A DNA stretch of 64,000 bases. Origin: Planctomycetota bacterium (GTDB lineage: Bacteria; Planctomycetota; SZUA-567; JAKLDR01). A program made the translations under genes and the position numbers. Of the stretch, positions 1 to 64,000 are shown one piece after another (positions within the stretch are counted from its first letter, which is position 1; each line of letters opens with the position of its first letter). The notes beneath the pieces were generated by a model that was not told where the DNA came from, ran no database searches, and saw only the letters and a list, made by a program, of their open reading frames with translations. The stretch lies in assembly GCA_022703445.1 (NCBI GenBank), contig JAKLDR010000009.1, forward strand, positions 1 through 64,000. Reading direction: 5' to 3'.

Positions 1-339
1 CTGGCCGCCCTCTTCATCGCCTGCGGCCAGGACGCGGCCTGCGTCTCGGAGGCGGCGGTGGGCCTCACCCGGATGGACCTGACCGAGGGCGGCGACCTGT
101 ACGTTTCGGTGAAGCTGCCCAACCTGACCGTGGGCACGGTCGGCGGCGGCACGGCGCTGCCCACGGCCCGCGAGTGCCTGGAGATGCTCGGCTGCGCCGG
201 CGAGGGCCAGGCCCGCAAGTTCGCCGAGATCTGCGCGGCCACCGTGCTGGCCGGCGAGGTCTCGATCATCGGCTCGATGGCCGCCGGCGACTTCGCCCGG
301 GCGCACCGGGAGCACGGGAGGAAGGGGGCCGGCAGGTAG
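1..339 (+). CDS. Hydroxymethylglutaryl-CoA reductase, 3' end (partial)
   Basis: This is the C-terminal 112 codons of an HMG-CoA reductase, the mevalonate-pathway enzyme that reduces HMG-CoA to mevalonate with NAD(P)H. The fragment shows the catalytic GQD motif (Asp at codon 11), the glycine-rich cofactor segment VGTVGGGT, the conserved ECLEMLGC stretch and a late histidine (codon 102, in ARAHREHGR) in the position of the catalytic His. The motif order and spacing match class I enzymes. The 5' part lies outside the window. It sits just upstream of lipid-modifying genes on the same strand, which points to an isoprenoid-lipid context. Family assignment is firm; class I rather than class II is inferred from motif wording. 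Confidence 0.93.
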   Translation: MAALFIACGQDAACVSEAAVGLTRMDLTEGGDLYVSVKLPNLTVGTVGGGTALPTARECLEMLGCAGEGQARKFAEICAATVLAGEVSIIGSMAAGDFARAHREHGRKGAGR

Positions 340-345
340 CTGGGT

Positions 346-372
346 GGTCCGACGAGTCCGACCAGTCGGACC
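346..372. repeat. GTCCGAC inverted repeat after HMGR
   Basis: GGTCCGAC (346-353) pairs with GTCGGACC (365-372), and an inner perfect palindrome GTCCGAC-CA-GTCGGAC spans 356-371. No T-tract follows, so it is not a clear intrinsic terminator. It resembles the short members of the interspersed inverted repeats seen elsewhere in this window. Confidence 0.6.
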
Positions 373-429
373 CGTACGCCAATCCCGGAGCCGGCACCTT
401 TTCCCGCTGGAGCGCCCCGCCCCGCCGCC

Positions 430-435
430 TATAAT
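430..435 (+). promoter_or_regulatory. TATAAT -10 box, only 8 bases before the start codon
   Basis: A perfect TATAAT lies 8 bases before the ATG at 444. The -35 region is weak. No Shine-Dalgarno sequence can be fitted between it and the ATG, so if this box is used the DUF3419 mRNA would be leaderless or nearly so. This is inference from position only. Confidence 0.4.
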
Positions 436-443
436 CGCCATTC

Positions 444-1541
444 ATGCCCGAGCGCATCGAGGACCGCGCGCGGTTCGACCTGATCCGCTACGCGAACTGC
501 TGGGAGGACGCCGACGTCCTGTGCACGGCCCTGGAGCCCCGGCCGGGCCGGCGCGTGCTCTCCATAGCCTCGGGCGGAGACAACACCTTCAGCCTGGCCG
601 CCGGCGGGGCCGAGGTGGTCGCCGCCGACCTGAGCCCGGCGCAGCTGGCGCTCTGCGAGCTCAAGCGCGCCGCGCTGCGCTGGCTGGACCGCGAAGGGCT
701 GCTGGCCTTCCTGGGGGTCACGCGCTCCGAGCGGCGGGCCTCGGTCTACGCCGGGCTCCGCGAGGCGCTCCCCGCCTCCGCGCGCGACTACTGGGACGCG
801 CGGCCGGAGGTCGTCGCCGCCGGAGTGATCCGCGCCGGCAAGTTCGAGAACTACTTCCGGCTGTTCCGCACGCGGATCCTGCCCCTGATCCACGGGCGGC
901 GGGCAGTGGTCGCGCTGCTCGAGCCGCGCGACGGCGACGGCCGGCGCGCCTTCTACGACCGGACCTGGAACAACCTGCGCTGGCGGCTGCTCTTCCGGGT
1001 CTTCTTCAGCCGCCGGGTGATGGGGCGGTTCGGGCGCGATCCCGAATTCTTCCGCTACGTGGAGGGCTCGGTCTCGGACCGGATCCTCTCGCGCGCCGAG
1101 TACGCGCTGACCGCGCTGGCGACCCACGAGAACCCCTACCTGCAGTTCATCCTGAACGGCAACTACGGCCCGGCGCTGCCGCACTACCTCCGGCCGGAGC
1201 ACTCCGAGGCGGTCCGTGCGGGCCTTGACCGGATCACGTTCTTTCACGGGCCGGTCGAGGAGGCTGCCCGGCGGCACGGCGCCGGCGGCTTTGACGGCTT
1301 CAACCTCTCGGACATCTTCGAGTACCTGCCGCCGGACGTCTGCCGGGGCCTGTACGCGGCGCTCCTGGCCGCGGCCCGCCCCGGCGCGCGCCTAGCCTAT
1401 TGGAACATGCTCGCGCCCCGGAGCTGTCCGGATGAGTACGCCGCCCGGGTGCGGCCGCTGGCCGACCTGGCGGAACGGCTCTTCGCGCGGGACGCGGCCT
1501 TCTTCTACAGCCGGTTCGTCGTGGAGGAGGTCTCCGGGTGA
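444..1541 (+). CDS. DUF3419 / BtaA-like 3-amino-3-carboxypropyl transferase
   Basis: The 365-residue protein belongs to the DUF3419 family. Its characterised member BtaA transfers the 3-amino-3-carboxypropyl group of S-adenosylmethionine to diacylglycerol, the first step of betaine-lipid synthesis. A SAM-binding Rossmann motif is visible near residues 38-53 (SIASGGDNTFSLAA), and the family's C-terminal FNLSDIFEYLP motif is present around residue 290. The start is the ATG at 444; no ribosome binding site is visible. The next gene overlaps its stop by four bases, so the two are probably translated together. BtaB, the methylating partner, is not in the window, so the acceptor lipid may differ. 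Family is firm; substrate is inferred. Confidence 0.82.
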   Translation: MPERIEDRARFDLIRYANCWEDADVLCTALEPRPGRRVLSIASGGDNTFSLAAGGAEVVAADLSPAQLALCELKRAALRWLDREGLLAFLGVTRSERRASVYAGLREALPASARDYWDARPEVVAAGVIRAGKFENYFRLFRTRILPLIHGRRAVVALLEPRDGDGRRAFYDRTWNNLRWRLLFRVFFSRRVMGRFGRDPEFFRYVEGSVSDRILSRAEYALTALATHENPYLQFILNGNYGPALPHYLRPEHSEAVRAGLDRITFFHGPVEEAARRHGAGGFDGFNLSDIFEYLPPDVCRGLYAALLAAARPGARLAYWNMLAPRSCPDEYAARVRPLADLAERLFARDAAFFYSRFVVEEVSG

Positions 1542-2896
1542 ACTGGACCCGCGAGCTCCTCGGCGCCGGGGCGCTCGCCGGCATCTTCGCAGCGGTGCTC
1601 GGCGTTGCCGAGCTCTGGGCCCGCCGCGGACGGCCCAACCCGGAGTGGCCGAGGAAGCTGGTCCATCTGGGGGGCGGGCTGGGCTGCCTGGGATTCCCCT
1701 TCCTGGTGAGCTCGCCGTGGACCGTGCTGGTCATGGCCATGGGGCTGGCGGCGCTCTTCGCCGCCGGCCGGCGCTCCAACCGGCTGCGCGCCCTGCACAG
1801 CGTCGAGCGGCGCACGGCCGGGAGCGAGTTCTACCCTCTGGCCATCTTCCTGACCTACCTGCTGACCTACGGACGGCCCTGGATCTTCGTGGCGGCGGTG
1901 CTGACCCTCGCCGTCGCCGACGCCGGGGCGGCGTTGGTCGGCTCGCGCTGGGGCCGCGTCCGCTACCAGGTGGAGGACGAGGAGAAGAGCCTCGAGGGCT
2001 CCCTGGCCTTCCTGCTGATCGCCTTCCTGGCGCTTCTCGCTCCGGCGCTCCTGCTGGCCGGCCTCTCCTGGAAGGTCTGCGTCCTCTCCGCGCTGCTGGT
2101 CGCGGCGCTGGTCACCGGCTTCGAGGCCATCTCGCTGCACGGAGCCGACAACCTGTTCGTGCCGGTGGCGGTCTGCGTGACGTTCAGCAAGATCAGCTCC
2201 AAGCCCGTGGCGGAGATAGCCTACCAGAACGTCAGCCTCGCCGGGATCGCCGCCGGGCTCGCGCTCCTGGCCTGGCGGACCCGGGTCCTCAACTTCGGCG
2301 CCCGGATTGTCTTCCTGCTCTACGCCTACGGCGCCTGGTCGCTGGGTTCCTGGCAGTGGGCGCTGCCGGTCTTCGTGGGGCTGGCCGCCTACCTGCTGCT
2401 GGAGGCCGTCAGCCCGCTGCCCCCGGAGAGGGTCCGCCTGGTCCGCGTCAAGACGATGAGCGCGGTGCTCCTGCCGCCCTTCCTGGTGCTGGTGCTGGCC
2501 AACTCGCGCGACGAGTACGCGCGGTTCTTCGGCCCCTACCTGGCGGCCAGCGCCGCCGTGCTGGGCATGGCGCTCTGGGCCTACCTGCGGCACCGGCATC
2601 CCCGGGCGGCCGGCCGGCGCCTGGCCGGGGCGGCGGGCATGGCGATCCTGGGAGTCGCGGCGGTGCTCGGCCCGCTCTGGTGGACGCAGGGGCTCCCGCC
2701 GCTGACGCTGGCGGCCGCCGCCGGTCCCGGCATACTGGCCGCCCTGGGCGGCGCGCTCGGCGGCGAGATCCGCCGGGGGCGGCCCGATGCCCCGGCCTGG
2801 GGCGCCGAGAAGATGCTCCTGCCGCTGGCCGCCGCCGGCGCGGTGCTCTGGATGCAGGAGGCGGGGATGGTCAAGCTCTGGGCGCCGACGGGGTAG
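1538..2896 (+). CDS. Phytol/dolichol kinase-like integral membrane protein
   Basis: The 452-residue polytopic membrane protein starts at GTG 1538, overlapping the previous stop. The N-terminal half carries the hallmarks of the phytol kinase/dolichol kinase/phosphatidate cytidylyltransferase superfamily: RKLVHLGGG near residue 39, DAGAALVGSRWGR near residue 127 and a following KSLEGS block. These CTP-dependent enzymes phosphorylate prenyl alcohols or make CDP-lipids. The usual single-domain kinase is about 200-300 residues; here some 200 extra residues of further membrane helices follow. With HMG-CoA reductase and a UbiA enzyme nearby, a role in activating a prenyl alcohol is likely. Family is good; substrate unknown. 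Confidence 0.78.
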   Translation: MNWTRELLGAGALAGIFAAVLGVAELWARRGRPNPEWPRKLVHLGGGLGCLGFPFLVSSPWTVLVMAMGLAALFAAGRRSNRLRALHSVERRTAGSEFYPLAIFLTYLLTYGRPWIFVAAVLTLAVADAGAALVGSRWGRVRYQVEDEEKSLEGSLAFLLIAFLALLAPALLLAGLSWKVCVLSALLVAALVTGFEAISLHGADNLFVPVAVCVTFSKISSKPVAEIAYQNVSLAGIAAGLALLAWRTRVLNFGARIVFLLYAYGAWSLGSWQWALPVFVGLAAYLLLEAVSPLPPERVRLVRVKTMSAVLLPPFLVLVLANSRDEYARFFGPYLAASAAVLGMALWAYLRHRHPRAAGRRLAGAAGMAILGVAAVLGPLWWTQGLPPLTLAAAAGPGILAALGGALGGEIRRGRPDAPAWGAEKMLLPLAAAGAVLWMQEAGMVKLWAPTG

Positions 2897-2941
2897 ATGT
2901 TACCCGCGGACGACAAGGGGCAACCGAGTTCGGCAGCGGTA

Positions 2942-3175
2942 TTAGATTACTACCAGATACCCGGCCTTTACCAGTTGGCGAAGAGACTCTTCCCAGTCCA
3001 TATCGTCGGGAATCATCCCGGACATCGCATAACCACCCTTGGGGTCCGGCTTTGGTTCCATCTCCCAATGAATCTGGAGAAGTTTCTCGACTATGACTTT
3101 GACTGAGTGGAGCTGAACCTCGATTGGATCATTAGATGGAAGATCCTCAATCAGTCTAAGGTAGATCCGCTTCAT
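2942..3175 (-). CDS. Small hypothetical protein in a low-GC island
   Basis: A 77-residue reading frame runs on the minus strand in a patch (about 2900-3380) clearly less GC-rich than its neighbours. It encodes an acidic, helix-prone protein beginning MKRIYLRLIEDLPSNDP and containing GGYAMSGMIPDDMDWEESL. The composition looks like real protein rather than a shadow of GC-rich genes. An alternative TTG start at 3283 would add 36 residues; ATG 3175 is preferred because a purine-rich GAGGG precedes it. No family is recognised. The unusual base composition and isolation between two plus-strand operons suggest recent acquisition. Moderate-to-low certainty. Confidence 0.45.
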   Translation of the reverse strand: MKRIYLRLIEDLPSNDPIEVQLHSVKVIVEKLLQIHWEMEPKPDPKGGYAMSGMIPDDMDWEESLRQLVKAGYLVVI

Positions 3176-3383
3176 GGACGCCCTCGGCTGTACCTCTAGC
3201 AGAGCCAGGCTCTCCTCCGGGCCAAGACGGCTACAGCCCACCAATCGCTTCCAGCTTGTAGCAGTGGGGATGCCGCAAGTCAAGGCTCATCGTTTCGGCA
3301 TCCTTGACATCGCAGAGAGACCGCTATCTAATGCCGTCTGCCTCGCGGGTGGTAGCCGCAGTCGCAAAGGAGGCTCAAGACCT

Positions 3384-5066
3384 GTGAACACGTCAGTGAT
3401 CGGCTGCCAGAACGGCGCCTCCGAGCACAACAACGTCATCGCCTTCCTGGAGGCCCACCGGCGGGAGATCCCCGACCGGGTCGCGCTCATGTGGCTGCGC
3501 TCGGCCGAGGCCTGGCGGCGCGACCCGTCGAGCGCGCTCGTCCACGAGCAGATGACCTACGGCGCCCTCGCCGAACGCGTCGAGTCCGCCGCCGCCGGGC
3601 TCGCGCGGTTGGGCCTGGCCTTCGGCGACCGGGCTTTCGTCTTCGTGCCCATGTCGCCGGAGCTCTACGTGGCCATGTTCGCGGTGCAGCGGCTCGGGGC
3701 CATCGCTGTGTTCCTCGACTCCTGGGCGCGGCGCGACCAGCTGGGCCTGTGCGCCAAGCAGGTCGAGCCCAGGGCCTTCATCGGGCCCGAGCCGGCCTTC
3801 GCTCTCATCAAGGGCGTGCCTGAGCTTGAGGCCGCGCCGGTCCGCATCGTGGTCGGCCCGCACGCCGGGATGTACTCTGCCGAGCTCGGAGCGCTCGCTG
3901 CCGCCGGCGGGCGCGTCCCGGTCGCGCCGGTCGAGCGCGAGCACACCGCGCTCGTGACCTTCACGACGGGCAGCTCCGGGATGCCCAAGGGCGCCAACCG
4001 CACCCACCGGTTCCTGGCCGCCCAGCACCGGGCGCTCGACCGCTGCCTGCCCTACGGGCCCGGGGACGTGGACCTGCCCGTCTTCCCGATCTTCTCGCTC
4101 AACAACATCGCCGGCGGAGTGACCACGGTCCTGCCGGCGGTGGACCTGGCCCGGCCCGACTCCTCCGACGGCGCCTTGCTTGCCGCCCAGATCCGGGCGA
4201 CCGGCGCGACCTGCTGCACGCTCTCCCCCTCGCTGCTCCGCGGCGTCTCGGCGGCGGCCGGCCGGCCCGGCGCCGAGCTCCGGGGGCTGCGCCGCGCCGC
4301 CACCGGCGGCGCGCCGGTGACCACCGACGATGTGATCGCGCTCGCGGCCGCGGCGCCGACGGCCGAACTGCACATCCTCTACGGCTCGACCGAGGTCGAG
4401 CCCATCGCGCACCTCGTCGCCTCGGAGATGCCGCCGGGCTCGGAGGACGCCGAGGGCGTCTGCGTGGGCCGGCTGGCCCACGGACTCGACGCCAGACTGC
4501 TGCGCCTTGAGCGCGGGCCTGTGGCGCTCGGCCCCAAGGGCTGGGCCGAGTGGGAGGCGCCAACCGGTGGCTTCGGCGAGCTGGTGGTGGCCGGCGACCA
4601 CGTCTGCCGCGACTACTACCGCAGCCCCGAGGCCTTCCGCGCTGCCAAGATCCTCGACGCCGATGGGCGCGTGTGGCACCGCACGGGCGACGTCTGCCGC
4701 TTCGACGCCGCCGGGCGCCTGTGGGTCGGGGGCCGGGTGCACAACGCCATCTGCCGCGCCGGCCAGACGCTGCTGCCGGTGCGCCCGGAGTTCCTGATGA
4801 AGCGGCTGCCCTTCGTCCGGGACGCCGCCTACCTCGGCCTGCCCGACGCCAAGCTCGGCGAGCGCGCCGCCGCGGCATTCTCGCTGAGGCCCGGCCCGGC
4901 CCCCGCCGATCCGGCCGGCGAGGTCCGCGGGGCACTTGCCGCCGCCGGTGTGGTCTGCGACGAGGCCGTCCAACTGGAGGCGATCCCCCTCGACCCGCGC
5001 CATCACAGCAAGGTCGAGTACGCCAGGCTGCGGGAGCAGATCCTGTCCGTGAAGGGGGAGCGCTGA
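3384..5066 (+). CDS. AMP-dependent synthetase/ligase (ANL family)
   Basis: This 560-residue adenylate-forming enzyme activates a carboxylic acid as an acyl-AMP. The GTG at 3384 is chosen because AAAGGAGG precedes it by about ten bases and the region upstream does not read as protein. The A3 phosphate-binding motif TTGSSGMPKG is near residues 194-203, the A5-like YGSTEVEP near 333, HRTGDVC near 434 and the A10 lysine in HHSKVEY near 544. No carrier-protein domain is attached. It opens a compact operon (UbiA prenyltransferase, PEP-type phosphohistidine enzyme, formyltransferase) and probably supplies an activated acyl group to that pathway. The acyl substrate cannot be told; fatty-acyl-CoA or OleC-like ligase are alternatives. 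Confidence 0.87.
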   Translation: MNTSVIGCQNGASEHNNVIAFLEAHRREIPDRVALMWLRSAEAWRRDPSSALVHEQMTYGALAERVESAAAGLARLGLAFGDRAFVFVPMSPELYVAMFAVQRLGAIAVFLDSWARRDQLGLCAKQVEPRAFIGPEPAFALIKGVPELEAAPVRIVVGPHAGMYSAELGALAAAGGRVPVAPVEREHTALVTFTTGSSGMPKGANRTHRFLAAQHRALDRCLPYGPGDVDLPVFPIFSLNNIAGGVTTVLPAVDLARPDSSDGALLAAQIRATGATCCTLSPSLLRGVSAAAGRPGAELRGLRRAATGGAPVTTDDVIALAAAAPTAELHILYGSTEVEPIAHLVASEMPPGSEDAEGVCVGRLAHGLDARLLRLERGPVALGPKGWAEWEAPTGGFGELVVAGDHVCRDYYRSPEAFRAAKILDADGRVWHRTGDVCRFDAAGRLWVGGRVHNAICRAGQTLLPVRPEFLMKRLPFVRDAAYLGLPDAKLGERAAAAFSLRPGPAPADPAGEVRGALAAAGVVCDEAVQLEAIPLDPRHHSKVEYARLREQILSVKGER

Positions 5067-5070
5067 GCGC

Positions 5071-5997
5071 ATGGCCGAGGCCCCTCCTCCCTTCCTCTCC
5101 CGCTGGGCGACCTTCGTCGCCGAGCGCTTCCCGCTCGGGAGCCACCTGGCCATGGCCGGAGCCTTCTTCGCGGGGAACGCCGCCGCGGCCGTCGAGCTGG
5201 CCGGGGCGGAGCTGAGGCCGCTGCCGGCGGTCCTCGGCGCTCTGGCCACACTGCTCATCTTCCTGCGCCTGCGGATCTTCGACGAGATCAAGGACTGCCG
5301 GACCGACCGCGACGCCCACCCCGAGCGGCCGCTGGCCCGGGGGCTCATCTCCCCCCGGGAGGCCTGGCGCGTCGCGCTGCTCCTGGTCGGCGCCGAGCTC
5401 CTCCTGGCGCTGGGCTGCGGCCTGCCCGCCGCCGCGGCCTGGGGGGCGGTCTTCGGGTTCTCGCTGCTCATGTTCCGGGAGTTCTTCATCGGCGCGTGGC
5501 TCCGTCCGAAGATGGAGCTCTATGCCCTGGCGCACACGCTGGTGGCGGGCTGGATGGGGCTCTTGGTGGTTGCGGCGGTCGCGGGGCGCTTCCCCTGGGA
5601 GCTGCCCGTCCGGGCGTGGATCTTCCTCGTCGCCAACTGGGCGGTTTTCAACGTCTTCGAGTTCGCCCGGAAGACCTGGGCGCCGGAGGAGGAGCGCGCC
5701 GGCGTCGAGTCCTACTCCGGCCGGCTGCGGCCTGCGGGGGCGGCGGCGCTGGCCATGGGCCAGGTGCTGCCGGCGGTGGCTTTCGCCTGGCCACTCCTGG
5801 CCGGGAACGCGGGTCGCGCCGCGGGGCTCTGGGCCGCGGCGCTCATGGCGGCGGTCCCGGCGATCGCCGCGCTGCTCTACGTGCACAGCCCGGTCCGGGC
5901 CTGCGCCCGGCTCTACCGCGGGGCGATGACCCTCTTCATCGTCGGGTACTACGCGACGCTGGCGGCGATGGTCTGGGGCTGGAGGTTCGTGGCGTGA
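5071..5997 (+). CDS. UbiA-family prenyltransferase
   Basis: The 308-residue integral membrane protein has about eight hydrophobic segments. The first Asp-rich motif of UbiA enzymes is present as DEIKDCRTDRD followed by HPERPLARG (about residues 71-90), which binds Mg-prenyl diphosphate. UbiA enzymes attach a prenyl chain to an aromatic or lipid acceptor. The second conserved Asp motif is less clear. The gene begins five bases after the ligase stop and its own stop overlaps the next GTG. Position among ligase, phosphohistidine enzyme and formyltransferase argues for a dedicated prenylated metabolite or lipid rather than ubiquinone, menaquinone or heme A. Confidence 0.85.
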   Translation: MAEAPPPFLSRWATFVAERFPLGSHLAMAGAFFAGNAAAAVELAGAELRPLPAVLGALATLLIFLRLRIFDEIKDCRTDRDAHPERPLARGLISPREAWRVALLLVGAELLLALGCGLPAAAAWGAVFGFSLLMFREFFIGAWLRPKMELYALAHTLVAGWMGLLVVAAVAGRFPWELPVRAWIFLVANWAVFNVFEFARKTWAPEEERAGVESYSGRLRPAGAAALAMGQVLPAVAFAWPLLAGNAGRAAGLWAAALMAAVPAIAALLYVHSPVRACARLYRGAMTLFIVGYYATLAAMVWGWRFVA

Positions 5998-7772
5998 GCG
6001 CCGCGCCGCCCGCTCCGGCACCCGCGCCCCGGCGCCAGGTCTGGGATAACTCCAACATCAACGAGAGCTACCCGGGCATCACCCTGCCGCTCACCTATTC
6101 CTTCATTCAGCGGGCCTACCGCGCGGTCTACTGGCAGTTCTGCCAGGTGCTGGGCCTGTCCGAGCGGGAGATCCGCGGCCACCAGGACATGCTCGGGAAC
6201 ATGCTGGGGTGCCTTAACGGCCGCGTCTACTACAACCTGCTCAACTGGTACCGGCTGGTGGCGCTGCTGCCCGGCTTCCGCTTCAACAAGGGCTTCATGG
6301 AGGCCATGATGGGCCTGCGCCAGCCCGCCGACCTCGCCGGGCCGCCTCCGGCCGGCTGGGCGGCGAAGTATGGCCGCGAGCTTCCGCGCCTGGTCCGCAC
6401 CGGGCTGCGCGCCGTCTGGCTGCAGTGGACGCTGGAGCGCCGGATCCGCAACTTCCATCGCGAGTTCGACGCCGCCCACCGGAAGTTCGCGGCCCTGGAC
6501 TACGAGGGCATGCCGCCGGCCGAGGCGCTCGGGCACTACGGCGCCATGGAGCGCGAGATCCTCTGGCGCTGGAAGGCGCCGATCATCAACGACTTCTCGG
6601 CCATGGTCTTCTACGGAGCTCTGAAGAAGCTGACCGTGGCCTGGGGCGTCGACCCGGACGGCGGGCTCCAGAACGCGCTGGTCAGCCGCCAGGGGGCCAT
6701 CGAGAGCACCGCGGTGGCCGACGAGCTCCACGGCATCGCTGCGCTCATCGCCCGGGACGTGGAGCTCAGGGGCCGCTTCCTGGCCGCGCCGCCGGCCGAG
6801 GCCGTCGCGCTGCTCCGGGCGCCGGGCGCAGTCGGAGACGCCTTCGCCCAGTACCTCGAGCGCTACGGCGACCGCTGCATCGCCGAGCTCAAGCTCGAGT
6901 CGCGCTCGGCGCGGGACGACCCCAGCTTCTGCGTCGCGGTCCTTCAGAACTACCTGCGCGGCTCCTCCGTCGGGGCGGTCTCACCGGCCAGGACCGAGGG
7001 GCTCACGCCCGAGGCCGCCCGGGAGGAGCTCCGGCGGCGGCTCAGGGGGCATCCCTTCAGGCACTGGGCCTACCGCTGGGTGCTCTCGCGCGCAGCCCGG
7101 GCCATCCGCAACCGCGAGAACCAGCGGCTGGCCCGCACCCGGGCCTTCGCCGTCGTCCGGAGAATCTTCCGGTCGGTGGGCGCCGCGCTGGCGCGCGACG
7201 GGCGGATCGCGGCCGGCGAGGACGTCTTCTACCTGAGGGTGGAGGAGCTCGAAGCCGCCGTAGGCGACGGGGGCCGGGCGCTCGACTTGCGCGCGCTGGT
7301 CGGCCGCCGACGCGGGATCTACGAGCGCTTCCGCGCGCTCCCGCCGCTGCCCGACCACCTCGAGACCCCCGGGCTGGTCGGCGGGGAGGAACTGGTCGAG
7401 GTGCCCGGCTCGGCACCGGCGGCCGCGGCGACCGGCGTGCTCAAGGGCCTGGGCGCCTGCCCCGGCGTCCTCACTCGCCGTGCCGTGGTGCTGCTCGAGC
7501 CGGACACGAGCGTCCGACTGAACGGCGAGATCCTGGTCACCCGCCAGACCGACCCGGGCTGGGTGGTGCTCTTCCCGTCGATCAGCGGGCTGGTGGTCGA
7601 GCGCGGCAGCATGCTCTCGCACTCGGCCATCGTGGCCCGGGAGATGGGCATCCCCGCGGCCGTCGGCGTGCCCGGCGCGGTCTCGCGGATCCGCACCGGC
7701 GACCTGCTCCGGCTCGACGGCGCCAAGGGGACGGTCGAGATTCTCGAAGCAGGCGAAGGAGCGCGGCAGTGA
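5994..7772 (+). CDS. PEP-utilising phosphohistidine-domain protein lacking the ATP-grasp half
   Basis: The 592-residue protein starts at GTG 5994, overlapping the UbiA stop. Its C-terminus is a PEP-synthase/pyruvate phosphate dikinase mobile domain with the swivelling phosphohistidine in GSMLSHSAIVAREMGIPA (His about residue 543). The front (WDNSNINESYPG near residues 17-28, then a long helical region) resembles the middle substrate-binding part of rifampicin-phosphotransferase-type enzymes. The N-terminal PPDK_N ATP-grasp domain that normally phosphorylates the histidine is absent and is not encoded by a neighbour here. It may use a separate ATP-grasp protein in trans or catalyse a different reaction. 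Fold assignment is good; function is open. Confidence 0.78.
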   Translation: MSAAPPAPAPAPRRQVWDNSNINESYPGITLPLTYSFIQRAYRAVYWQFCQVLGLSEREIRGHQDMLGNMLGCLNGRVYYNLLNWYRLVALLPGFRFNKGFMEAMMGLRQPADLAGPPPAGWAAKYGRELPRLVRTGLRAVWLQWTLERRIRNFHREFDAAHRKFAALDYEGMPPAEALGHYGAMEREILWRWKAPIINDFSAMVFYGALKKLTVAWGVDPDGGLQNALVSRQGAIESTAVADELHGIAALIARDVELRGRFLAAPPAEAVALLRAPGAVGDAFAQYLERYGDRCIAELKLESRSARDDPSFCVAVLQNYLRGSSVGAVSPARTEGLTPEAAREELRRRLRGHPFRHWAYRWVLSRAARAIRNRENQRLARTRAFAVVRRIFRSVGAALARDGRIAAGEDVFYLRVEELEAAVGDGGRALDLRALVGRRRGIYERFRALPPLPDHLETPGLVGGEELVEVPGSAPAAAATGVLKGLGACPGVLTRRAVVLLEPDTSVRLNGEILVTRQTDPGWVVLFPSISGLVVERGSMLSHSAIVAREMGIPAAVGVPGAVSRIRTGDLLRLDGAKGTVEILEAGEGARQ

Positions 7773-8554
7773 AACTGGCGATCCTGTGTCAGGAGGAGCC
7801 CGTCTTCCTCGGGCCCTTCCTCCAGGGTGTGATCCGCCTGCACCCGGAGCGGATCGCCGCGGTCTTCCTGGCCGGGCGGCGCAGCGCCGGGGAGCCCGTG
7901 CGCACCGCGGGTCAGCGGCTCGAGTCCCTGCGCGCCCTCTGGCTGATCATGGAGCCGCGCGGTTTCCTCGGGTCGCTGGGGCTCCGGCTGCGCTCGCGAC
8001 TCCTGGGCGCGCGCGACCCGCGAAGCGTGGAGGGCCTGGCCCGCGGGCTGGGGCTGCCCGTCCACGCCGTCGGCGATCCGAACGGCCCGGAGTTCCACGA
8101 ACTGCTGCGGCGGGTTGCCCCCGACGCGGTGCTCAACCAGTCCGAGCGCCTGCTGCGGCGGGAGGTTCTGTCCATCCCGCGGCTGGGCTTCGTCAACCGC
8201 CACGCGTCGCTGCTGCCCGCCTGCCGTGGGCGGATGGCCGGGTTCCGCTCCCACGCCGCGGAGCCGCCCCGCTACGGTCTGACCATCCACGCCGTCGACG
8301 AGGGCGTGGACACCGGTCCGATCATTCTCCAGAGGGAGTTCGCCGACGTGGACCCGGCCTGGCCCTATCCGCGGGTGATGCGCCACCTGCTGGCCGGGGC
8401 GCCGGAGCTCTTCTGGAGCGCGATGGAGCGGCTGGAGAGCCCGGGGTTCGTTCCCGCGGCGCAGATCCCCGTGGACGAGCCGTTCAGGTTCCCGACGCTG
8501 AGCGAGGCGAGGAACTACCGGCGGGTGCTGGCCGGGCGGCGCGGGGCCCGGTAG
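7769..8554 (+). CDS. Formyltransferase family protein (Fmt/PurN fold)
   Basis: The 261-residue protein starts at GTG 7769, overlapping the preceding stop by four bases. It carries the formyl-transferase N-domain signature: an Asn-x-His pair followed by SLLPACRGRMAGF (about residues 142-160), and IHAVDEGVDTGPI further on, where the Asp is catalytic. Such enzymes transfer a formyl group from 10-formyltetrahydrofolate to an amino or hydroxyl group. It lacks the tRNA-binding C-domain of methionyl-tRNA formyltransferase and sits last in a biosynthetic operon, so a small molecule or aminosugar-like acceptor is likely. The residue before the motif, ACRGR instead of the usual RYRG, is a small deviation. 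Confidence 0.85.
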   Translation: MKLAILCQEEPVFLGPFLQGVIRLHPERIAAVFLAGRRSAGEPVRTAGQRLESLRALWLIMEPRGFLGSLGLRLRSRLLGARDPRSVEGLARGLGLPVHAVGDPNGPEFHELLRRVAPDAVLNQSERLLRREVLSIPRLGFVNRHASLLPACRGRMAGFRSHAAEPPRYGLTIHAVDEGVDTGPIILQREFADVDPAWPYPRVMRHLLAGAPELFWSAMERLESPGFVPAAQIPVDEPFRFPTLSEARNYRRVLAGRRGAR

Positions 8555-8560
8555 CGGCCG

Positions 8561-11500
8561 TCAGCGCCGGTCCGCATAGCGCGGCGGGACGGCTGCCGGC
8601 AGCTTGATCTCGAGATTGGCGAACCAGCTGCCGTTGCGTTCCCGGACGCTGGCGTAGGCCTTCTGCTCCCTGGCTCCCAGGACCACCGTGAACGGCTCGG
8701 CCAGCAGTGACTTGCCGGTGGGCACGTCCTCGAGCAGGACACGCTGGCGCCCGACGCCGGGCACCGACAGGTAGATCTCCAGATCGGTCAGGTTCCGGCG
8801 GGGCTCGATGCCCTCCTTGACGCCGGCCGCGATCTGAACCCGGGCGGTCCGGCCGCTCTCGTCGGGCACAGGGGGGACGCACTCCATGCTCAGCATGGAC
8901 TCGTAGCGCAGCGTGCGGGTGATGGTGAACGTCTCACGGCCGTCCTTGACCATCAGGTAGAGATCGGCGACCGCCTCCTTGTCGCCGGTGGTTTCCACGA
9001 AGCTCGGGCGGACGCTGAAGGTCACCTTGGCGGTTTCGCCGGGGCGAACGTCGACCTTCTGGAAGCGCGGGGTGACCGCCGAGCCCTGCGGGAAGCGCGG
9101 GAAGATCCGGGCGGAGAGGTCCTGCCGGAAGTGGTTCTGCAGCTCGAAGACCACGGGCTGGGGTTCGTAGCGGCACTGCACCTTGCTGCCCGCGGCCAGC
9201 TGGAAGCTCTGCCTGGTCCGGATGAAGGCCGGATCCATCCCGGTGAGGATGGCGGGCACGACGGCCAGCGGGACCATCTCGGCCTCGGCCAGCCCGGCGG
9301 ACTCCGCGGCGGTTCGCGCGGGGCGGAGTTCCCTGGCGTACCCGGTGATCTCCACCAGCCGGGCCCGCCCACGGGTGCCCAGCTGCACCGGGATCTCGCG
9401 CTCGGGGCCGTCCGCCCAGAAGACCACCAGGCCCTCGTCCCCGCGCCGGAAGGCCCAGGCGCGGACGTCGGCATCCTTGCACAGGTCGAAGTCTCCGAGG
9501 AACTCCGCGCCGGACAGGTGCTGTCCCAGGGTCCGCCAGGCCGCCGCGGCCGGCCGGGGATTGAGGCCCGGGCCCATCAGCCCCTGCTTGGAATCGGACA
9601 GACTGACGAAGCAGCGCCCAGCGCCCGCGGCGACGAGCAGCGTGGCCTTCCTGGCCAGCTCCGTGACCTGGTCGCGCTCCTCCTTCATGCCCAGCCCCAG
9701 GTTCTCGCTGGCGGCCGGGAGCTCCAGGTGCCAATCGAAGGCCCCGGCCCTGGCTGCCGCCGCGCCGCCGGCCGGCGCCGGCCGGGGGAAGAGCGCGGCC
9801 AGCCTCTTCTCCAGCTGGGCGGGGCTCAGCGACGCGGGCACGAAGACCGTCTCGCGGTAGCGCTCATCCCCGTCGGCGCCGGGTTCCAGGCCATCCAGCG
9901 CGACCGGCACGTTGACGGTCTTGTGGGCGGCCTTCTCGAGAGCCCCGGAGCGGATCTCCGCGGCCAGCTTCGCGCGCCACTCGCGGCCGCCGGCCGCGGC
10001 CAGGTTGCCGTCGGCGGAGGCCAGGCGCCAGGCCATCATGTCCGAGCGGAACTCGGCTATGGCTTCGGGCTGCAGCTTCGCCCGCGGATCGGCGGAGGAG
10101 TAGGCGGCGACCGCTTCGCGGCCGGACAGGAGCACGCCCTCGAAGAGCACTTTCCTGCCGAGGGGGCCGCGCAGCAGCCTGGCCAGCGCAACCTCGGACG
10201 GGACCTGCGGGCCGGCCGCCGGCTTGGCCGCGCCCCAGAGGTTCACGGCGACCGTGGGAATGTTCAGGCGTCCGACGGCCTCCAGCAGCTGCCGGGCGTC
10301 CGTGCCGTGGAGCCCGGCTTCGACTCCGAAGCCGCCGATGCCCGCGGGTTCGACCGCAGCGGCGCCGGGCGAGGAGGCCGGCGCCGGCGCAGCTGCCAGC
10401 TTGACCAGCCGCAGCACGCGCCGGGTGATCTCGGTGCGCTCGCCGCGCGGGCCGATGGAGGACAGGGTGATCTCGACGGCGTAGGTGCCGGGGCGCGCCA
10501 GGGCGTCCAGGCGCAGGTCCTCCTGGAGGGCGCCGTCCTGGACCTCGCGCATGGCGAACTGCCGGTCCGCCACCGAAATCCTGCGGCCGAAGAGGTCCAC
10601 CACCGCGACGCTGCGCACGTAGCCTGCCCCCGCGGCCAGGCCGAGGACCCGCCCCAGCGCCGCGGGAACCGCCCCGGGCTGCGGGGCCGGCTGGGGGCGG
10701 AGACCGGTGAAGCTGATCTTGAGGGCCGGGATCTCGTCCGGGGCGAATATCCCCGAACAGCCATCCGGGACCGGCTTGGCGTCCACCTTGGGCCGGGCCA
10801 GGAGCTCGATGTCGTCGAAGCTGACCCAGCCGAGCGGGTCGTGCCCGGAAGCCTTGCACCAGACCTGGGCGAAGCGTGCGCGGCCATCGACGTCGTTGAC
10901 GCGCAGCCCGGGCACCTGCGTCCAGGAAGGACCGGACCGGGACGCGATCACGTGGTCGGACCAGCTGCTGGCGATGACGCGGCCCTGTTCGTCGAGCCAC
11001 TCGATGCCCAGCCGGGCCCAGCTCTCGTCCGGGCGGCGCGTGGACTGCATCCGGACCCAGCCGCTGAGCTCGTAGGCCGAGTCGGGATCGATCTCCAGCG
11101 GGATGCGGCGTTTCACGGCCACCAGGTCCATGCCCTGGCTCTCGTCGCTGCCCCGGCTGCCGGCCAGGCTCATGCGCAGCGCCCGGCGGCCGCCGTGGAC
11201 GGCGTCCGGCGGAGTGCCCGGAACGTCCAGGTCGGCGACGCCCACGGTCAGGAAGTCGGGATACCGCCCGTAGAGGCGCCGGGTGGGATCGTCCGCCGAG
11301 GGCGAGTCGTCGAGGTGCCGCTGCCACTCGCGGGGCAGCGGGGCCTTGCCGGGTTCGATGGCGCTGGATTCCTCGAATCCGAAGCGGGTGACTTCCTTCT
11401 GCATACGCCGGATGAACGCCCGGGCCTCCGCGCCGTCGTCCTCCTGGCCGGCCGGAGCGGTGGCGGCGTCGGCGGACGGTGCCGGCTCGAGCGAAAGGGC

Positions 11501-11566
11501 CGCAGGCGGCCAGAGCGACGCGGCGGCCAGCAGCATCCAGGCGATGAGACGGCTCTTCTCGGACAA
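8561..11566 (-). CDS. Large secreted protein of unknown function
   Basis: About 1001 residues are read from a TTG start at 11566, placed because a G-rich ribosome site precedes it and a clean signal peptide follows (SEKSRLIAWMLLAAASLWPPAALS). A farther start at 11644 would add a non-signal extension. The N-terminal third contains a carbohydrate-binding-module-like beta-sandwich (YELSGWVRMQST ... GWVSFDDIEL). The middle has alternating helices and strands suggestive of a TIM-barrel-like region, and the C-terminal third looks like two immunoglobulin-like domains. No catalytic signature was identified. It is convergent with the formyltransferase gene and ends six bases after it. A glycan-related envelope or extracellular role is only a guess. 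Confidence 0.7.
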   Translation of the reverse strand: MSEKSRLIAWMLLAAASLWPPAALSLEPAPSADAATAPAGQEDDGAEARAFIRRMQKEVTRFGFEESSAIEPGKAPLPREWQRHLDDSPSADDPTRRLYGRYPDFLTVGVADLDVPGTPPDAVHGGRRALRMSLAGSRGSDESQGMDLVAVKRRIPLEIDPDSAYELSGWVRMQSTRRPDESWARLGIEWLDEQGRVIASSWSDHVIASRSGPSWTQVPGLRVNDVDGRARFAQVWCKASGHDPLGWVSFDDIELLARPKVDAKPVPDGCSGIFAPDEIPALKISFTGLRPQPAPQPGAVPAALGRVLGLAAGAGYVRSVAVVDLFGRRISVADRQFAMREVQDGALQEDLRLDALARPGTYAVEITLSSIGPRGERTEITRRVLRLVKLAAAPAPASSPGAAAVEPAGIGGFGVEAGLHGTDARQLLEAVGRLNIPTVAVNLWGAAKPAAGPQVPSEVALARLLRGPLGRKVLFEGVLLSGREAVAAYSSADPRAKLQPEAIAEFRSDMMAWRLASADGNLAAAGGREWRAKLAAEIRSGALEKAAHKTVNVPVALDGLEPGADGDERYRETVFVPASLSPAQLEKRLAALFPRPAPAGGAAAARAGAFDWHLELPAASENLGLGMKEERDQVTELARKATLLVAAGAGRCFVSLSDSKQGLMGPGLNPRPAAAAWRTLGQHLSGAEFLGDFDLCKDADVRAWAFRRGDEGLVVFWADGPEREIPVQLGTRGRARLVEITGYARELRPARTAAESAGLAEAEMVPLAVVPAILTGMDPAFIRTRQSFQLAAGSKVQCRYEPQPVVFELQNHFRQDLSARIFPRFPQGSAVTPRFQKVDVRPGETAKVTFSVRPSFVETTGDKEAVADLYLMVKDGRETFTITRTLRYESMLSMECVPPVPDESGRTARVQIAAGVKEGIEPRRNLTDLEIYLSVPGVGRQRVLLEDVPTGKSLLAEPFTVVLGAREQKAYASVRERNGSWFANLEIKLPAAVPPRYADRR

Positions 11567-11686
11567 GGCCCCCCCCGAACCGCCTGCGGCGGCCGAATTA
11601 CCTATATTTAATCGGCGCGTGGCTGGACTGGCTTGAGAGCGCACATGGGAGACCTGCTGGCCACCGCAGGGGCGAGGCTGCCGGGG

Positions 11687-11938
11687 TCAGTTCACGATCC
11701 AGGGGACGGAGCAGGGGGCTGGCCGTCCCCGGCCGGCGGAGAAGTCCCCGAAGGGCGCGCGCACCGGCCGTCGCCCGGGTGCGGCGGGCCGGCCGGAAGC
11801 GGCGGCGCGGGTGGTTCGGAGCCCCCGGGCCCGGCGGACCGCCGACCAGCACAGCCAGACCGCGGCGGCCAGCAGGAGCGTGGGCAGGCCCAGGAGCAGC
11901 TCCGGAATCGCCGGGATCGCGCTGAAGTGGGGATTCAT
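11687..11938 (-). CDS. Small single-pass membrane protein
   Basis: This 83-residue reading frame has its ATG overlapping the stop of the upstream FeeM-like gene (ATGA). It has a hydrophobic N-terminal segment (PELLLGLPTLLLAAAVWLCW, residues about 12-31) followed by a very Arg-rich tail. The tight coupling to the FeeM-like gene is the main argument that it is real; the basic tail could be a GC-rich artefact of an over-long frame. No family recognised. The hydrophobic N-terminus plus RR-rich stop-transfer pattern would put it in the inner membrane with the tail in the cytoplasm. Confidence 0.5.
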   Translation of the reverse strand: MNPHFSAIPAIPELLLGLPTLLLAAAVWLCWSAVRRARGLRTTRAAASGRPAAPGRRPVRAPFGDFSAGRGRPAPCSVPWIVN

Positions 11939-12840
11939 CGGGCGTCGGCCAGGCCGGGAGCCGTGGCCGCCTCCAGGTCGTAGGCCAGGTAGCAGTCCTG
12001 CAGGTGCAGGCGCTCGGCCGGAGTCACCCGGCCGAGGATGTCCGAGCGCTCGGCGAAAAAGTAGCGCAGGTCGGCCTCGGACAGCGGGGTGCGTTCGCGG
12101 CCCAGCCAGTCCAGGATGGCCGGCTCGTCGTCGCCCACGAAGAAGGCGTGGAGATTGGCGCGGCCGCTGCGCCCCCCGAAGGCCTGGCGGTAGAGCTCCT
12201 CGGCCCGCAGCAGATCCAGCCGCAGCGGCACGGCCTCGGCGCCGTTGACCGATCCGTAGGCCCGGGTCTCGCCGATGGGCTCGAAGAGCAGCAGCCGGCG
12301 GTAGTACTTCTCGTGGCGCGGATTCACGGTGATCACGAAGTCGGTGCAGCCGTCGAGGCGGCGGGCGGAGAGGTAGGCCAGCTTGAAGAGGTGCAGGAGC
12401 ATCTCCATGCCCTGCCGCTCCTCCACGCAGGCCACCAGCTTGGCGATCTCGCAGGGACGGCGGCCGGCCGCGCGCAGGGCGTCGAGCTCGCGCCGGTAGA
12501 GGTCGTCCATGGGCAGGCCCATGGGACTGTCCGGCACCATGGTCAGCGTGGCGGCGGCGGAGCCGTCCGCCTCCCTGGCGACGAAAGTCGTCGTGCCGGG
12601 CAGGGCATCCTGGGGAAGGATGCGCATCCTGGAGTCGGACGGAGCCATGTACCCCTTCTGCAGATACGCGCGATAAACCAGGCCCCAGGCCTCCTCCCGG
12701 CCGGCCCGGTCATTGGCGATGCCGATCTCGAAACGGTCGCTTTCGCCGAAGCGGTAGCGGTAGGTCTCCGGAGCGGCCTCGGTCTCGGCCTCGAGACGCT
12801 TGAGTATCTCGGTGAAGCGTATCCGCGGTGCCGACATCAT
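11935..12840 (-). CDS. FeeM-like N-acyl amino acid synthase, copy 1
   Basis: The 301-residue protein belongs to the FeeM/N-acyl amino acid synthase group, GNAT-fold acyltransferases structurally related to LuxI-type signal synthases. They join a fatty acyl chain from acyl carrier protein to an amino acid. Shared blocks with the copy at 21349-22278 are AWGLVYRAYLQKGYM, MRILPQDALP, TLTMVPDSPMGLPMD, CEIAKLV and FVITVNPRHEKYYRRLL. The start at 12840 (tandem ATG) follows a GAGGGAGGGCG ribosome site; an upstream in-frame start at 12876 is less likely. The gene is divergent from the sigma-54-type regulator at 13024 and is followed by an overlapping small membrane protein. The amino-acid substrate is unknown. 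Confidence 0.8.
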   Translation of the reverse strand: MMSAPRIRFTEILKRLEAETEAAPETYRYRFGESDRFEIGIANDRAGREEAWGLVYRAYLQKGYMAPSDSRMRILPQDALPGTTTFVAREADGSAAATLTMVPDSPMGLPMDDLYRRELDALRAAGRRPCEIAKLVACVEERQGMEMLLHLFKLAYLSARRLDGCTDFVITVNPRHEKYYRRLLLFEPIGETRAYGSVNGAEAVPLRLDLLRAEELYRQAFGGRSGRANLHAFFVGDDEPAILDWLGRERTPLSEADLRYFFAERSDILGRVTPAERLHLQDCYLAYDLEAATAPGLADAR

Positions 12841-12958
12841 GGAGGCGCCCTCCCTCTGTCTATGCGTGTGAAGCAAACGGCGTGCTCACTAGGCGATATT
12901 CACAACGCACCATGCTGCGATGGTTATGGATTAATGGCCAGGATGACATGAGTTCCGT

Positions 12959-12987
12959 TTGACTTATCTTCAGTTTGTAGTTATCCT
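12959..12987 (+). promoter_or_regulatory. Sigma-70-type promoter of the TPR/AAA+ regulator
   Basis: TTGACT (12959-12964), a 17-base spacer and TATCCT (12982-12987) form a good housekeeping promoter about 37 bases before the GTG at 13024; TATACT at 12987-12992 is an alternative -10 with longer spacing. The surrounding 12877-13010 stretch is noticeably AT-richer than the genes and is the shared divergent control region with the FeeM-like gene. Confidence 0.6.
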
Positions 12988-13023
12988 ATACTTTACCTGA
13001 GCTTAACTTGTGGAGGTACAGTC

Positions 13024-15333
<2,310 letters not shown>

Positions 15334-15352
15334 GTTGCGTCGTACGGTCCGG

Positions 15353-15787
15353 CTAGTCGGCCGTTGGTTTCATTTCCGGAAAGAGGCGCTTTTCGACTTC
15401 CTTGCGGGGTGACGCTATCCCATACCAGTGCGCGGATCTTTCGCTGAAGTAGAGTGCCATGGCTTCGTCCCCGGCCCTGTGGGCGTTGGAGGCAGCGCCA
15501 TCATAGGTATACGCCAGAAGCCGGGACATCACGAAGATGTGCTTCTCCAGGCGGCGCCGGTCTTCGGGATCGGGAGTGCTCCGGGCCCGATCACGAAACC
15601 ATAGCACCTCCTGTTCCGCCCTCAGGAGCAGCTCTCTGGCAGCCGCCAATTGTCCGCTGGCGTTGGGATGCTGTGCTTCCTGTTGCGGTGGGGCGGGCGC
15701 GGCCGGCGTCCGTGCCCCGTTCGCACACCCGAACAGGCATGCCGCGTACAGAAGTCCGACGGCCCCCGCCCTCACCGCCTGCCCCAC
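15353..15787 (-). CDS. Lipoprotein ending the efflux operon
   Basis: The 144-residue protein starts at GTG 15787, three bases after the TolC-like gene's stop, so it is probably translationally coupled. A lipobox ACLFGC places the lipidated cysteine at residue 21. The mature part begins with a Pro/Ala linker and then becomes helical and charged, with a TPR-like segment near the end (AMALYFSERSAHWYGIA). It should be anchored in the outer or inner membrane as an accessory of the exporter. No named family is recognised. Confidence 0.72.
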   Translation of the reverse strand: MGQAVRAGAVGLLYAACLFGCANGARTPAAPAPPQQEAQHPNASGQLAAARELLLRAEQEVLWFRDRARSTPDPEDRRRLEKHIFVMSRLLAYTYDGAASNAHRAGDEAMALYFSERSAHWYGIASPRKEVEKRLFPEMKPTAD

Positions 15788-15790
15788 TGC

Positions 15791-17179
15791 CTACTTCCCT
15801 CCCCCCTGCCAGGAGGCCCAGTAGCCGGTGACCTCCAGCAGCCGGAGTTCGGCGCGGCGCCGGCCGTGGCTCGCCCGGAGCTCGGCCAGGCGCGAGTCGG
15901 CCAGGTCGGTCTGGGCCCTGAGCAGCTCGGCGAAGGTGGAGCGGCCGGCGGAGTGGGATTTCTCAGCCTGGTCGAAGGCCGCCTGGTCTGCGGCGCGCTT
16001 CCTGGCGGCGACGGACTCATCGGCCCTGGCCTCCTCCAGGTCCCTGGCCGCCTCGCGGGACTCGATGCGCGTCCGGCGCTCGGCGTCGCGGGAGCGGACC
16101 GCGGCGGCCTCAGCCAGGTGCCGGGCCTCGAGGATGCGCGCGCGGCGCACGCCGCCGTCGAAGGCCGTCCAGGTCAGCACCGCGCCGACCAGGTAGCTGC
16201 GCTCGTTGGCGTGCAGCCGTCCGGCGTCGTCGTCGTCCCAGTAGGTCGCGGCCTGGGCCTCCAGGCGCGGCCAGCGGGTGGCGCGCCGGGCGTCGAGCTC
16301 GGCTTCGCGCGCCGACTGCTCGGCCCGGGCGAGGGACAGGTCGGGCGACGCGGCCAGGGCGGACTGCTCGGCGGCGTCGGCCGAGGCCAGCGCCGCGGCC
16401 CCGGCCAGGGGGTCCTCCGGGCCGTCGGTCAGTTGCTCCCTGACCCGGCCGTCCCGGCCCAGCAGCCGGCCGAGCCGCTCCCGCGCGGACTCGACGGCGT
16501 TGGCGGCGGTCAGGACCTCGCGTTTGGCCCGTTCCAGGCGGTACTCGGCCAGGAGCACGTCGGCGCGGGTCGAGCGCCCGCCGGCCTCCTGCGTCCTGGC
16601 CACGGCCAGGCGCGAATCCATCCGGGCGGCCTCCTCCCGGGCCACGGCCAGCTGGCGCTCGGCGTAGAGGGCGGCCAGGAAGGACCCGCCGGCGGCGGCG
16701 ACGGCGCGCGAGCGGACCGACTCGCCGGAGCGCATGGCGGCCGAGAACCCGGCCAGCGCCGCCTCGTGCCGGCCGGCCAGCGCCCCGCCGTCGAAGACGA
16801 CGTAGGACGCCTCGCCGCGGGTGCGCCAGTTTTCAGCCTCGAAGCGGCCGAGCCGCAAGTCCCGGTTCTGCTCCGCGCGGTAGGTGGTGGTGATTCCGGG
16901 GTCGTCGGTCCGGGCGTACTGCTCGGAGAGCTCGATCCGCGGCCAGAGGCGCTCGGCCGCGGCCGCCTCGCTGCGCTCGTAGGCCGCGGCGGCCTCCAGG
17001 CGCGAGGCCAACACCGCGTCGCCCTCCTCGCTGGCCGCCAGGAGCGCCTCGCGCAGGGTGAGCGCCCCGGAGGCCGGGGCTGGGGCCTGGGCCGGCGGAG
17101 CGGCCGGCGGCTCCGCGGCGGGGACCCGCGCCGCCGCCGCGGCCACCAGGGAAGCCAGCAGAACGCTGCGCAGGCTCAT
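15791..17179 (-). CDS. TolC-family outer membrane efflux protein
   Basis: The 462-residue protein has an N-terminal signal peptide (MSLRSVLLASLVAAAAARVPA) and a Pro/Ala linker. Two repeated long-helix blocks follow, with the TolC-type pattern LTLREALLAASEEGD at the front and periodic Ala/Glu/Arg coiled-coil heptads. It forms the outer-membrane channel of a tripartite exporter. Its start lies two bases downstream of the membrane-fusion-protein stop, and the lipoprotein follows directly. The order TetR, permease, ATPase, adaptor, TolC, lipoprotein gives a self-contained export system. Substrate unknown; location between two FeeM-like loci suggests an acylated product. Confidence 0.87.
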   Translation of the reverse strand: MSLRSVLLASLVAAAAARVPAAEPPAAPPAQAPAPASGALTLREALLAASEEGDAVLASRLEAAAAYERSEAAAAERLWPRIELSEQYARTDDPGITTTYRAEQNRDLRLGRFEAENWRTRGEASYVVFDGGALAGRHEAALAGFSAAMRSGESVRSRAVAAAGGSFLAALYAERQLAVAREEAARMDSRLAVARTQEAGGRSTRADVLLAEYRLERAKREVLTAANAVESARERLGRLLGRDGRVREQLTDGPEDPLAGAAALASADAAEQSALAASPDLSLARAEQSAREAELDARRATRWPRLEAQAATYWDDDDAGRLHANERSYLVGAVLTWTAFDGGVRRARILEARHLAEAAAVRSRDAERRTRIESREAARDLEEARADESVAARKRAADQAAFDQAEKSHSAGRSTFAELLRAQTDLADSRLAELRASHGRRRAELRLLEVTGYWASWQGGGK

Positions 17180-17180
17180 G

Positions 17181-18365
17181 CTACTTCTCCTCGCCGCCCA
17201 GGAAGTACACGTCGAGGCGGTAGCCGACCGGCACGGCCGGCTGGCCGTCGAGCTCGACGAGCACCTCCATCACCTTGGTGTCGATGCGCTCGCTGGGCGC
17301 CTCGGAGAAGAGGCGCTTGCGGCCCATGGTCCGGCTGATGCGGATCACCTTGCCAGTCAGGCGCTGACCCGCCAGGCCGGTGGCCTGGGCGGAAACCGCC
17401 TGCCCCGGCCGGACCTTGGCGATGTCGTTCTCGTCGACCTCGGCGCGCACCAGCAGCTTGGAGAGGTCGCCCAGCGTGGCCACCGGCAAAACCGAGCCCG
17501 GGCCAGCCAGTTCCCCCTGCCGGCGGAAGATCTTCAGAACGGTGCCGGCCGACGGCGCGCGCAGCACGGTCTTCTCCAGACGGGCCTCGGCGGCGGCCTT
17601 GGCCGCCTTGGCCGCCTCCAGCGCGGCCCGGGCCGCGGCCAGGTCCTCGGCGCGAGCCTTGGCCTTGACCAGCGCGGCGCGTTCGTCGGCGAGCCTGGCC
17701 CGGGCCTTGGCGACCTCCACGATCTCCTCGCGGGCGGCGCCGGCGACCAGGGCGTGGGCCGCCCTGGCCTCGGCTTCGGCGGCGCGGGCCACGGCCAGGC
17801 GGTCCTCGGCGCCCTCCAGCTCCTCCTGGCTGGCGGCCTTGGTCTCGCCCTCGCGGAGCTTGCGGAGCCGGGCGACCCGGCGCTCGGCCTCGGCCACCTC
17901 GGCCTTGCGGAGCGCGGTCCGGGCGGCGGCCAGCTCCTCGTCGCGGCCGCTGGCGGACTCGGTGCGCTTGAGCTCGCGCCCGGCGAGCTGCGCGTCGGCG
18001 TCGGCCACGGTCCGCTCCTCGGCGCGGGCGCCGGCCTCGACCCGCTCGAGCGCGGCCTGGGCCTTGGCGGCCTCGGCCGCGGCCAGCTCGACGGCGGCCT
18101 TCTCGTCGCCGTTCTCCAGCTCGGCGACCACGTCGCCGGCCTTGACCTGCTGCCCGTCCTCGACGGCCACCTTGGCGATCCGTCCGGGCACCGGGAACTG
18201 CAGCTGGCGCTCCTCGCCCAGAGGCTCCACCCGCCCTGAGGCGGACAGGCGGCGGACCTGGTCCGCGGGGGCGGCCCCGGGTTTCTCGGCCGCGGCGGCC
18301 GGGAGCCAGGCGGACAGGACCAGGGCTACGGCGGTCAGGGCGGTCAGAACCGTTTCACTTCTCAT
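17181..18365 (-). CDS. HlyD/DevB-like membrane fusion protein
   Basis: The 394-residue periplasmic adaptor has an N-terminal signal/anchor (about residues 6-26). A first lipoyl half-motif (GRIAKVAVEDGQQVKAGDVV) is followed by a long Ala/Glu/Arg coiled coil (about 85-270), a second lipoyl half (LRAPSAGTVLKIFRRQGELA) and a beta-barrel domain (DENDIAKVRPGQAV). It links the inner-membrane FtsX-type permease to TolC. The gene overlaps the end of the ATPase gene by 11 bases. The long hairpin and absence of RND genes point to the DevB/MacA-type ABC exporter adaptor. Confidence 0.87.
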   Translation of the reverse strand: MRSETVLTALTAVALVLSAWLPAAAAEKPGAAPADQVRRLSASGRVEPLGEERQLQFPVPGRIAKVAVEDGQQVKAGDVVAELENGDEKAAVELAAAEAAKAQAALERVEAGARAEERTVADADAQLAGRELKRTESASGRDEELAAARTALRKAEVAEAERRVARLRKLREGETKAASQEELEGAEDRLAVARAAEAEARAAHALVAGAAREEIVEVAKARARLADERAALVKAKARAEDLAAARAALEAAKAAKAAAEARLEKTVLRAPSAGTVLKIFRRQGELAGPGSVLPVATLGDLSKLLVRAEVDENDIAKVRPGQAVSAQATGLAGQRLTGKVIRISRTMGRKRLFSEAPSERIDTKVMEVLVELDGQPAVPVGYRLDVYFLGGEEK

Positions 18366-19374
18366 TCCTGCGTACCTCCCTCAAACGGCCGGCGTCCAGT
18401 GACAGGACGCGATCGGCGAACTGGAAGAGCCGCACGTCGTGGGTGACCACGGCGGTGGCCAGCCCCTCGCTGGTGGTCAGGTCCTTGAGCAGCCGCATGA
18501 CCGACAGGGCGTTGTCGGTGTCCAGGGCGGCGGTGGGCTCGTCGGCCAGGATGATGCGCGGCCCGGCGGCCAGCGCCCGGGCCACGGCCACGCGCTGGCA
18601 CTGCCCGCCCGAGAGCTCGCGGGGCAGCCGGCGGGCGTACTCGGCCATGCTCACCATGGACAGGAGCTCCAGCGCCGAGCGCGGCGGCCGTCCTCCGGCC
18701 AGCTTGATGTCCAGCGCAACCCGGACGTTCTCGTGGGCGGAGAGCGCGGCCATCAGGTAGATGTTCTGGAAGATGAAGCCCATGTGCCGCCGCCGGACCT
18801 CCTGGAGCTCGGTCTCCGGCAGCGCGCTCACGTCGCGGCCCATCACCCGAACCTGGCCGCGGTCTGGGCGCAGCAGGCAGCCCATCACCGAGAGCAGGGT
18901 GCTCTTGCCGCTGCCCGACGGGCCGGCGACGATGACCAGCTCGCCGGCGGCCAGGCTCAGGCTCACGTCCTTGAGCACCTCGACCCGGCCTCCGCCCGAC
19001 TGGTAGCCGCGCCAAGCCTGGCGCAGGACGAGCGGGGCCTCGGCCGGCGCGGCCGGCGGCCCGGAAGGCCCGGCTGCCGGGCGGGCCTTCAGGTCCGGCG
19101 CCGGGGATGGGGCCGGCTCGCGCGCCGGCTGCGGGGGCGCGGCTGGGATCGGGGACGGGGCCGCTTCGGGCTCCGGGCCGCGGGGCGAGAGCACCTTGGC
19201 CAGGGTCTCCTCGTCGCCCTCGGCGACCTCGATGACCTGCTCCTCGTAGTCCTCCGGGCGGTAGGTGCCCAGCGGCAGGTCGATGGGCTGGCCCTGCTCG
19301 TCGAGGTAGACGTACTCGCACTCGACCTTCTCGAACTGCCGGTCGCGGCGCGGGGCGGGCTTCTTCTCGGGCAT
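18355..19374 (-). CDS. ABC exporter ATPase (DevA/LolD-like) with long N-terminal extension
   Basis: The 339-residue protein has its ATP-binding domain from about residue 117 on: Walker A GPSGSGKST, Q-loop FIFQN, signature LSGGQCQRVAVARAL, Walker B IILADEPTAALD and the H-loop VVTHD. It energises the FtsX-type permease downstream of TetR. Unlike ordinary 220-240-residue LolD/MacB-type ATPases it begins with a roughly 115-residue extension. That extension has an acidic part (YVYLDEQGQPIDLPLGTY, EQVIEVAEGDEET) and a Pro/Ala-rich linker. The signature motif carries a Cys (GGQC). The ATG at 19374 lies nine bases after the permease stop. Confidence 0.87.
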   Translation of the reverse strand: MPEKKPAPRRDRQFEKVECEYVYLDEQGQPIDLPLGTYRPEDYEEQVIEVAEGDEETLAKVLSPRGPEPEAAPSPIPAAPPQPAREPAPSPAPDLKARPAAGPSGPPAAPAEAPLVLRQAWRGYQSGGGRVEVLKDVSLSLAAGELVIVAGPSGSGKSTLLSVMGCLLRPDRGQVRVMGRDVSALPETELQEVRRRHMGFIFQNIYLMAALSAHENVRVALDIKLAGGRPPRSALELLSMVSMAEYARRLPRELSGGQCQRVAVARALAAGPRIILADEPTAALDTDNALSVMRLLKDLTTSEGLATAVVTHDVRLFQFADRVLSLDAGRLREVRRNEK

Positions 19375-19382
19375 GCTCGCGT

Positions 19383-20516
19383 TCACCCCCTGAAGACCAG
19401 TGCCGGTTCGAGCCGCAGCAGCTTCAGCAGCGGCAGGATGGCCGCTCCCAGGCAGACGGCCACCACGGCCGCGAAGCCGCCGGCGGCCAGCGGCCAGGTC
19501 AGTGTCATGGGCGTGCCCATGGAACGCATGAGGCTGATCAGCGGCAGGGTCAGCGCCAGGCCGGCGGCGTAGCCGGACAGGGCGATGATCAGGGCCTGGC
19601 CGAGCACCACTCGGCAGAGGAAGCCCCGGGACGCGCCCATGGCCTTGAGCACCCCGAACTCGCCGCGCTGCTCGACGACCAGGGCGTAGAGCACCTGCCC
19701 GACCACCGCCCCACCCACCAGGAACCCCAGCAGCGCGGCCATGAAGAAGGCGGTGCCCACCCCGGTGGTGAACAGCCAGTAGTCGCGGGTGCGGGCGTGG
19801 AACTCCTCCGTGGTGAGCACGTCCACCATGGGCAGCTCGCGGGTCATGTGCTCGCGCAGGCGCTCCGGAGTCCAGTCGGGGCGGGCCTTGGCCACGATGT
19901 AGCTGGTGGTGTTGGGCGGCAGCAGCGAGGACTTCTCGGCGTGCTCGAAGCGCATGATCACGTACGGGGTGGTGGTGAAGCTGCGCATCCCGGTCGTGAA
20001 GCCGGCGACCTTGACGCGGTTGTCCATGATCTCGGCGGCGTCGCCCGCGGAGGCCACCTGCAGGCGCTGCTGCTCGGCCCGGTCGATGATCACGCCGTGC
20101 GGATCGCCGAGCCTGGCGGCCTCCGGCGGCTCCACCGGCCAGGGGACTTCCAGCCGGCTGCCGGTTTCGATGCCCACTACCTCCAGGTTCTCCTCGCGGC
20201 CCTCCGCGGTCTTCCAGACGCTCCAGGCCACGATCATCTTGTCGGCCCAGTCCACGCCCTCGATGGCCCGGACCCGCTGCAGGTTGGGCTCCGCGATCTC
20301 GTGGCACATGTCGAAGTTGGGCGTGCCCCGCGACATGATCCACACGTCGCCCGGCAGCCGGTCGATGAAGCCGGTGGCGTTGGCCATGAAGCCCAGCAGG
20401 ATGCCGACCTCCATATTGACCAGGATCACGGCGAAGACCACGCCGGCCAGGGCGGCCACCAGCCTCTTGCGGTGGTACTGGAGCGTCCGGCGGGCGATGG
20501 CGACCTGTTGGCTCAT
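19383..20516 (-). CDS. FtsX-like ABC permease (DevC type)
   Basis: The 377-residue inner-membrane protein has one N-terminal helix (LVAALAGVVFAVILVNMEVGIL), a large periplasmic domain (about residues 50-250) and three C-terminal helices typical of FtsX/MacB-type permeases, as in DevC. ATG 20516 is chosen because the TetR stop overlaps it (ATGA). A longer frame upstream overlaps tetR and is unlikely. The DevC/DevA/DevB/TolC arrangement in cyanobacteria exports glycolipids, so export of an amphipathic product is a reasonable inference here. Confidence 0.84.
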   Translation of the reverse strand: MSQQVAIARRTLQYHRKRLVAALAGVVFAVILVNMEVGILLGFMANATGFIDRLPGDVWIMSRGTPNFDMCHEIAEPNLQRVRAIEGVDWADKMIVAWSVWKTAEGREENLEVVGIETGSRLEVPWPVEPPEAARLGDPHGVIIDRAEQQRLQVASAGDAAEIMDNRVKVAGFTTGMRSFTTTPYVIMRFEHAEKSSLLPPNTTSYIVAKARPDWTPERLREHMTRELPMVDVLTTEEFHARTRDYWLFTTGVGTAFFMAALLGFLVGGAVVGQVLYALVVEQRGEFGVLKAMGASRGFLCRVVLGQALIIALSGYAAGLALTLPLISLMRSMGTPMTLTWPLAAGGFAAVVAVCLGAAILPLLKLLRLEPALVFRG

Positions 20517-21208
20517 GGCGCGGGCGGCCTCCCGTCGCCGATGACCGACCGTTCGGTCGCCGGCCGGCCGAAGGAAAGTCCGCCGGCGGCGCCGGAGAGG
20601 ACCTCCGCGGAGGCCATGCCGCGCAGCAGGACCTGCAGGGCGGCCAGGCCGCGCTCGGAAAGGGACTGCCCTCCCCGGCTGTGCAGCCATTGGAGGATGC
20701 TGCCGTCCAGGACCGCGATGACCGCCCAGGCGGCGGCGTCCGGGTCCAGGTCGGGCCGGAAGAGGCCGGCAGCCATCGCCCTCCGGACCGAGTCGGCCAC
20801 GCGCGACCGGCAGGAGGTGAACAGCCGCGCCCAGTTCTCGTTGAAGCGCGGTCCGGCGTTTTCCGACTGGCCCTGGGCCCAGAACTGGGCGACCACGTTG
20901 AAGTACCCGCCGAGCGACTCGTAGTGCCGGAGGACCGCGCCGGCCACGACTGCGATCTCCTCGACCGGCCCGGGGGCCGCGGCGATGGCGGCGGCCAGGG
21001 CGGCATCCTCCTGCGGGAAGAGGAAGTCGAAGAGGTCGGCGAAGAGTTCCTCCTTGCTGCGGAAGTAGTCGTAGACCACGCCCTTGCCGATGCGGGCCTC
21101 GGCGGCGATGTCCGATATGGTGGCGCGCTCGTAGCCCCGGCGGGAGAAGACCGCCAGGGCGGCCCGGAGGATGGACCTGCGCTTCTCTTCCCGGTCAACG
21201 GGGATCAC
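20513..21208 (-). CDS. TetR-family transcriptional regulator of the exporter
   Basis: The 231-residue protein starts at GTG 21208, with GGGAGGTGCGC upstream; an alternative start at 21229 has no such site. The N-terminal TetR helix-turn-helix is complete (ATISDIAAEARIGKGVVYDYFRSKEELF, about residues 30-57, cited in part), and the rest is a helical ligand-binding domain. It is the first gene of the efflux operon and overlaps the permease start by four bases. It probably represses its own operon and is released by the exported compound; no palindromic operator was pinned down. Confidence 0.87.
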   Translation of the reverse strand: MIPVDREEKRRSILRAALAVFSRRGYERATISDIAAEARIGKGVVYDYFRSKEELFADLFDFLFPQEDAALAAAIAAAPGPVEEIAVVAGAVLRHYESLGGYFNVVAQFWAQGQSENAGPRFNENWARLFTSCRSRVADSVRRAMAAGLFRPDLDPDAAAWAVIAVLDGSILQWLHSRGGQSLSERGLAALQVLLRGMASAEVLSGAAGGLSFGRPATERSVIGDGRPPAP

Positions 21209-21348
21209 CGCGCACCTCCCGTCCGCCAACGCGCCCGATTATAGCGGTCGCGGGGCGGGCTGCAGGGGAAGAATGGGGCCGGTGGAGATGCGTCGGTCGA
21301 CGTCTTTGCCATGGTAACGCCATGGGGTGCTCCGTCGTCCTGGCACCG

Positions 21349-22278
21349 TCACCCCTGCAGCTGTGTGTCCTCGTCGAGGTCGTAGTGCAGATAGCAGCCC
21401 TGCAGGTACATGCGCTGCTCGGCGGTCATCTCGCGGAGCAGGCTGGTGCGCTCCGCGAAGAAGTGGCGCAGGTCCGCCTCGGGCATGACGCGCCGCTCCC
21501 GGCGCAGCCAGGTCAGCAGCGCCGGCCGCTGGGCCTCGTCGAGGAAGTACGCGTAGAAGCTCCGCGCCGTCGGCTTGATGTCGGCCTTCTGGCGGTAGGT
21601 CGCCTCCGCGGCCAGCAGGTCCAGGCGCATGGGCACGGCCACCGCTCCCCGGACCGAGCCGTAGGTCCGCGGCTCGCCCAGCCGCTCGAAGCGCATCAGC
21701 CGGCGGTAGTACTTCTCGTGGTGCGGGTTGACGGTGATCACGAAGTCGGTGCAGCCCTCCAGGTACCGGGCGGTGATGTAGGCGATGCGGAAGAGGGCCA
21801 GCAGCAGTTCCACGTCGGGCTTGGCGTCTTCGCCTGTGCCGGCCTCGCCCATGACCAGCTTGGCGATCTCGCAGGGCTTGCGGCCCGGGCCCCGGAGCGT
21901 GTCCAGATCCCGGCGGTAGAGCGCGTCCATGGGCAGGCCCAGCGGGCTGTCCGGGACCACGGTGAGCGTGGCCGCCGGAGCCCAGTCGGGCGCCTGCTGG
22001 GCCAGGAAGGTGCTGACCTCCGGGAGCGCGTCCTGGGGCAGGATGCGCATGGCCAGCTCGGACTCGGTCATGTAGCCGCGCTCGAGGTACGAGCGGTAGA
22101 CCAGGCCCCAGGCGGCCGTGCGCAGCTCGCGGCTGTTGGCCACCAGGACCCTGAACCGCGGGTTGTCGCCCGGCGAGAACTCCGCCCCGCCGTGCGCGAG
22201 CTCGCGGCGGATCTCCCGGAGGAAGACGCTGGACTTGCTGGTGGGGCGGTGGGGTCCCATGGCAGAGGATATACGCAC
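21349..22278 (-). CDS. FeeM-like N-acyl amino acid synthase, copy 2
   Basis: A 309-residue paralogue of the synthase at 11935-12840, sharing AWGLVYRSYLERGYM, MRILPQDALP, TLTVVPDSPLGLPMD, CEIAKLV, FVITVNPHHEKYYRRLM, TYGSV and the C-terminal MYLQGCYLHYDLD. The start is uncertain: GTG 22278 gives the full frame, and ATG 22260 six codons later is equally possible; neither has a good ribosome site. It is divergent from the degenerate regulator at 22464. Product and substrate are inferred from the family only: fatty acyl carrier protein plus an amino acid gives an N-acyl amino acid. Confidence 0.8.
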   Translation of the reverse strand: MRISSAMGPHRPTSKSSVFLREIRRELAHGGAEFSPGDNPRFRVLVANSRELRTAAWGLVYRSYLERGYMTESELAMRILPQDALPEVSTFLAQQAPDWAPAATLTVVPDSPLGLPMDALYRRDLDTLRGPGRKPCEIAKLVMGEAGTGEDAKPDVELLLALFRIAYITARYLEGCTDFVITVNPHHEKYYRRLMRFERLGEPRTYGSVRGAVAVPMRLDLLAAEATYRQKADIKPTARSFYAYFLDEAQRPALLTWLRRERRVMPEADLRHFFAERTSLLREMTAEQRMYLQGCYLHYDLDEDTQLQG

Positions 22279-22463
22279 TACCGTCCGCGGTTTCTACGCA
22301 AAATCGCGCCCCGCCCGGGTCTCCGGACGCCTCTCCGGCCCGGGTGCCCTCCCCTCCACGCGAGACGGGATCCCGGCCGAGCCGCCCCGGCGGCCGGCGA
22401 ACCGCGGTTATTCCTCAGCCGTCCGCGCGCCTTTCGGCTACAATGACTCTGCCAGGAGGGGCC

Positions 22464-24422
22464 ATGTCCCAGGGATCCATGCCGATGCACCCGGTTGCCG
22501 CAGCCTTCGTGGCCAGCGACCGGCAGCTGAGCGAGATCCTCGAGGCGGTCCCCGAGCCGCGGGACAAGATGGTCCAGGCCATGCTCACCCTGCGCCAGTT
22601 CCTGGCCGACAAGTGCCCCTGGGAGGAAGCCCTGGACCGGGCCGAGTCGGTGCGCCTGGGCAACTTCGACCCGTGCCTGACCATCGTCTTCCTGGGACTG
22701 TGGGCGGTAGCCTCCCGCCGGGCGGGGCGCATCGGGGAGGTCGAGGCCCTGGCGCGCACCGCCGCGGCCTTGGTCAAGCCGGACATGCCGCCGGAGATCC
22801 GGTCGATGGCGGCCAACTCGGAGTGCATCGCCGCCTCGGTCCGCGGCGACTGGTTCCGGGAGGACCGGGCCATGCGCCAGATGGTGGCGATGCTCCCGGA
22901 GAGTTCGCCCCGCTACACCACCCAGCTGCTCGGGACCACCTCCTCGCTGGCCTACCGCTGGTCGGCCATGGAGTACGAGCCCCAGCTGACGGCCATCGCC
23001 GCCCGCGGCGGCCACTGGGCCAGCAGCGTGGCCTTCACCCGGCTCGTCCAGTACGCGGAGACCGGGAGGTTCGACGAGGCCCGGGCGCAGCTGCCGCTCC
23101 TGGCCGCCGACCCCAAGGTGGCGACCTACTACGCGGGGTACGCCTCCGGATACCGCCGCCTGCTGGAGGTCATGTCCGATCCTGCCGGAGCCGGCGCCGC
23201 CGAGCAGGACGTCACCTCCCTGCTGCTGGCCGGCCGGAAGCGGGATGCGCTGGACCTGGCGCGCCGCAACGCCCTGGGCGCCCCGCAGGTGGCGATCGTC
23301 GGACAGGGCTTCGGCGCGTTCAGCCTGATCCGCGCCGAGCTGGCCGCCGGCAACCGGGAGGCTGCGCTGCGGCTGTTGCGGCTCCGGGCCCAGCGTGGCA
23401 ACCTCCTGCCGATCAGTGACTTCTTCGCAGCGCGCGTGGAGCTGCTGGGCGGCAACCGCGGGCAGGCCCTGCGCCTGCTGCGCCTCGTGATCGAGGCGGT
23501 CGGACGCTACCGGGCCGTAGGCCGGCTTGAGGCCGAGCTGCGCCTGGCCCTGGAGGTGTCGGCCGCCGACGCCGCCATGCTCCGCGCCTGGTGCGAGGGG
23601 CGCCCACCGGAGGCCGGAGCGGCCGCCCCGGAGGTCGCCGCCGTGGCCGGCTCCGAGCCCGTCGGAGCGGCCCGGCTGATCGGCGTGAGCCAGCTGGTCG
23701 AGACCGTTCGCAGAGCCGTGGCCAGGCTGGCGGCCTTCCCGGCGCCGGTGCTGATCTGCGGCGAGCCGGGCTCCGGCAAGCGCATCGTGGCCCGGGCGCT
23801 GCACGAGTGCGGGCCGCGCGCGCGGTCGCCGTTCGTGGACGTCGGCTGCGGAGGGATCGCCGCGCCGCTGCTGGCGCAGGAGATCTTCGGCAAGGGCGTG
23901 GCCGGCCCGGGCGGGGGACCCCTCTACCGGGGCGCGATCTTCGAGGCCGGCGACGGCTCGGTGCTGCTCCGCGACGTGGACCGCCTGCCGCCGGAGGTGC
24001 AGGATGCGCTGCTCGCGGTCATCGAGACCGGCGAGGTGCCCGGCACGGACGGATCGCGTACGCGGAGGCCGAGCTGCCGGATCGTGGCCACCGCCTCGGT
24101 CGACCTGGCCGGGCTGGTCGAGGCCGGCCGGTTCAACGCCGGGCTCTTCGAGCGCCTGCGGCGCATGGCCATCGCCGTGCCCGCCCTGGCCGAGCGGCCC
24201 GAGGACGTGCCGGCGCTGGCCGAGCACTTCCTGGCCGCCGGGCGCAGCGACGGGAAGACCCCGAGCCTGTCGGACGCGCTCCGCGCCGAACTCGCGCGCC
24301 GCCCGTGGCCGGGCAGCGTCGCCGAACTCATGGAGTTCGTCGAGCGCATGCGCCTGGCCGGCTCCGAGAAGCTCGAGTACGATCTGCCCGACCTGCCCGC
24401 CTCCGCGGCGCCGCAGGCTTGA
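22464..24422 (+). CDS. Degenerate sigma-54-type AAA+/TPR regulator, lacking GAFTGA and HTH
   Basis: A 652-residue paralogue of the regulator at 13024 with a strong AGGAGGGG ribosome site. The TPR-like sensor is clearly homologous (GFGAFSLIRAELAAGNREAA versus GFDTFNLIRCELACGSGEAA). The AAA+ part keeps Walker A GEPGSGKR (433) and RPWPGSVAEL, but the sigma-54 loop GAFTGA is replaced by a Gly-rich segment (GKGVAGPGG) and Walker B reads LLRDVDRL with no acidic pair. The protein ends without any DNA-binding domain. It therefore probably cannot activate sigma-54 promoters directly and may act as a partner or antagonist of the intact paralogue. The frame is uninterrupted, so selection still holds it. 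Confidence 0.82.
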   Translation: MSQGSMPMHPVAAAFVASDRQLSEILEAVPEPRDKMVQAMLTLRQFLADKCPWEEALDRAESVRLGNFDPCLTIVFLGLWAVASRRAGRIGEVEALARTAAALVKPDMPPEIRSMAANSECIAASVRGDWFREDRAMRQMVAMLPESSPRYTTQLLGTTSSLAYRWSAMEYEPQLTAIAARGGHWASSVAFTRLVQYAETGRFDEARAQLPLLAADPKVATYYAGYASGYRRLLEVMSDPAGAGAAEQDVTSLLLAGRKRDALDLARRNALGAPQVAIVGQGFGAFSLIRAELAAGNREAALRLLRLRAQRGNLLPISDFFAARVELLGGNRGQALRLLRLVIEAVGRYRAVGRLEAELRLALEVSAADAAMLRAWCEGRPPEAGAAAPEVAAVAGSEPVGAARLIGVSQLVETVRRAVARLAAFPAPVLICGEPGSGKRIVARALHECGPRARSPFVDVGCGGIAAPLLAQEIFGKGVAGPGGGPLYRGAIFEAGDGSVLLRDVDRLPPEVQDALLAVIETGEVPGTDGSRTRRPSCRIVATASVDLAGLVEAGRFNAGLFERLRRMAIAVPALAERPEDVPALAEHFLAAGRSDGKTPSLSDALRAELARRPWPGSVAELMEFVERMRLAGSEKLEYDLPDLPASAAPQA

Positions 24423-24436
24423 ACCCCGGCCGGCCA

Positions 24437-24442
24437 TAGAAT
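24437..24442 (+). promoter_or_regulatory. TAGAAT -10 box before the ThiF-like pseudogene
   Basis: TAGAAT lies 20 bases before the ATG at 24462, with AAGGAGG between them. No clear -35 was identified. Similar TA-N3-T boxes at this distance are seen before 22464 (TACAAT) and 45013 (TAGAAT), so this genome may often rely on -10 elements alone. Confidence 0.35.
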
Positions 24443-24461
24443 GCCGTTGGAAGGAGGCGTC

Positions 24462-25290
24462 ATGGGCATCGCCTACGAGCAGTTCGTCGCGCGCAACTCG
24501 GGGTATGTTCCCGCGGAACTCCAGGCGAAGATCCGCTCGACGCGGGTGCTGGTGGCCGGCTGCGGGCTGGGTTCGGTTACGGCGGAGATCGCGGCCCGCA
24601 CCGGCTTCGAGCGCTTTACCCTGGTGGACGCCGACGACATTGCCGTCCACAACCTCAACCGCTAGGCCTACGTGTCCGGGGATGTCGGCCGTCCCAAAGT
24701 CGAAGCCATGGCCCTCAGACTGCGGGCGATCAACCCGGCGACCGAGGTCCGGGCCGTGCCGGCCTGGGTCAAGGCCGGCAACGCCGCTGAACTGGTGGCA
24801 GGCTGCGACTTGGTGCTCGACACCATCGGACTTCCTGGACCTGCCGGCGATCATCGCCCTGCACGACCAGGCCCGCATCCAGGACCTGCCGCTGGTCTCG
24901 GCCTTCTCCGCCGGCTGGGGCGCCGTGGCCGCGGTCTTCACCCCAAAGAGCGGCACGCTTCGGGGGCTCTGCGGACTGCCCGAGTCCGGCTCGGTGGAGG
25001 GCGCATCCTACGCCGGGGCCTTCGGGCGGCTGTTGGCCGGCATGGCCCCGGCGCTGCCCGCCGACTTCGTGGCCGTGACCCGGCACACGCTCCGGGAGCT
25101 GGCCGACGGCAAGCCCTGCCCCGCTCCGCAACTGGCCGCCGGGGCCGCGGCCACCGGTGCGCTTATGGTCACCCTGGCAGTCCGGCTGCTGGCCGGCCAG
25201 CCGGTGACCACGGCCCCGAAGATGCTGCTGGTTGACCTCACCGGCCTGGCCTGCGGGCCGGGGATCAGAGTGGTCGGCGGGCAGGGCTGA
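24462..25290 (+). pseudogene. ThiF/E1-like adenylyltransferase, disrupted
   Basis: The frame opens with a strong AAGGAGG site and reads as a ThiF/MoeB/E1-type enzyme: nucleotide-binding VLVAGCGLGSVTAE, then LVDADDIAVHNLNR, GRPKVEAMALRL. In the conserved NLNRQ motif the Gln codon is replaced by TAG (24663-24665). At about 24828 an extra G shifts the frame: LVLDTI must continue one base later as DFLDLPAIIAL, after which the C-terminal half is intact to 25290. ThiF-fold enzymes adenylate a protein or peptide C-terminus. It is directly followed by the FeeM-like copy 3. Two independent lesions suggest true decay, though assembly errors cannot be excluded. Confidence 0.8.
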
Positions 25291-25302
25291 TCTGGGCATC
25301 CC

Positions 25303-27033
25303 GTGTCCGACTTCATCTACCGCGTCGCCGAGACCCGCGAGGACATCGAAGGCGCGGTGCGCCTGGTCTACCGCAACTACGTGGAGCTCAAGTACTGCAA
25401 CCTGAACCGCTTCGGGGTCCACTTCTGCCTCTACGACGTCCTGCCCGAGACGCGGACGCTGGTGGCCCTCGATGGCGACCGGCTGGTGGCCACCTTGACG
25501 CTGGTCTTCGACTCGCCGCTGGGCCTGCCCTCCGGCAAGGTCTACGCGGCGGAGATCGAGGCGCTGCGCCGCGAAGGGCGCAAGCCCGTCGAGGTCTCCA
25601 AGCTCTCGGTTGACCGGGAGTTGGGGGTGCGGGGCCTGCCGGTTCTTAAGGGCCTCTTCCGGCTGGCCTGGCTGCTGTCCGCGCCAGTGCGGGGGATGAG
25701 CGACTTCATCATCATGGTCGAGCCACACCACGAGCGTTTCTACGCACGCAGCCTGCTCTTCGAGCGCGCCGGCGAGCTCAGGCCCGACCCCGAGGCCGCC
25801 GACGCGCCGAGCGTCCTGCTGCGGCTGCGGCTGGCGGAGGGCCCGGAGCGCTACCGCGCGGCCTTCGGCGAGGAGCCGAAGGATGCCAATCCCTACTGGT
25901 ACTTCTGTCTGGCGCCGGAGGTGGCCGAGACCCAAGCGGCGGCCCGCGCCGCCGACGGCCGGCTGCAGGACATGAACAAGCTCCTGGAGACCGGCCGGAA
26001 ACTGCCCTCGCCCACGCCGGCCGAACGCCGCTACATGGACTACCGGCTCTTCTCCATCGCCTTCGTCACAGACAAGACCTGCAAGGAGGCCGAACGGCGC
26101 GCCGAGAAGGGGCTATTCCGGGCGGAACTGGAGGCATACGAGCGGCTGCTGGCCGCGCTGCCGTCGGACTACGCCCCTGAGCGGCGCGGGCGCATCCTCG
26201 TACAGATGGCCAAGGCTCTCTGGCACGGCGGCATGTACGAGCGCACCCTGGAGCTGGCCGACGCGGCCGTCGCGCTGGTCGTCGATAGTTCCTGGGCCGG
26301 CACGCCGAGGCTCGCGCGCGTGTTGCGGCGGCCCTGGAGGACCCGGGATTGTCCAACTTCACGGTGGCGAAACTGCTGCGGGTCGACGGGCGTTTCGCCA
26401 TCCAGCAGCTGTCCTCTGCCGACGCGCGTCGGCGACTCCACGAGGCCCGCGTCCGGACCGCATCCATCGGCGATGGGGAGCTGGCCAGGCTGCTGCGCGC
26501 ATACCTGGCCCACGACATCCACGTGCTTGAGTACCGCTCCGGACAGGTGACCCGGGCGCTGGCCGAGCTCCGGGACGCCCTGCCGCTGTGCGAAGCGGCA
26601 GGCCCCCAGGCCATGGACCAGTATCATGAGGGCATGAGCAAGCTCGAGGCCATCGGGCTGCGCCCGGAGGCGGTGCTGGCGCATACCTCCGCGGTCATGG
26701 CCGCGGAAACCGCCGACACCAGCAGGTACAACTCCGCCATCTTCCGATTCATGTCCGCCGAGGCCCGCCTGATGCTGGGGCAGGTGGACGAGGCCCGCCG
26801 CCTCTCAGAGGAGGCTATGGCCCTGGCGCGCTCCGCACGCCAGCCAGGACTGGCCGCCGAGTGCTTCTGGCAGCTGACGGGCATCCTGCTGGCGGAAGAT
26901 GCCCGGGAGGCCGCCCGGGCGCTGCCCGCAGACCGGCGTCCTGGCCGGAGCCGCCGTACGCGACACGCTTGCGCAGGCAAGACTGCCGGCCTGCGCGCGA
27001 AGACTGGCGGGACTGCAGCCCGACCGGACCTGA
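25303..27033 (+). pseudogene. FeeM-like synthase fused to TPR tail, copy 3, frameshifted
   Basis: The intact first part (GTG 25303 to about 26287) is a FeeM-like acyltransferase with TLTLVFDSPLGLPSG, VEVSKLSVDREL and FIIMVEPHHERFYARSL. It is followed by a helical TPR-like tail. Around 26287-26290 one T appears lost: after VALVVDS the sensible reading jumps frame (FLGRHAEARARVAAALEDPG). Around 26925 a base appears gained, and the true C-terminus seems to end at the TGA at 27031. Copies 1 and 2 lack such a tail, so this was a distinct subtype. Together with the broken ThiF gene upstream it marks a dead or dying operon. Confidence 0.76.
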
Positions 27034-27073
27034 ACGTGCACCGGGCGGGGCGGCGCGGCAACGCGCGCGCGGA

Positions 27074-28603
27074 TCACGCCCTCAGACGCCCTCGCACCAC
27101 CTTGCCGGCGGCGCTCCGGGGCAGGTCGCCGCTCCAGCGGCTGGCGAGGATCGCCGGCGTCCCGGCCGGGAGCCGGGCGGCCAGGAAGCGCTCGATCTCC
27201 GGCTCGGGCAGCTCGCGGCCGCGGCGGACCGAGTAGGCCAGCGTCGGCCCCGGCGGCGCGGCCACCAGCGCGCATTCCTTGAGGGACTCGTGGGCGGCGG
27301 CCGCCTCCTCGACCTCGCGGGGGTGGAGGGCCAGTCCCTGCACCGACTCGGCCTTGCGGCCGATCACGCTCAGGTATCCGGCCTCGTCCCGGAAGCCGAT
27401 GTCTCCGGTCCGGAAGAATTCGCCGGAGAGCGCCGCGGCGGTCAGCTCCGGCCGCCGCCAGTAGCCGGGCGTCCGAGTGGGGCTATTGACCAGGATCTCG
27501 CCGCGCGCGCCGGCCGGCGCCTCGCTGCCATCGGGTCCGGCGATGCGCACCTCGACGCCGGCGGCGGGCCTCCCGGCGCGGAAGGGGTGCCCGGCCGGGT
27601 CGTGCTCCTCGGGCCAGAGCAGCGCCAGCGGCGGCAGCACCTCGGCCAGGCCGTATCCCTGCTGGAGGACAGGGCCGAAGCGCCGCAGCGCCTCGGCGGC
27701 CTTCGCTCCGGGCAGCGGCGCGGTGCCGCAGATGATGGCGGCGAGCCGCGAAAGGTCCCGCGTGCCCAGGATGGGCTCGTCCAGCCAGTCGATCAGCTGG
27801 CTGGGGGTCAGGAAGGCCCGCGTGGCCCGGCCGTGCTCGGCCAGGTCCAGGGCGTCGGCCGGCCGGTACCGGCGCAGCAGCAGCCCGGCCACTCCGCCGA
27901 GCAGGCACGGCAGCACCGGCCCCCAGCCCGCGGTGGCCATGGGGATGGCGTGCAGGAAGCGCTCGTCCGGCCCGGGGGCCAGCCGGCTCGAGCCGGCCAT
28001 CATCCGGACGCTGGCCATCCAGGCCGCGCCGGTCGAGACCACGCCCTTGGGCTCGCCGGTGGTCCCGGAGGTGAAGTTGATGGTGGCCGGTCCGGAGGGG
28101 GCTATGCGGGCGCGGCACGGCCCGGCGCCCGGCGCGGCCAGCGCGTCGAGCCCGCTGCGGTCGTTCTCCGGCAGCGGCACGCAGCGCAGCCCTGGGACGA
28201 GTCCGGCGGCCAGCCCGGCGGCGCCTCCGTCCAGTTCCGGGTCGTACGCGTATATCCGGGCCCCGGCCAGCTCGAGCGCCCGGGCCCGGGCGGCGGGCTC
28301 GAGGTCCCAGACCAGCGGCACGGCCACCAGCCCGGCCTCGTGGCAGGCCAGCCGCAGTTCGACGAACTCCGGGCAGTTGGGCAGCAGGAAGGCCACGCGG
28401 TCGCCGGGCGCGAGCCCCTGTCCGAGGAGCCCGGCGGCCAGGGCGTACACCCGGGAGCCGAGCTCCGCGAAGGTGACGCGCCGGCCGTCGGCGGCCAGCA
28501 GCGCGAGCCGGTCGGCGTGCCTGCGGAAAGCCCAGCGGGCGGCGTCGCGCGGCAGGCGGAGGCGCCGCAGGAAGAGGCTGGTCAGCAGCCTACGGAGGAA
28601 CAT
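27074..28603 (-). CDS. AMP-dependent acyl ligase (ANL family), second copy
   Basis: The 509-residue adenylate-forming enzyme has the A3 motif FTSGTTGEPKGVV (about residues 177-189), YGLAEV, FFRTGDIG and a C-terminal LPRSAAGKVVRG containing the A10 lysine. It would activate a fatty or other carboxylic acid to acyl-AMP/acyl-CoA. It lies convergent to the broken FeeM-like gene and on the opposite strand, so it is not in that operon, although acyl activation would fit an acyl-amino-acid theme. The start at ATG 28603 has no good ribosome site. It differs in sequence from the ligase at 3384. Confidence 0.85.
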   Translation of the reverse strand: MFLRRLLTSLFLRRLRLPRDAARWAFRRHADRLALLAADGRRVTFAELGSRVYALAAGLLGQGLAPGDRVAFLLPNCPEFVELRLACHEAGLVAVPLVWDLEPAARARALELAGARIYAYDPELDGGAAGLAAGLVPGLRCVPLPENDRSGLDALAAPGAGPCRARIAPSGPATINFTSGTTGEPKGVVSTGAAWMASVRMMAGSSRLAPGPDERFLHAIPMATAGWGPVLPCLLGGVAGLLLRRYRPADALDLAEHGRATRAFLTPSQLIDWLDEPILGTRDLSRLAAIICGTAPLPGAKAAEALRRFGPVLQQGYGLAEVLPPLALLWPEEHDPAGHPFRAGRPAAGVEVRIAGPDGSEAPAGARGEILVNSPTRTPGYWRRPELTAAALSGEFFRTGDIGFRDEAGYLSVIGRKAESVQGLALHPREVEEAAAAHESLKECALVAAPPGPTLAYSVRRGRELPEPEIERFLAARLPAGTPAILASRWSGDLPRSAAGKVVRGRLRA

Positions 28604-28616
28604 CGACGCCTACTTC

Positions 28617-28741
28617 CACCACAGCGGACACGGAGGACGCAGAGGACGACAGCAGCTGTGGCTGTCGTTCTGAAAGCCGAAGGACGAGGGGCCGCAATCG
28701 ATTTCGGGCTGTCCTCCGTGTACTCCGTGCCCTCTGTGGTT
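28617..28741. repeat. Long inverted repeat, CCACAG/GGACACGGAGGA family
   Basis: The left arm 28617-28650 (CACCACAGCGGACACGGAGG onward) is complementary with interruptions to the right arm 28710-28741, ending CCCTCTGTGGTTT. Inside, a second hairpin ACGACAG/CTGTCGT lies at 28647-28668. It fills the gap between the ligase and the radical SAM gene. No ORF is carried. The design matches short non-autonomous interspersed elements. Confidence 0.75.
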
Positions 28742-28781
28742 TGTGCTCATCGCTCCGTTGCGCTTAAGTGACCCCATCCCG

Positions 28782-30545
28782 TCACCTCGCCGCAGCGAGC
28801 TCCCGGCTCCGGGCGTTGACCTTCGCGGCGATCTCGCGGATGTTGCGGTAGTCGCCGGAGACGATGTCCAGCGCCGTGAGCTCCTTGAAGCGGTTGGCGC
28901 CCTCCGGCCCCCGGAAGCCGGCGGCCCGGAGCATCAGGAAGTGCTCGTCGGAGATATCCGTGGGGATGCCGAGCCTGCTCACCGCCACGCGGAGCTGCCC
29001 GCACATCTCCAGCACCTCGGTGAAGTGCCGGCCCTCGAAACTCATGGGCAGTTCCTTCCAGAGGAAGGGCGGCTTGTAGAGCACGTACTCGTAGCGGATC
29101 ATCCGGTCGATGAAGTCGGGGTCGAGCTTGAAGCCGAAGCGCTCGGCCTCCAGGTTCCACGCCGTGTTCCGGAAGGGCGCCGGCGGGGTGATCATCACCG
29201 AGTCCGGACGGCAGGCCTCCACCAGGCGCAGGTCGGCGGCGAAGACGTCCTCGTGCTTAGCCTTGCCCATGGTCGGCGTCGGGTAGATCAGCGCCAGGCC
29301 CACGTCCACGTGGACGCCGGTGTTCCTCTGGGCCTCGCGCAGCGCGCGGATCGTCCCGACGATCTCGTCGGGGTGCAGGCCCTTGTTCATGACCGCGTCG
29401 TTGACCCACGGGTCGCCGGTCTCGCCGCCCATGAAGACGGCGCGCAGCCCGGCGCGGATGAGCACCTCGTAGCTCTCGACCGCCGTGCGGTAGACCTCGG
29501 GTTTCTCGATGCCCTTCAGGGCCCGCGAGCCCATCCCGAACTCGACCTTGAAGCCCTTGTCCAGGATGGCCTGGCCGATGGCCCGGCCCAGGTCGGGCGG
29601 CGTGTCCGAGCCGGCGAACCGGAAGATGCCCACGCCCCTGGCGCGGATGTGCTCCATCTCGCGGATGATGCTCTCCACCCCGCGCGGCTCGTAGCCGTCG
29701 TAGAAGTGGCGGTGGACGCAGAAGTTGCACTGGCCCCAGGTGCAGCCCAGGCTCTCGATGATCACGTGGATCAGCACCTTCTCGTCGCCGGGCGGGTCGT
29801 AGGAGGGCAGGAAGCGCCCGCCGTTCATCCGCGGGAAGCGCGGGGTCTTCCTGACCTCGCCGCCCGAGCGGTAGAGGAGGTTCTTGAGCTCCCCGCGCTC
29901 GGCCAGCTCAGTAACCCGGCGGACGAGCTCCTCGCGGCTCCACTTGCCGGCCTTCTCGAGCTCGTCGGACAGGGAGAGTATCCGGGTCATGGGCAGTTCG
30001 CCCTGACTGGTCACCGCGAAGTCGAAGCTGGTGCGCTTGAGGAACTCCTCCTCGTAGAGCGTCGGCTGGTGTCCGCCGGCGATGACCACCATGCCGGGGG
30101 CCGCTTCGCGCAGGTGCCGGCAGAAGCGCTCGGCCCACTCGAAGGCCTCTCCGTACCAGACCTTCAGGCCGAAGACCTTTACGCCGGCGGCCGCGGCCTC
30201 GCGGGCCAGGGCCCGGAGGCGCTCGTCCATCCGGCGCTCCAGGACGCGGTCCTGTCGGCCTTGGGTCAGGAGCGAGAGGCCGAAGAGCCCCTTGAAGAGC
30301 GGCCCGGTCCGGCCGGCCTCCTTCCAGGCGATGAGCTTCGCGGCGATGCGGCGGTTGAGGCGTGCCAGGCGCGGCGGAGTGATGGCCATGTAGCTGGCCT
30401 CGCCGGCCCAGTCGATCACCCGGACGCGGTGGCCCTCGCCCTCGAGGTGCCCGCGCAGCGCGGCCAGGCCGTTCTCGAGGAACGTGTCGCCGGCACTGCG
30501 GCGGCGCTTGGCGATCGCGTTGAAGAGCCAGATCTCGGCCATCAT
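28782..30545 (-). CDS. B12-binding-type radical SAM protein with unusual cysteine spacing
   Basis: A 587-residue protein starting at tandem ATG 30545, preceded by GGGAGGATC. The N-terminal half resembles a cobalamin-binding Rossmann domain (GVKVFGLKVWYGEAFEWAE, VVIAGGHQPTLYEEEFL). The radical SAM core follows with LGCTWGQCNFC, that is Cys-x4-Cys-x2-Cys rather than the usual Cys-x3-Cys-x2-Cys, then FMGGETGDPWVN and the late strand motif LIYPTPTMGKAKHED. It should hold a 4Fe-4S cluster and SAM, and may use B12 for methyl transfer or rearrangement. No N-terminal B12 His motif could be fixed. Stands alone between two inverted repeats; substrate unknown. Confidence 0.8.
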   Translation of the reverse strand: MMAEIWLFNAIAKRRRSAGDTFLENGLAALRGHLEGEGHRVRVIDWAGEASYMAITPPRLARLNRRIAAKLIAWKEAGRTGPLFKGLFGLSLLTQGRQDRVLERRMDERLRALAREAAAAGVKVFGLKVWYGEAFEWAERFCRHLREAAPGMVVIAGGHQPTLYEEEFLKRTSFDFAVTSQGELPMTRILSLSDELEKAGKWSREELVRRVTELAERGELKNLLYRSGGEVRKTPRFPRMNGGRFLPSYDPPGDEKVLIHVIIESLGCTWGQCNFCVHRHFYDGYEPRGVESIIREMEHIRARGVGIFRFAGSDTPPDLGRAIGQAILDKGFKVEFGMGSRALKGIEKPEVYRTAVESYEVLIRAGLRAVFMGGETGDPWVNDAVMNKGLHPDEIVGTIRALREAQRNTGVHVDVGLALIYPTPTMGKAKHEDVFAADLRLVEACRPDSVMITPPAPFRNTAWNLEAERFGFKLDPDFIDRMIRYEYVLYKPPFLWKELPMSFEGRHFTEVLEMCGQLRVAVSRLGIPTDISDEHFLMLRAAGFRGPEGANRFKELTALDIVSGDYRNIREIAAKVNARSRELAAAR

Positions 30546-30616
30546 GATCCTCCCGCTGGTTCGGCCCCATGTTAGTTGAGGAGCGGCGAGTTGTCCAACG
30601 CGTTGACGGGGACAGG

Positions 30617-30742
30617 ACGAAGGTGCAGGGGTCAAAGGGGAGTGAAAGCGGAACCGAGAGAACGGAAGGAAGCCGGGCTCCTGCGCCCCCTCTCTCCGCG
30701 GCCCTCTTCGTGAACCTTGCACCTTGGCCCTGGCGCCTGGCA
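30617..30742. repeat. Inverted repeat, AAGGTGCA family
   Basis: The left arm GACGAAGGTGCAGGGGTCAA (about 30617-30636) faces a right arm around 30708-30742, containing CTTCGTGAACCTTGCACCTT and GGCCCTGGCGCC. Arms are imperfect. The core AAGGTGCA differs from the other repeats in this window. Confidence 0.55.
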
Positions 30743-30917
30743 GCCCGTCAACCGGCGTCTTTCTCCGCCCGCGGACGGAAATTTCCGCCGCAGAGGCGGC
30801 AGGAAAGTAGTGGTCGGTGAGGTCGCCGTAGGCAAGTGTCCGTCGCGGGCGGGGTTGCGAAACGTCGATTTTCCGCGCGCTCGTGGCACGCCGGCTGCTT
30901 TACGAAAAGACCTTCAG

Positions 30918-30986
30918 AAGGCTCCCTAGTAGCCTTAGCGCCAGGCAGCGGGCCGGGGTCGCAGTCCCCCGGCCCCTGCCGTTTTT
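30918..30986 (+). terminator. Double hairpin with T-run, possible end of a non-coding RNA
   Basis: Hairpin 1 is AAGGCT-N7-AGCCTT (30918-30936). Hairpin 2 pairs GGCAG-CGGGCCGGGG (30944-30958) with CCCCGGCCC-CTGCC (to 30980) and is followed by GTTTTTA. This is a strong rho-independent terminator on the plus strand, yet no plus-strand protein gene ends near it. It may terminate a small RNA transcribed from about 30750 on. Confidence 0.6.
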
Positions 30987-31247
30987 AGAGAACACCGGGT
31001 CCATAAAACACCGCCACTCCCGAGCGCAGACGCAGAGCGGCGTACAGCCCACCGGGGCGTTACCGCCCAGGGCCTGATTGGCGGGGGAGACGCTTCCCCG
31101 TGCCACTCCGGGATGAAGGGATGAAGTCGGTCAGGGCGGTCGTTTAAGCACTGTTGTGCAGCCTGGATATCGGGAGCCGGAGCCCGGGGTTCACAACCGC
31201 GCCTTCATGGGGCAGCGCGATCTCGAAGCACATCAGAGGGGCATGCC

Positions 31248-32351
31248 ATGCTTCTGCATGAATTCCTCACCATGCACCGGGATGTGATCCTGGCGCGCGC
31301 CAGGCAATTCCTGGTGGAAAGGGATGTCCCCCGGCCGCGCGAGGAGGGGCTGGCCGCGGGCATGCCCCGGTTCTTCGAGCAACTCATCGGGCGAGTCCGC
31401 GGCAACGACGGCTCGACCGCCGGCGGATCTCCGGCCCTGGAGACCTCCGCAGTGCAGCGCGGAGAGGACCTCTTCCTCGCCGGATTCTCGGTGACGCAGG
31501 TGGTGTACGCCTACGGCGCAATCTGCCAGGCCGTCATGTCGGTGGCCGAGGGGCAGAGACAAGCGGTGGAGCCGCGGGAGTTCAGGTCCCTCAACATGGC
31601 CCTGGACGATGCCATCGCCAACGCGGTCGAGGAATTCCAGCGCCAGACATCGCAGCGGGCCAGCCAGCAGCGGAGCGAGAGCCTGGGCACGCTGGCCCAC
31701 GAACTGCGCAACGTGCTGACCACGGCGAGCCTGGCTTTCGGCATCGTCAAGCGGGGCAGCGTGGCTCCCGGCGGAAGCACCGGCGCGATCATCGACACGT
31801 GCTTCGCGCAGATGCGCAGCCTGATAGACCGGGCCCTGACCGAGGTCCGCCTGAATGAGAAGATGCCCCTGTATCTGGAACAGATCAAGCTCTCGGTGAT
31901 GATCGACGAGGTCATCGCCAGCCTCTCCGCGGATGCCGACATGCGGACGATTGCCCTGGAGCCCGAGGTGGACCAGGGCGTGGTGTTCAACGCCGATCGG
32001 CAGCTCCTCACCTCGGCCGTCGCCAACCTCGTCCAGAACGCGATCAAGTACACCCGGCACCACTCCTGCGTCAGAGTGCGGGGGCACGAGTGGGAAGGCA
32101 AGGTCCGCATCGAGGTCGAGGATGCCTGCGGGGGGCTGCCTGCGGGCAAGGCGGAGGAGCTCTTTCGGCCCTTCACGCGGCGCTCGACTTCTCAGCCCGG
32201 AGTGGGGCTGGGGCTGGCCATCGCCAGGCAGGCCGTGGAGGCGCACGGCGGTGTGATCCACGCGCGGAGCCTTCCGGGCAAGGGATGCGTCTTCACGATC
32301 GAGCTTCCGCACATGGCCGGCCGGGATGACTCGTTGGACAACGACAGGTAG
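31248..32351 (+). CDS. Sensor histidine kinase with RsbRD-like N-terminus
   Basis: The 367-residue cytoplasmic protein has no membrane segment. Residues about 10-130 are a helical region resembling RsbRD_N. A HisKA-like dimerisation helix follows with the phospho-accepting His151 in TLAHELRNVL, then an HATPase_c domain with N-box VANLVQNAIKYT, G1 VEDACGGLP and G2 GVGLGLAIARQAVEAHGG. Start ATG 31248 follows AGAGGGGC. No response regulator is adjacent; the next genes are an eRF1-domain protein and a radical SAM enzyme on the same strand. The signal is unknown but cytoplasmic. Confidence 0.86.
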   Translation: MLLHEFLTMHRDVILARARQFLVERDVPRPREEGLAAGMPRFFEQLIGRVRGNDGSTAGGSPALETSAVQRGEDLFLAGFSVTQVVYAYGAICQAVMSVAEGQRQAVEPREFRSLNMALDDAIANAVEEFQRQTSQRASQQRSESLGTLAHELRNVLTTASLAFGIVKRGSVAPGGSTGAIIDTCFAQMRSLIDRALTEVRLNEKMPLYLEQIKLSVMIDEVIASLSADADMRTIALEPEVDQGVVFNADRQLLTSAVANLVQNAIKYTRHHSCVRVRGHEWEGKVRIEVEDACGGLPAGKAEELFRPFTRRSTSQPGVGLGLAIARQAVEAHGGVIHARSLPGKGCVFTIELPHMAGRDDSLDNDR

Positions 32352-32404
32352 GTCGTCCGGGAGATGCCCGTCCTCGGGAAACGTGGCCCTGGGAGGTGGA
32401 GAAG

Positions 32405-32857
32405 ATGAACAAGCGAGACAGGAAGACGGTGAAGGCGGTGAAGACGATCGCGGGCCTGTGGCTCGACCACCGGAAAGCGGTCATCGTGACGATTTCGGAC
32501 ACAACGGAGATGGCGAAGCTGATCATATCCAAAGTCGAGAGGCAGCTCGGGCGCCCCGGAGGCATGCGCTCCACGGTCCGCTTCGAGCCCCTGCAGGTGC
32601 CGCCCGACGACCGCCGCCAGAGGAGGTTCACCGGGCAGCTCAACATCTACTACGAAGCGGTGATCGCGTCCGTGCGAGACGCAGACCGCATCCTGATATT
32701 CGGCCCGGGCGAGGCCACCGGCGAACTGCTCAAGCGCCTGAAGAGGCAGAATCTGCGGGGCCGGGTTGCGGCGACAGAGGCTGCGGACAGGATGACCGGT
32801 CCGCAGATTGCCGCTAGGGCGAGGCGGTTCTTCCTCCAGGAGCGCCACGGGCAGTAG
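32405..32857 (+). CDS. eRF1/pelota-C-terminal-domain-like protein
   Basis: The 150-residue protein starts at ATG 32405 with GGGAGG about ten bases upstream; GTG 32396 lies too close to that site. It opens with GLWLDHRKAVIVTISD and later contains YYEAVIASVRDADRILIFGPGEATGELLKR (quoted in part), the pattern of bacterial proteins related to the third domain of eRF1/Dom34. These small proteins are widespread and of uncertain role, possibly in ribosome-associated stress. It is downstream of the histidine kinase by 53 bases and may share its transcript. Confidence 0.72.
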   Translation: MNKRDRKTVKAVKTIAGLWLDHRKAVIVTISDTTEMAKLIISKVERQLGRPGGMRSTVRFEPLQVPPDDRRQRRFTGQLNIYYEAVIASVRDADRILIFGPGEATGELLKRLKRQNLRGRVAATEAADRMTGPQIAARARRFFLQERHGQ

Positions 32858-32917
32858 TGCGGGGCTTCCGGCGCGGCCGGACGCCGAGCCATCCGGAGAA
32901 GACAGGAGAAGTGCTGA

Positions 32918-34324
32918 ATGCGACTATGCCTGATCAACCCGTCCAACCCTCTGGTCAGCATGGTTCGCGTCGGGGGGAGCCGCTGGAACCGCTACCGCGT
33001 GTGGAAGCCGCTGAGCCTGATGGTGCTGGCCGGATTGACCCCTCCCGAATGGGAGGTCAGCATAGTTGACGAGAACCTGGGCATGCCGAACTACCTGGCC
33101 ATGCCCCGTCCGGACCTGGTGGGCATCACCGCCTTCACCTCGCAGGCCAACCGGGCCTACGAGCTGGCCGCGTACTTCAGGGGCCTGGGCGTGCCCGTGG
33201 TCATGGGCGGCATCCATGCCACCATGTGCCTGGACGAGGTCTCGGCGCGCGTGGACGCGGTGGTCACCGGCGAGGCCGAGGGCGTATGGGCGAAGGTCCT
33301 GGACGACGTCCGGGCCGGACGCCTGCAGCGCCGCTACGACGGGGGGCTGGCCGAGATCGGAGCGGTGCTGCCGGCCCGGCACGACCTGACGGGCAGAGGC
33401 TACGCCTTCGGGGCCATTCAGACCACGCGGGGCTGTCCGCTCAACTGCAGCTTCTGCAGCGTGACCGCCTTCAACGGCGCCAAGTACCGGCAGCGGCCCA
33501 TTCCCGACGTGGTGCGCGAGTTCGCCTCGATCCGCGAGAAGTACGTCCTGGTGGTGGACGACAACCTGATCGGCACGAGTCCCGAGCACCTGGCCCGCGC
33601 CAAGGAGCTGTTCCGCGCCCTGGCCCAGAGCGGGGCCCGCCACAGCTGGGTGGCTCAGGCCACCATCAACTTCGCCGATGACGAGGAGCTCCTGGAGCTG
33701 GCCGCCAGGGCCGGGTGCCGGGGCGTCTTCATCGGCTTCGAGTCATCCTCGGTGGAAGGACTCCGGGAGGTCGGCAAGAAGTTCAACTTCATCAGGGGCC
33801 GGGATTTCCGGGCCTCGGTGCGGCGCATCCAGCGGCACAACATCATGGTCGTGGGTTCATTCATCATCGGCCTGGACGTGGACGGCCCCGGCGCGGGGCG
33901 GCGCATCGCCGAAGTGGCCAGCCACTACGGCGTGGACAACCTGAACGCCCTGTTCCTGACGCCCCTGCCCGGCACGCGCCTCTGGGATCAGATGTGGGCC
34001 GAGGACCGGCTCTCCCTCGACCGGTTCCCGCAGGACTGGAACTACTACACCCTGACCTTCCCGGTCGCCAGGTACAAGCACTTGTCGACGGACGGCATCA
34101 TCCGGGAGATGGTGGCCTGCAACCGACATTTCTACTCCTGGCCGCGCATCCTGCGCCGGGCCTGGAGCAGCCTGTGGCGGCGCCACGCGCCGCTGATCGG
34201 CCTGGTTGGCAGCCTGTCATACCGGAGCAACTTCCGCCGGGACTGCCGGGCCTACGCCGACTTCCAGCGCAGACTGGACAGCCCGAGCCGGGCCGCACCG
34301 TCGAGAGCCGCCATCGGGCAGTGA
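32918..34324 (+). CDS. B12-binding radical SAM enzyme
   Basis: The 468-residue protein starts at ATG 32918 after AGGAGAA. Residues about 1-150 form a cobalamin-binding-like domain (LCLINPSNP, PDLVGITAFTSQANRAYEL, VPVVMGGIHATM). The radical SAM cluster motif is classic: TRGCPLNCSFCSV with Cys at 173, 177 and 180. The core continues with VLVVDDNLIGTSPEHL, FIGFESSSVEGL and MVVGSFIIGLDVDGP, as in hopanoid- and lipid-modifying enzymes of this class. No SPASM domain is seen; the C-terminus (about 400-450) is basic and aromatic and may touch membranes. Third in line behind the histidine kinase and eRF1-like genes. Confidence 0.87.
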   Translation: MRLCLINPSNPLVSMVRVGGSRWNRYRVWKPLSLMVLAGLTPPEWEVSIVDENLGMPNYLAMPRPDLVGITAFTSQANRAYELAAYFRGLGVPVVMGGIHATMCLDEVSARVDAVVTGEAEGVWAKVLDDVRAGRLQRRYDGGLAEIGAVLPARHDLTGRGYAFGAIQTTRGCPLNCSFCSVTAFNGAKYRQRPIPDVVREFASIREKYVLVVDDNLIGTSPEHLARAKELFRALAQSGARHSWVAQATINFADDEELLELAARAGCRGVFIGFESSSVEGLREVGKKFNFIRGRDFRASVRRIQRHNIMVVGSFIIGLDVDGPGAGRRIAEVASHYGVDNLNALFLTPLPGTRLWDQMWAEDRLSLDRFPQDWNYYTLTFPVARYKHLSTDGIIREMVACNRHFYSWPRILRRAWSSLWRRHAPLIGLVGSLSYRSNFRRDCRAYADFQRRLDSPSRAAPSRAAIGQ

Positions 34325-34437
34325 CTCCGCCTTCCGGCGGGCTTCCGGCCGGGGGATGAGACGCCCGGGATCCGGCGAGCCGCGCGCCGCCGCGGATGGC
34401 CCGCTGATGTCCCCGGCCTCCAACGATGCGGCAGGGC

Positions 34438-36474
34438 CTAACCGGACCACAGGTCCCGCAGCTTGTCGTCGACCGTCCGGCTGCCCCCCTGCCCCGCGTC
34501 TTCCGCGGGATGCTCCTCGTCCTGCTGCGCGCCGGCCGTGCTTCGCGCGAAGAGCCGGGCCTGGACGTCCGCCAGGAAGCGCGAGACCTGGGCATAGGAG
34601 TGGGCGTCGGACAGACCGCGGCCGCGGTGGTAGTAGCGCAGCGGGAAGAAGATGCCCAGCGAGTCCTTGGCGCGGGTCATGGCCACGTAGAGCAGCCGCC
34701 GCTCCTCGTCGATCTCCTCCGCGCTGCCGGTGGCCATGTCGGACGGGATCATGCCGTCGGCGGCGTGGATGATGTAGACGGCGTCCCACTCGCAGCCCTT
34801 GGCCGAGTGGATGGTGGACAGGATCAGGTAGTCGTCGTCCAGCAGCGGCTTGCCGGCCAGGTCGCCGGTCGAGCGCGGCGGGTCCAGGGTCAGGTCGGTG
34901 ATGAACTTGCTCCGCGACCGGTAGTTGGAGGCGATGAGCTCAAGCTGGTCCAGGTCCCGCAGCCGGACCTTGGGGTTCTCGTAGACGCGCTCGAAGATCG
35001 GCTCGTAGAACCTGCGAATCCGCTCCACCTGGGCGGCGGGCGGCACCTTGCCAGTGGTGCAGTTCCTCATCGCCGACCGGAATACCTGGAACGCCTTCTC
35101 GGCGGCGGGCGGGGGCTTCGGGGGGGCATCCTGGAGCGCCCTGAGCGGATTCCCGGCGCCGCCGCCGTCGCCGCCGATGCCCAGCCCGGCCATGAGCTTC
35201 CGGGCCGCCGCCGGCCCCACGCCGGGCATCAGCAGGAGGACCCGGTACCAGCTCATCTGGTCGGCCGGGTTCTCCAGGATGCGCAGGATGGCGATGAGGT
35301 CCTTCACGTGGGCCGCCTCGACGAACTTCAGCCCGCCGTACTTGACGAAGGGGATGTTCCGGCGGGTGAGTTCCACTTCGAGCTGGGCGCTGTGGTGTCC
35401 GGCGCGGAAGAGCACGGCCTGGCGCATGAGCGGCACGCCCTCTTCGCGCCTGGCCAGTATCCGGTCGCAGACCGCGTTGCACTGCTCGGTCTCGTCCAGG
35501 CAGGTGACCAGGGCCGGCTTCTCCCCGCCCTGCCGCCGCGTGAAGAGGTTCTTGGTGTACCTCTCGCCGGCCTGCTCCATGACCGCGTTGGAGGCGTCCA
35601 GGATCGGCTGGACCGAGCGGTAGTTCTCCTCCAGGGTGATGGTCCTGGCCTTCGGGAACTGCCTGGGGAAGTCGAGCATGTTCCGGACCGTGGCCGACCG
35701 GAAGGAGTAGATGGACTGGGCGTCGTCGCCCACCACCATGATGTTGCCGTTCCTCCGGCGCATGGCGACGAGGATCTCGGCCTGGACGACGTTGGTGTCC
35801 TGGTACTCGTCGACCAGGACGTGATCGAAGCGACCGGCGACCTTGTCTCCCACTTCGGGCGCGTCCATCAGGGCCTGCCAGTGGAGCAGCAGGTCGTCGT
35901 AGTCCAGGACGTTCTGCTCGCGCTTGCGCCGCACGTAGGCCTCGAAGATGGCGCGGATGCCGTCGATGTCGTCTTCGCACCAGGGGAAGGCGGCCTGGAG
36001 GACGGCCTTGAGCTTCATGCGGCTGTTGACCATGCGCGAGTAGATCGCCGACAGGGTCCCCTTGCGGGGGAAGCGTTTCTTGGCCTTGGCCAGGCCGAGC
36101 TCCCCCCGGATCAGGTTCATCAGGTCCTCGCTGTCGGCCTGGTCCATGACCGTGAAGGTGGCCGACAGGCCGACGGCCCGGCCGTAGAGCCTGAGCAGCC
36201 GGTTGGCCGTGGCGTGGAACGTGCCGCCCCAGACCTTGTTGGCCTGGGCCCCGGCGAAACGTGCCGCCCTGCCGAGCATCTCCGCCGCCGCGCGGCGCGT
36301 GAAGGTGAGGAGCAGGATGCGGTCCGCCGGGGTGCCCTGCTCGATCAGCCAGGCCACGCGGCTGGCCAGGGTCTTGGTCTTCCCGGTGCCGGCCCCGGCG
36401 ATGACCAGCACCGGCCCGTCGGGGCAGGTGACGGCCTCGCGCTGGGCGGGGTTGAGCTCGTTCAGCCAGTCCAC
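34438..36474 (-). CDS. UvrD/Rep-family DNA helicase
   Basis: The 678-residue SF1A helicase starts at GTG 36474, just inside the end of the DUF72 gene, with AGGTGAA upstream. Motifs in order: Q-motif LNPAQREAV, Walker A GAGTGKT (Lys32), GGTFHATANRLL, Walker B VDEYQDTN, GDDAQSIYSFR, LEENYRS, and the late motifs TIHSAKGCEWDAVY and RRLLYVAMTRAK. It unwinds 3'-5' DNA during repair. It is the last gene of the minus-strand SOS/mutagenesis operon. An insertion of about 40 residues, rich in Gly and Pro (GIGGDGGGAGNPL), lies in the 2B region. The C-terminus is a Gln/Glu/Ala-rich tail. Confidence 0.92.
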   Translation of the reverse strand: MDWLNELNPAQREAVTCPDGPVLVIAGAGTGKTKTLASRVAWLIEQGTPADRILLLTFTRRAAAEMLGRAARFAGAQANKVWGGTFHATANRLLRLYGRAVGLSATFTVMDQADSEDLMNLIRGELGLAKAKKRFPRKGTLSAIYSRMVNSRMKLKAVLQAAFPWCEDDIDGIRAIFEAYVRRKREQNVLDYDDLLLHWQALMDAPEVGDKVAGRFDHVLVDEYQDTNVVQAEILVAMRRRNGNIMVVGDDAQSIYSFRSATVRNMLDFPRQFPKARTITLEENYRSVQPILDASNAVMEQAGERYTKNLFTRRQGGEKPALVTCLDETEQCNAVCDRILARREEGVPLMRQAVLFRAGHHSAQLEVELTRRNIPFVKYGGLKFVEAAHVKDLIAILRILENPADQMSWYRVLLLMPGVGPAAARKLMAGLGIGGDGGGAGNPLRALQDAPPKPPPAAEKAFQVFRSAMRNCTTGKVPPAAQVERIRRFYEPIFERVYENPKVRLRDLDQLELIASNYRSRSKFITDLTLDPPRSTGDLAGKPLLDDDYLILSTIHSAKGCEWDAVYIIHAADGMIPSDMATGSAEEIDEERRLLYVAMTRAKDSLGIFFPLRYYHRGRGLSDAHSYAQVSRFLADVQARLFARSTAGAQQDEEHPAEDAGQGGSRTVDDKLRDLWSG

Positions 36475-37241
36475 AGGTTCACCTGCCTGAGGATCTCCCG
36501 CATCTGCCGGGCGTTCTGGACGGCCTGGGCGGCGTGGCAGTTGTTGAAGAAGACGAACAGGTCCCTGGCCCGCCCGGCCATGGTTTTGAGCCCCGCGACC
36601 CACTCGCGCAGCTCGGCCTCCGAGTAGAGGTAGTCGTAGCGCAGCGCCCCCTCCTTGTACCAGTTGGCCGCGTTCCTGGAGTGGAAACGCAGGTAGCCGA
36701 TGTCCCCGGTGGCCCTGGCCACGCGCGGGAAGAGCGTGCTCGCCTCCGGCTCGTCCACGGCCACGTAGTTGAGCCGGAGCGCCTCCAGGAAATCGTAGAC
36801 GGCCGGATGATCCCAGGAGCGGTCGCGGAACTCCACCGCGGCGCCGGCGCCGAAGAGCTCGGCGATGCGGTGCAGGTAGCTGCGGTTGGCCTCGGTGTTC
36901 TTGAAGCTCTGCGGGAACTGGAAGAGCACGCCGGAGAGCCGGCCGGCCTCGCGCATGGGCGCGAGGGCCGCCAGGAAGTCGCCCGCGGCCGAGCAGTCGC
37001 CCTCGTGGGTGAAGGTCCTGTGGGCCTTCACGAAGAAACGGAAGCCCGCGGGGGTCTTCTCGACCATGCCGGCCATGACCCTGGCGGTGGGCGGCTTGTA
37101 GTAGGTGTAGTTGACCTCGACGGCGTCGAATTCCCTGGCGTAGAACGGCAGCATGCCCTGCGCCCCGGTGCCGGGCGGGTAGAACGGCCCCACCCAGTCC
37201 TTGAAGCTGTAGCCGGAGGTTCCTATGCGGACCTCGCCCAT
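36462..37241 (-). CDS. DUF72 family protein
   Basis: The 259-residue protein begins MGEVRIGTSGYSFKDWVGPFYP, the signature of DUF72/YecE proteins with a TIM-barrel-like fold. Other family blocks are FDAVEVNYTYY, FFVKAHRTFTH, VEFRDRSW and FVFFNNCHAAQAVQNA. ATG 37241 follows GGGAGAGGTGCG. The gene overlaps dnaE2 upstream by 19 bases and uvrD downstream by 13. DUF72 members often sit beside repair genes but their biochemistry is unsettled. Full length with no visible defect. Confidence 0.9.
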   Translation of the reverse strand: MGEVRIGTSGYSFKDWVGPFYPPGTGAQGMLPFYAREFDAVEVNYTYYKPPTARVMAGMVEKTPAGFRFFVKAHRTFTHEGDCSAAGDFLAALAPMREAGRLSGVLFQFPQSFKNTEANRSYLHRIAELFGAGAAVEFRDRSWDHPAVYDFLEALRLNYVAVDEPEASTLFPRVARATGDIGYLRFHSRNAANWYKEGALRYDYLYSEAELREWVAGLKTMAGRARDLFVFFNNCHAAQAVQNARQMREILRQVNLWTG

Positions 37242-40240
37242 CGCACCTCTCCCTGGAGGGACGCCACGCGCTGTGCCGTGATGCTGAGCGCATCATACTG
37301 GGACTCCACGACCCCCTCAACGACAAAGGGCCCCAGGCCGCCGTCGGCCAGAATCCGACGGCTGCGGCCGTAGACATCGGGGAACATCGTTGCCTCCACC
37401 AGCCCCTCCTCGTCGGAGAGCGTCAGGAAGGCCATCATCCGCCCGCCCTCCGCCCTGGTCCTCCGGCCGGCGGCCGCCATCCCGGCCAGCCGCACCCGCC
37501 GGCCGATCAGCCCGGGCAGCATCCCGCTCGCGACCGCGCCCCCGGCCGTCAGGTCCGGCCGGAGCGCCGCCAGGGGATGGGCCCGGCTCCAGAGCTCCAG
37601 GAGCTCCCACTCGTCGGCCGCCTTCCTGGCCAGGGGGTAGTCGCCGGGCAGGGCGGCGGCGGCCGGATCGCATCCCTGGTCCAGCAGCCTGCCGACGCCC
37701 GGCAGCTTGCGGGCCCTCCCGAGGCCGGTGTGCAGCTCCAGGATCAGCACCGGCCGCGGCCGCCCGGTGAAGTCCAGCGCGCCGCAGCGGATCAGTGCCT
37801 CGGCCTCGCCGGGCCGGACCGCGCTCCTGGCCAGGAGTTCACGCAGATCCTCGAAGGGCCGGTCCGCCAGGATGGACTCCACGGTCCTTTCGGAGATGCC
37901 CCTGATCCGCCCCAGGCCGGTCCGGATGGCTCCGTCCTCCAGCGCGAACTCCCGACCGGAGCGGTTGACGCAGGGCAGGAGCGGCCGGGCGCCGGAGCGG
38001 CGGGCCTCCTCCAGGTAGACCCAGTGCGGGTACATGCTGGCGTTGTTGTTGAGGGCGCCGATCCAGAACTCCGCCGGGTGGTGGGCCTTGAGCCAGGCGT
38101 TGGCCCAGGCCAGACGCGCGTAGCTCGCCGCGTGCGCCCGGCAGAAGCTGTAGGCGTTGAACTTGGCCATCTGCACCCAGAGGTCGGCGGAGAGCCCGGG
38201 CGCGGCCCCGGCGGCCCGGCAGCGCCCCAGGAAGTCCCGCGAGAGCCGGAGCCGCTCGTCGTCGGTCCGGCACTTGGTCACCGCCCGCCGGAAGCGGTCG
38301 GCCTCGGGCAGCGAGAGCCCGCCGAGGGCCGCGGCCACCAGCAGCACGTCGTCCTCGTAGAGCAGCACGCCCCGGGTGGCGCCAAGGATGGAATCCAGGC
38401 GCGGGTCGAGCGCCGGGACTGGTTCGAGCCCTCGGATGCGCCGCACGAAGGACTCCTTCATCCCCAGCGAGGCCGCCCCCGGCCGGATCAGGGCCAGGGC
38501 CTGCATCAGCCCCCGGATGTCGCCGGGCCGGAGCTGCCGGACCAGGTGGCGCATGGCCGGGCTCTCCAGCTGGTTGACGCCCAGGGTGTCGCCGCGGGCC
38601 AGGAGCGCCGCGGTGGCCGGATCGCCGTCGGGGAGGTCCTCCGGCCCGGACGCGGCGGAGCCCCTGCCCCGCAGGAGCCCGAACGCCTCCCCGGCCGAGG
38701 ACAGCGCCCGGTTGCCGAGCAGATCCAGCTTTACTAGGCCCACGGCCTCCACCGCGTCCTTGTCGTACTGGGTGATGACCACGCCCTTCTCGGCGCGCTG
38801 CAGGGGCGCGTGGCGGCGGATGGCGTCCGGGGTTATCACCACCCCGCCGCAGTGGACCGAGAGGTGGTGCGGGAAGCCCTCCAGCCGCCTGGCCAGCTCC
38901 AGGGCCTGCTCGACGGTCACGCTCTCCGCCGGCAGCGAGCCCCAGTCCTGGCGCTCCGCCCCCAGGCGGAGGCGCTTCTCGACCCGCGTGATGACGGCGT
39001 TGGACAGTCCCAGGACCTTGCCGGCCTCCCGGAGGGCGAGCCTGGGCTGGAGCGTGGCGTAGGTCGCGATCATGGCCACGTGATCGGCGCCGTGCCGGCG
39101 GTAGACGTGGGCGATGACCTCGTCGCGCAGCCGCCAGCAGAAGTCGATGTCCAGGTCCGGGTAGTCCTGCCGTCCCTCGTTCAGGAAACGCTCGAAGGGC
39201 AGGCCGTAGGCCAGGGGATCGACGTTGGTGATGCCCAGGCAATAGGCCGCCAGGGAACTGGCCCCCGAGCCCCGGCCGGCCACCGGCGTGCCCAGCCCCC
39301 GGGCGTACCGGACGATGTCGGCCACGACCAGGAAGTAGTCGGCGAAGCCCATCCTGCGGATGAGCGCCAGCTCGCGGTCCAGCCGCTCCCTGGCGGCGGC
39401 CGACGGGCGCCCGTACCTGGCGTGCGCCCCGGCCAGGGCCTCGGCCTCCAGCCTGGCGGCGGAATCCCCCGGCAGTTTGGGGAAGACCGGCTCCCGGGCC
39501 AGCAGGTCGAACCGGCAGCGGTCGGCCAGCTCCAGGGAGTTCCGCAGGGCCCCGGGCCGGTCGGCGAACAGCCTGGCCATGGCCTCCGGCCCGCGCAGGA
39601 AGCCCGACCGCCGCTCTTCGACCCCCACCTCGGCCAGCAGGCAGTTCCGGTGCATGGCCGTGAGCGCCCGGTGCAGCTCGAAGTCCTCGGGGGCGGCCAG
39701 GAAGACGTCGCAGGAGGCCACCAAGCCCAGGTCGAGCCGCCGGGCAGCCTCCAGCACCTCCTCCTCGGCCTTGAGGCTCACCGCGGGCCGCAGCAGCTCG
39801 AGCCAGAGCCGGCCGCGGTCGAGGTTCCCGGCCAGCTTCCCGGCCAGCGCCGCCGAAGGGGTCAGCACGACCAGCCCAGTCTGCCGCGTCGGCAGCTCGG
39901 CAGCCAACCGGAAGCCCTGGTGGAGGTTCCTCCTGGTGATGAGCTCGCAGAGGTTGGCGTAGCCGGCCGCCGTCTCCACCAGCACCACCGCCTGCCCGTC
40001 CGGGGCGTCGAGCAGGGACCCCAGGATGGGTCGGAGCCCCGCCTCGCGGGCCTTCTCGAAGAACGGCACCGCGCCGTGGAGGTTGCCCTCGTCGGTCAGG
40101 GCCAGCGCCCCATAGCCATGCCCGGCCGCCCGGGCCAGGAGACTGTCCAACGAAGACGCCCCGGACAGGAGGGAGTAGTTGGAGCGTACCCGTAAAGGGA
40201 CTGAGGGGCTGAGGTGCTGAGGCATCGAGTTTGGTTCCAC
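37223..40240 (-). CDS. dnaE2: Error-prone DNA polymerase III alpha subunit (DnaE2/ImuC)
   Basis: The 1005-residue C-family polymerase starts with a PHP domain (VRSNYSLLSGASSLDSL) and continues through palm motifs (VAGRGSGASSLAAYCLGI, the metal-binding YPDLDIDFCW). A late OB-fold follows (VRLAGMAAAGRRTR). The length suits the DnaE2/ImuC class, about 1000-1080 residues, rather than the replicative DnaE. It makes translesion mutations with DinB-type partners. The first 17 residues (GTG 40240) are encoded by an ACTGAGG-type repeat and carry no conserved sequence, so the true start may be ATG 40225 or nearby. It follows dinB closely in the SOS operon. Confidence 0.92.
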   Translation of the reverse strand: MEPNSMPQHLSPSVPLRVRSNYSLLSGASSLDSLLARAAGHGYGALALTDEGNLHGAVPFFEKAREAGLRPILGSLLDAPDGQAVVLVETAAGYANLCELITRRNLHQGFRLAAELPTRQTGLVVLTPSAALAGKLAGNLDRGRLWLELLRPAVSLKAEEEVLEAARRLDLGLVASCDVFLAAPEDFELHRALTAMHRNCLLAEVGVEERRSGFLRGPEAMARLFADRPGALRNSLELADRCRFDLLAREPVFPKLPGDSAARLEAEALAGAHARYGRPSAAARERLDRELALIRRMGFADYFLVVADIVRYARGLGTPVAGRGSGASSLAAYCLGITNVDPLAYGLPFERFLNEGRQDYPDLDIDFCWRLRDEVIAHVYRRHGADHVAMIATYATLQPRLALREAGKVLGLSNAVITRVEKRLRLGAERQDWGSLPAESVTVEQALELARRLEGFPHHLSVHCGGVVITPDAIRRHAPLQRAEKGVVITQYDKDAVEAVGLVKLDLLGNRALSSAGEAFGLLRGRGSAASGPEDLPDGDPATAALLARGDTLGVNQLESPAMRHLVRQLRPGDIRGLMQALALIRPGAASLGMKESFVRRIRGLEPVPALDPRLDSILGATRGVLLYEDDVLLVAAALGGLSLPEADRFRRAVTKCRTDDERLRLSRDFLGRCRAAGAAPGLSADLWVQMAKFNAYSFCRAHAASYARLAWANAWLKAHHPAEFWIGALNNNASMYPHWVYLEEARRSGARPLLPCVNRSGREFALEDGAIRTGLGRIRGISERTVESILADRPFEDLRELLARSAVRPGEAEALIRCGALDFTGRPRPVLILELHTGLGRARKLPGVGRLLDQGCDPAAAALPGDYPLARKAADEWELLELWSRAHPLAALRPDLTAGGAVASGMLPGLIGRRVRLAGMAAAGRRTRAEGGRMMAFLTLSDEEGLVEATMFPDVYGRSRRILADGGLGPFVVEGVVESQYDALSITAQRVASLQGEVRWARSA

Positions 40241-40278
40241 CGCCGCCGGTTCCTCCCCCTCAGTACCTCGGTGCCTAC
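40197..40278. repeat. ACTGAGG-type inverted repeat between dinB and dnaE2
   Basis: The left arm 40197-40222 (GGGACTGAGGGGCTGAGGTG) pairs imperfectly with the right arm 40255-40278 (CCCCTCAGTACCTCGGTGCC). It supplies the dinB stop codon (TAG at 40275-40277) and the region around the dnaE2 start. It is the ORF-less counterpart of the four-helix-bundle element at 41471-41933. Confidence 0.75.
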
Positions 40279-41468
40279 TTGGTAAGGCTCGGCGTCCGGA
40301 GGACGTAGCCGTTGGCGTCCTGCCGGAGCTTGCCCAGCAGGTTGATCGACCTGCCCGCGGTTATCGCCGAGAAGCCGTACAGCTTCCGGATGGCGTCCAC
40401 CGCCTCCGCCAGGCTGTGCCGGCTTTCATCGGCCGGCTCGAAGAGGTCGAGCTGCTCGGCGTTCTTGAGCGCCAGGCCCGACAGGCTGACCCCCACCAGC
40501 CGGAGGGCCACCCGGCGGGTGTGGAGCCGCTCCAGCAGCGCCTGGACGGCCGTGAAGACGTCGTCCTCCAGGTCCGAGGGCCGGGCCAGCCGCTTCGTGC
40601 CCTCGTCGCCCTTGAAGTCGGCATAGCGGATGCGTAGCCCCGCGCAGCCGGCGGCCAGCCCCATCTCCCGCACCGCCTTAATGGCCCGCTCCACGAGGTA
40701 ATAGAGCATGGCCCGGACCTCGGCCGGGTCGGTGGTTTCCCGGTGGAAGGTGGTCTCCCGGGAGATGGTCCTGGGCACCTCGCGGGCCGAAACCGCCCGG
40801 GTGTCGATGCCCCGCGCCCGGTCGTGGATGACCTCGCCCGTCCGGCCGAAGAGAGCCGCGAGCGCCGACCTGGGCAGCCCCCGCAGCTCCCGGACCGTCC
40901 GAATGTTCAGCTTGCCGAGCATCTCCCTGGTCCGGGGGCCCACCCCCGGGATGTCCCCGGCCGGCCGGTCCACCAGGAACGCCTCGACCTCCTCGGGCCG
41001 CACCAGCCGCAGCCCGTCCGGCTTGGCGCTCTTGGAGGCCAGCCGGGCCACCATGCGGCTGGGACCGATCCCGGCGGTGACGGTCAGGCCGGTTTCCTCG
41101 CGAATCCTGCCGCGGAGCCGGCCGATGGCCTTCTCGGGGGACGCGTAGAGGCGCTCCATGCCCGCCAGGTCCAGGTAGGCGTCGTCCAGGTAGGTGTCCA
41201 CCGCCGGGGAGACCTCCCGGCATAGTTCCCAGAGCCTCGCGGCGAAGCAGCGGTAGACTCCGTGACTGCCGGCGAGGACCACCAGCCCGGGGCAGAGCTC
41301 CCTGGCCCTGCCCAGCGACATCCCGGCCCGGAGGCCGAAGCGCCGGGCCTCGTAGGAGCAGCTGGCGATGCACCCCGAGCCGACCGCCACGGGCCTGCCC
41401 CGCAGCCTCGGCACCAGCAGCTGTTCCACCGATGCGAAGAAGGCGTCGATGTCCACGTGGACGATCAT
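40275..41468 (-). CDS. dinB: Y-family DNA polymerase IV (DinB) with Glu-to-Asp change
   Basis: The 397-residue polymerase has the N-terminal VHVDIDAFFASVEQ, a helix-hairpin-helix IPGVGPRTREMLGKL and a little-finger domain, and ends with a clamp-binding EQLDLFEP before a basic tail. The second catalytic block reads YLDDAYLDLAG where DinB proteins normally have S-I-D-E-A-F-L-D, so the key acidic Glu is Asp and one residue is missing beside it. Metal binding may survive. It is the translesion polymerase of the lexA operon. The ATG at 41468 shares its A with the stop of the upstream four-helix-bundle gene, and no ribosome site precedes it. Confidence 0.9.
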   Translation of the reverse strand: MIVHVDIDAFFASVEQLLVPRLRGRPVAVGSGCIASCSYEARRFGLRAGMSLGRARELCPGLVVLAGSHGVYRCFAARLWELCREVSPAVDTYLDDAYLDLAGMERLYASPEKAIGRLRGRIREETGLTVTAGIGPSRMVARLASKSAKPDGLRLVRPEEVEAFLVDRPAGDIPGVGPRTREMLGKLNIRTVRELRGLPRSALAALFGRTGEVIHDRARGIDTRAVSAREVPRTISRETTFHRETTDPAEVRAMLYYLVERAIKAVREMGLAAGCAGLRIRYADFKGDEGTKRLARPSDLEDDVFTAVQALLERLHTRRVALRLVGVSLSGLALKNAEQLDLFEPADESRHSLAEAVDAIRKLYGFSAITAGRSINLLGKLRQDANGYVLRTPSLTK

Positions 41469-41869
41469 TACGTAGGCACTGAGGGACTGAGGGACTGAGG
41501 CACTGAGTTAACGGACAGCTTCCCGATCAGGGAGCGCAGCATGGCTTCCACCTCGTCCAGCCCGCGGGATGCTTCCTGGTGGCAAATTTCATCTACAAAT
41601 CCCAGTTCCCTGGCGAGCAGCACTTGCGTTTCCAGTTCGAACAGCGATCCCATCGACACGTTCAGGAACCGTTTGTATTCACGGCTGGACCGCCGGCCGT
41701 ATCCCTCGGCGATGTTCGAGGGGATGGATACCGCGGCTCTACGCATCTGTGAGGTGAGCCCATACAACTCTTCTTTGGGGAGACCTCTGGTGAGGCTATA
41801 AATCAGCACGACAAGCCTCATGCTCTTCTGCCAGACGATCAGGTCCCTGTAAGTCTTAATGCCTCCCAT
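41468..41869 (-). CDS. Four-helix-bundle (23S rRNA-IVP/Avd-like) protein
   Basis: The 133-residue helical protein is of the 23S-rRNA-intervening-sequence family: starts TYRDLIVWQKSMRLVVLIYS, then AAVSIPSNIAEGYGR and a middle LFELETQVLLARELG. These bundles are found in rRNA insertions and as free genes flanked by repeats. The last 13 codons (VPQSLSPSVPT) are read out of the flanking ACTGAGG repeat. Its stop TAA overlaps the dinB ATG (TAATG). It occupies the whole gap between DUF6504 and dinB in the SOS operon. A Gly-rich N-terminus (MGGIK) follows AGAGAG. Confidence 0.88.
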   Translation of the reverse strand: MGGIKTYRDLIVWQKSMRLVVLIYSLTRGLPKEELYGLTSQMRRAAVSIPSNIAEGYGRRSSREYKRFLNVSMGSLFELETQVLLARELGFVDEICHQEASRGLDEVEAMLRSLIGKLSVNSVPQSLSPSVPT

Positions 41870-41933
41870 GGGTTCTCTCTTTTCTTGACACTCAGTGCCT
41901 CAGTGCCTTAGCCCCTCAGTCCCTCAGTCCCTT
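41471..41933. mobile_element. Repeat-bounded four-helix-bundle element in the SOS operon
   Basis: Inverted arms flank the gene: left 41471-41507 (GGCACTGAGGGACTGAGGGA onward) and right 41889-41933 (CACTCAGTGCCTCAGTGCC, then CCCTCAGTCCCTCAGTCC). The right arm ends directly at the DUF6504 stop codon (41934) and the left arm directly before the dinB start. The arrangement suggests a mobile repeat that carried its passenger ORF here. Transposition has not been shown for such elements, and the label is an inference from the flanks. Confidence 0.65.
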
Positions 41934-42179
41934 CTAGAAAATCACCTTGTCCAGCCGCCAGGTCATGTCCGCCGTCCGCAGCGACAGGAAGTACGTCTCG
42001 GCGCCGGCCTGGACCGAGAAGCAGTGCCTGGGCGATTCTCCCTCGCGGTCCGTCCAGCGGCCGTTCACCTGCGTGACCGTGTAGGACCGGCTTCCGCGCC
42101 TGAAGGCCCGCGGGACGATCTCCCCACCGGTGAAGTCGGCCCGCACCGACACCGGCTCGTCCAGATCTTCGACGACCAC
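41934..42179 (-). CDS. DUF6504-like small protein
   Basis: The 81-residue protein (MVVEDLDEPVSVRADFTGGE...) has the look of DUF6504-type proteins, small beta-rich partners found next to dinB/imuB-dnaE2 genes: a basic PRAFRRGSRSYTVTQVNGRW followed by an aromatic C-terminus (TYFLSLRTADMTWRLDKVIF). It lies 21 bases after lexA and directly before the four-helix element, so it belongs to the SOS cassette. Its biochemical role is not known. The annotation rests on context and overall pattern. Confidence 0.68.
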   Translation of the reverse strand: MVVEDLDEPVSVRADFTGGEIVPRAFRRGSRSYTVTQVNGRWTDREGESPRHCFSVQAGAETYFLSLRTADMTWRLDKVIF

Positions 42180-42200
42180 GGAATCCCCCGGATGTGCCGG

Positions 42201-42794
42201 TCAGCCCTGGATCCGCCTAAGGGCCATCAGCACCTTCCCCGCAACCCTGGCGCCGTCGTTCGGCTTGAAAGTCATGGGCTCATGGCTGGGATTGGCCGGC
42301 TCCAGCCGGATGCGGTCCTTAAGCCGCCGGACCCGCTTGACCGTGGCCTCCTCGCCCACCACCACCACGGCGATCTCGCCGTCCTCCACGGACTCCTGCC
42401 GGCGGGCCAGCACCAGGTCGCCGTCGTGGATGCCGGCGCCGGTCATGCTGTCGCCCTTGACCCGGAGCAGGAAGAGGCCCTCCTCCTTGAACTGTCCGGC
42501 CAGGTCCAGGTGTTCCTCGGCATTCTGCAGGGCGAGGATCGGCGCCCCGGCCGCCACCCGGCCCAGCACCGGGATCCCCGGCGGCGGGCGGTGTCCGCCG
42601 TGGAGCTCGATCTTTCCGGCCGCCCGCCCGAGCACCCCCTTGCGCTCCAGCGCCACGATGTGCTGGTAGGCTGAGCGCACGTCCACGCCCAGGTGAGCGG
42701 CGGTCTTGCGGTAGCTGGGGGCGCGTCCGGACTGCCGGACGTGCGTCTGGATGAACGCCAGGACCCGCGCCTGGAGGTCGGTCAGCTTCTGCAT
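42201..42794 (-). CDS. lexA: LexA-type SOS repressor
   Basis: The 197-residue protein has an N-terminal winged helix (LQARVLAFIQTHVRQSG, HLGVDVRSAYQHIVALERK) and the LexA peptidase domain: cleavage site Ala82-Gly83 (VAAGAP), nucleophile Ser116 in GDSM and Lys153 in ATVKRV. It would block SOS genes and cleave itself when RecA forms filaments. It heads the operon DUF6504, dinB, dnaE2, DUF72, uvrD. Its HTH (SYRKTAAHLGVDVRSAY) differs from the classical one, in line with the unusual operator upstream. ATG 42794 is the natural start. Confidence 0.93.
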   Translation of the reverse strand: MQKLTDLQARVLAFIQTHVRQSGRAPSYRKTAAHLGVDVRSAYQHIVALERKGVLGRAAGKIELHGGHRPPPGIPVLGRVAAGAPILALQNAEEHLDLAGQFKEEGLFLLRVKGDSMTGAGIHDGDLVLARRQESVEDGEIAVVVVGEEATVKRVRRLKDRIRLEPANPSHEPMTFKPNDGARVAGKVLMALRRIQG

Positions 42795-42822
42795 GTGGTG
42801 ACTCCCTGAGGGCCCCGGCCAG

Positions 42823-42851
42823 AATATATCAACGTTGCGTTGATATGTCAA
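42823..42851 (-). promoter_or_regulatory. lexA promoter with overlapping LexA operator
   Basis: On the minus strand TTGACA (42846-42851), a 17-base spacer and TATATT (42823-42828) form a near-ideal promoter 29 bases before the lexA ATG. A perfect palindrome ATATCAACG-N3-CGTTGATAT (42826-42846) fills the spacer and overlaps both boxes. It does not match the E. coli (CTGT-N8-ACAG) or the Gram-positive (GAAC-N4-GTTC) SOS boxes and should be the operator of this LexA. Confidence 0.85.
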
Positions 42852-42998
42852 GGGGGCGTGCTGAAACGTCCGCCTCTTCCCCCCTTCCCGCGCTTGCGCG
42901 CTGCCGGACGGTGGAGAGGATGGAAAGGCAGTTGGCCCGTTGCCGTTGCCCCGTGCTGGCTGGCCGCCGCTTGGCCCGACAGATTGGGAGGATCTGGT

Positions 42999-43316
42999 AT
43001 GCCCTCTGAACCAGGAAACCGCCCGGACGCCGCCGCCGGTAAGTCCAAGCCTGGCAAGGCGGACGGCCTGGAGGCCTACCACACCGTGGCCGAAACGGTG
43101 GGCATGGTGCCCAACGTGCGCTTCAGGGACAACCTCATTCAGGGCCTGGTCATCGGTATCGGAACGCTGGTCGCCACGCTGGTCGGGCTGATCGTCGGCG
43201 GCGGGACCGGAGCGGCCATCGGCCTGGTGTGCGGCCTGGTCATCTCTCTGCTGATCAGCGGCGCCGTGCTCATGGTCATAGGCTGGGTTCGGGCCGCCAG
43301 GAAATTGAAGAAGTAG
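42999..43316 (+). CDS. Small membrane protein with glycine-rich double helix
   Basis: The 105-residue protein starts at ATG 42999 after GGGAGGA. A hydrophilic N-terminus (about residues 1-47) is followed by two membrane helices (about 48-72 and 75-98) rich in Gly (LIVGGGTGAAIGLVCGLV) joined by a short turn, and a basic tail. It resembles glycine-zipper-type membrane proteins. It is divergent from lexA, and the lexA operator lies 150 bases upstream, so LexA control is possible but not shown. No named family recognised. Confidence 0.68.
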   Translation: MPSEPGNRPDAAAGKSKPGKADGLEAYHTVAETVGMVPNVRFRDNLIQGLVIGIGTLVATLVGLIVGGGTGAAIGLVCGLVISLLISGAVLMVIGWVRAARKLKK

Positions 43317-43631
43317 CTCTCAAAAAACGGGGACCGGGTCGGATTCTGGGGGAGGGGTCTCCCAGAACCGCCCGGTCCCACGGGGATGGCGTCCGGCAGC
43401 TACAGGCTCCGGACGCGAAAGGGCTTGACGCCTTTCGTCAGGCTATCTGGGCTGGAAGCGGGCTGTCCTTTCGGAAAAAGTCCGATAATTCCCGGGACCG
43501 CTTTGGGTGGGGTTGGAGGTTTGAGGTTTGAGGTTTGAGGCTGGAGGCTGAAGGGAGCATCACTGGCTCCCAACCCCCAACCCCCAACCTCCAACCTCCA
43601 ACCCCTTCGCCTGTAACCCGTCTCCTCGCCG
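43317..43631. other. Gap with three hairpins and an inverted repeat
   Basis: No gene is seen between 43317 and 43631. A long hairpin (43331-43380, arms GGGACCGGG...CCCGGTCCC) follows the membrane-protein stop. Two compact hairpins come next, GCGTCCGG/CCGGACGC (43389-43416) and CGAAAGG/CCTTTCG (43416-43437), then the repeat at 43510-43604. Confidence 0.7.
43510..43604. repeat. Inverted repeat, GGTTGGAGGTTTGAGG family
   Basis: The left arm (43510-43546) is made of GGTTGGAGG and three GGTTTGA units. The right arm (43569-43604) is CCCAACCCCCAACC, then CCTCCAACCTCCAACCCC. The arms pair imperfectly, with short direct repeats inside each. Sits at the 3' end of the amidase gene. Confidence 0.75.
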
Positions 43632-44702
43632 CTACCTGCCCGCCACCTGCCTCGTGCGCGTGGTGGACGAGACGGGGACAGAGCCGGCGATGTGGCCGAC
43701 CCGCTCGACCTCGCCGCGGGCGTAGCGTCCGAGCCCGGCGGCCAGGGCCTCGGCGATCTTCTGGCGCCAGGCGGCCGAGCGCATCTTGGCCTCGGTGTCG
43801 CGGTGGGTGATGAAGCCGATCTCGGCCAGCGCCGCGGGCACGTAGGTTTCGCGGAGCACCGAGAGGTTCTTGACCTTGACGCCCCGGTCCTCCTCCCCTA
43901 GCTGGCGCACCATCTCGCCCTGGATGGCCCTGGCCAGGTCCAGGCTCTGGCGGCGCTGCTCGGACAGGTAGGCGCTGAAGATGGCCTGCTCGGCCCCGCG
44001 GCTCACGTGGCAGGACGCGCCGTCGACCACGTCGTCGGGCGCCAGGCGGGCGGCGGCCTTCTGGGCGCGGGTCACGTCGGTGATGCTCCAGGTCAGAGCG
44101 AAGGTCTCCGCCCCTGAGGCCTCGCCGGTGGGGGCCCCGTTGCAGTGGATGCTCAGGAACAGGTCGGCCCCGGACTTGTTGGCCTGCGACGAGCGGTCCA
44201 GCAGCGGGATGTAGGTGTCGCCCGTGCGGGTAATGACCACCTCGACGCCCTTGGCCTCGAGCAGGGTCTTGAGCCGCAGGGCCACCGACAGGGTCACGTC
44301 CTTCTCCCGGATCCTGGTTGGTCCGAGCGCGCCGCTGTCCTGGCCACCGTGGCCGGGATCGAGGATGACCTTGCGCAGTGGGATGCTGCCGTCGTCCGGG
44401 ACGCAGTGCGTCACGCCGGAGAGCGCGAAGATCCCCGCGGGGACCAGCATCTCCCCGTCGCGGAAGAGGACCGTGCCGTCCATGTTGACCGCCCGGCCGT
44501 CCACCAGGGCGACGTCGAAGCCCGGCGCCAGGGTGCAGTGCCGCCCGCCCAGCACCAGGTTGTAGACACCGGCGCGGTCGTCGACGGACATCTGGCAGCC
44601 GACGGCGGGGACGTAGTCCTTGCCGTTGATCCGCACCGTCCCGTCCGATGCCGCCGAAACCATGGCCATGGTCATGGCCAAGGCCAAAGATGCGCTGAAC
44701 AT
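43632..44702 (-). CDS. N-acetylmuramoyl-L-alanine amidase with copper-amine-oxidase-N-like domain
   Basis: The 356-residue secreted amidase starts at ATG 44702 after a GGGGGGGAG stretch and has a signal peptide (MFSASLALAMTMAMVSAASDG). Residues about 22-115 resemble the Cu-amine-oxidase N-terminal beta domain (VNMDGTVLFRDGEMLVPAG). The amidase_3 domain follows: zinc ligands in DPGHGG, an acidic residue in REKDVTLS, the His of LSIHCNG and the catalytic Glu in AEIGFITH. It cuts the bond between muramic acid and the stem peptide. Alone between an inverted repeat and a divergent gene. Confidence 0.88.
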   Translation of the reverse strand: MFSASLALAMTMAMVSAASDGTVRINGKDYVPAVGCQMSVDDRAGVYNLVLGGRHCTLAPGFDVALVDGRAVNMDGTVLFRDGEMLVPAGIFALSGVTHCVPDDGSIPLRKVILDPGHGGQDSGALGPTRIREKDVTLSVALRLKTLLEAKGVEVVITRTGDTYIPLLDRSSQANKSGADLFLSIHCNGAPTGEASGAETFALTWSITDVTRAQKAAARLAPDDVVDGASCHVSRGAEQAIFSAYLSEQRRQSLDLARAIQGEMVRQLGEEDRGVKVKNLSVLRETYVPAALAEIGFITHRDTEAKMRSAAWRQKIAEALAAGLGRYARGEVERVGHIAGSVPVSSTTRTRQVAGR

Positions 44703-44841
44703 GGCTCCCCCCCCGCGCCAAACCCCACCAGCCGGCAACCATCCATGGCGGCCGGACATTCCAATGTCCACTATCGTCCCCTGTGACGGAGGCCTTTCGG
44801 AAATTCCGAGGTGCGCCGTCTCAGGTGTTCAGGAACGACTA

Positions 44842-44949
44842 TCTCACGCCAAGGCGCAAAGACGCCAAGAACAGCAACAGCAACTGCGGTGTCTGCTGTA
44901 ACGGAATGGCCCATCGCCGTTCTTTGCGGCTTGGCGTCTTGGCGTGAGA
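44842..44949. repeat. Inverted repeat, CGCCAAGGCGCAAAG family
   Basis: Left arm TCTCACGCCAAGGCGCAAAG... (44842-44872) and right arm ...TTGGCGTCTTGGCGTGAGA (44919-44949) are complementary. The inner units GCGCAAAG and ACGCCAAG have swapped order between the arms. The gap 44703-45012 contains only this repeat and the promoter next to it. Confidence 0.85.
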
Positions 44950-44964
44950 ACCGTCCCGACATTC

Positions 44965-44992
44965 TCGACAAGACCCCGGCCGCGGATAGAAT
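44965..44992 (+). promoter_or_regulatory. Promoter of the alpha-oxoamine synthase gene
   Basis: TCGACA (44965-44970), a 16-base spacer and TAGAAT (44987-44992) precede the ATG at 45013, with GGAGG in between. It begins 16 bases after the end of the inverted repeat. Confidence 0.55.
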
Positions 44993-45012
44993 CGCCATCC
45001 GGAGGAAACCCG

Positions 45013-46053
45013 ATGACCAGAGTGAACTTTGCCGGCAACGACTACCTGGGCCTGGCCCGCGACCCGCGGCTGGCCGACGCCCTGTGCCGTGCGGTCCGGG
45101 AGTACGGGATCAGCTCGACCAGCTCGCGCTGGGCGCTGGGCTGGACCGACCTGCACCAGAAGCTGGAGGACGCGCTGGCCGCCTTCACCGGCGCCGAGGC
45201 CGCCTGCATCACCGGCGCGGCCTACTTCGGCGGACCGGTCTACTACTCGGTCTTCGCCGGCTCCGGGCGGGTCGTCTACTGCGACGAGACCGTCCACTCC
45301 AACCAGTTCCTGGGCATGCGCGCGGCGGGACTGGAGATCCGCAAGTTCAAGCACCTGGATGCCGGCGACCTGAAGCGCCAGCTCAAGGGCCACAAGGGCC
45401 CGGCGCCCATCGTGGCCGCCGACGGCGTCTACGGGATCAGCGGCGAGGTGGCGCCGCTGGCCGAGATGGCCGAGGCGGCCCGCGCGGTCGGTGCCGAGAT
45501 CTTCGTGGACGACGCCCACGGCTTCGGCGCCCTGGGCGCCAGCGGCCGGGGCTCGACCGAACTCTGCGGCCTGGCCCCCGCCCCGGACCTGACCGTGCTC
45601 TGCAGCATGAGCAAGGCCATGGGCTGCAACGGCGGCTTCCTGACCGGCCGCAAGGAGCTCGTCGAGAAGTTCCGGCGGAGCGCCGCGGCCTCCGGCTCGG
45701 CCATCCCGCCGCCGCCCATCGCCGCGGCGTGCCTGGAGTCGCTGCGCATCATCCGCGAGGAGCCCGAGCTGCGCGACAAGATGGAGTCGCACGCCCGGCG
45801 CCTGCGCGCGGCGCTGGCCGCCCGCGGCGTCTCGGTGGTCTCGGACCGCACGCCCATCCTGGGCATGGTCTTCAAGGACGAGTTCGAGGCGGCCGCCGCC
45901 GACAAGCACTTCCTCAAGCACGGGCTGGTGATCCCCTACTTCAAGTACGCCTCCGAGCCGCGCGAGAATCTGCTCCGCGGCGCGGCCCGGGCCTGCTACA
46001 CCGAGGAGCACCTGGCGCGGTTCGAGAAGGCGGTGGCGACCCTGAAGCGCTAG
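45013..46053 (+). CDS. Alpha-oxoamine synthase (BioF/KBL/SPT-like)
   Basis: The 346-residue PLP enzyme has a short N-terminus (NFAGNDYLGLA), the DDAHGFGALG motif and the PLP-binding Lys201 in CSMSKAMGCNGG. The family condenses an amino acid with an acyl-CoA: BioF (alanine plus pimeloyl-CoA), KBL (glycine plus acetyl-CoA) or serine palmitoyltransferase. No biotin or threonine genes are nearby, so the amino acid and acyl-CoA remain open. It is about 50 residues shorter at the front than typical BioF. Followed by an amidohydrolase and an M20 peptidase on the same strand but after a repeat, so it may not share their transcript. Confidence 0.87.
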   Translation: MTRVNFAGNDYLGLARDPRLADALCRAVREYGISSTSSRWALGWTDLHQKLEDALAAFTGAEAACITGAAYFGGPVYYSVFAGSGRVVYCDETVHSNQFLGMRAAGLEIRKFKHLDAGDLKRQLKGHKGPAPIVAADGVYGISGEVAPLAEMAEAARAVGAEIFVDDAHGFGALGASGRGSTELCGLAPAPDLTVLCSMSKAMGCNGGFLTGRKELVEKFRRSAAASGSAIPPPPIAAACLESLRIIREEPELRDKMESHARRLRAALAARGVSVVSDRTPILGMVFKDEFEAAAADKHFLKHGLVIPYFKYASEPRENLLRGAARACYTEEHLARFEKAVATLKR

Positions 46054-46071
46054 CGGCTTTGACGAGGGCGG

Positions 46072-46210
46072 CAACACCCAACATGCAACATGCAGAGCAA
46101 ACTAAGGATTCAAGGCGATGTCGAATAATGAACAACCGCAAGTCAACGGCAAAGAGAATCGGCCCCTTCCTCTGATTCATTGCATGTTGGGTGTTGAGTG
46201 TTGAATGTTG
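46072..46210. repeat. Inverted repeat, CAACACCCAACATGCAA family
   Basis: Left arm CAACACCCAACATGCAACAT (46072-46091) faces right arm TTGCATGTTGGGTGTTGAG (46180-46198), extended by GTGTTGAATGTTG. Between the arms a less GC-rich stretch (about 46100-46175) is present with no ORF. Confidence 0.85.
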
Positions 46211-46270
46211 CCTGTTCGTGTCATCGTTGCTTAGCGGTTCGCCGCAGGGTGCTTGGGTAAGGAGACTGCC

Positions 46271-47413
46271 ATGCAGTGCGTGAAGGCAAAGCTGGTCTAC
46301 ACCGGCCGGGGCACGGCCGAGAACTCCTACGTGGTCTTCGAGAAGGGCAAGGTGGTCGGCCTGTCGCGCTCGAGGAAGGGCGAGCTGCTCGGTGAGTTCG
46401 GGGCGGTGACGCCGGCGCTCCTCGACGCCCACGCCCACATCGGCATGCACCGCTCCGGCGAGCCCGGCGGGGAGAGCGAGAGCAACGAGAAGCTCGACAG
46501 CTTCGTCAACCTGGCCGACGCGCTCGACTCGGTGCAGATGGACGACCGGGCCTTCGCCGACTCGCTGCGCGCCGGCGTGCTCTACAGCTGCGTGGTGCCG
46601 GGCAGCGGCAACATCGTCGGCGGCAGGAGCGCGGTCCTCCGCAACTTCGCCCGCGGCACGACCGAGGCCCTGGTGGGGCGCGCCGGCATCAAGGGCGCAT
46701 TCGGCTACAACCCCATGTCCACTCGCGACTGGAAGGGCACGCGCCCCCACACGCGGATGGGGGCGCTGGCCCTGCTGCGCTCCAAGCTGCTCGCCGTGCG
46801 CCAGAAGATGGAGAAGCGCGCGCGGCTCCCGGCCAAGAAGCGCGCCGACGTGGAGTTCGCGCCGGATGAGGAGGTGCTCCGCGCGTTACTCGAGCGCCGC
46901 GAGGTCTTCCGGGTGCACGTCCACAAGGCCGACGACATCGACGCCCTTCTGCGCATCGCCGACGAGTTCCGGCTGCGCATCACCTGCGAGCACACCATGG
47001 ACGTCTGGGAGCGGCGGGTCTACGACGAGCTTGCCCGCCGGGACATCCCCGTGGTCTACGGGCCGCTGGACAGCTTCGCCTACAAGGTCGAACTCCGCCA
47101 CGAGGACCCGCTCAACGTCCGGCACCTGGTCGGCTCAGGCGTGCGCTTCGGCCTGATGACCGACCACCCGGTGATCCTCCAGTCGACGCTGCTCATGTGC
47201 CTGCGCTGGTTCCTGCGCGCCGGGCTCAGCAAGTCCGAGGCCCTGGAGATCGTGACCCGCCGGAACGCCGAGATCCTGGGCGTGGCCGACCGCCTGGGCA
47301 CGCTCGAGCGCGGCCGCTGGGCCAGCCTGGTCTGCTGGGACGGCGACCCCTTCGACCTCGCGCACAAGCCGGTGCTGGCGCTGGGAGAAGGCCGTGAGGT
47401 TTACAGGGCCTAG
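46271..47413 (+). CDS. Amidohydrolase
   Basis: The 380-residue metal-dependent hydrolase starts at ATG 46271, which follows AAGGAGA by about seven bases. The metal-binding pattern of the amidohydrolase superfamily is complete: DAHAHIG near residue 58, HVHKADDID, CEHTMDVW and the late TDHPV. It is imidazolonepropionase/adenine-deaminase-like in overall shape. The last lines (LGTLERGRWASLVCWDGDPFD) are typical of such enzymes. It lies 21 bases before the M20 peptidase and probably works with it on a small amide or peptide. Confidence 0.83.
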   Translation: MQCVKAKLVYTGRGTAENSYVVFEKGKVVGLSRSRKGELLGEFGAVTPALLDAHAHIGMHRSGEPGGESESNEKLDSFVNLADALDSVQMDDRAFADSLRAGVLYSCVVPGSGNIVGGRSAVLRNFARGTTEALVGRAGIKGAFGYNPMSTRDWKGTRPHTRMGALALLRSKLLAVRQKMEKRARLPAKKRADVEFAPDEEVLRALLERREVFRVHVHKADDIDALLRIADEFRLRITCEHTMDVWERRVYDELARRDIPVVYGPLDSFAYKVELRHEDPLNVRHLVGSGVRFGLMTDHPVILQSTLLMCLRWFLRAGLSKSEALEIVTRRNAEILGVADRLGTLERGRWASLVCWDGDPFDLAHKPVLALGEGREVYRA

Positions 47414-47434
47414 CAGCCCAGAGGAGAAGCCTGC

Positions 47435-48607
47435 GTGGACCGCAATCTCACCGCCGCCATCGAGCTCATGGCCGTACCAGGCGAGGCCACCAAGGAGGCC
47501 GTCATCGCCGCCGAGCTGCGCCGGCGGCTGGCCGTCCTCGGCGTCCCGGCGAGCTGCATCGTCGACGACGGCGCGCACGGCCGGATCGGCGGCGGTGAAG
47601 CCGGCAACCTGATCGTCAGGCTCGACGGCCGCGGCCGCGGCGAGCGGCGGATGCTCACCACCCACATGGATACGGTCCCCGGCGCGGTCGGCTCAAAGCC
47701 GCGCCTGGACGGCGAGCGCGTCCGGAACGATGCGCCCGGCAAGGCCCTCGGCGCCGACGCCCGGGCCGGCTGCGCCTGTCTCCTCGGAGCCATCGAGGCG
47801 CTCATGGCCAAACGTGGCGACCACCCTCCGCGGACCTTCGTCTTCTTCGTCCAGGAGGAGATTGGCCTGGTGGGCTCGAAGCACCTGGACGCGAAGCTGC
47901 TCGGCGAGCCCTTCCCGGCCATGGCCTTCAACTTCGACGGCGGCGACGCCGAGGAGATCGCCAACGCCGTGATCGGCACAGAGCGGCTGCACATCGACCT
48001 GACCGGCGTGGCCGTGCACACCTCGCGCGCGCAGCTCGGCATCTCCTGCGCGGTGATCCTGGCCGAGGCGCTGGCCGAACTCGAGCGCGACGGCTGGGTC
48101 GGCGAGGTTAAGCGCGACGGCGGCTGGGCGACGTCCAACCTCGGCATCCTCCGCGGCGGGACGGGCAGCAACGTGGTCATGCCCGAGCTCTACGCGCTGG
48201 CCGAGGTCCGGAGCTTCGACCTGGGCTTCCGCGCCAAGGTGCTCGAAGCCTGGCGCACCGCCTTCCGCGCCGCGGTCGAGCGCGCCAACGCCAAGGCCGC
48301 CGGGCGCAACGTCACCGGCCACGCCGCAGTCGCCTTCCGTCCCGGGCCGGAGTACCCGCCCTACACCCTACCCGAGGACGCGCCGGTGGTCCTGGCCGCC
48401 CGCCGAGCCATCGAGGCGCTCGGCCGGACGCCGCGGCTCTTCAAGCACGCCGGCGGCATGGATAGCTGCAACATCGTGGTCAAGGGCATCCCGGCCGTGG
48501 GTCTGGGCATGGGCGACCGCGGCGCGCACTCCGTCGACGAGTGGCTGGACGTGCCCCACTTCCTGGACGCGTGCAAGCTGGCGGTGAGTTTGGCGACGGG
48601 GGAGTGA
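47435..48607 (+). CDS. M20-family metallopeptidase
   Basis: The 390-residue protein belongs to the M20 (PepT/ArgE/DapE) family of di-zinc exopeptidases. Visible metal and catalytic motifs are THMDTVPG, LGADARAG, VQEEIGLVG, FNFDGGDAEE and the late HSVDEW. A dimerisation domain lies in the middle (about residues 175-290). The start is GTG 47435 after GAGGAGA. Together with the adjacent amidohydrolase it suggests breakdown of a small peptide or an N-acylated amino acid, the latter being of interest given the FeeM-like genes upstream. Confidence 0.86.
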   Translation: MDRNLTAAIELMAVPGEATKEAVIAAELRRRLAVLGVPASCIVDDGAHGRIGGGEAGNLIVRLDGRGRGERRMLTTHMDTVPGAVGSKPRLDGERVRNDAPGKALGADARAGCACLLGAIEALMAKRGDHPPRTFVFFVQEEIGLVGSKHLDAKLLGEPFPAMAFNFDGGDAEEIANAVIGTERLHIDLTGVAVHTSRAQLGISCAVILAEALAELERDGWVGEVKRDGGWATSNLGILRGGTGSNVVMPELYALAEVRSFDLGFRAKVLEAWRTAFRAAVERANAKAAGRNVTGHAAVAFRPGPEYPPYTLPEDAPVVLAARRAIEALGRTPRLFKHAGGMDSCNIVVKGIPAVGLGMGDRGAHSVDEWLDVPHFLDACKLAVSLATGE

Positions 48608-48727
48608 GGCGGGCCGGAGGCAAATGATTCTGGTCTGCTCTCTTCGTCCTTGCGCCCGTCGGCAGGGACGGGGAAAATGGCAACAGGGTAAGTTGCCGAT
48701 GCGGCTGGGAACAGGTAGGGGCCGGAT

Positions 48728-50365
48728 ATGACGATCTTCGATGAACTGTCCTCCCCGGGAAGCCTGAACGAAGCTGGGCAGTGCGTTGTGCATAACGCGA
48801 CACTGCTGCTGGGAGCGCTGGTGACCCGAGGAATAGTGCACGACGAGCCAGCGTTGGAGCTGGCTCATCGGAAGCTGATCAGCCGGCTTGGGAATTCCAG
48901 CCTAGTCCGCGAGAGCATCACGGCGGCATGCTCGGCGTTCAGGGCCCGAGCCGGGGGGGCCTCCCCGGAAGAGGTCATGGCCGCCGCGCGTGAGGGGACC
49001 GGCTTCTCGGAGGACGGTACACGTGTCGTCTGGGAGGCCGTCAGAAGATTCCCCGCAGAAATCACGCGCGGGGACTACGCCTGCCTGCATCGGCGGTCGG
49101 GCACGCCCAGGGGTAAGGATGACGAGAACTACCTGGTGTGTTCTCTGGAAAAGGGGCTCCTCCGGCACATGCTCGAGGGCCAGTCCCTGCCCGACTTCCG
49201 CCAGACGCTCGCCGGGAAGGGGATACCTACCGACTCCTTTGACGCGGTCTTGGCGACGGTGAAGATCCTGCTGCCGGGCCTGCGTGCAGGGACCGACCGT
49301 AAGGAGTTGCTCGAAGCTCTGCGGGGCATGAAGCTGGACGCCGGGACAGCCGGCATGATATTTGAGACGGTGCGCGAATTTGCCGAGGGGCTGGACTTCT
49401 TTGCGTCGATCATCGAGGGGCGCGCCGCGGGCCTGGCTGGGCTGGAGTTCGAGGAGGGGCTGCGCGCGGCACTGGCGGCGGCTGTGAGTTCGATAAACGA
49501 GGACCACCTGCGAGCGGTGGCCTGCGACGGCGTGAGTTTCGAGCGGGTCAACCAGCCCTCGCTGTTCGCGGTGGTGAAGGATGCCCAGGTCGCCATGTGG
49601 AGCAAGGACCACTCCGATCTCACCGCCAAGCAGTTCCTGGCGAAGCGCCAGCGGGACGCCGAGGTCCGCGGCGGCATCCGCGGTGTCGATCTGGCCAAGA
49701 CCCGACTGCACGTGCTGTGGGGGCCGCCGCATCCGGGCGACAACGACAAGCACAGCTACACCTATGTCATCAAGGCGACCATCGACGGCCGGGCCGTCTT
49801 CTTTGAGGTCAGCGATATCCATAACGAGGAGACGGTGCTCTACTGGGAGCACTCGAGCTCAAAGCTCGAGGACCGTACGGCGGTCGAGCAGGCCTTCTGG
49901 CGGCTTCTGGGCCTGGCCCCGGAGGAGGCGTCCGTGGTCGTCCCGGCGAGCCCGGCCCCGGAAACCCTGCTCGAAGGACGCGACGCGCAGGTAGCCGGCT
50001 ACGCGGCAGTGTTTATCAGGAACATGGCGGAACTCGGACAGGGTGCTCGCTGGGATTACAGCGAAGCCTCGCTCGAGCACCTGGACCCGGAGATAACCAG
50101 AATGTGGGGCGGCAAACCCCCTGCCAAGGTCGGCCAAATGGCTGCAGTCTGGGGTGGCTACTTCGGCATGGTCATTCGCAAGCACATGAAGTCCCGCTGG
50201 CTCGATGACGACCCGAACTTCCCCAGCCTGGAGGTCACCGGCCGGACCACCTTCGTGGTAAACCCGTTCTCCGCCGCGCACAAGCGGTTGGCCAATGGCG
50301 ATGGAGATAACCTCCTCTTCAAGTATCGCATGTTCAAGAAGATCTATGAGGAGGGGGATGATTAG
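48728..50365 (+). CDS. 545-residue protein of unknown function
   Basis: A full-length frame starting at ATG 48728 with GGTAGGGGCC upstream. The first 270 residues are helical and look like repeated units. The middle (about 270-390) contains ATIDGRAVFFEVSDIHNEET, a beta domain, and the C-terminal part (about 430-535) reads WDYSEASLEHLDPEI ... GQMAAVWGGYFGMVIRKHMKSRW, which resembles small domains of bacterial toxin-immunity-type proteins. Codon use is less GC-skewed than in its neighbours. No signal peptide or transmembrane segment. Not recognised as a named family. Confidence 0.72.
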   Translation: MTIFDELSSPGSLNEAGQCVVHNATLLLGALVTRGIVHDEPALELAHRKLISRLGNSSLVRESITAACSAFRARAGGASPEEVMAAAREGTGFSEDGTRVVWEAVRRFPAEITRGDYACLHRRSGTPRGKDDENYLVCSLEKGLLRHMLEGQSLPDFRQTLAGKGIPTDSFDAVLATVKILLPGLRAGTDRKELLEALRGMKLDAGTAGMIFETVREFAEGLDFFASIIEGRAAGLAGLEFEEGLRAALAAAVSSINEDHLRAVACDGVSFERVNQPSLFAVVKDAQVAMWSKDHSDLTAKQFLAKRQRDAEVRGGIRGVDLAKTRLHVLWGPPHPGDNDKHSYTYVIKATIDGRAVFFEVSDIHNEETVLYWEHSSSKLEDRTAVEQAFWRLLGLAPEEASVVVPASPAPETLLEGRDAQVAGYAAVFIRNMAELGQGARWDYSEASLEHLDPEITRMWGGKPPAKVGQMAAVWGGYFGMVIRKHMKSRWLDDDPNFPSLEVTGRTTFVVNPFSAAHKRLANGDGDNLLFKYRMFKKIYEEGDD

Positions 50366-50376
50366 ATCGGGGGCCC

Positions 50377-52956
50377 CTACTTCTTCGCCGGCTCCGGCCC
50401 CGGAGCAGCCGCCGCCTCCGCCGCATACTCCTTGATTGCCTGCTCCGCCGCATCGGCCGCCGCCTTCTCGCCGACCACCGGCTTGGGCGGCTGGTAGTCG
50501 CTGGCCAGGTAGAAGAGGAACTGCGGCGAGATCCGCGCGTGCTGGGCGAAGGACTTGCTCCGGCCCGGCGAGCTGTCGCCGGTCCGGTCCAGGCGCTTCA
50601 ACCCGTACTTGAGGTACTTGGCGTCGCCGGTCAGTTCGTAGGCGTAGCCCGGGCAGTTCACGGTGAAGCCGGCCAGGTTGTCATACTCGCCGCGCGGGCC
50701 CTTGCCCATGGTCTTGTTGACGTCGCAGAACATCAGCGAGTCCGCGGCGGTCACCGCGGCCTTGGCCGCGTCCAACTCCCCCGTCGCCCGGGAGTAGTTG
50801 AAGAGCCCCTCGGCGGCCAGGCCGTACATCCAGAACTGGTCCCAGCCCTTGTCGCCGCCCTTGCCGAGGCCCATCGCCGTGGTGGCCTTGACCTGATCGG
50901 CCCAGACCTTCCTGTATTTCTCGTCGCGGGAGCTCTTCCAGGCAGAATAGAGCCCGGTCATGCGGTTGCCCTGGGCGCGCAGCGCCGAGCCGCCGTGGCC
51001 GACGAGGTAGTCGCCGGAGAGCAGGCCGGCCTCGCGATACCACATGTCGCCGGTCAGGCAGTAGAGCTCAAAGAGGCTCTGGCTCTTGGCGCTGTCGACG
51101 TTGCCGGAGACTCCGAACTTCTCGCCGGGCCACCACTGGCGGAAGTGGCCGCGGTTCGGGCAGGTGTGCTCGATGCCGTTGAGCTTCTGGTCGCCGGGGT
51201 GCCAGTGACAGATGTCGATGTCCGCCAGGTGCAACCCGGCCTGCTCGGCGGCCTCGAAGGCGTGCCACATGCCGGTGCGCAGGTAGCGCACCAGGCAGGC
51301 CCGCGGCACGTCGTAGTAGTTGCCGTCCCAGCGGGTGTTCAAGGCATCGTTCTGCTTGCAGAGGTCGTTCTGCTCGGCGTGGCCGCCGAAGTTGAGGCAG
51401 CCGTACTCCTCGACCTTCTGCGCCGAGCACCAGACCGTGTCGGCGAGGTTGCCGTCCTTGTCCTTGGCGGTGATCGGCAGGAAGGCCTGGATCTTGACGT
51501 CCTTCCTGGCCTTGCCGCTCATCCGCGCCAGGGTGATGGAGAGCGCCCGGTCCACCGAGGTCTCGTACTTGCGGATGAGCTCGCGGGCCTCCGGCCGGTA
51601 GTTCTCGAGCCGCGCGTCGTACATGCGGTCGAAGGCGAAGGTCTTCTGGCAGTACCACTCGGGGGAGCAGGCCGCGAAGAGCGGCTCGACCCCGCCCATG
51701 GCCCGGCCGCGGGCGTCGGCCGCGCCGGCCGGCCCAGGCTTGTGGAAGGCGAAGAGCAGGTCGTGGGTCTTGGCGCCGCCGGTGTAGAGGTCGATGCGCA
51801 CAATCGGCTCGGAGTACTCCTCTGCCGGGACCTCGACCTTCTTCTCCTGGAGGGGCACGAGCCAGACTTTCAGGGTCCCGTCGCCGGCGGCCTCCAGGCC
51901 CTTGGGGTGGAGCTGCCAGAACCAGCGCACCGCGGCGGTGACCGCGGCGTTCGAGCCGGCCAGCGACAGCCAGCCCACGCGCTTGGTCAGGAGCTCCTTG
52001 CACTTGCCCTTGGCCTCGGCCTTGCCGGAGACCACGTACTCCAGGCTCGAGGGTTGGAGCATCGCAACCTTGTCGCCGGCGCCGAGCGCGCCGGAGAGGT
52101 CCTCGCCCTCCGAGGCGCCCAGGGCGAACTTCTTCTCGCCGTCGAGCGCGAGCGGCAGCTCGAAGCCGAGCTGCCGGATGCCCACGAACTCGTCGAAGGC
52201 CTTGCCCTGGCGGTTCACGATGGTGAAGGCCACGCGGACCGAGGAGCTGCCGGCCACGGCGTAGTAGCGCGCCTGGAAGTCGAGCTTGTCGGCGCCGCCC
52301 TCCTGGAAGGCGCCCTTGACCAGCACCACGACGCGGCCGGGCCCCTTCTCCTCGACAGCGAAGGACTTCACCACCGGGACGGCGTCCTTGAACTCGCCGA
52401 GCTCCGGTGCCTTGGCGCGCTCGTTCTCAACCGGGGTCTTGCCGTACTCGGCCTTGAAGAGCACCTTGCCGGGGGACTTGAGCAGCGCCTTGCCGCTCAT
52501 ATCCACCGAGTCGAAGAGGTGCCAGTCGCCCTTCTTGATGGTGAACTTCACGGCGCCGGTGTCGATCGCGACGCTGTCGGCGGCCTCGGTCAGGTCGAGC
52601 GGCGGCATCGCCACGGGCTTGCCGGTGCGGACTTCCGAATCGGACACGGTAAACTTGGCTGTCTCGCCGGCTTTCAAGTCTGCCCGGAAATGCACGGTCA
52701 TGTGTCGGACCGAGTCGTCCTTGAGCCAGCGCTCGCGGACCACGAACTGGGCGGGCACGGCCTTGCCGGCGGCGTCGACCAGGACGAACTTGTCGACGTC
52801 CTTGGCCGCGCCCTCCGGCAGCGGCACGCCGCCGTAGACGTGGTTGTCGACGCGGTCAACGCCGGCGCGCTCGGCCACGGTGAGCGGGACCTCCAGCGCC
52901 GCGGCCGGCGAGGTCAGCAGGGCCAGGGCGGAGAGGACAAGTGTGAGTCTGGACAT
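50377..52956 (-). CDS. Secreted PcRGLX/YetA-like polysaccharide lyase-type protein
   Basis: The 859-residue exported protein has a signal peptide (MSRLTLVLSALALLTSPAAA). The first 320 residues are a beta-rich RIFT-barrel/sandwich (AQFVVRERWLKDDSVRHMTV, cited in part), and the central-to-C-terminal region is an alpha/alpha toroid-like domain (IDICHWHPGDQKL, HTCPNRGHFRQWWPGE). This layout is that of PcRGLX/YetA proteins, related to exo-acting rhamnogalacturonan lyases. It would cleave pectin-type polysaccharides outside the cytoplasm. A catalytic His/Tyr pair was not pinned. The C-terminus is Ala/Glu-rich and low complexity. The gene ends 11 bases from the convergent hypothetical gene. Confidence 0.76.
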   Translation of the reverse strand: MSRLTLVLSALALLTSPAAALEVPLTVAERAGVDRVDNHVYGGVPLPEGAAKDVDKFVLVDAAGKAVPAQFVVRERWLKDDSVRHMTVHFRADLKAGETAKFTVSDSEVRTGKPVAMPPLDLTEAADSVAIDTGAVKFTIKKGDWHLFDSVDMSGKALLKSPGKVLFKAEYGKTPVENERAKAPELGEFKDAVPVVKSFAVEEKGPGRVVVLVKGAFQEGGADKLDFQARYYAVAGSSSVRVAFTIVNRQGKAFDEFVGIRQLGFELPLALDGEKKFALGASEGEDLSGALGAGDKVAMLQPSSLEYVVSGKAEAKGKCKELLTKRVGWLSLAGSNAAVTAAVRWFWQLHPKGLEAAGDGTLKVWLVPLQEKKVEVPAEEYSEPIVRIDLYTGGAKTHDLLFAFHKPGPAGAADARGRAMGGVEPLFAACSPEWYCQKTFAFDRMYDARLENYRPEARELIRKYETSVDRALSITLARMSGKARKDVKIQAFLPITAKDKDGNLADTVWCSAQKVEEYGCLNFGGHAEQNDLCKQNDALNTRWDGNYYDVPRACLVRYLRTGMWHAFEAAEQAGLHLADIDICHWHPGDQKLNGIEHTCPNRGHFRQWWPGEKFGVSGNVDSAKSQSLFELYCLTGDMWYREAGLLSGDYLVGHGGSALRAQGNRMTGLYSAWKSSRDEKYRKVWADQVKATTAMGLGKGGDKGWDQFWMYGLAAEGLFNYSRATGELDAAKAAVTAADSLMFCDVNKTMGKGPRGEYDNLAGFTVNCPGYAYELTGDAKYLKYGLKRLDRTGDSSPGRSKSFAQHARISPQFLFYLASDYQPPKPVVGEKAAADAAEQAIKEYAAEAAAAPGPEPAKK

Positions 52957-53279
52957 TCGGCGCTCCTTAAATCCAGGCTGAACAGTGAGGTATGCACTTC
53001 AGACCACTTGTATAGCCTACACCGCCCTTGCGGGCAAGTTCAGAAGGAGCCGGCGCGGGAGGGTGGGCAACGGTGGGCTTGGTCGACGGTGTGGACTCCA
53101 TGGACAACGCCGGCGGCTTGCGGTGTTCACCCCGTCTATCCAGTCCACCACGTCCACCAAATCCACTTCGTCCACCTTGTCCACCCCTGGGTGCGACACT
53201 CCTAATACATAAGTCTAAGTGGCGTAATTACAGTGCGTTGCCGTCAAGAGCTTTTTCGGCCCGCCGTTGCCTCAGCGGC
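52957..53279. other. Gap with a GTCCACC-type inverted repeat
   Basis: Between the secreted lyase and the methyltransferase no gene is seen. Left arm GGTCGACGGTGTGGACTCC (53081-53099) and continuation to 53109 face right-arm units GTCCACC repeated at 53142-53187, spaced by about 9 bases. AT-rich stretch around 53205-53235. Confidence 0.65.
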
Positions 53280-54167
53280 CTACTTCCCGCGCTTCCTGGC
53301 CAGCACGCAGCCGGTGGCCTGGTCATGGCGCACGTCGGCGAACCCCAGCCTGCCCAGCCGGCGCGAGACGCTGGCCGGCAGGTTGACTCCGCGCCCGCGG
53401 CTGCCCGGGGATCCGATGTAGTGCAGCAGACGTCCGCCCGGCCGCAGGACCCGCAGGAGCCCGGCGTAGAAGGCATCGGCATAGAGCTCGCCGGCCACGC
53501 TCAGCGTCGGTGGGTCGTGGTTGACGAGGTCGAAGCCGCCGTCGGGCATGCCGGCCAGGACCTCCGCCGCGTCGCCCTGGATGACTCTGATGCGGCGGCC
53601 ACCGCTGCCAGCCCCCAGTCCCCCGCCCTCCCCGGGTGAGTGGAAGAGCTGCCGCGAGTGCGGGTTGATCCTGGCCATCTCGATGACGTTCGCGTCCTTC
53701 TCGACGGCCGTGACCGAGGCTGCGGTCCGCGCGGCGAGGATGGCCGTGTAGCCCAGCCCCATGCAGGTGTCGAGCACGCTGCCCAGCACCGGCGCCACCA
53801 GCCGGAGCTTGGCTTCGGCGTCGAGCCGTGGCGTCGTCCCCTTGATGCGGTGCATCAGTATGCCGCTGATCTCCAGCGCCGGCCAGTCGGCCGTCGGGCG
53901 GAGCTTGTAGCTCTTGGCGGTCGCTTCGGAGTAGCGGATCAGCTTGCTGACGGCGCCGCCGGCCACTTCGAAGATCGTGTCGTCGCACGCGGCCACGCGG
54001 CGCAGATCCTCCTGCGAGACGATCGTGCCGTCAGGGAACGCCACGCCGCCCGGCGCCGTCGAGACCGTTGCCTCGGTCAGCCCCAGATCCAGCGAGACGT
54101 TGGCCTGCGTTGCTGCGCGCAGTTGGCCAAGGACCGAAGACGCCTGCGTTGCCGAAATGAGCATCAT
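53280..54167 (-). CDS. COG2521-type SAM-dependent methyltransferase (archaeal-type)
   Basis: The 295-residue protein has the order of archaeal COG2521 methyltransferases: LDLGLTEATV near the front, FPDGTIVSQEDLRRV, LEISGILMHRIKGTTP, SAM motif VLDTCMGLGYTAI, VEKDANVIEMARINPHS, GDAAEVLAGM, the catalytic-type NHDPPTLSVAGELYADAFY and LLRVLRPGGRLLHYIGSPG. The natural substrate of this family is uncertain. The gene is flanked on its 5' side by an AT-rich stretch. Its relatives are mostly archaeal, so lateral transfer is plausible. ATG 54167 (tandem ATG). Confidence 0.83.
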   Translation of the reverse strand: MMLISATQASSVLGQLRAATQANVSLDLGLTEATVSTAPGGVAFPDGTIVSQEDLRRVAACDDTIFEVAGGAVSKLIRYSEATAKSYKLRPTADWPALEISGILMHRIKGTTPRLDAEAKLRLVAPVLGSVLDTCMGLGYTAILAARTAASVTAVEKDANVIEMARINPHSRQLFHSPGEGGGLGAGSGGRRIRVIQGDAAEVLAGMPDGGFDLVNHDPPTLSVAGELYADAFYAGLLRVLRPGGRLLHYIGSPGSRGRGVNLPASVSRRLGRLGFADVRHDQATGCVLARKRGK

Positions 54168-54306
54168 GGCCCGATCATATCGCAGGCGCGAGGCATAACA
54201 AGTTACCGCAGATTTTTTGAAAGGAGGCTTCGTTATCTATGCAGCGCAAATACGGCGTTTACGAATTGCGCTTCATATCTTTATCGGACATATTTGTTTT
54301 TATCTA

Positions 54307-54371
54307 TTGACATTATAAGGCTTTCTGAGTAGAAATACGAGTGTGATTGACGGTTTGTAAAGCGTCAATCA
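54307..54371 (+). promoter_or_regulatory. Promoter and palindrome before the MerR-type gene
   Basis: TTGACA (54307-54312), a 17-base spacer and TAGAAA (54330-54335) lie in an AT-rich stretch. Just downstream a perfect inverted repeat TGATTGACG-N10-CGTCAATCA (54344-54371) follows and could be the operator for the MerR-type product, placed after the promoter. Confidence 0.6.
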
Positions 54372-54435
54372 GATTTGCTGGATCGATCACTTCCAAGGGC
54401 GAAGACAAGTCCAGAGAAGGGAGAGAAACAGTCAG

Positions 54436-54738
54436 ATGGTGCCTCCTCCAAAGCTCTACAGAATCGCGGAGATCGTCCATCACACCAAGCTGTCCCGGCA
54501 GACCATCCACAACTACACGACGTTCGGGTTGATCCGCGAGGCCGAGCGTATGCCGGGAAGCAACTATCGCCTCTACGGAGAGGAGGTCTTTCATCGCCTC
54601 AACCGCATCCTCGAGATGAAGAAGCAGGACAAGAAGATGCACGAGATTCTGTCGATCCTTCGCGAGGAGGATGCGATGCTGGAATCCCAGATGCTGGAAT
54701 CCCAGATGCTGGAAACTCAGCAGAAGGGAACCCCCTAA
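54436..54738 (+). CDS. MerR-type HTH regulator with a five-residue tandem repeat
   Basis: The 100-residue protein has a MerR-type winged helix (LYRIAEIVHHTKLSRQTIHN, TFGLIREAERMPGSNYRLY) and a coiled-coil dimerisation tail. The end holds MLESQ-MLESQ-MLETQ, three near-identical units. It lacks an effector-binding domain and thus belongs to the short MerR-like group. The start at 54436 (ATG) lies within a strong GAGAAGGGAGAG context. It is the first gene of a plus-strand run into the flagellar genes and may control them. Confidence 0.78.
   Translation: MVPPPKLYRIAEIVHHTKLSRQTIHNYTTFGLIREAERMPGSNYRLYGEEVFHRLNRILEMKKQDKKMHEILSILREEDAMLESQMLESQMLETQQKGTP
54676..54720 (+). repeat. Three 15-base tandem repeats in the MerR-type gene
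   Basis: ATGCTGGAATCCCAG occurs at 54676-54690 and 54691-54705, and a variant ATGCTGGAAACTCAG at 54706-54720. The units encode MLESQ/MLETQ and may vary in number between strains, lengthening the coiled coil without frame change. Confidence 0.9.
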
Positions 54739-57700
54739 GTGTCACCCGCCTCCAAGGGGCCGGGGGCCGGCAAGGGTGGCCGGCCGCAGGCCTCTTCATC
54801 CCAGGGCAAGGGCAAGGGCAAGACTGGCGGCGCCGCAGGCGGCGCCGGGCGCGCCGGCGCCGGCGATCACAGCGGCGTCGCCGCGCCGAAGCTCCCGCCC
54901 TTCTGGGTGGAATGGAAGCGGGCCGTTGTCCAGAAGTGGCCGGTGCCGGTGTTCGTCCTGGCGGTCCTGACCGGAGCGGTGGTCTTCCTGGCCCGGCCGA
55001 GGACCGAGCCGGCTCGGAGCGCCGAGGAGCGCGTCCAGATGGCCAGGAAGGCCTTCGCCATGGCCGTGTCCGCGCAGGACGAGCGCGAGGATCTGGGCGC
55101 GGCCATCGACCTGCTGGCCGGTCGCAACCTCAAGGAGGTTGCCGATGCCCTGGGCATCCAGGACCCGTACGGGGTGCACGGGGTGCTGACCAGCTACGAG
55201 CGCGTGCAGGAGCCCGGCAGCGCGATACGGCTGGATGCCGTCGACCAGGCCATCCGCGGCGAGGCCTGCTTCCGTCTGGCGGAGATCAAGCGCGAGCACC
55301 CGGAGGGCATCGGCCGCAGGATCCTGAAGCCCGCCGACGCCCTCTACCGGCGTGCGCTGGCCGACCTGGGCGAGGCCTGCGGGCGCGTCCCGGGCAATGC
55401 CGGCCCCGAGTGGCACCGGCGCAGGAGGCTGATCGCCGAGAGCCGGCTCCGGTTGGGCGAGTACTCCGCGGCCCTCACGGAGCTGGAGTCGCTGATCGAG
55501 GCCATGACCGCCGACCAGGCCGGGCGCCTGCACGGCGAGAAGGATCCGGCGGGCTCCGCGGCCGGGGCCGGAGCTTCGGTGTCCGCGGGCTCCCGGCAGG
55601 AGTGGGCCAGGGTCTACGAACTGGCCGGCGATTGCAGCGACCACCTGGGCAGGACCGCCCAGGCCGCCGCCAGCTACCGGCTGCTGCTCGGCCTGGGAGA
55701 GGCCGGCGGTGCCGTGCAGCGCGTGCGGCTGCGCCTGGCCGAGCTGATCATGGACGAGGCCCTGGCCGGGCACCGGGAGGTCTGCCGCGACGACAAGGCC
55801 GGCCCCGAGGCCCGGGAGGCCTCGCGCCGCAGGGCCATGGCCGGGCTGGACGAGGCCTGTCAGCTCTGCGCCAAGGTGGAGAGCAGCGACGCCCCGGCCG
55901 CCATGCGCGAGCAGGCCGGTTTCATGCTCGGCCGCGGCCGCTTCCGTCTGGGCGAACTGGAGAGCGATCCGGCGCGCGCCCGGGCCTACTACGCCGCCGC
56001 CGCCCAGGCGCTGGGTCATCCGTTCTCGGCCGGCGGTCCCTACATGGAGATCGGGCGGGTGCTGGGCGCCCGCAGCCTGTTCCTGGCCGGCTCGCGCGGG
56101 GCCGCGGCCGAGCAGCTCAAGACCGCGCTGCGCATGGGGCTGGAGCCGGCCCTTTACGCATGCGCCGAAGTGTGCATGGCCGATCTGCTGCTGCAGTCCG
56201 ACCCGGCCCGGGCGCTCGACGGCGACGCCGGCCACGGCGGCGGCTACATGGGTGCGGCCAGACACATCCGCAATCTGACGGCCGAAGGCCTGACGGGCTT
56301 CGCCAAGCGCGCGCCGGAGCTGGCCGAGCTGCTGTCGGAAGCCCACTTCGTGGTGGCCGATCCCGACCCCCGGAAGGCGCTGCCGGAGGGGCGCGGGCAG
56401 TTGCTGCGCCTGGCCCGCGAGTGCGCCGCGAACCGGAACTTCGACGAGGCCGTGCGCATCTGCCGCCAGATCGTCGACTGCTTCCCCGGGGTCAGGACCG
56501 GGCGCTACCGCGCGATGATCGGCGAGCTGCTGTGCGCCAAGGCCGAACGGGCGTCCGCCGCCCACCGCGCAGCTCACGGGGCCGGGGGCCAGCCGGCCGA
56601 GGCGGTGCAGGCACTGGCGGGTGCCGCCGCCGAGTTCATGCGCGCCTTCGAGAGCATGGGCGGGGTCGACGAGGCCGCGGAGGCCACCGATGCGCTGTGG
56701 CGGGCCGGGCAGTGCTACCTCGCCGCGGGGCGCTACGACGGGGCCGCCCTGGCCTTCCGGATGTTCTCGGACCGCGCCGGCACCGATGGGCGCGTCGCCG
56801 AGGCTCTCTATCGGCAGGGCGAGGCCCTGCGCATGATGGGCAGCCGCGAGGCCGCCGCCAAGGCCTTCGGCCTGGGGGCGGTCAGCCACCCCGCCAGCCA
56901 GTACGGCTACCTGGCGCAGCTGGCCCTGGGCGAGACCTACCTGGAGCTGGACCGGCTCGAGGCCGGGCCGGATGAGAAGGGCGCCGAGGCCGGGCGCAAC
57001 GCGCTGGCCGTCTTCGAGGCCATCCGCCGCGACACCCGCTACACCCCCGAAAGCCAGGTCTGGATGAAGGCCCTCTTCCGCCTCGGCGAGACCCACTTCC
57101 GGATCGGCCGCCGGCACCTGTCGCTCTCGTCCGAGCTGCGCCTCTCGGCCGGCTCCGAGCGGGACGCCAAGGCCTCGCGCGAGCTGACCGAAAGGTCCGC
57201 GGCCGAGGACAAGGCCGGCCGCGAGCACCTGCGCGCGGCGGCCCGGGTGCTCGAGGAGGCCTGCGAGCGCTATCCGCTCGGCGGGGGCAGCGGCCGCGAG
57301 AGCTTCGACGCGTTCCTGCGCGAGCGGCGCCTGCCGGTCATGCGCATGCTGGCCATGATCCAGCTGGACCTCGGCAGCTACGACCAGGCTGCCGCGCGTT
57401 TCGGCGAGATCGTCCAGGCCGCGGCCGGGTCCGGCGAGCCCGAGGCCACCCGGGCGGCGTTCCGCCGCGAGGCCTTCACCTGCAAGGGCGTGGCCGAGCT
57501 GCTCGGCAGCCGGCCCGACGCCGCGGTGGGCACCTTCCGCGCCGCCCACGAGGACTACGGCCGGACGGCCGACGGTCCGTGGCTGGCGCTGGCCCTGGCC
57601 GTGGCCCTGGAGCGCTCGGGTCGGCCGGAGGCCTCCCGCGAGTGGTACGACCGCGCGGCCAAGGGCTATGCCGACCAGGCGGGCGCGGCGCAGACGGCGC

Positions 57701-57810
57701 CGGCGCCGGCTCCGGGGAAGGGCGAGGCCCGGTCCTTCGAGGCGGTTCTGCCCGCCGAGATCTGGCGCGAGCACGCGCAGTGGCTGGGGAAGAGACATGG
57801 CGGAAGCTGA
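54739..57810 (+). CDS. Membrane-anchored TPR protein of the flagellar operon
   Basis: A 1023-residue protein starting at GTG 54739 directly after the MerR-type stop. The N-terminus is Gly/Ala/Lys-rich and unstructured (residues 1-50), one membrane helix follows (about 68-86, WPVPVFVLAVLTGAVVFLA), and the rest is a string of TPR-like helical pairs (for example WRAGQCYLAAGRYDGAALAF, EALYRQGEALRMMGSREAA). Topology would place the repeats in the periplasm. No flagellar family matches it. It sits between a regulator and FlgN and is likely tied to assembly or control of the apparatus. Confidence 0.78.
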   Translation: MSPASKGPGAGKGGRPQASSSQGKGKGKTGGAAGGAGRAGAGDHSGVAAPKLPPFWVEWKRAVVQKWPVPVFVLAVLTGAVVFLARPRTEPARSAEERVQMARKAFAMAVSAQDEREDLGAAIDLLAGRNLKEVADALGIQDPYGVHGVLTSYERVQEPGSAIRLDAVDQAIRGEACFRLAEIKREHPEGIGRRILKPADALYRRALADLGEACGRVPGNAGPEWHRRRRLIAESRLRLGEYSAALTELESLIEAMTADQAGRLHGEKDPAGSAAGAGASVSAGSRQEWARVYELAGDCSDHLGRTAQAAASYRLLLGLGEAGGAVQRVRLRLAELIMDEALAGHREVCRDDKAGPEAREASRRRAMAGLDEACQLCAKVESSDAPAAMREQAGFMLGRGRFRLGELESDPARARAYYAAAAQALGHPFSAGGPYMEIGRVLGARSLFLAGSRGAAAEQLKTALRMGLEPALYACAEVCMADLLLQSDPARALDGDAGHGGGYMGAARHIRNLTAEGLTGFAKRAPELAELLSEAHFVVADPDPRKALPEGRGQLLRLARECAANRNFDEAVRICRQIVDCFPGVRTGRYRAMIGELLCAKAERASAAHRAAHGAGGQPAEAVQALAGAAAEFMRAFESMGGVDEAAEATDALWRAGQCYLAAGRYDGAALAFRMFSDRAGTDGRVAEALYRQGEALRMMGSREAAAKAFGLGAVSHPASQYGYLAQLALGETYLELDRLEAGPDEKGAEAGRNALAVFEAIRRDTRYTPESQVWMKALFRLGETHFRIGRRHLSLSSELRLSAGSERDAKASRELTERSAAEDKAGREHLRAAARVLEEACERYPLGGGSGRESFDAFLRERRLPVMRMLAMIQLDLGSYDQAAARFGEIVQAAAGSGEPEATRAAFRREAFTCKGVAELLGSRPDAAVGTFRAAHEDYGRTADGPWLALALAVALERSGRPEASREWYDRAAKGYADQAGAAQTAPAPAPGKGEARSFEAVLPAEIWREHAQWLGKRHGGS

Positions 57811-58258
57811 GCGCACCCCCGACCTGGCCAGGGCCATGGCGGCCCTGGAGGCCGAGCGCGGCATCTACGCGCGCATCCTGGAGCTTTCCAGGAAGGGCCG
57901 CGAGCTGGCCGCCGCGGGCCGCGGCGAGGACCTCCTGGCGCTGCTGGCCGACAAGGGCCGGCTGTCCGAGGAGGCCGCGGCGGCCGGCGAGCAGTCCCGG
58001 GCCCTCAAGGCCGACTGGGACGGGCTGTGCGGCCGCCTGGAACCGGCCGAGCGCGAGCGCGGGCGCGCGCTGATCGGCGAGGTCCGCGAACTGCTCCGCG
58101 CGATCATCGCCGAGGACGACGAGTGCCAGAAGCTGCTGGCCGGGCGCCGGGACGGGAAGGTCGAGGAGCTGCTCAGGGTCCAGCAGGGCAGGAAGATGCA
58201 CCAGGCCTACGGGCGCCGGCCGCCGGCCAGCCCCCATTTCAAGGACGAGAAGAAGTGA
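57797..58258 (+). CDS. FlgN-like flagellar chaperone
   Basis: The 153-residue helical protein overlaps the previous gene by 14 bases and ends at the ATG of the histidine kinase. It has the length, long amphipathic helices and high Glu/Arg/Leu content of FlgN-type export chaperones, with a C-terminal QQGRKMHQAYGR segment close to the FlgN end pattern. In other bacteria FlgN guards FlgK/FlgL. Identification is by context and general pattern; FliT-like is the alternative. Confidence 0.65.
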   Translation: MAEAERTPDLARAMAALEAERGIYARILELSRKGRELAAAGRGEDLLALLADKGRLSEEAAAAGEQSRALKADWDGLCGRLEPAERERGRALIGEVRELLRAIIAEDDECQKLLAGRRDGKVEELLRVQQGRKMHQAYGRRPPASPHFKDEKK

Positions 58259-59487
58259 TGGTCCAGGACCTGGAAGGCGTGGCCGCGCCGAAGAACGCCG
58301 ACGAGCTGCTCGGCGCCTTCAACGCCTTCATGGAGAAGGCCGCCGAGCTGGAGCAGAGCCACGCCCTGCTCCAGGCCAAGGTCGCCGAGCTCACCGACCA
58401 GCTGGCCGTCAAGGTCCGCGAGGTCGAGGGGCTCAAGAACCACCTGGCCTCGGTCCTGGAGAACGTGGCCGATGCGGTCGTCGCGGTGGACACCGCCGGC
58501 CGGGTCACGCACTTCAACCGCGCGGCCGCCGAACTGTTCGGGCGCTCGGAGGCCCAGATGCGCGGACGGCCGGCGGGAGAGGCCGGCGAACTGGCCGCCC
58601 CCCTGGCCGCCATGCTCAAGGCCGTCCTGGAGGGCGGTACCAGCCGCAGCAGCGAGGAGCGCTCGGTGCTGCGCGCCGACGGCTCCGAGGCCGTGCTGCT
58701 GCTCTCGGCGGCCCCACTCCGCGACGAGCGGCGGCGCCCGGTCGGGGCGGTGGCCTCGGCCCAGGACGTCACCGTGCTGCGCGAGCTGGAGCGGGCCCTG
58801 GGCCGCAAGGAGCGGCTGGCCGCCCTGGGCGAGATGGCCGCGGTGCTGGCCCACGAGATCCGCAACCCGCTGGGCGGCATCCAGCTCTATGCCGGTCTGC
58901 TGGGCCGCTCGACGACGCTCTCCGCCTCCGAGCGCGAGGTGGTCGAGAAGATCTCCCGGGGCATCACCGGGCTCAACAAGTTGGTCGAGGACATGCTGGC
59001 CTTCGCCCGGGAGATCGTGGCCCGGCGGGTGCGCCAGGACGTGCGCCTGCCGGTAGAGGCCGCCCTGGAGCTGGCCGGCGCCGAGCTCGACGCCAAGCAC
59101 GTCATCGTGGAGAAGGCCGGCTGGGACCGTCCGCTGGAGGTTGCCGTGGACGGCGACCTGCTCACCCGGGCCCTGGTCAACCTCTTCACCAACGCGGCGG
59201 AGGCCGTCGAGGTGGGCGGCCGGGTGGAGGTCTCCGCCCGGTTCGAGGAGGCCGCCGGCGTGCGCCTGCTGGAACTGCGGGTGGCCGACAACGGCCGGGG
59301 CATCAATCCGGCGGACGTCGAGAAGATCTTCAACCCGTTCTACACCACCAAGGCCCGGGGCACGGGGCTGGGCCTGGCGGTGGTCAGCCGGATCGTCGCC
59401 GCCCACGGCGGGGACGTCCGCGCCGAGAACCTGCCCGGCGGCGGCAGCTGCTTCGTGCTGCGCCTGCCGGCCGAGGCGGAGGGCTGA
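58258..59487 (+). CDS. FlrB/FleS-type PAS histidine kinase
   Basis: The 409-residue cytoplasmic kinase starts at ATG 58258, overlapping the FlgN-like stop. An N-terminal coiled coil (about residues 20-60) leads into a PAS domain (VADAVVAVDTAGRVTHFNRAAA), then HisKA with His199 in LAHEIRNPLGG and an HATPase domain: NLFTNAAEAVE, VADNGRGI and GTGLGLAVVSRIVAAHGG. It pairs with the next gene and corresponds to FlrB/FleS of polar-flagellar control. Confidence 0.87.
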   Translation: MVQDLEGVAAPKNADELLGAFNAFMEKAAELEQSHALLQAKVAELTDQLAVKVREVEGLKNHLASVLENVADAVVAVDTAGRVTHFNRAAAELFGRSEAQMRGRPAGEAGELAAPLAAMLKAVLEGGTSRSSEERSVLRADGSEAVLLLSAAPLRDERRRPVGAVASAQDVTVLRELERALGRKERLAALGEMAAVLAHEIRNPLGGIQLYAGLLGRSTTLSASEREVVEKISRGITGLNKLVEDMLAFAREIVARRVRQDVRLPVEAALELAGAELDAKHVIVEKAGWDRPLEVAVDGDLLTRALVNLFTNAAEAVEVGGRVEVSARFEEAAGVRLLELRVADNGRGINPADVEKIFNPFYTTKARGTGLGLAVVSRIVAAHGGDVRAENLPGGGSCFVLRLPAEAEG

Positions 59488-59491
59488 GGGC

Positions 59492-60871
<1,380 letters not shown>

Positions 60872-61032
60872 ACGCCCGACGGAAGATCCTGCCGCCGCGG
60901 CTGGAAGAAACTTCCGCCGCGGTCGGACGCCAGGCCGCCGTGACCCGCGGCAGAAGCGCCGCCATGTACCTAAACGACCGCTCCGCCGTGGTTTGCGACG
61001 GACGCAGCGCCGGGCGCTCCTGCGGGCGCTGC

Positions 61033-61048
61033 TGGCACAAGTCTTGCA
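61033..61048 (+). promoter_or_regulatory. Sigma-54 (-24/-12) promoter of flgB
   Basis: TGGCAC (61033-61038), five bases, TTGCA (61044-61048) match the -24/-12 consensus exactly, with the GG and GC ten bases apart. It lies 25 bases before the flgB ATG and right behind the gene for a GAFTGA-bearing activator. Confidence 0.9.
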
Positions 61049-61073
61049 CCGCTCAGTTGCCGGAGGAGTCTGC

Positions 61074-61517
61074 ATGAGCCTTTCGGGCATTGGCGGAGGT
61101 CCGGGCCTCTTCGGGGATTCGCTCCCGGTGATCGAGTCCGTGCTGGGCTTCGCCAACCAGCGCCACGCGGTGCTTGCGAACAACGTGGCCAACGTGGACA
61201 CCCCCGGCTTCCGGGCCAAGGACCTCCCGGAGGCCGACTTCCAGAAGGCCCTGCGCGCCGCGGTGGAGTCCAGGCGCAACGGGGCGGAGCCCCTGGTGCT
61301 GGGCACCGGCGGAAACCTCCGCCGCGCCGCCGACGGCGGAGTCGAGCTGCGGCCGGTGGAGTCCGGCAGCGGGGTCATGCGCGGGGACGGCAACGACGTG
61401 GCCCTGGACCAGGAGATGTCCAAGCTGCTCAAGAACGCCATGACCATTCAGGTCTTCAACCGGATGCTGGCCGGGAAGTTCCAGTCCCTGGGACTGGCCA
61501 TCCGCGGACGGCTGTAG
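61074..61517 (+). CDS. flgB: Flagellar basal-body rod protein FlgB
   Basis: The 147-residue protein carries the rod-protein N-terminal pattern HAVLANNVANVDTPGF and the C-terminal heptad AMTIQVFNRMLAGKFQSL. It forms the proximal part of the rod. ATG 61074 follows GGAGGAG. It heads the sigma-54-driven run flgB-flgC-fliE-fliF. It is slightly Gly/Pro-enriched at the front but otherwise standard. Confidence 0.94.
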   Translation: MSLSGIGGGPGLFGDSLPVIESVLGFANQRHAVLANNVANVDTPGFRAKDLPEADFQKALRAAVESRRNGAEPLVLGTGGNLRRAADGGVELRPVESGSGVMRGDGNDVALDQEMSKLLKNAMTIQVFNRMLAGKFQSLGLAIRGRL

Positions 61518-61532
61518 GGGAGGGCGGGCTAG

Positions 61533-61994
61533 ATGGGCATGTTCACGGGCATAGACATCAGCGCCTCGGCCCTGGTGGCCGAGCGTCTGCGCCTGGAGAC
61601 CATCACCAACAACGTGGCCAACGCCGAGAGCCTCAGCGAGGACGGCGCCCGGCTGCGTCCCTACCGCCGGCGCACCCCGGTCTTCTACACGGGCGACCCG
61701 GCCGGCACCGGCTCGGCCCAGCTGGGCGTGCGCTTCGCCGGGGTGCTGCAGAGCGAGAAGTTCATCCCGCGCGACTCGCCCGACCCGGAGAACGACCCGA
61801 ACGCGGTGCGCGCCGAGGACGTCCAGCGCAACCCGGCGCTGGCTCCGTACATCGGCAAGAACCTGTTCCCGGACATCAACATGGCCACCGAGATGGCGGA
61901 CATGATCTCGGCGAGCCGCGCCTACGAGGCCAACGTCACCGCCATGCAGCTGAGCCGGACCATGATCCAGTCCACGCTGCAGGTGATGGGCTGA
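61533..61994 (+). CDS. flgC: Flagellar basal-body rod protein FlgC
   Basis: The 153-residue protein shows DISASALVAERLRLETITNN and the C-terminal DMISASRAYEANVTAMQ of FlgC. ATG 61533 is 15 bases after flgB. It polymerises on FlgB to form the proximal rod and is exported by the flagellar type III apparatus. Confidence 0.95.
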   Translation: MGMFTGIDISASALVAERLRLETITNNVANAESLSEDGARLRPYRRRTPVFYTGDPAGTGSAQLGVRFAGVLQSEKFIPRDSPDPENDPNAVRAEDVQRNPALAPYIGKNLFPDINMATEMADMISASRAYEANVTAMQLSRTMIQSTLQVMG

Positions 61995-62010
61995 AAAGGG
62001 GGAATGACCA

Positions 62011-62337
62011 GTGCCTGAATCCATCACGCCGATCGGCCCCGCGGGACTGGGGCCCATCCAGCCGGCCCAGCCGGTCCAGCCGGGGCTGCCGGCCGGGGCG
62101 GCCGGGGAGGCCGGAGGGAAGTCCTTCAGCCAGTTCCTGTCGGAGAAGATCGGCGAGGTCAACCAGCTCCAGCAGGAGTCGACCCAGGCCATCGAGGGGT
62201 TGGCCACCGGCAAGGTGCAGGATCTGGGCAAGGTGGTCAGCGCGGTCGAGAAGGCCAATCTGGCGTTCCAGATGATGGTCCAGATCCGCAACAAGCTGGT
62301 GGACGCGTACGACGAGTTGCAGCGCATCAGGACCTGA
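62011..62337 (+). CDS. fliE: Flagellar hook-basal body protein FliE
   Basis: The 108-residue protein starts at GTG 62011. After a Pro/Ala-rich N-terminus comes the FliE block FSQFLSEKIGEVNQLQQEST and the end VQIRNKLVDAYDELQRIRT. FliE joins the MS ring to the rod. Normal length for the family. Confidence 0.93.
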   Translation: MPESITPIGPAGLGPIQPAQPVQPGLPAGAAGEAGGKSFSQFLSEKIGEVNQLQQESTQAIEGLATGKVQDLGKVVSAVEKANLAFQMMVQIRNKLVDAYDELQRIRT

Positions 62338-62348
62338 TGCGGGCGAAA

Positions 62349-62380
62349 CCGGCCGCTCCCCTGGCGCGGGGCGCGGCCGG
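62349..62380 (+). other. Hairpin between fliE and fliF
   Basis: CCGGCCGC (62349-62356) and GCGGCCGG (62373-62380) form an 8-bp GC stem with a 16-base loop in the fliE-fliF gap. No T-run follows, so it is unlikely to be a full terminator and may set stoichiometry by mRNA processing. Confidence 0.5.
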
Positions 62381-62422
62381 ATCAGAGGCTGCTAGGGGGC
62401 GAGGGGAGGTTCAAGAGGGGCG

Positions 62423-64000
62423 ATGGACTGGCTGAAAGGGGTTCTCTCCCAGGCCACGGCCGCGTTCCGGGCGATGACTGCCGCCCAGCGGGCCAGCATG
62501 GTCATGCTGGGACTGACCATAGCGGTGGCCCTGGGCCTGGTGGCCGTGCTCGGCGCCAGCCCGAAGTTCGTGGCGGTGGCCAGCGGGCTCGACCAGAACG
62601 AGATGCGCGAGGCCGCCAACGTGCTGGACCAGGGCGGCGTGGAATACAAGGCCGACCTCCAGAAGGGCGCGATCCTGGTGCCCTCCGACCGCCAGCCGGC
62701 GGTGGCGGCCATGCTGCGCAAGAGCGAGGTCATCGACCAGAACCGCATCTTCAACAAGGAGAAGTACCGCGAGTCGATCGGCAGCAGCCTGTGGGTCTCC
62801 GAGGCCGAGCGCGACAAGCAGCGCCGCGACGCCCTGGCCGGCGAGCTGCGCCAGATGATCTCCGGGCTCGATGGGGTGGAGACCTGCCGGGTGGTCATCA
62901 CCGACGACAAGCCCGGCGAGTTCAACCTCAGCCCGGAGCGGATCGGGGTGAGCGTCACGGTCACCCCCCGCGGCGCCAAGAAGATCGACCAGGCCTTCGC
63001 CAACTCGGTCATCGACCTGGTCGGCTCGGCCGTGCACAACTGCGACCCGGGCAAGATCACGGTGATCGACACGCGCAACCCCGGCAAGCAGTACCACCGC
63101 GAGGACGCCGAGACCGAGGTGGTCCTGAGCAACAAGCGCCTGGCCCTGAGCCGGGAGATCGAGCAGCACTACCAGAAGAAGATCAACGAGCTGATCGCCT
63201 CGATGCACTACGAGGGCGTCGGCATCGTCACCTGCCGGGAGGTCAACCTGGACAAGGTCAAGCGGCTGGTCCAGACCGTGAAGCCCGACGAGACCGTGGT
63301 CGTCCGCCAGCGGACCGTCAAGCACGAGAGCACCGGCGCCTCCGCGGTCGGCGGCCCGACCGGCGTGCCGGTCAACGAGCCCGGCCTGGTCATCTCCGGC
63401 GGGGCCAGCGGCCCGAGCGGCACGGCCGGCGGGACTCCCTCGCGCAGCAAGGACAGCGAGACCGAGACCAGCACCATCTGCAGCTTCGTCACCGAGGAGA
63501 TCCAGAAGGCCCCCGGCGAGATCGCCAAGCTGACCGCCAGCGTGGTCATCAACCGCCGGCTGATGGACAGGGCCGACAAGGACGGCCGGATCAGCCAGGT
63601 CTACGACGAGGAGCCCAACGACGAACTCAAGGCCCAGTGGAAGGCGCTCGTCGCCAAGATCCTGGGCATCGAGGACCCCAAGAAGGTCGACGAGTCCATT
63701 GCCTTGTGCTTCTGGAAGCAGCCCCGCGAGAACCCCGTGCCGGTGGTGGAGCCCAAGCCGGAGCTCCGGGACATGGTCGCCGGGGTCTGGCCCTACGCCC
63801 GGATCGGCGGGGTGCTGATGCTCACCGCCTTCGCCTTCCTCTTCCTGTTCGTGCTCGGCCGGCGCGCCGCGACCGCCCCGCCCCCGAACCTGGTGGTGAC
63901 CGCCACCGGGGCGGCCGGCGGGAGCCAAGCGGCCGCCGAGGAGGCCGGCATCGAGGCTGACGACGTCAAGCTGCGACAGCTGCAGGACAAGCTGCGCGGC
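62423..64000 (+). CDS. fliF: Flagellar MS-ring protein FliF, 5' part (partial)
   Basis: The first 526 codons of FliF. Membrane helix 1 is at about residues 25-45 (MVMLGLTIAVALGLVAVLG). The ring-building motifs then follow (SGLDGVETCRVVITDD, VVINRRL) and a long Ser/Gly/Pro-rich stretch (about 330-345). The second helix is at about 460-478 (IGGVLMLTAFAFLFLFVLG). The remaining cytoplasmic part that binds FliG is beyond the window. Start ATG 62423 follows AGAGGGG. It is the base of the MS ring in the inner membrane. Confidence 0.94.
   Translation, partial: MDWLKGVLSQATAAFRAMTAAQRASMVMLGLTIAVALGLVAVLGASPKFVAVASGLDQNEMREAANVLDQGGVEYKADLQKGAILVPSDRQPAVAAMLRKSEVIDQNRIFNKEKYRESIGSSLWVSEAERDKQRRDALAGELRQMISGLDGVETCRVVITDDKPGEFNLSPERIGVSVTVTPRGAKKIDQAFANSVIDLVGSAVHNCDPGKITVIDTRNPGKQYHREDAETEVVLSNKRLALSREIEQHYQKKINELIASMHYEGVGIVTCREVNLDKVKRLVQTVKPDETVVVRQRTVKHESTGASAVGGPTGVPVNEPGLVISGGASGPSGTAGGTPSRSKDSETETSTICSFVTEEIQKAPGEIAKLTASVVINRRLMDRADKDGRISQVYDEEPNDELKAQWKALVAKILGIEDPKKVDESIALCFWKQPRENPVPVVEPKPELRDMVAGVWPYARIGGVLMLTAFAFLFLFVLGRRAATAPPPNLVVTATGAAGGSQAAAEEAGIEADDVKLRQLQDKLRG

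Follow-up and report, generated by a model that had tools for sequence, protein, structure and literature searches.

A candidate pathway for an undescribed amine-bearing lipid in a gene cluster recurring across bacterial phyla

Introduction

Few enzymes have been studied as closely as HMG-CoA reductase (HMGR), which counts as a marker for the mevalonate pathway; in its class I form, the residues lining the ligand pocket include Ser684 and Lys735 together with the catalytic set (PMC3875450). DUF3419 is the BtaA family, which predicts the betaine lipid DGTS in algae (PMC6642084), while VTE5 and VTE6, which serve phytol and farnesol salvage in plants, act by two successive phosphorylations (PMC9782597). 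The ebo cluster, or Ubi-297, is a widely distributed operon with a UbiA-family gene (PMC9235831). Rifampin phosphotransferase (RPH, PDB 5hv1) and the Ole olefin/beta-lactone pathway (OleC, OleB) are further points of comparison for the locus described here.

In this planctomycete locus, a sequence-only reading had proposed an undescribed prenyl-lipid or meroterpenoid pathway. One undescribed and probably lipid pathway is the part of that proposal that we retain; its prenyl or meroterpenoid character, as drawn from HMGR, is not. We consider it rather probable that the seven genes make up a single pathway for an undescribed amine-bearing envelope lipid, in which the HMGR-like protein would act as an acyl-CoA-to-alcohol reductase. 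No description of the cluster was found in the open-access literature on DUF3419, BtaA, UbiA or HMGR in MEP-pathway bacteria, and no characterised cluster in the libraries or papers searched matched it, in line with the earlier statement that no known pathway has this set.

Results and Discussion

Gene order in the window

The window, a stretch of 64,000 nucleotides, belongs to a Planctomycetota MAG (G000, 81% complete). Pfam matches and reading frames placed all seven genes where they had been reported, on one strand and mostly touching:

1..339, + strand: HMGR-like C-terminal part, 112 aa (Pfam HMG-CoA_red, 2.8e-39)
444..1541, + strand: BtaA-like SAM 3-amino-3-carboxypropyl transferase, DUF3419 (Pfam DUF3419, 1.4e-60)
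1538..2896, + strand: DolK/phytol-kinase-like membrane protein, predicted CTP-dependent alcohol kinase (motif and predicted CdsA-type fold)
~3384-5066, start codon approximate, + strand: LIG, acyl-adenylating ligase, OleC-like (Pfam AMP-binding, 1e-45)
5071..5997, + strand: UbiA-superfamily prenyltransferase (Pfam UbiA, 1.7e-16)
5994..7772, + strand: PEP, rifampin-phosphotransferase-like phosphohistidine enzyme (Pfam PEP-utilizers, 3.3e-24)
7769..8554, + strand: FMT, formyltransferase, Formyl_trans_N (Pfam, 5.3e-14)

The last four genes, said to overlap or nearly touch, are separated by a 4-bp gap at LIG/UbiA and share 4-bp overlaps at UbiA/PEP and PEP/FMT; BtaA and DolK also overlap by 4 bp. 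Given that a gap of ~490 bp between DolK and LIG splits the set in two, the locus may give rise to two transcripts divided at this point.

For comparison, 42 full neighbourhoods were chosen by UbiA similarity alone, and the contig search was seeded with five close UbiA sequences. LIG and PEP each lay near UbiA in 40 of the 42 loci and BtaA in 33, so that the neighbourhood check proposed for the ligase-UbiA-PEP-formyltransferase set found genes that travel together.

Kinase-like, phosphohistidine and UbiA proteins

The phytol-kinase-like protein of the earlier reading had no Pfam or NCBIfam match; this candidate assignment stems from its motif and predicted fold. The protein carries the motif RKxxH / DxxAxxxGxxxG / EG / DN..P, of which RKxxH/DxxAxxxGxxxG/EG/DN was invariant in 17 relatives, and we take these elements to be marks of the VTE5/dolichol kinase family (COG0170). 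In Foldseek searches with an AF2 model (pLDDT 84), CDP-DAG synthetase accounted for three of the top four hits, with probabilities of 0.95-0.97 but E values of 0.1-0.2. From motif and model together, DolK is predicted to be a CTP-dependent alcohol kinase with a CdsA-type fold.

The window PEP shares with RPH its substrate-binding and His swivel domains (Foldseek against 5hv1: E 5e-18, TMq 0.68), and His543 was invariant in the PEP alignment. However, identity to RPH was 19%, the NCBIfam RPH model scored 133 bits against a cut-off of 999, and the window protein has no ATP-grasp domain. Its full-length relatives do carry ATP-grasp, as in RPH, and this domain was present in 40 of the 42 loci. Given that ATP-grasp is absent from the protein and that no free-standing partner was found in G000 (81% complete), the activity of the window PEP is uncertain. 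Among the candidate partners, C19 looks like PPDK, and the two fragments on C67 and C170 together make up a single ordinary PEP synthase.

UbiA carried DExKDxxxD and ExARKxxxPxEE in the alignment with its relatives, and its nearest solved relative, at a weak match, was DGGGP synthase; prenyl transfer by this protein is possible. The cluster resembles ebo in having a UbiA-family gene in a widely spread operon, but the EboC model reached 21.3 bits in the window against a cut-off of 250. The ebo/Ubi-297 and Lipocone-paper systems were set aside as matches, the systems described there being other ones.

DolK, PEP and UbiA could instead be read as prenol salvage resembling plant VTE5-VTE6, with DolK and PEP phosphorylating a prenyl alcohol twice and UbiA transferring the resulting diphosphate to a quinone-like acceptor. 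The VTE5/dolichol-kinase-type motifs and CTP-type fold of DolK, the two successive phosphorylations by VTE5 and VTE6 (PMC9782597) and the presence of UbiA in all loci are consistent with such a route. We nevertheless find it unlikely: DolK is part of a larger set here and is missing from most loci that retain UbiA-PEP, no VTE6-like family recurs, and BtaA, FMT/GNAT, HMGR and MMPL would be left unexplained.

BtaA and amine-capping enzymes

As a DUF3419 SAM aminocarboxypropyl transferase, the window BtaA resembles the BtaA of the BtaA/BtaB system for betaine lipid (DGTS) synthesis. Its matches to solved structures were at chance level only. In a DGTS-type pathway, BtaA would form diacylglyceryl-homoserine and the neighbouring genes would remodel the product. 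Such a pathway would accord with the predictive value of the BtaA family for DGTS in algae (PMC6642084) and with the phospholipid acyltransferase genes close by in some loci. It appears quite unlikely, however, as no BtaB-like (N-methyltransferase) family recurred in the cluster neighbourhoods, and the cluster BtaA is tied to UbiA, PEP, LIG and an amine-capping formyl- or acetyltransferase.

In the pathway for an amine-bearing envelope lipid that we favour, BtaA together with FMT or GNAT points to a capped amine-bearing head group. The FMT triad Asn143-His145-Asp181 was intact in the window and invariant in 16 relatives. Among the 42 loci, FMT occurred in 14, an unrelated GNAT in 24 and both together in none, as if the two filled one slot. 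This exclusion follows phylogeny in part. The closest PEP (60%) and FMT (69%) were found in L119, where UbiA is incomplete; this locus was hence not used as the model locus.

Ligase

ANL motifs were intact in the window LIG, which scored 340 bits with NF006754 (NCBIfam), under the cut-off, and 232.7 and 166.7 bits with the NCBIfam OleC models (cut-offs 900 and 850). An alpha/beta hydrolase was found in some loci, and in Bdellovibrio it is fused to LIG. OleB-OleC fusions (OleBC) exist, and the Bdellovibrio hydrolase-LIG fusion resembles them. An OleBC-type beta-lactone route was nonetheless dropped, since LIG lies far under the cut-off (233 against 900 bits) and no OleA- or OleD-type family recurs in the loci.

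HMGR-like protein

The window HMGR is cut off by the contig start; its N-terminal part lies on contig C241, and a 36-bp overlap between the two completes a class I HMG-CoA-reductase-like protein of 428 aa. Twelve cluster HMGRs, which form one clade (100/99), were compared with class I controls (L128, L130, L131, human and archaeal, 6hr7). The cluster proteins share with the class I enzymes the fold family, the catalytic Glu559/Lys691/Asp767/His866 (12 of 12), Arg590 and Asn755. In contrast to all of these controls, which retain Ser684 and Lys735, every cluster HMGR had Glu in place of Ser684 and had lost Lys735 to Met or Val, and the DAMGMNM motif was changed to DAAGQNM or close variants. Six cluster HMGRs scored 308-364 bits with TIGR00533, under its cut-off of 441.8, whereas a mevalonate-operon HMGR, used as positive control, reached 469.8 bits. 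Judged from these alignments, the cluster HMGR lacks the residues recognising HMG, and its acyl pocket is changed. In some cluster HMGRs, a K/Q/R adjoins the lost Lys735 and could compensate.

DXR of the MEP pathway was present in G000 and in nearly all other genomes with a cluster HMGR. HMG-CoA synthase and mevalonate-PP decarboxylase (PF08540, PF01154, TIGR01240) were not detected in G000 (81% complete), and the remaining genomes that carry a cluster HMGR gave no match to these two enzymes either. The absence of HMG-CoA synthase alone is weak evidence because the same models also missed Bdellovibrio, where mevalonate-PP decarboxylase is present. By gene content, the cluster HMGR would stand outside any mevalonate pathway.

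These data bear on an ordinary isoprenoid or meroterpenoid cluster, in which HMGR would feed mevalonate into prenyl diphosphate and UbiA would attach the prenyl chain to an activated acid. HMGR and UbiA do occur in one cluster, with the HMGR catalytic residues intact, and this was the prenyl logic of the earlier reading. We regard it as very improbable and do not uphold it here: the MEP pathway is present, neither HMG-CoA synthase nor mevalonate-PP decarboxylase was matched, and the HMG pocket is altered in 12 of 12 cluster proteins but retained in a mevalonate-operon HMGR from the same phylum. A bacterial HMGR branch outside the mevalonate pathway would mislead annotation and show how an acyl pocket can change.

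Recurrence across phyla

The cluster, in the same or a rearranged order, was found in bacteria of at least 10 phyla; Bdellovibrio, Hymenobacter and Pontibacter are among the carriers in culture. All seven genes stood in identical order in two Omnitrophota loci, L069 and L068, the HMGR of the latter being completed in L126. In L067, L071 and L076 the window order was kept as far as the contig or cluster reaches, and contigs of Nitrospirota, Omnitrophota and Armatimonadota have its first five or six genes. Twenty unrelated control neighbourhoods (264 kb) had no BtaA, UbiA, DolK or FMT. The genes thus form a conserved unit across phyla. A mere chance grouping of unlinked genes on the same strand could be argued from the ~490-bp gap and from the loci that lack HMGR, DolK or BtaA, but has a negligible probability against identical order across phyla, the 40/42 association and the empty controls.

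In Bacteroidetes, an APH/EcKL kinase lies beside BtaA and takes the DolK slot. Depending on the lineage, unrelated kinds of enzyme occupy the kinase slot, and likewise the amine-capping slot. This repeated swap gives strong hints on the chemistry, even without the product. Many loci retain LIG-UbiA-PEP-BtaA but lack HMGR and DolK, which may therefore stand on a side branch of the pathway; some loci are without BtaA. From the cluster, a seemingly undescribed lipid is predicted in Bdellovibrio, a model predator, and in bacteria common in soil and water, and the cultured carriers make this prediction testable now.

Proposed pathway

In the single lipid pathway that we propose, the HMGR-like enzyme would reduce an acyl-CoA (fatty or 3-hydroxy acyl, not HMG) to a primary alcohol, which DolK, or APH in Bacteroidetes, would phosphorylate. 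The RPH-like PEP would place a further phosphoryl group from its own phosphohistidine onto the lipid, and UbiA, with a diphosphate as donor, would transfer a prenyl or alkyl chain. BtaA would supply an aminocarboxypropyl head group from SAM, with the amine formylated or acylated by FMT or GNAT; LIG would activate a carboxylic acid for coupling, and the MMPL pump, where present, would export the product. These steps carry no fixed order in the proposal.

The acyl-CoA reductase role is suggested by L160, where a sister HMGR is followed by an acyltransferase, an alkyl-DHAP synthase (7e-137) and an SDR, and where it occupies the fatty-acyl-CoA-reductase position of an ether-lipid operon. Coupling of reductase and kinase is suggested by L041, where another altered HMGR is fused to an APH kinase and adjoins CarS-like and PEP genes. 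Taken jointly, we tentatively propose, at somewhat less than even confidence, a widespread, undescribed class of envelope lipid in at least 10 phyla; an HMGR branch that has turned into a reductase of long-chain acyl-CoA, working together with a kinase for lipid alcohols, would serve its synthesis in part of the carriers and ether-lipid synthesis in other planctomycetes.

The product is probably a membrane lipid. This lipid setting is indicated by MMPL genes in 17 of the 42 loci, by phospholipid acyltransferase genes of the Aas/LplT type that precede HMGR in L069, L104 and L126, and by a TMEM164-type acyltransferase in L080.

A conserved cluster that includes UbiA

The gene cluster at the start of the window, with its very likely repurposed HMG-CoA reductase, represents a real pathway that is undescribed as far as open-access literature and the curated libraries used here show. 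The window starts at base 1 of contig C304 in G000, a planctomycete MAG 81% complete and 4% contaminated:

1-8554, + strand: seven genes encoding an HMG-CoA-reductase-like protein (HMGR), a DUF3419 SAM aminocarboxypropyl transferase (BtaA), a dolichol/phytol-kinase-like membrane protein (DolK), an OleC-like acyl-adenylating ligase (LIG), a UbiA-family prenyltransferase (UbiA), an RPH-like phosphohistidine enzyme (PEP) and a formyltransferase (FMT)

The BtaA/DolK, UbiA/PEP and PEP/FMT junctions are 4-bp overlaps, 4 bp lie between LIG and UbiA, and GC3 and base composition are even over the cluster and flanking DNA. HMGR is cut off in the window; the end of contig C241 shares a 36-bp overlap and completes the protein to 428 aa. 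Two minus-strand features had no family match (for the second, none over the cut-off):

2942-3283, - strand: small ORF in the gap separating the two gene blocks
8561-11644, - strand: 1027-aa protein adjoining the cluster

With UbiA as sole query, 11 carriers besides G000 were found among 392 genomes of the phylum, their neighbourhoods holding LIG, PEP, HMGR, BtaA, DolK or FMT in varying order. Five UbiA sequences scanned against 84,980 species yielded 56 loci, with record titles including Omnitrophota, Nitrospirota, Armatimonadota, Planctomycetota, Bdellovibrio and relatives, Akkermansiaceae, Kiritimatiellae, Spirochaetes, Fibrobacter, Proteobacteria MAGs, Bacteroidetes and Balneolales, among others. 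The seven-gene order recurs in two Omnitrophota loci, L068 (with one additional gene between DolK and LIG) and L069, and, up to the contig or cluster limit, in L067 (Nitrospirota), L071 (Omnitrophota) and L076 (Armatimonadota). Across the 42 loci whose flanks reach 4.5 kb or more on both sides of UbiA, LIG and PEP were each nearby in 40, BtaA in 33, an MMPL pump in 17, DolK in 11 and HMGR in 7. Because UbiA alone picked the loci, these neighbours were unselected, and control neighbourhoods contained no BtaA, UbiA, DolK or FMT. The cluster is almost certainly one functional unit. L034, L035 and L036 have neither UbiA nor LIG, and a PEP-type enzyme there lies beside a GNAT-like protein of ~365 aa; the two may form a recurring pair of their own.

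HMGR probably outside the mevalonate pathway

To the sequence-only reading, the presence of HMGR hinted at a prenyl pathway. G000 encodes DXR, and neither HMG-CoA synthase (both domains) nor mevalonate-PP decarboxylase had a match there; the other cluster-HMGR genomes tested likewise gave no match to an HMG-CoA synthase domain or the decarboxylase and carried DXR, except G394, where DXR was not found, with the caveat that the synthase models also failed on Bdellovibrio, where the decarboxylase exists. Alignment against human and archaeal enzymes shows that each of the 12 cluster HMGRs retains Glu559, Lys691, Asp767 and His866, has Glu in place of Ser684 and Met or Val in place of Lys735, and carries DAAGQNM or a near variant instead of DAMGMNM. 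In human HMGR, Ser684 and Lys735 are pocket residues touching statin-type HMG mimics (PMC3875450); some class I HMGRs from this phylum keep both, among them one in a mevalonate operon (L128/L162). The 12 proteins form a single clade (support 100/99), and the six tested score 308-364 bits against a family cut-off of 441.8 (control, 470). On these grounds the cluster HMGR very likely reduces an acyl-CoA other than HMG-CoA, and we are confident that it is not a mevalonate enzyme.

Related altered HMGRs occur in other settings:

L160:5346-9922 (G169:C6): HMGR-like gene whose HMG pocket is altered, then acyltransferase, alkyl-DHAP synthase and SDR
L041:7140-12345 (G045:C57): 768-aa fusion of HMGR with an APH/EcKL-type kinase, then CarS-like protein and PEP dikinase

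The L160 genes, all on one strand and headed by a sister HMGR, include an alkyl-DHAP synthase matching PDB 2uuu (7e-137); this appears to be an ether-lipid pathway with HMGR in the place of the fatty-acyl-CoA reductase. The L041 HMGR has a DAAGQN motif, Asp for Ser684 and a Lys aligned at 735, and its fusion adjoins the CarS-like CTP enzyme and dikinase. Both loci support a putative route from acyl-CoA to alcohol to alcohol phosphate. Elsewhere, a UbiB-like kinase gene lies beside an altered HMGR (L157:6475-9727, G098:C296).

A putative amine-bearing envelope lipid

Bacteroidetes loci are without DolK, and a soluble APH/EcKL-type kinase abuts or overlaps BtaA; since two unrelated kinase types share one slot, we infer that this slot serves alcohol phosphorylation. 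DolK had no Pfam match, but it carries dolichol/phytol-kinase-type motifs and is predicted to fold like CdsA. FMT (14/42 loci near UbiA) and GNAT (24/42) were never found together (Fisher 6e-8, phylogeny uncorrected), and Asn-His-Asp is retained in 16/16 FMT. Known enzymes of both types act mostly on amines, which would fit an amine left by BtaA. LIG retains its ANL motifs, and UbiA has acidic motifs at both expected places, its nearest solved relative being, by a weak match, DGGGP synthase. In Bdellovibrio bacteriovorus (L085:6597-9005), LIG is fused to an alpha/beta hydrolase and adjoins FMT, UbiA and PEP.

Over both its domains, the window PEP (5994-7772) is closest in structure to rifampin phosphotransferase (E 5e-18, TMq 0.68), which combines substrate-binding and ATP-grasp domains with a His swivel domain that carries phosphate (PMC4844700). 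Unlike that enzyme and nearly all PEP relatives, it lacks the ATP-grasp domain, which looks like genuine loss given that its start forms an ordinary 4-bp overlap with UbiA. No separate ATP-grasp for it was found in the 81% complete G000.

The setting of the cluster is lipid: genes ahead of HMGR include Aas-LplT types (phospholipid acyltransferase/lysophospholipid transporter) at L069, L104 and L126, and L080 has a TMEM164-type acyltransferase. The cluster most likely encodes a cross-phylum pathway for an amine-bearing envelope lipid; the detailed steps proposed are tentative.

Elsewhere in the window, FeeM-type genes lie close to sigma-54 activator genes:

11935-12876, 21349-22260 and 25303-26550: three FeeM-type N-acyl amino acid synthase genes
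22479-24422: sigma-54 activator, Pfam-confirmed
13024-15333: similar sigma-54 activator, by sequence
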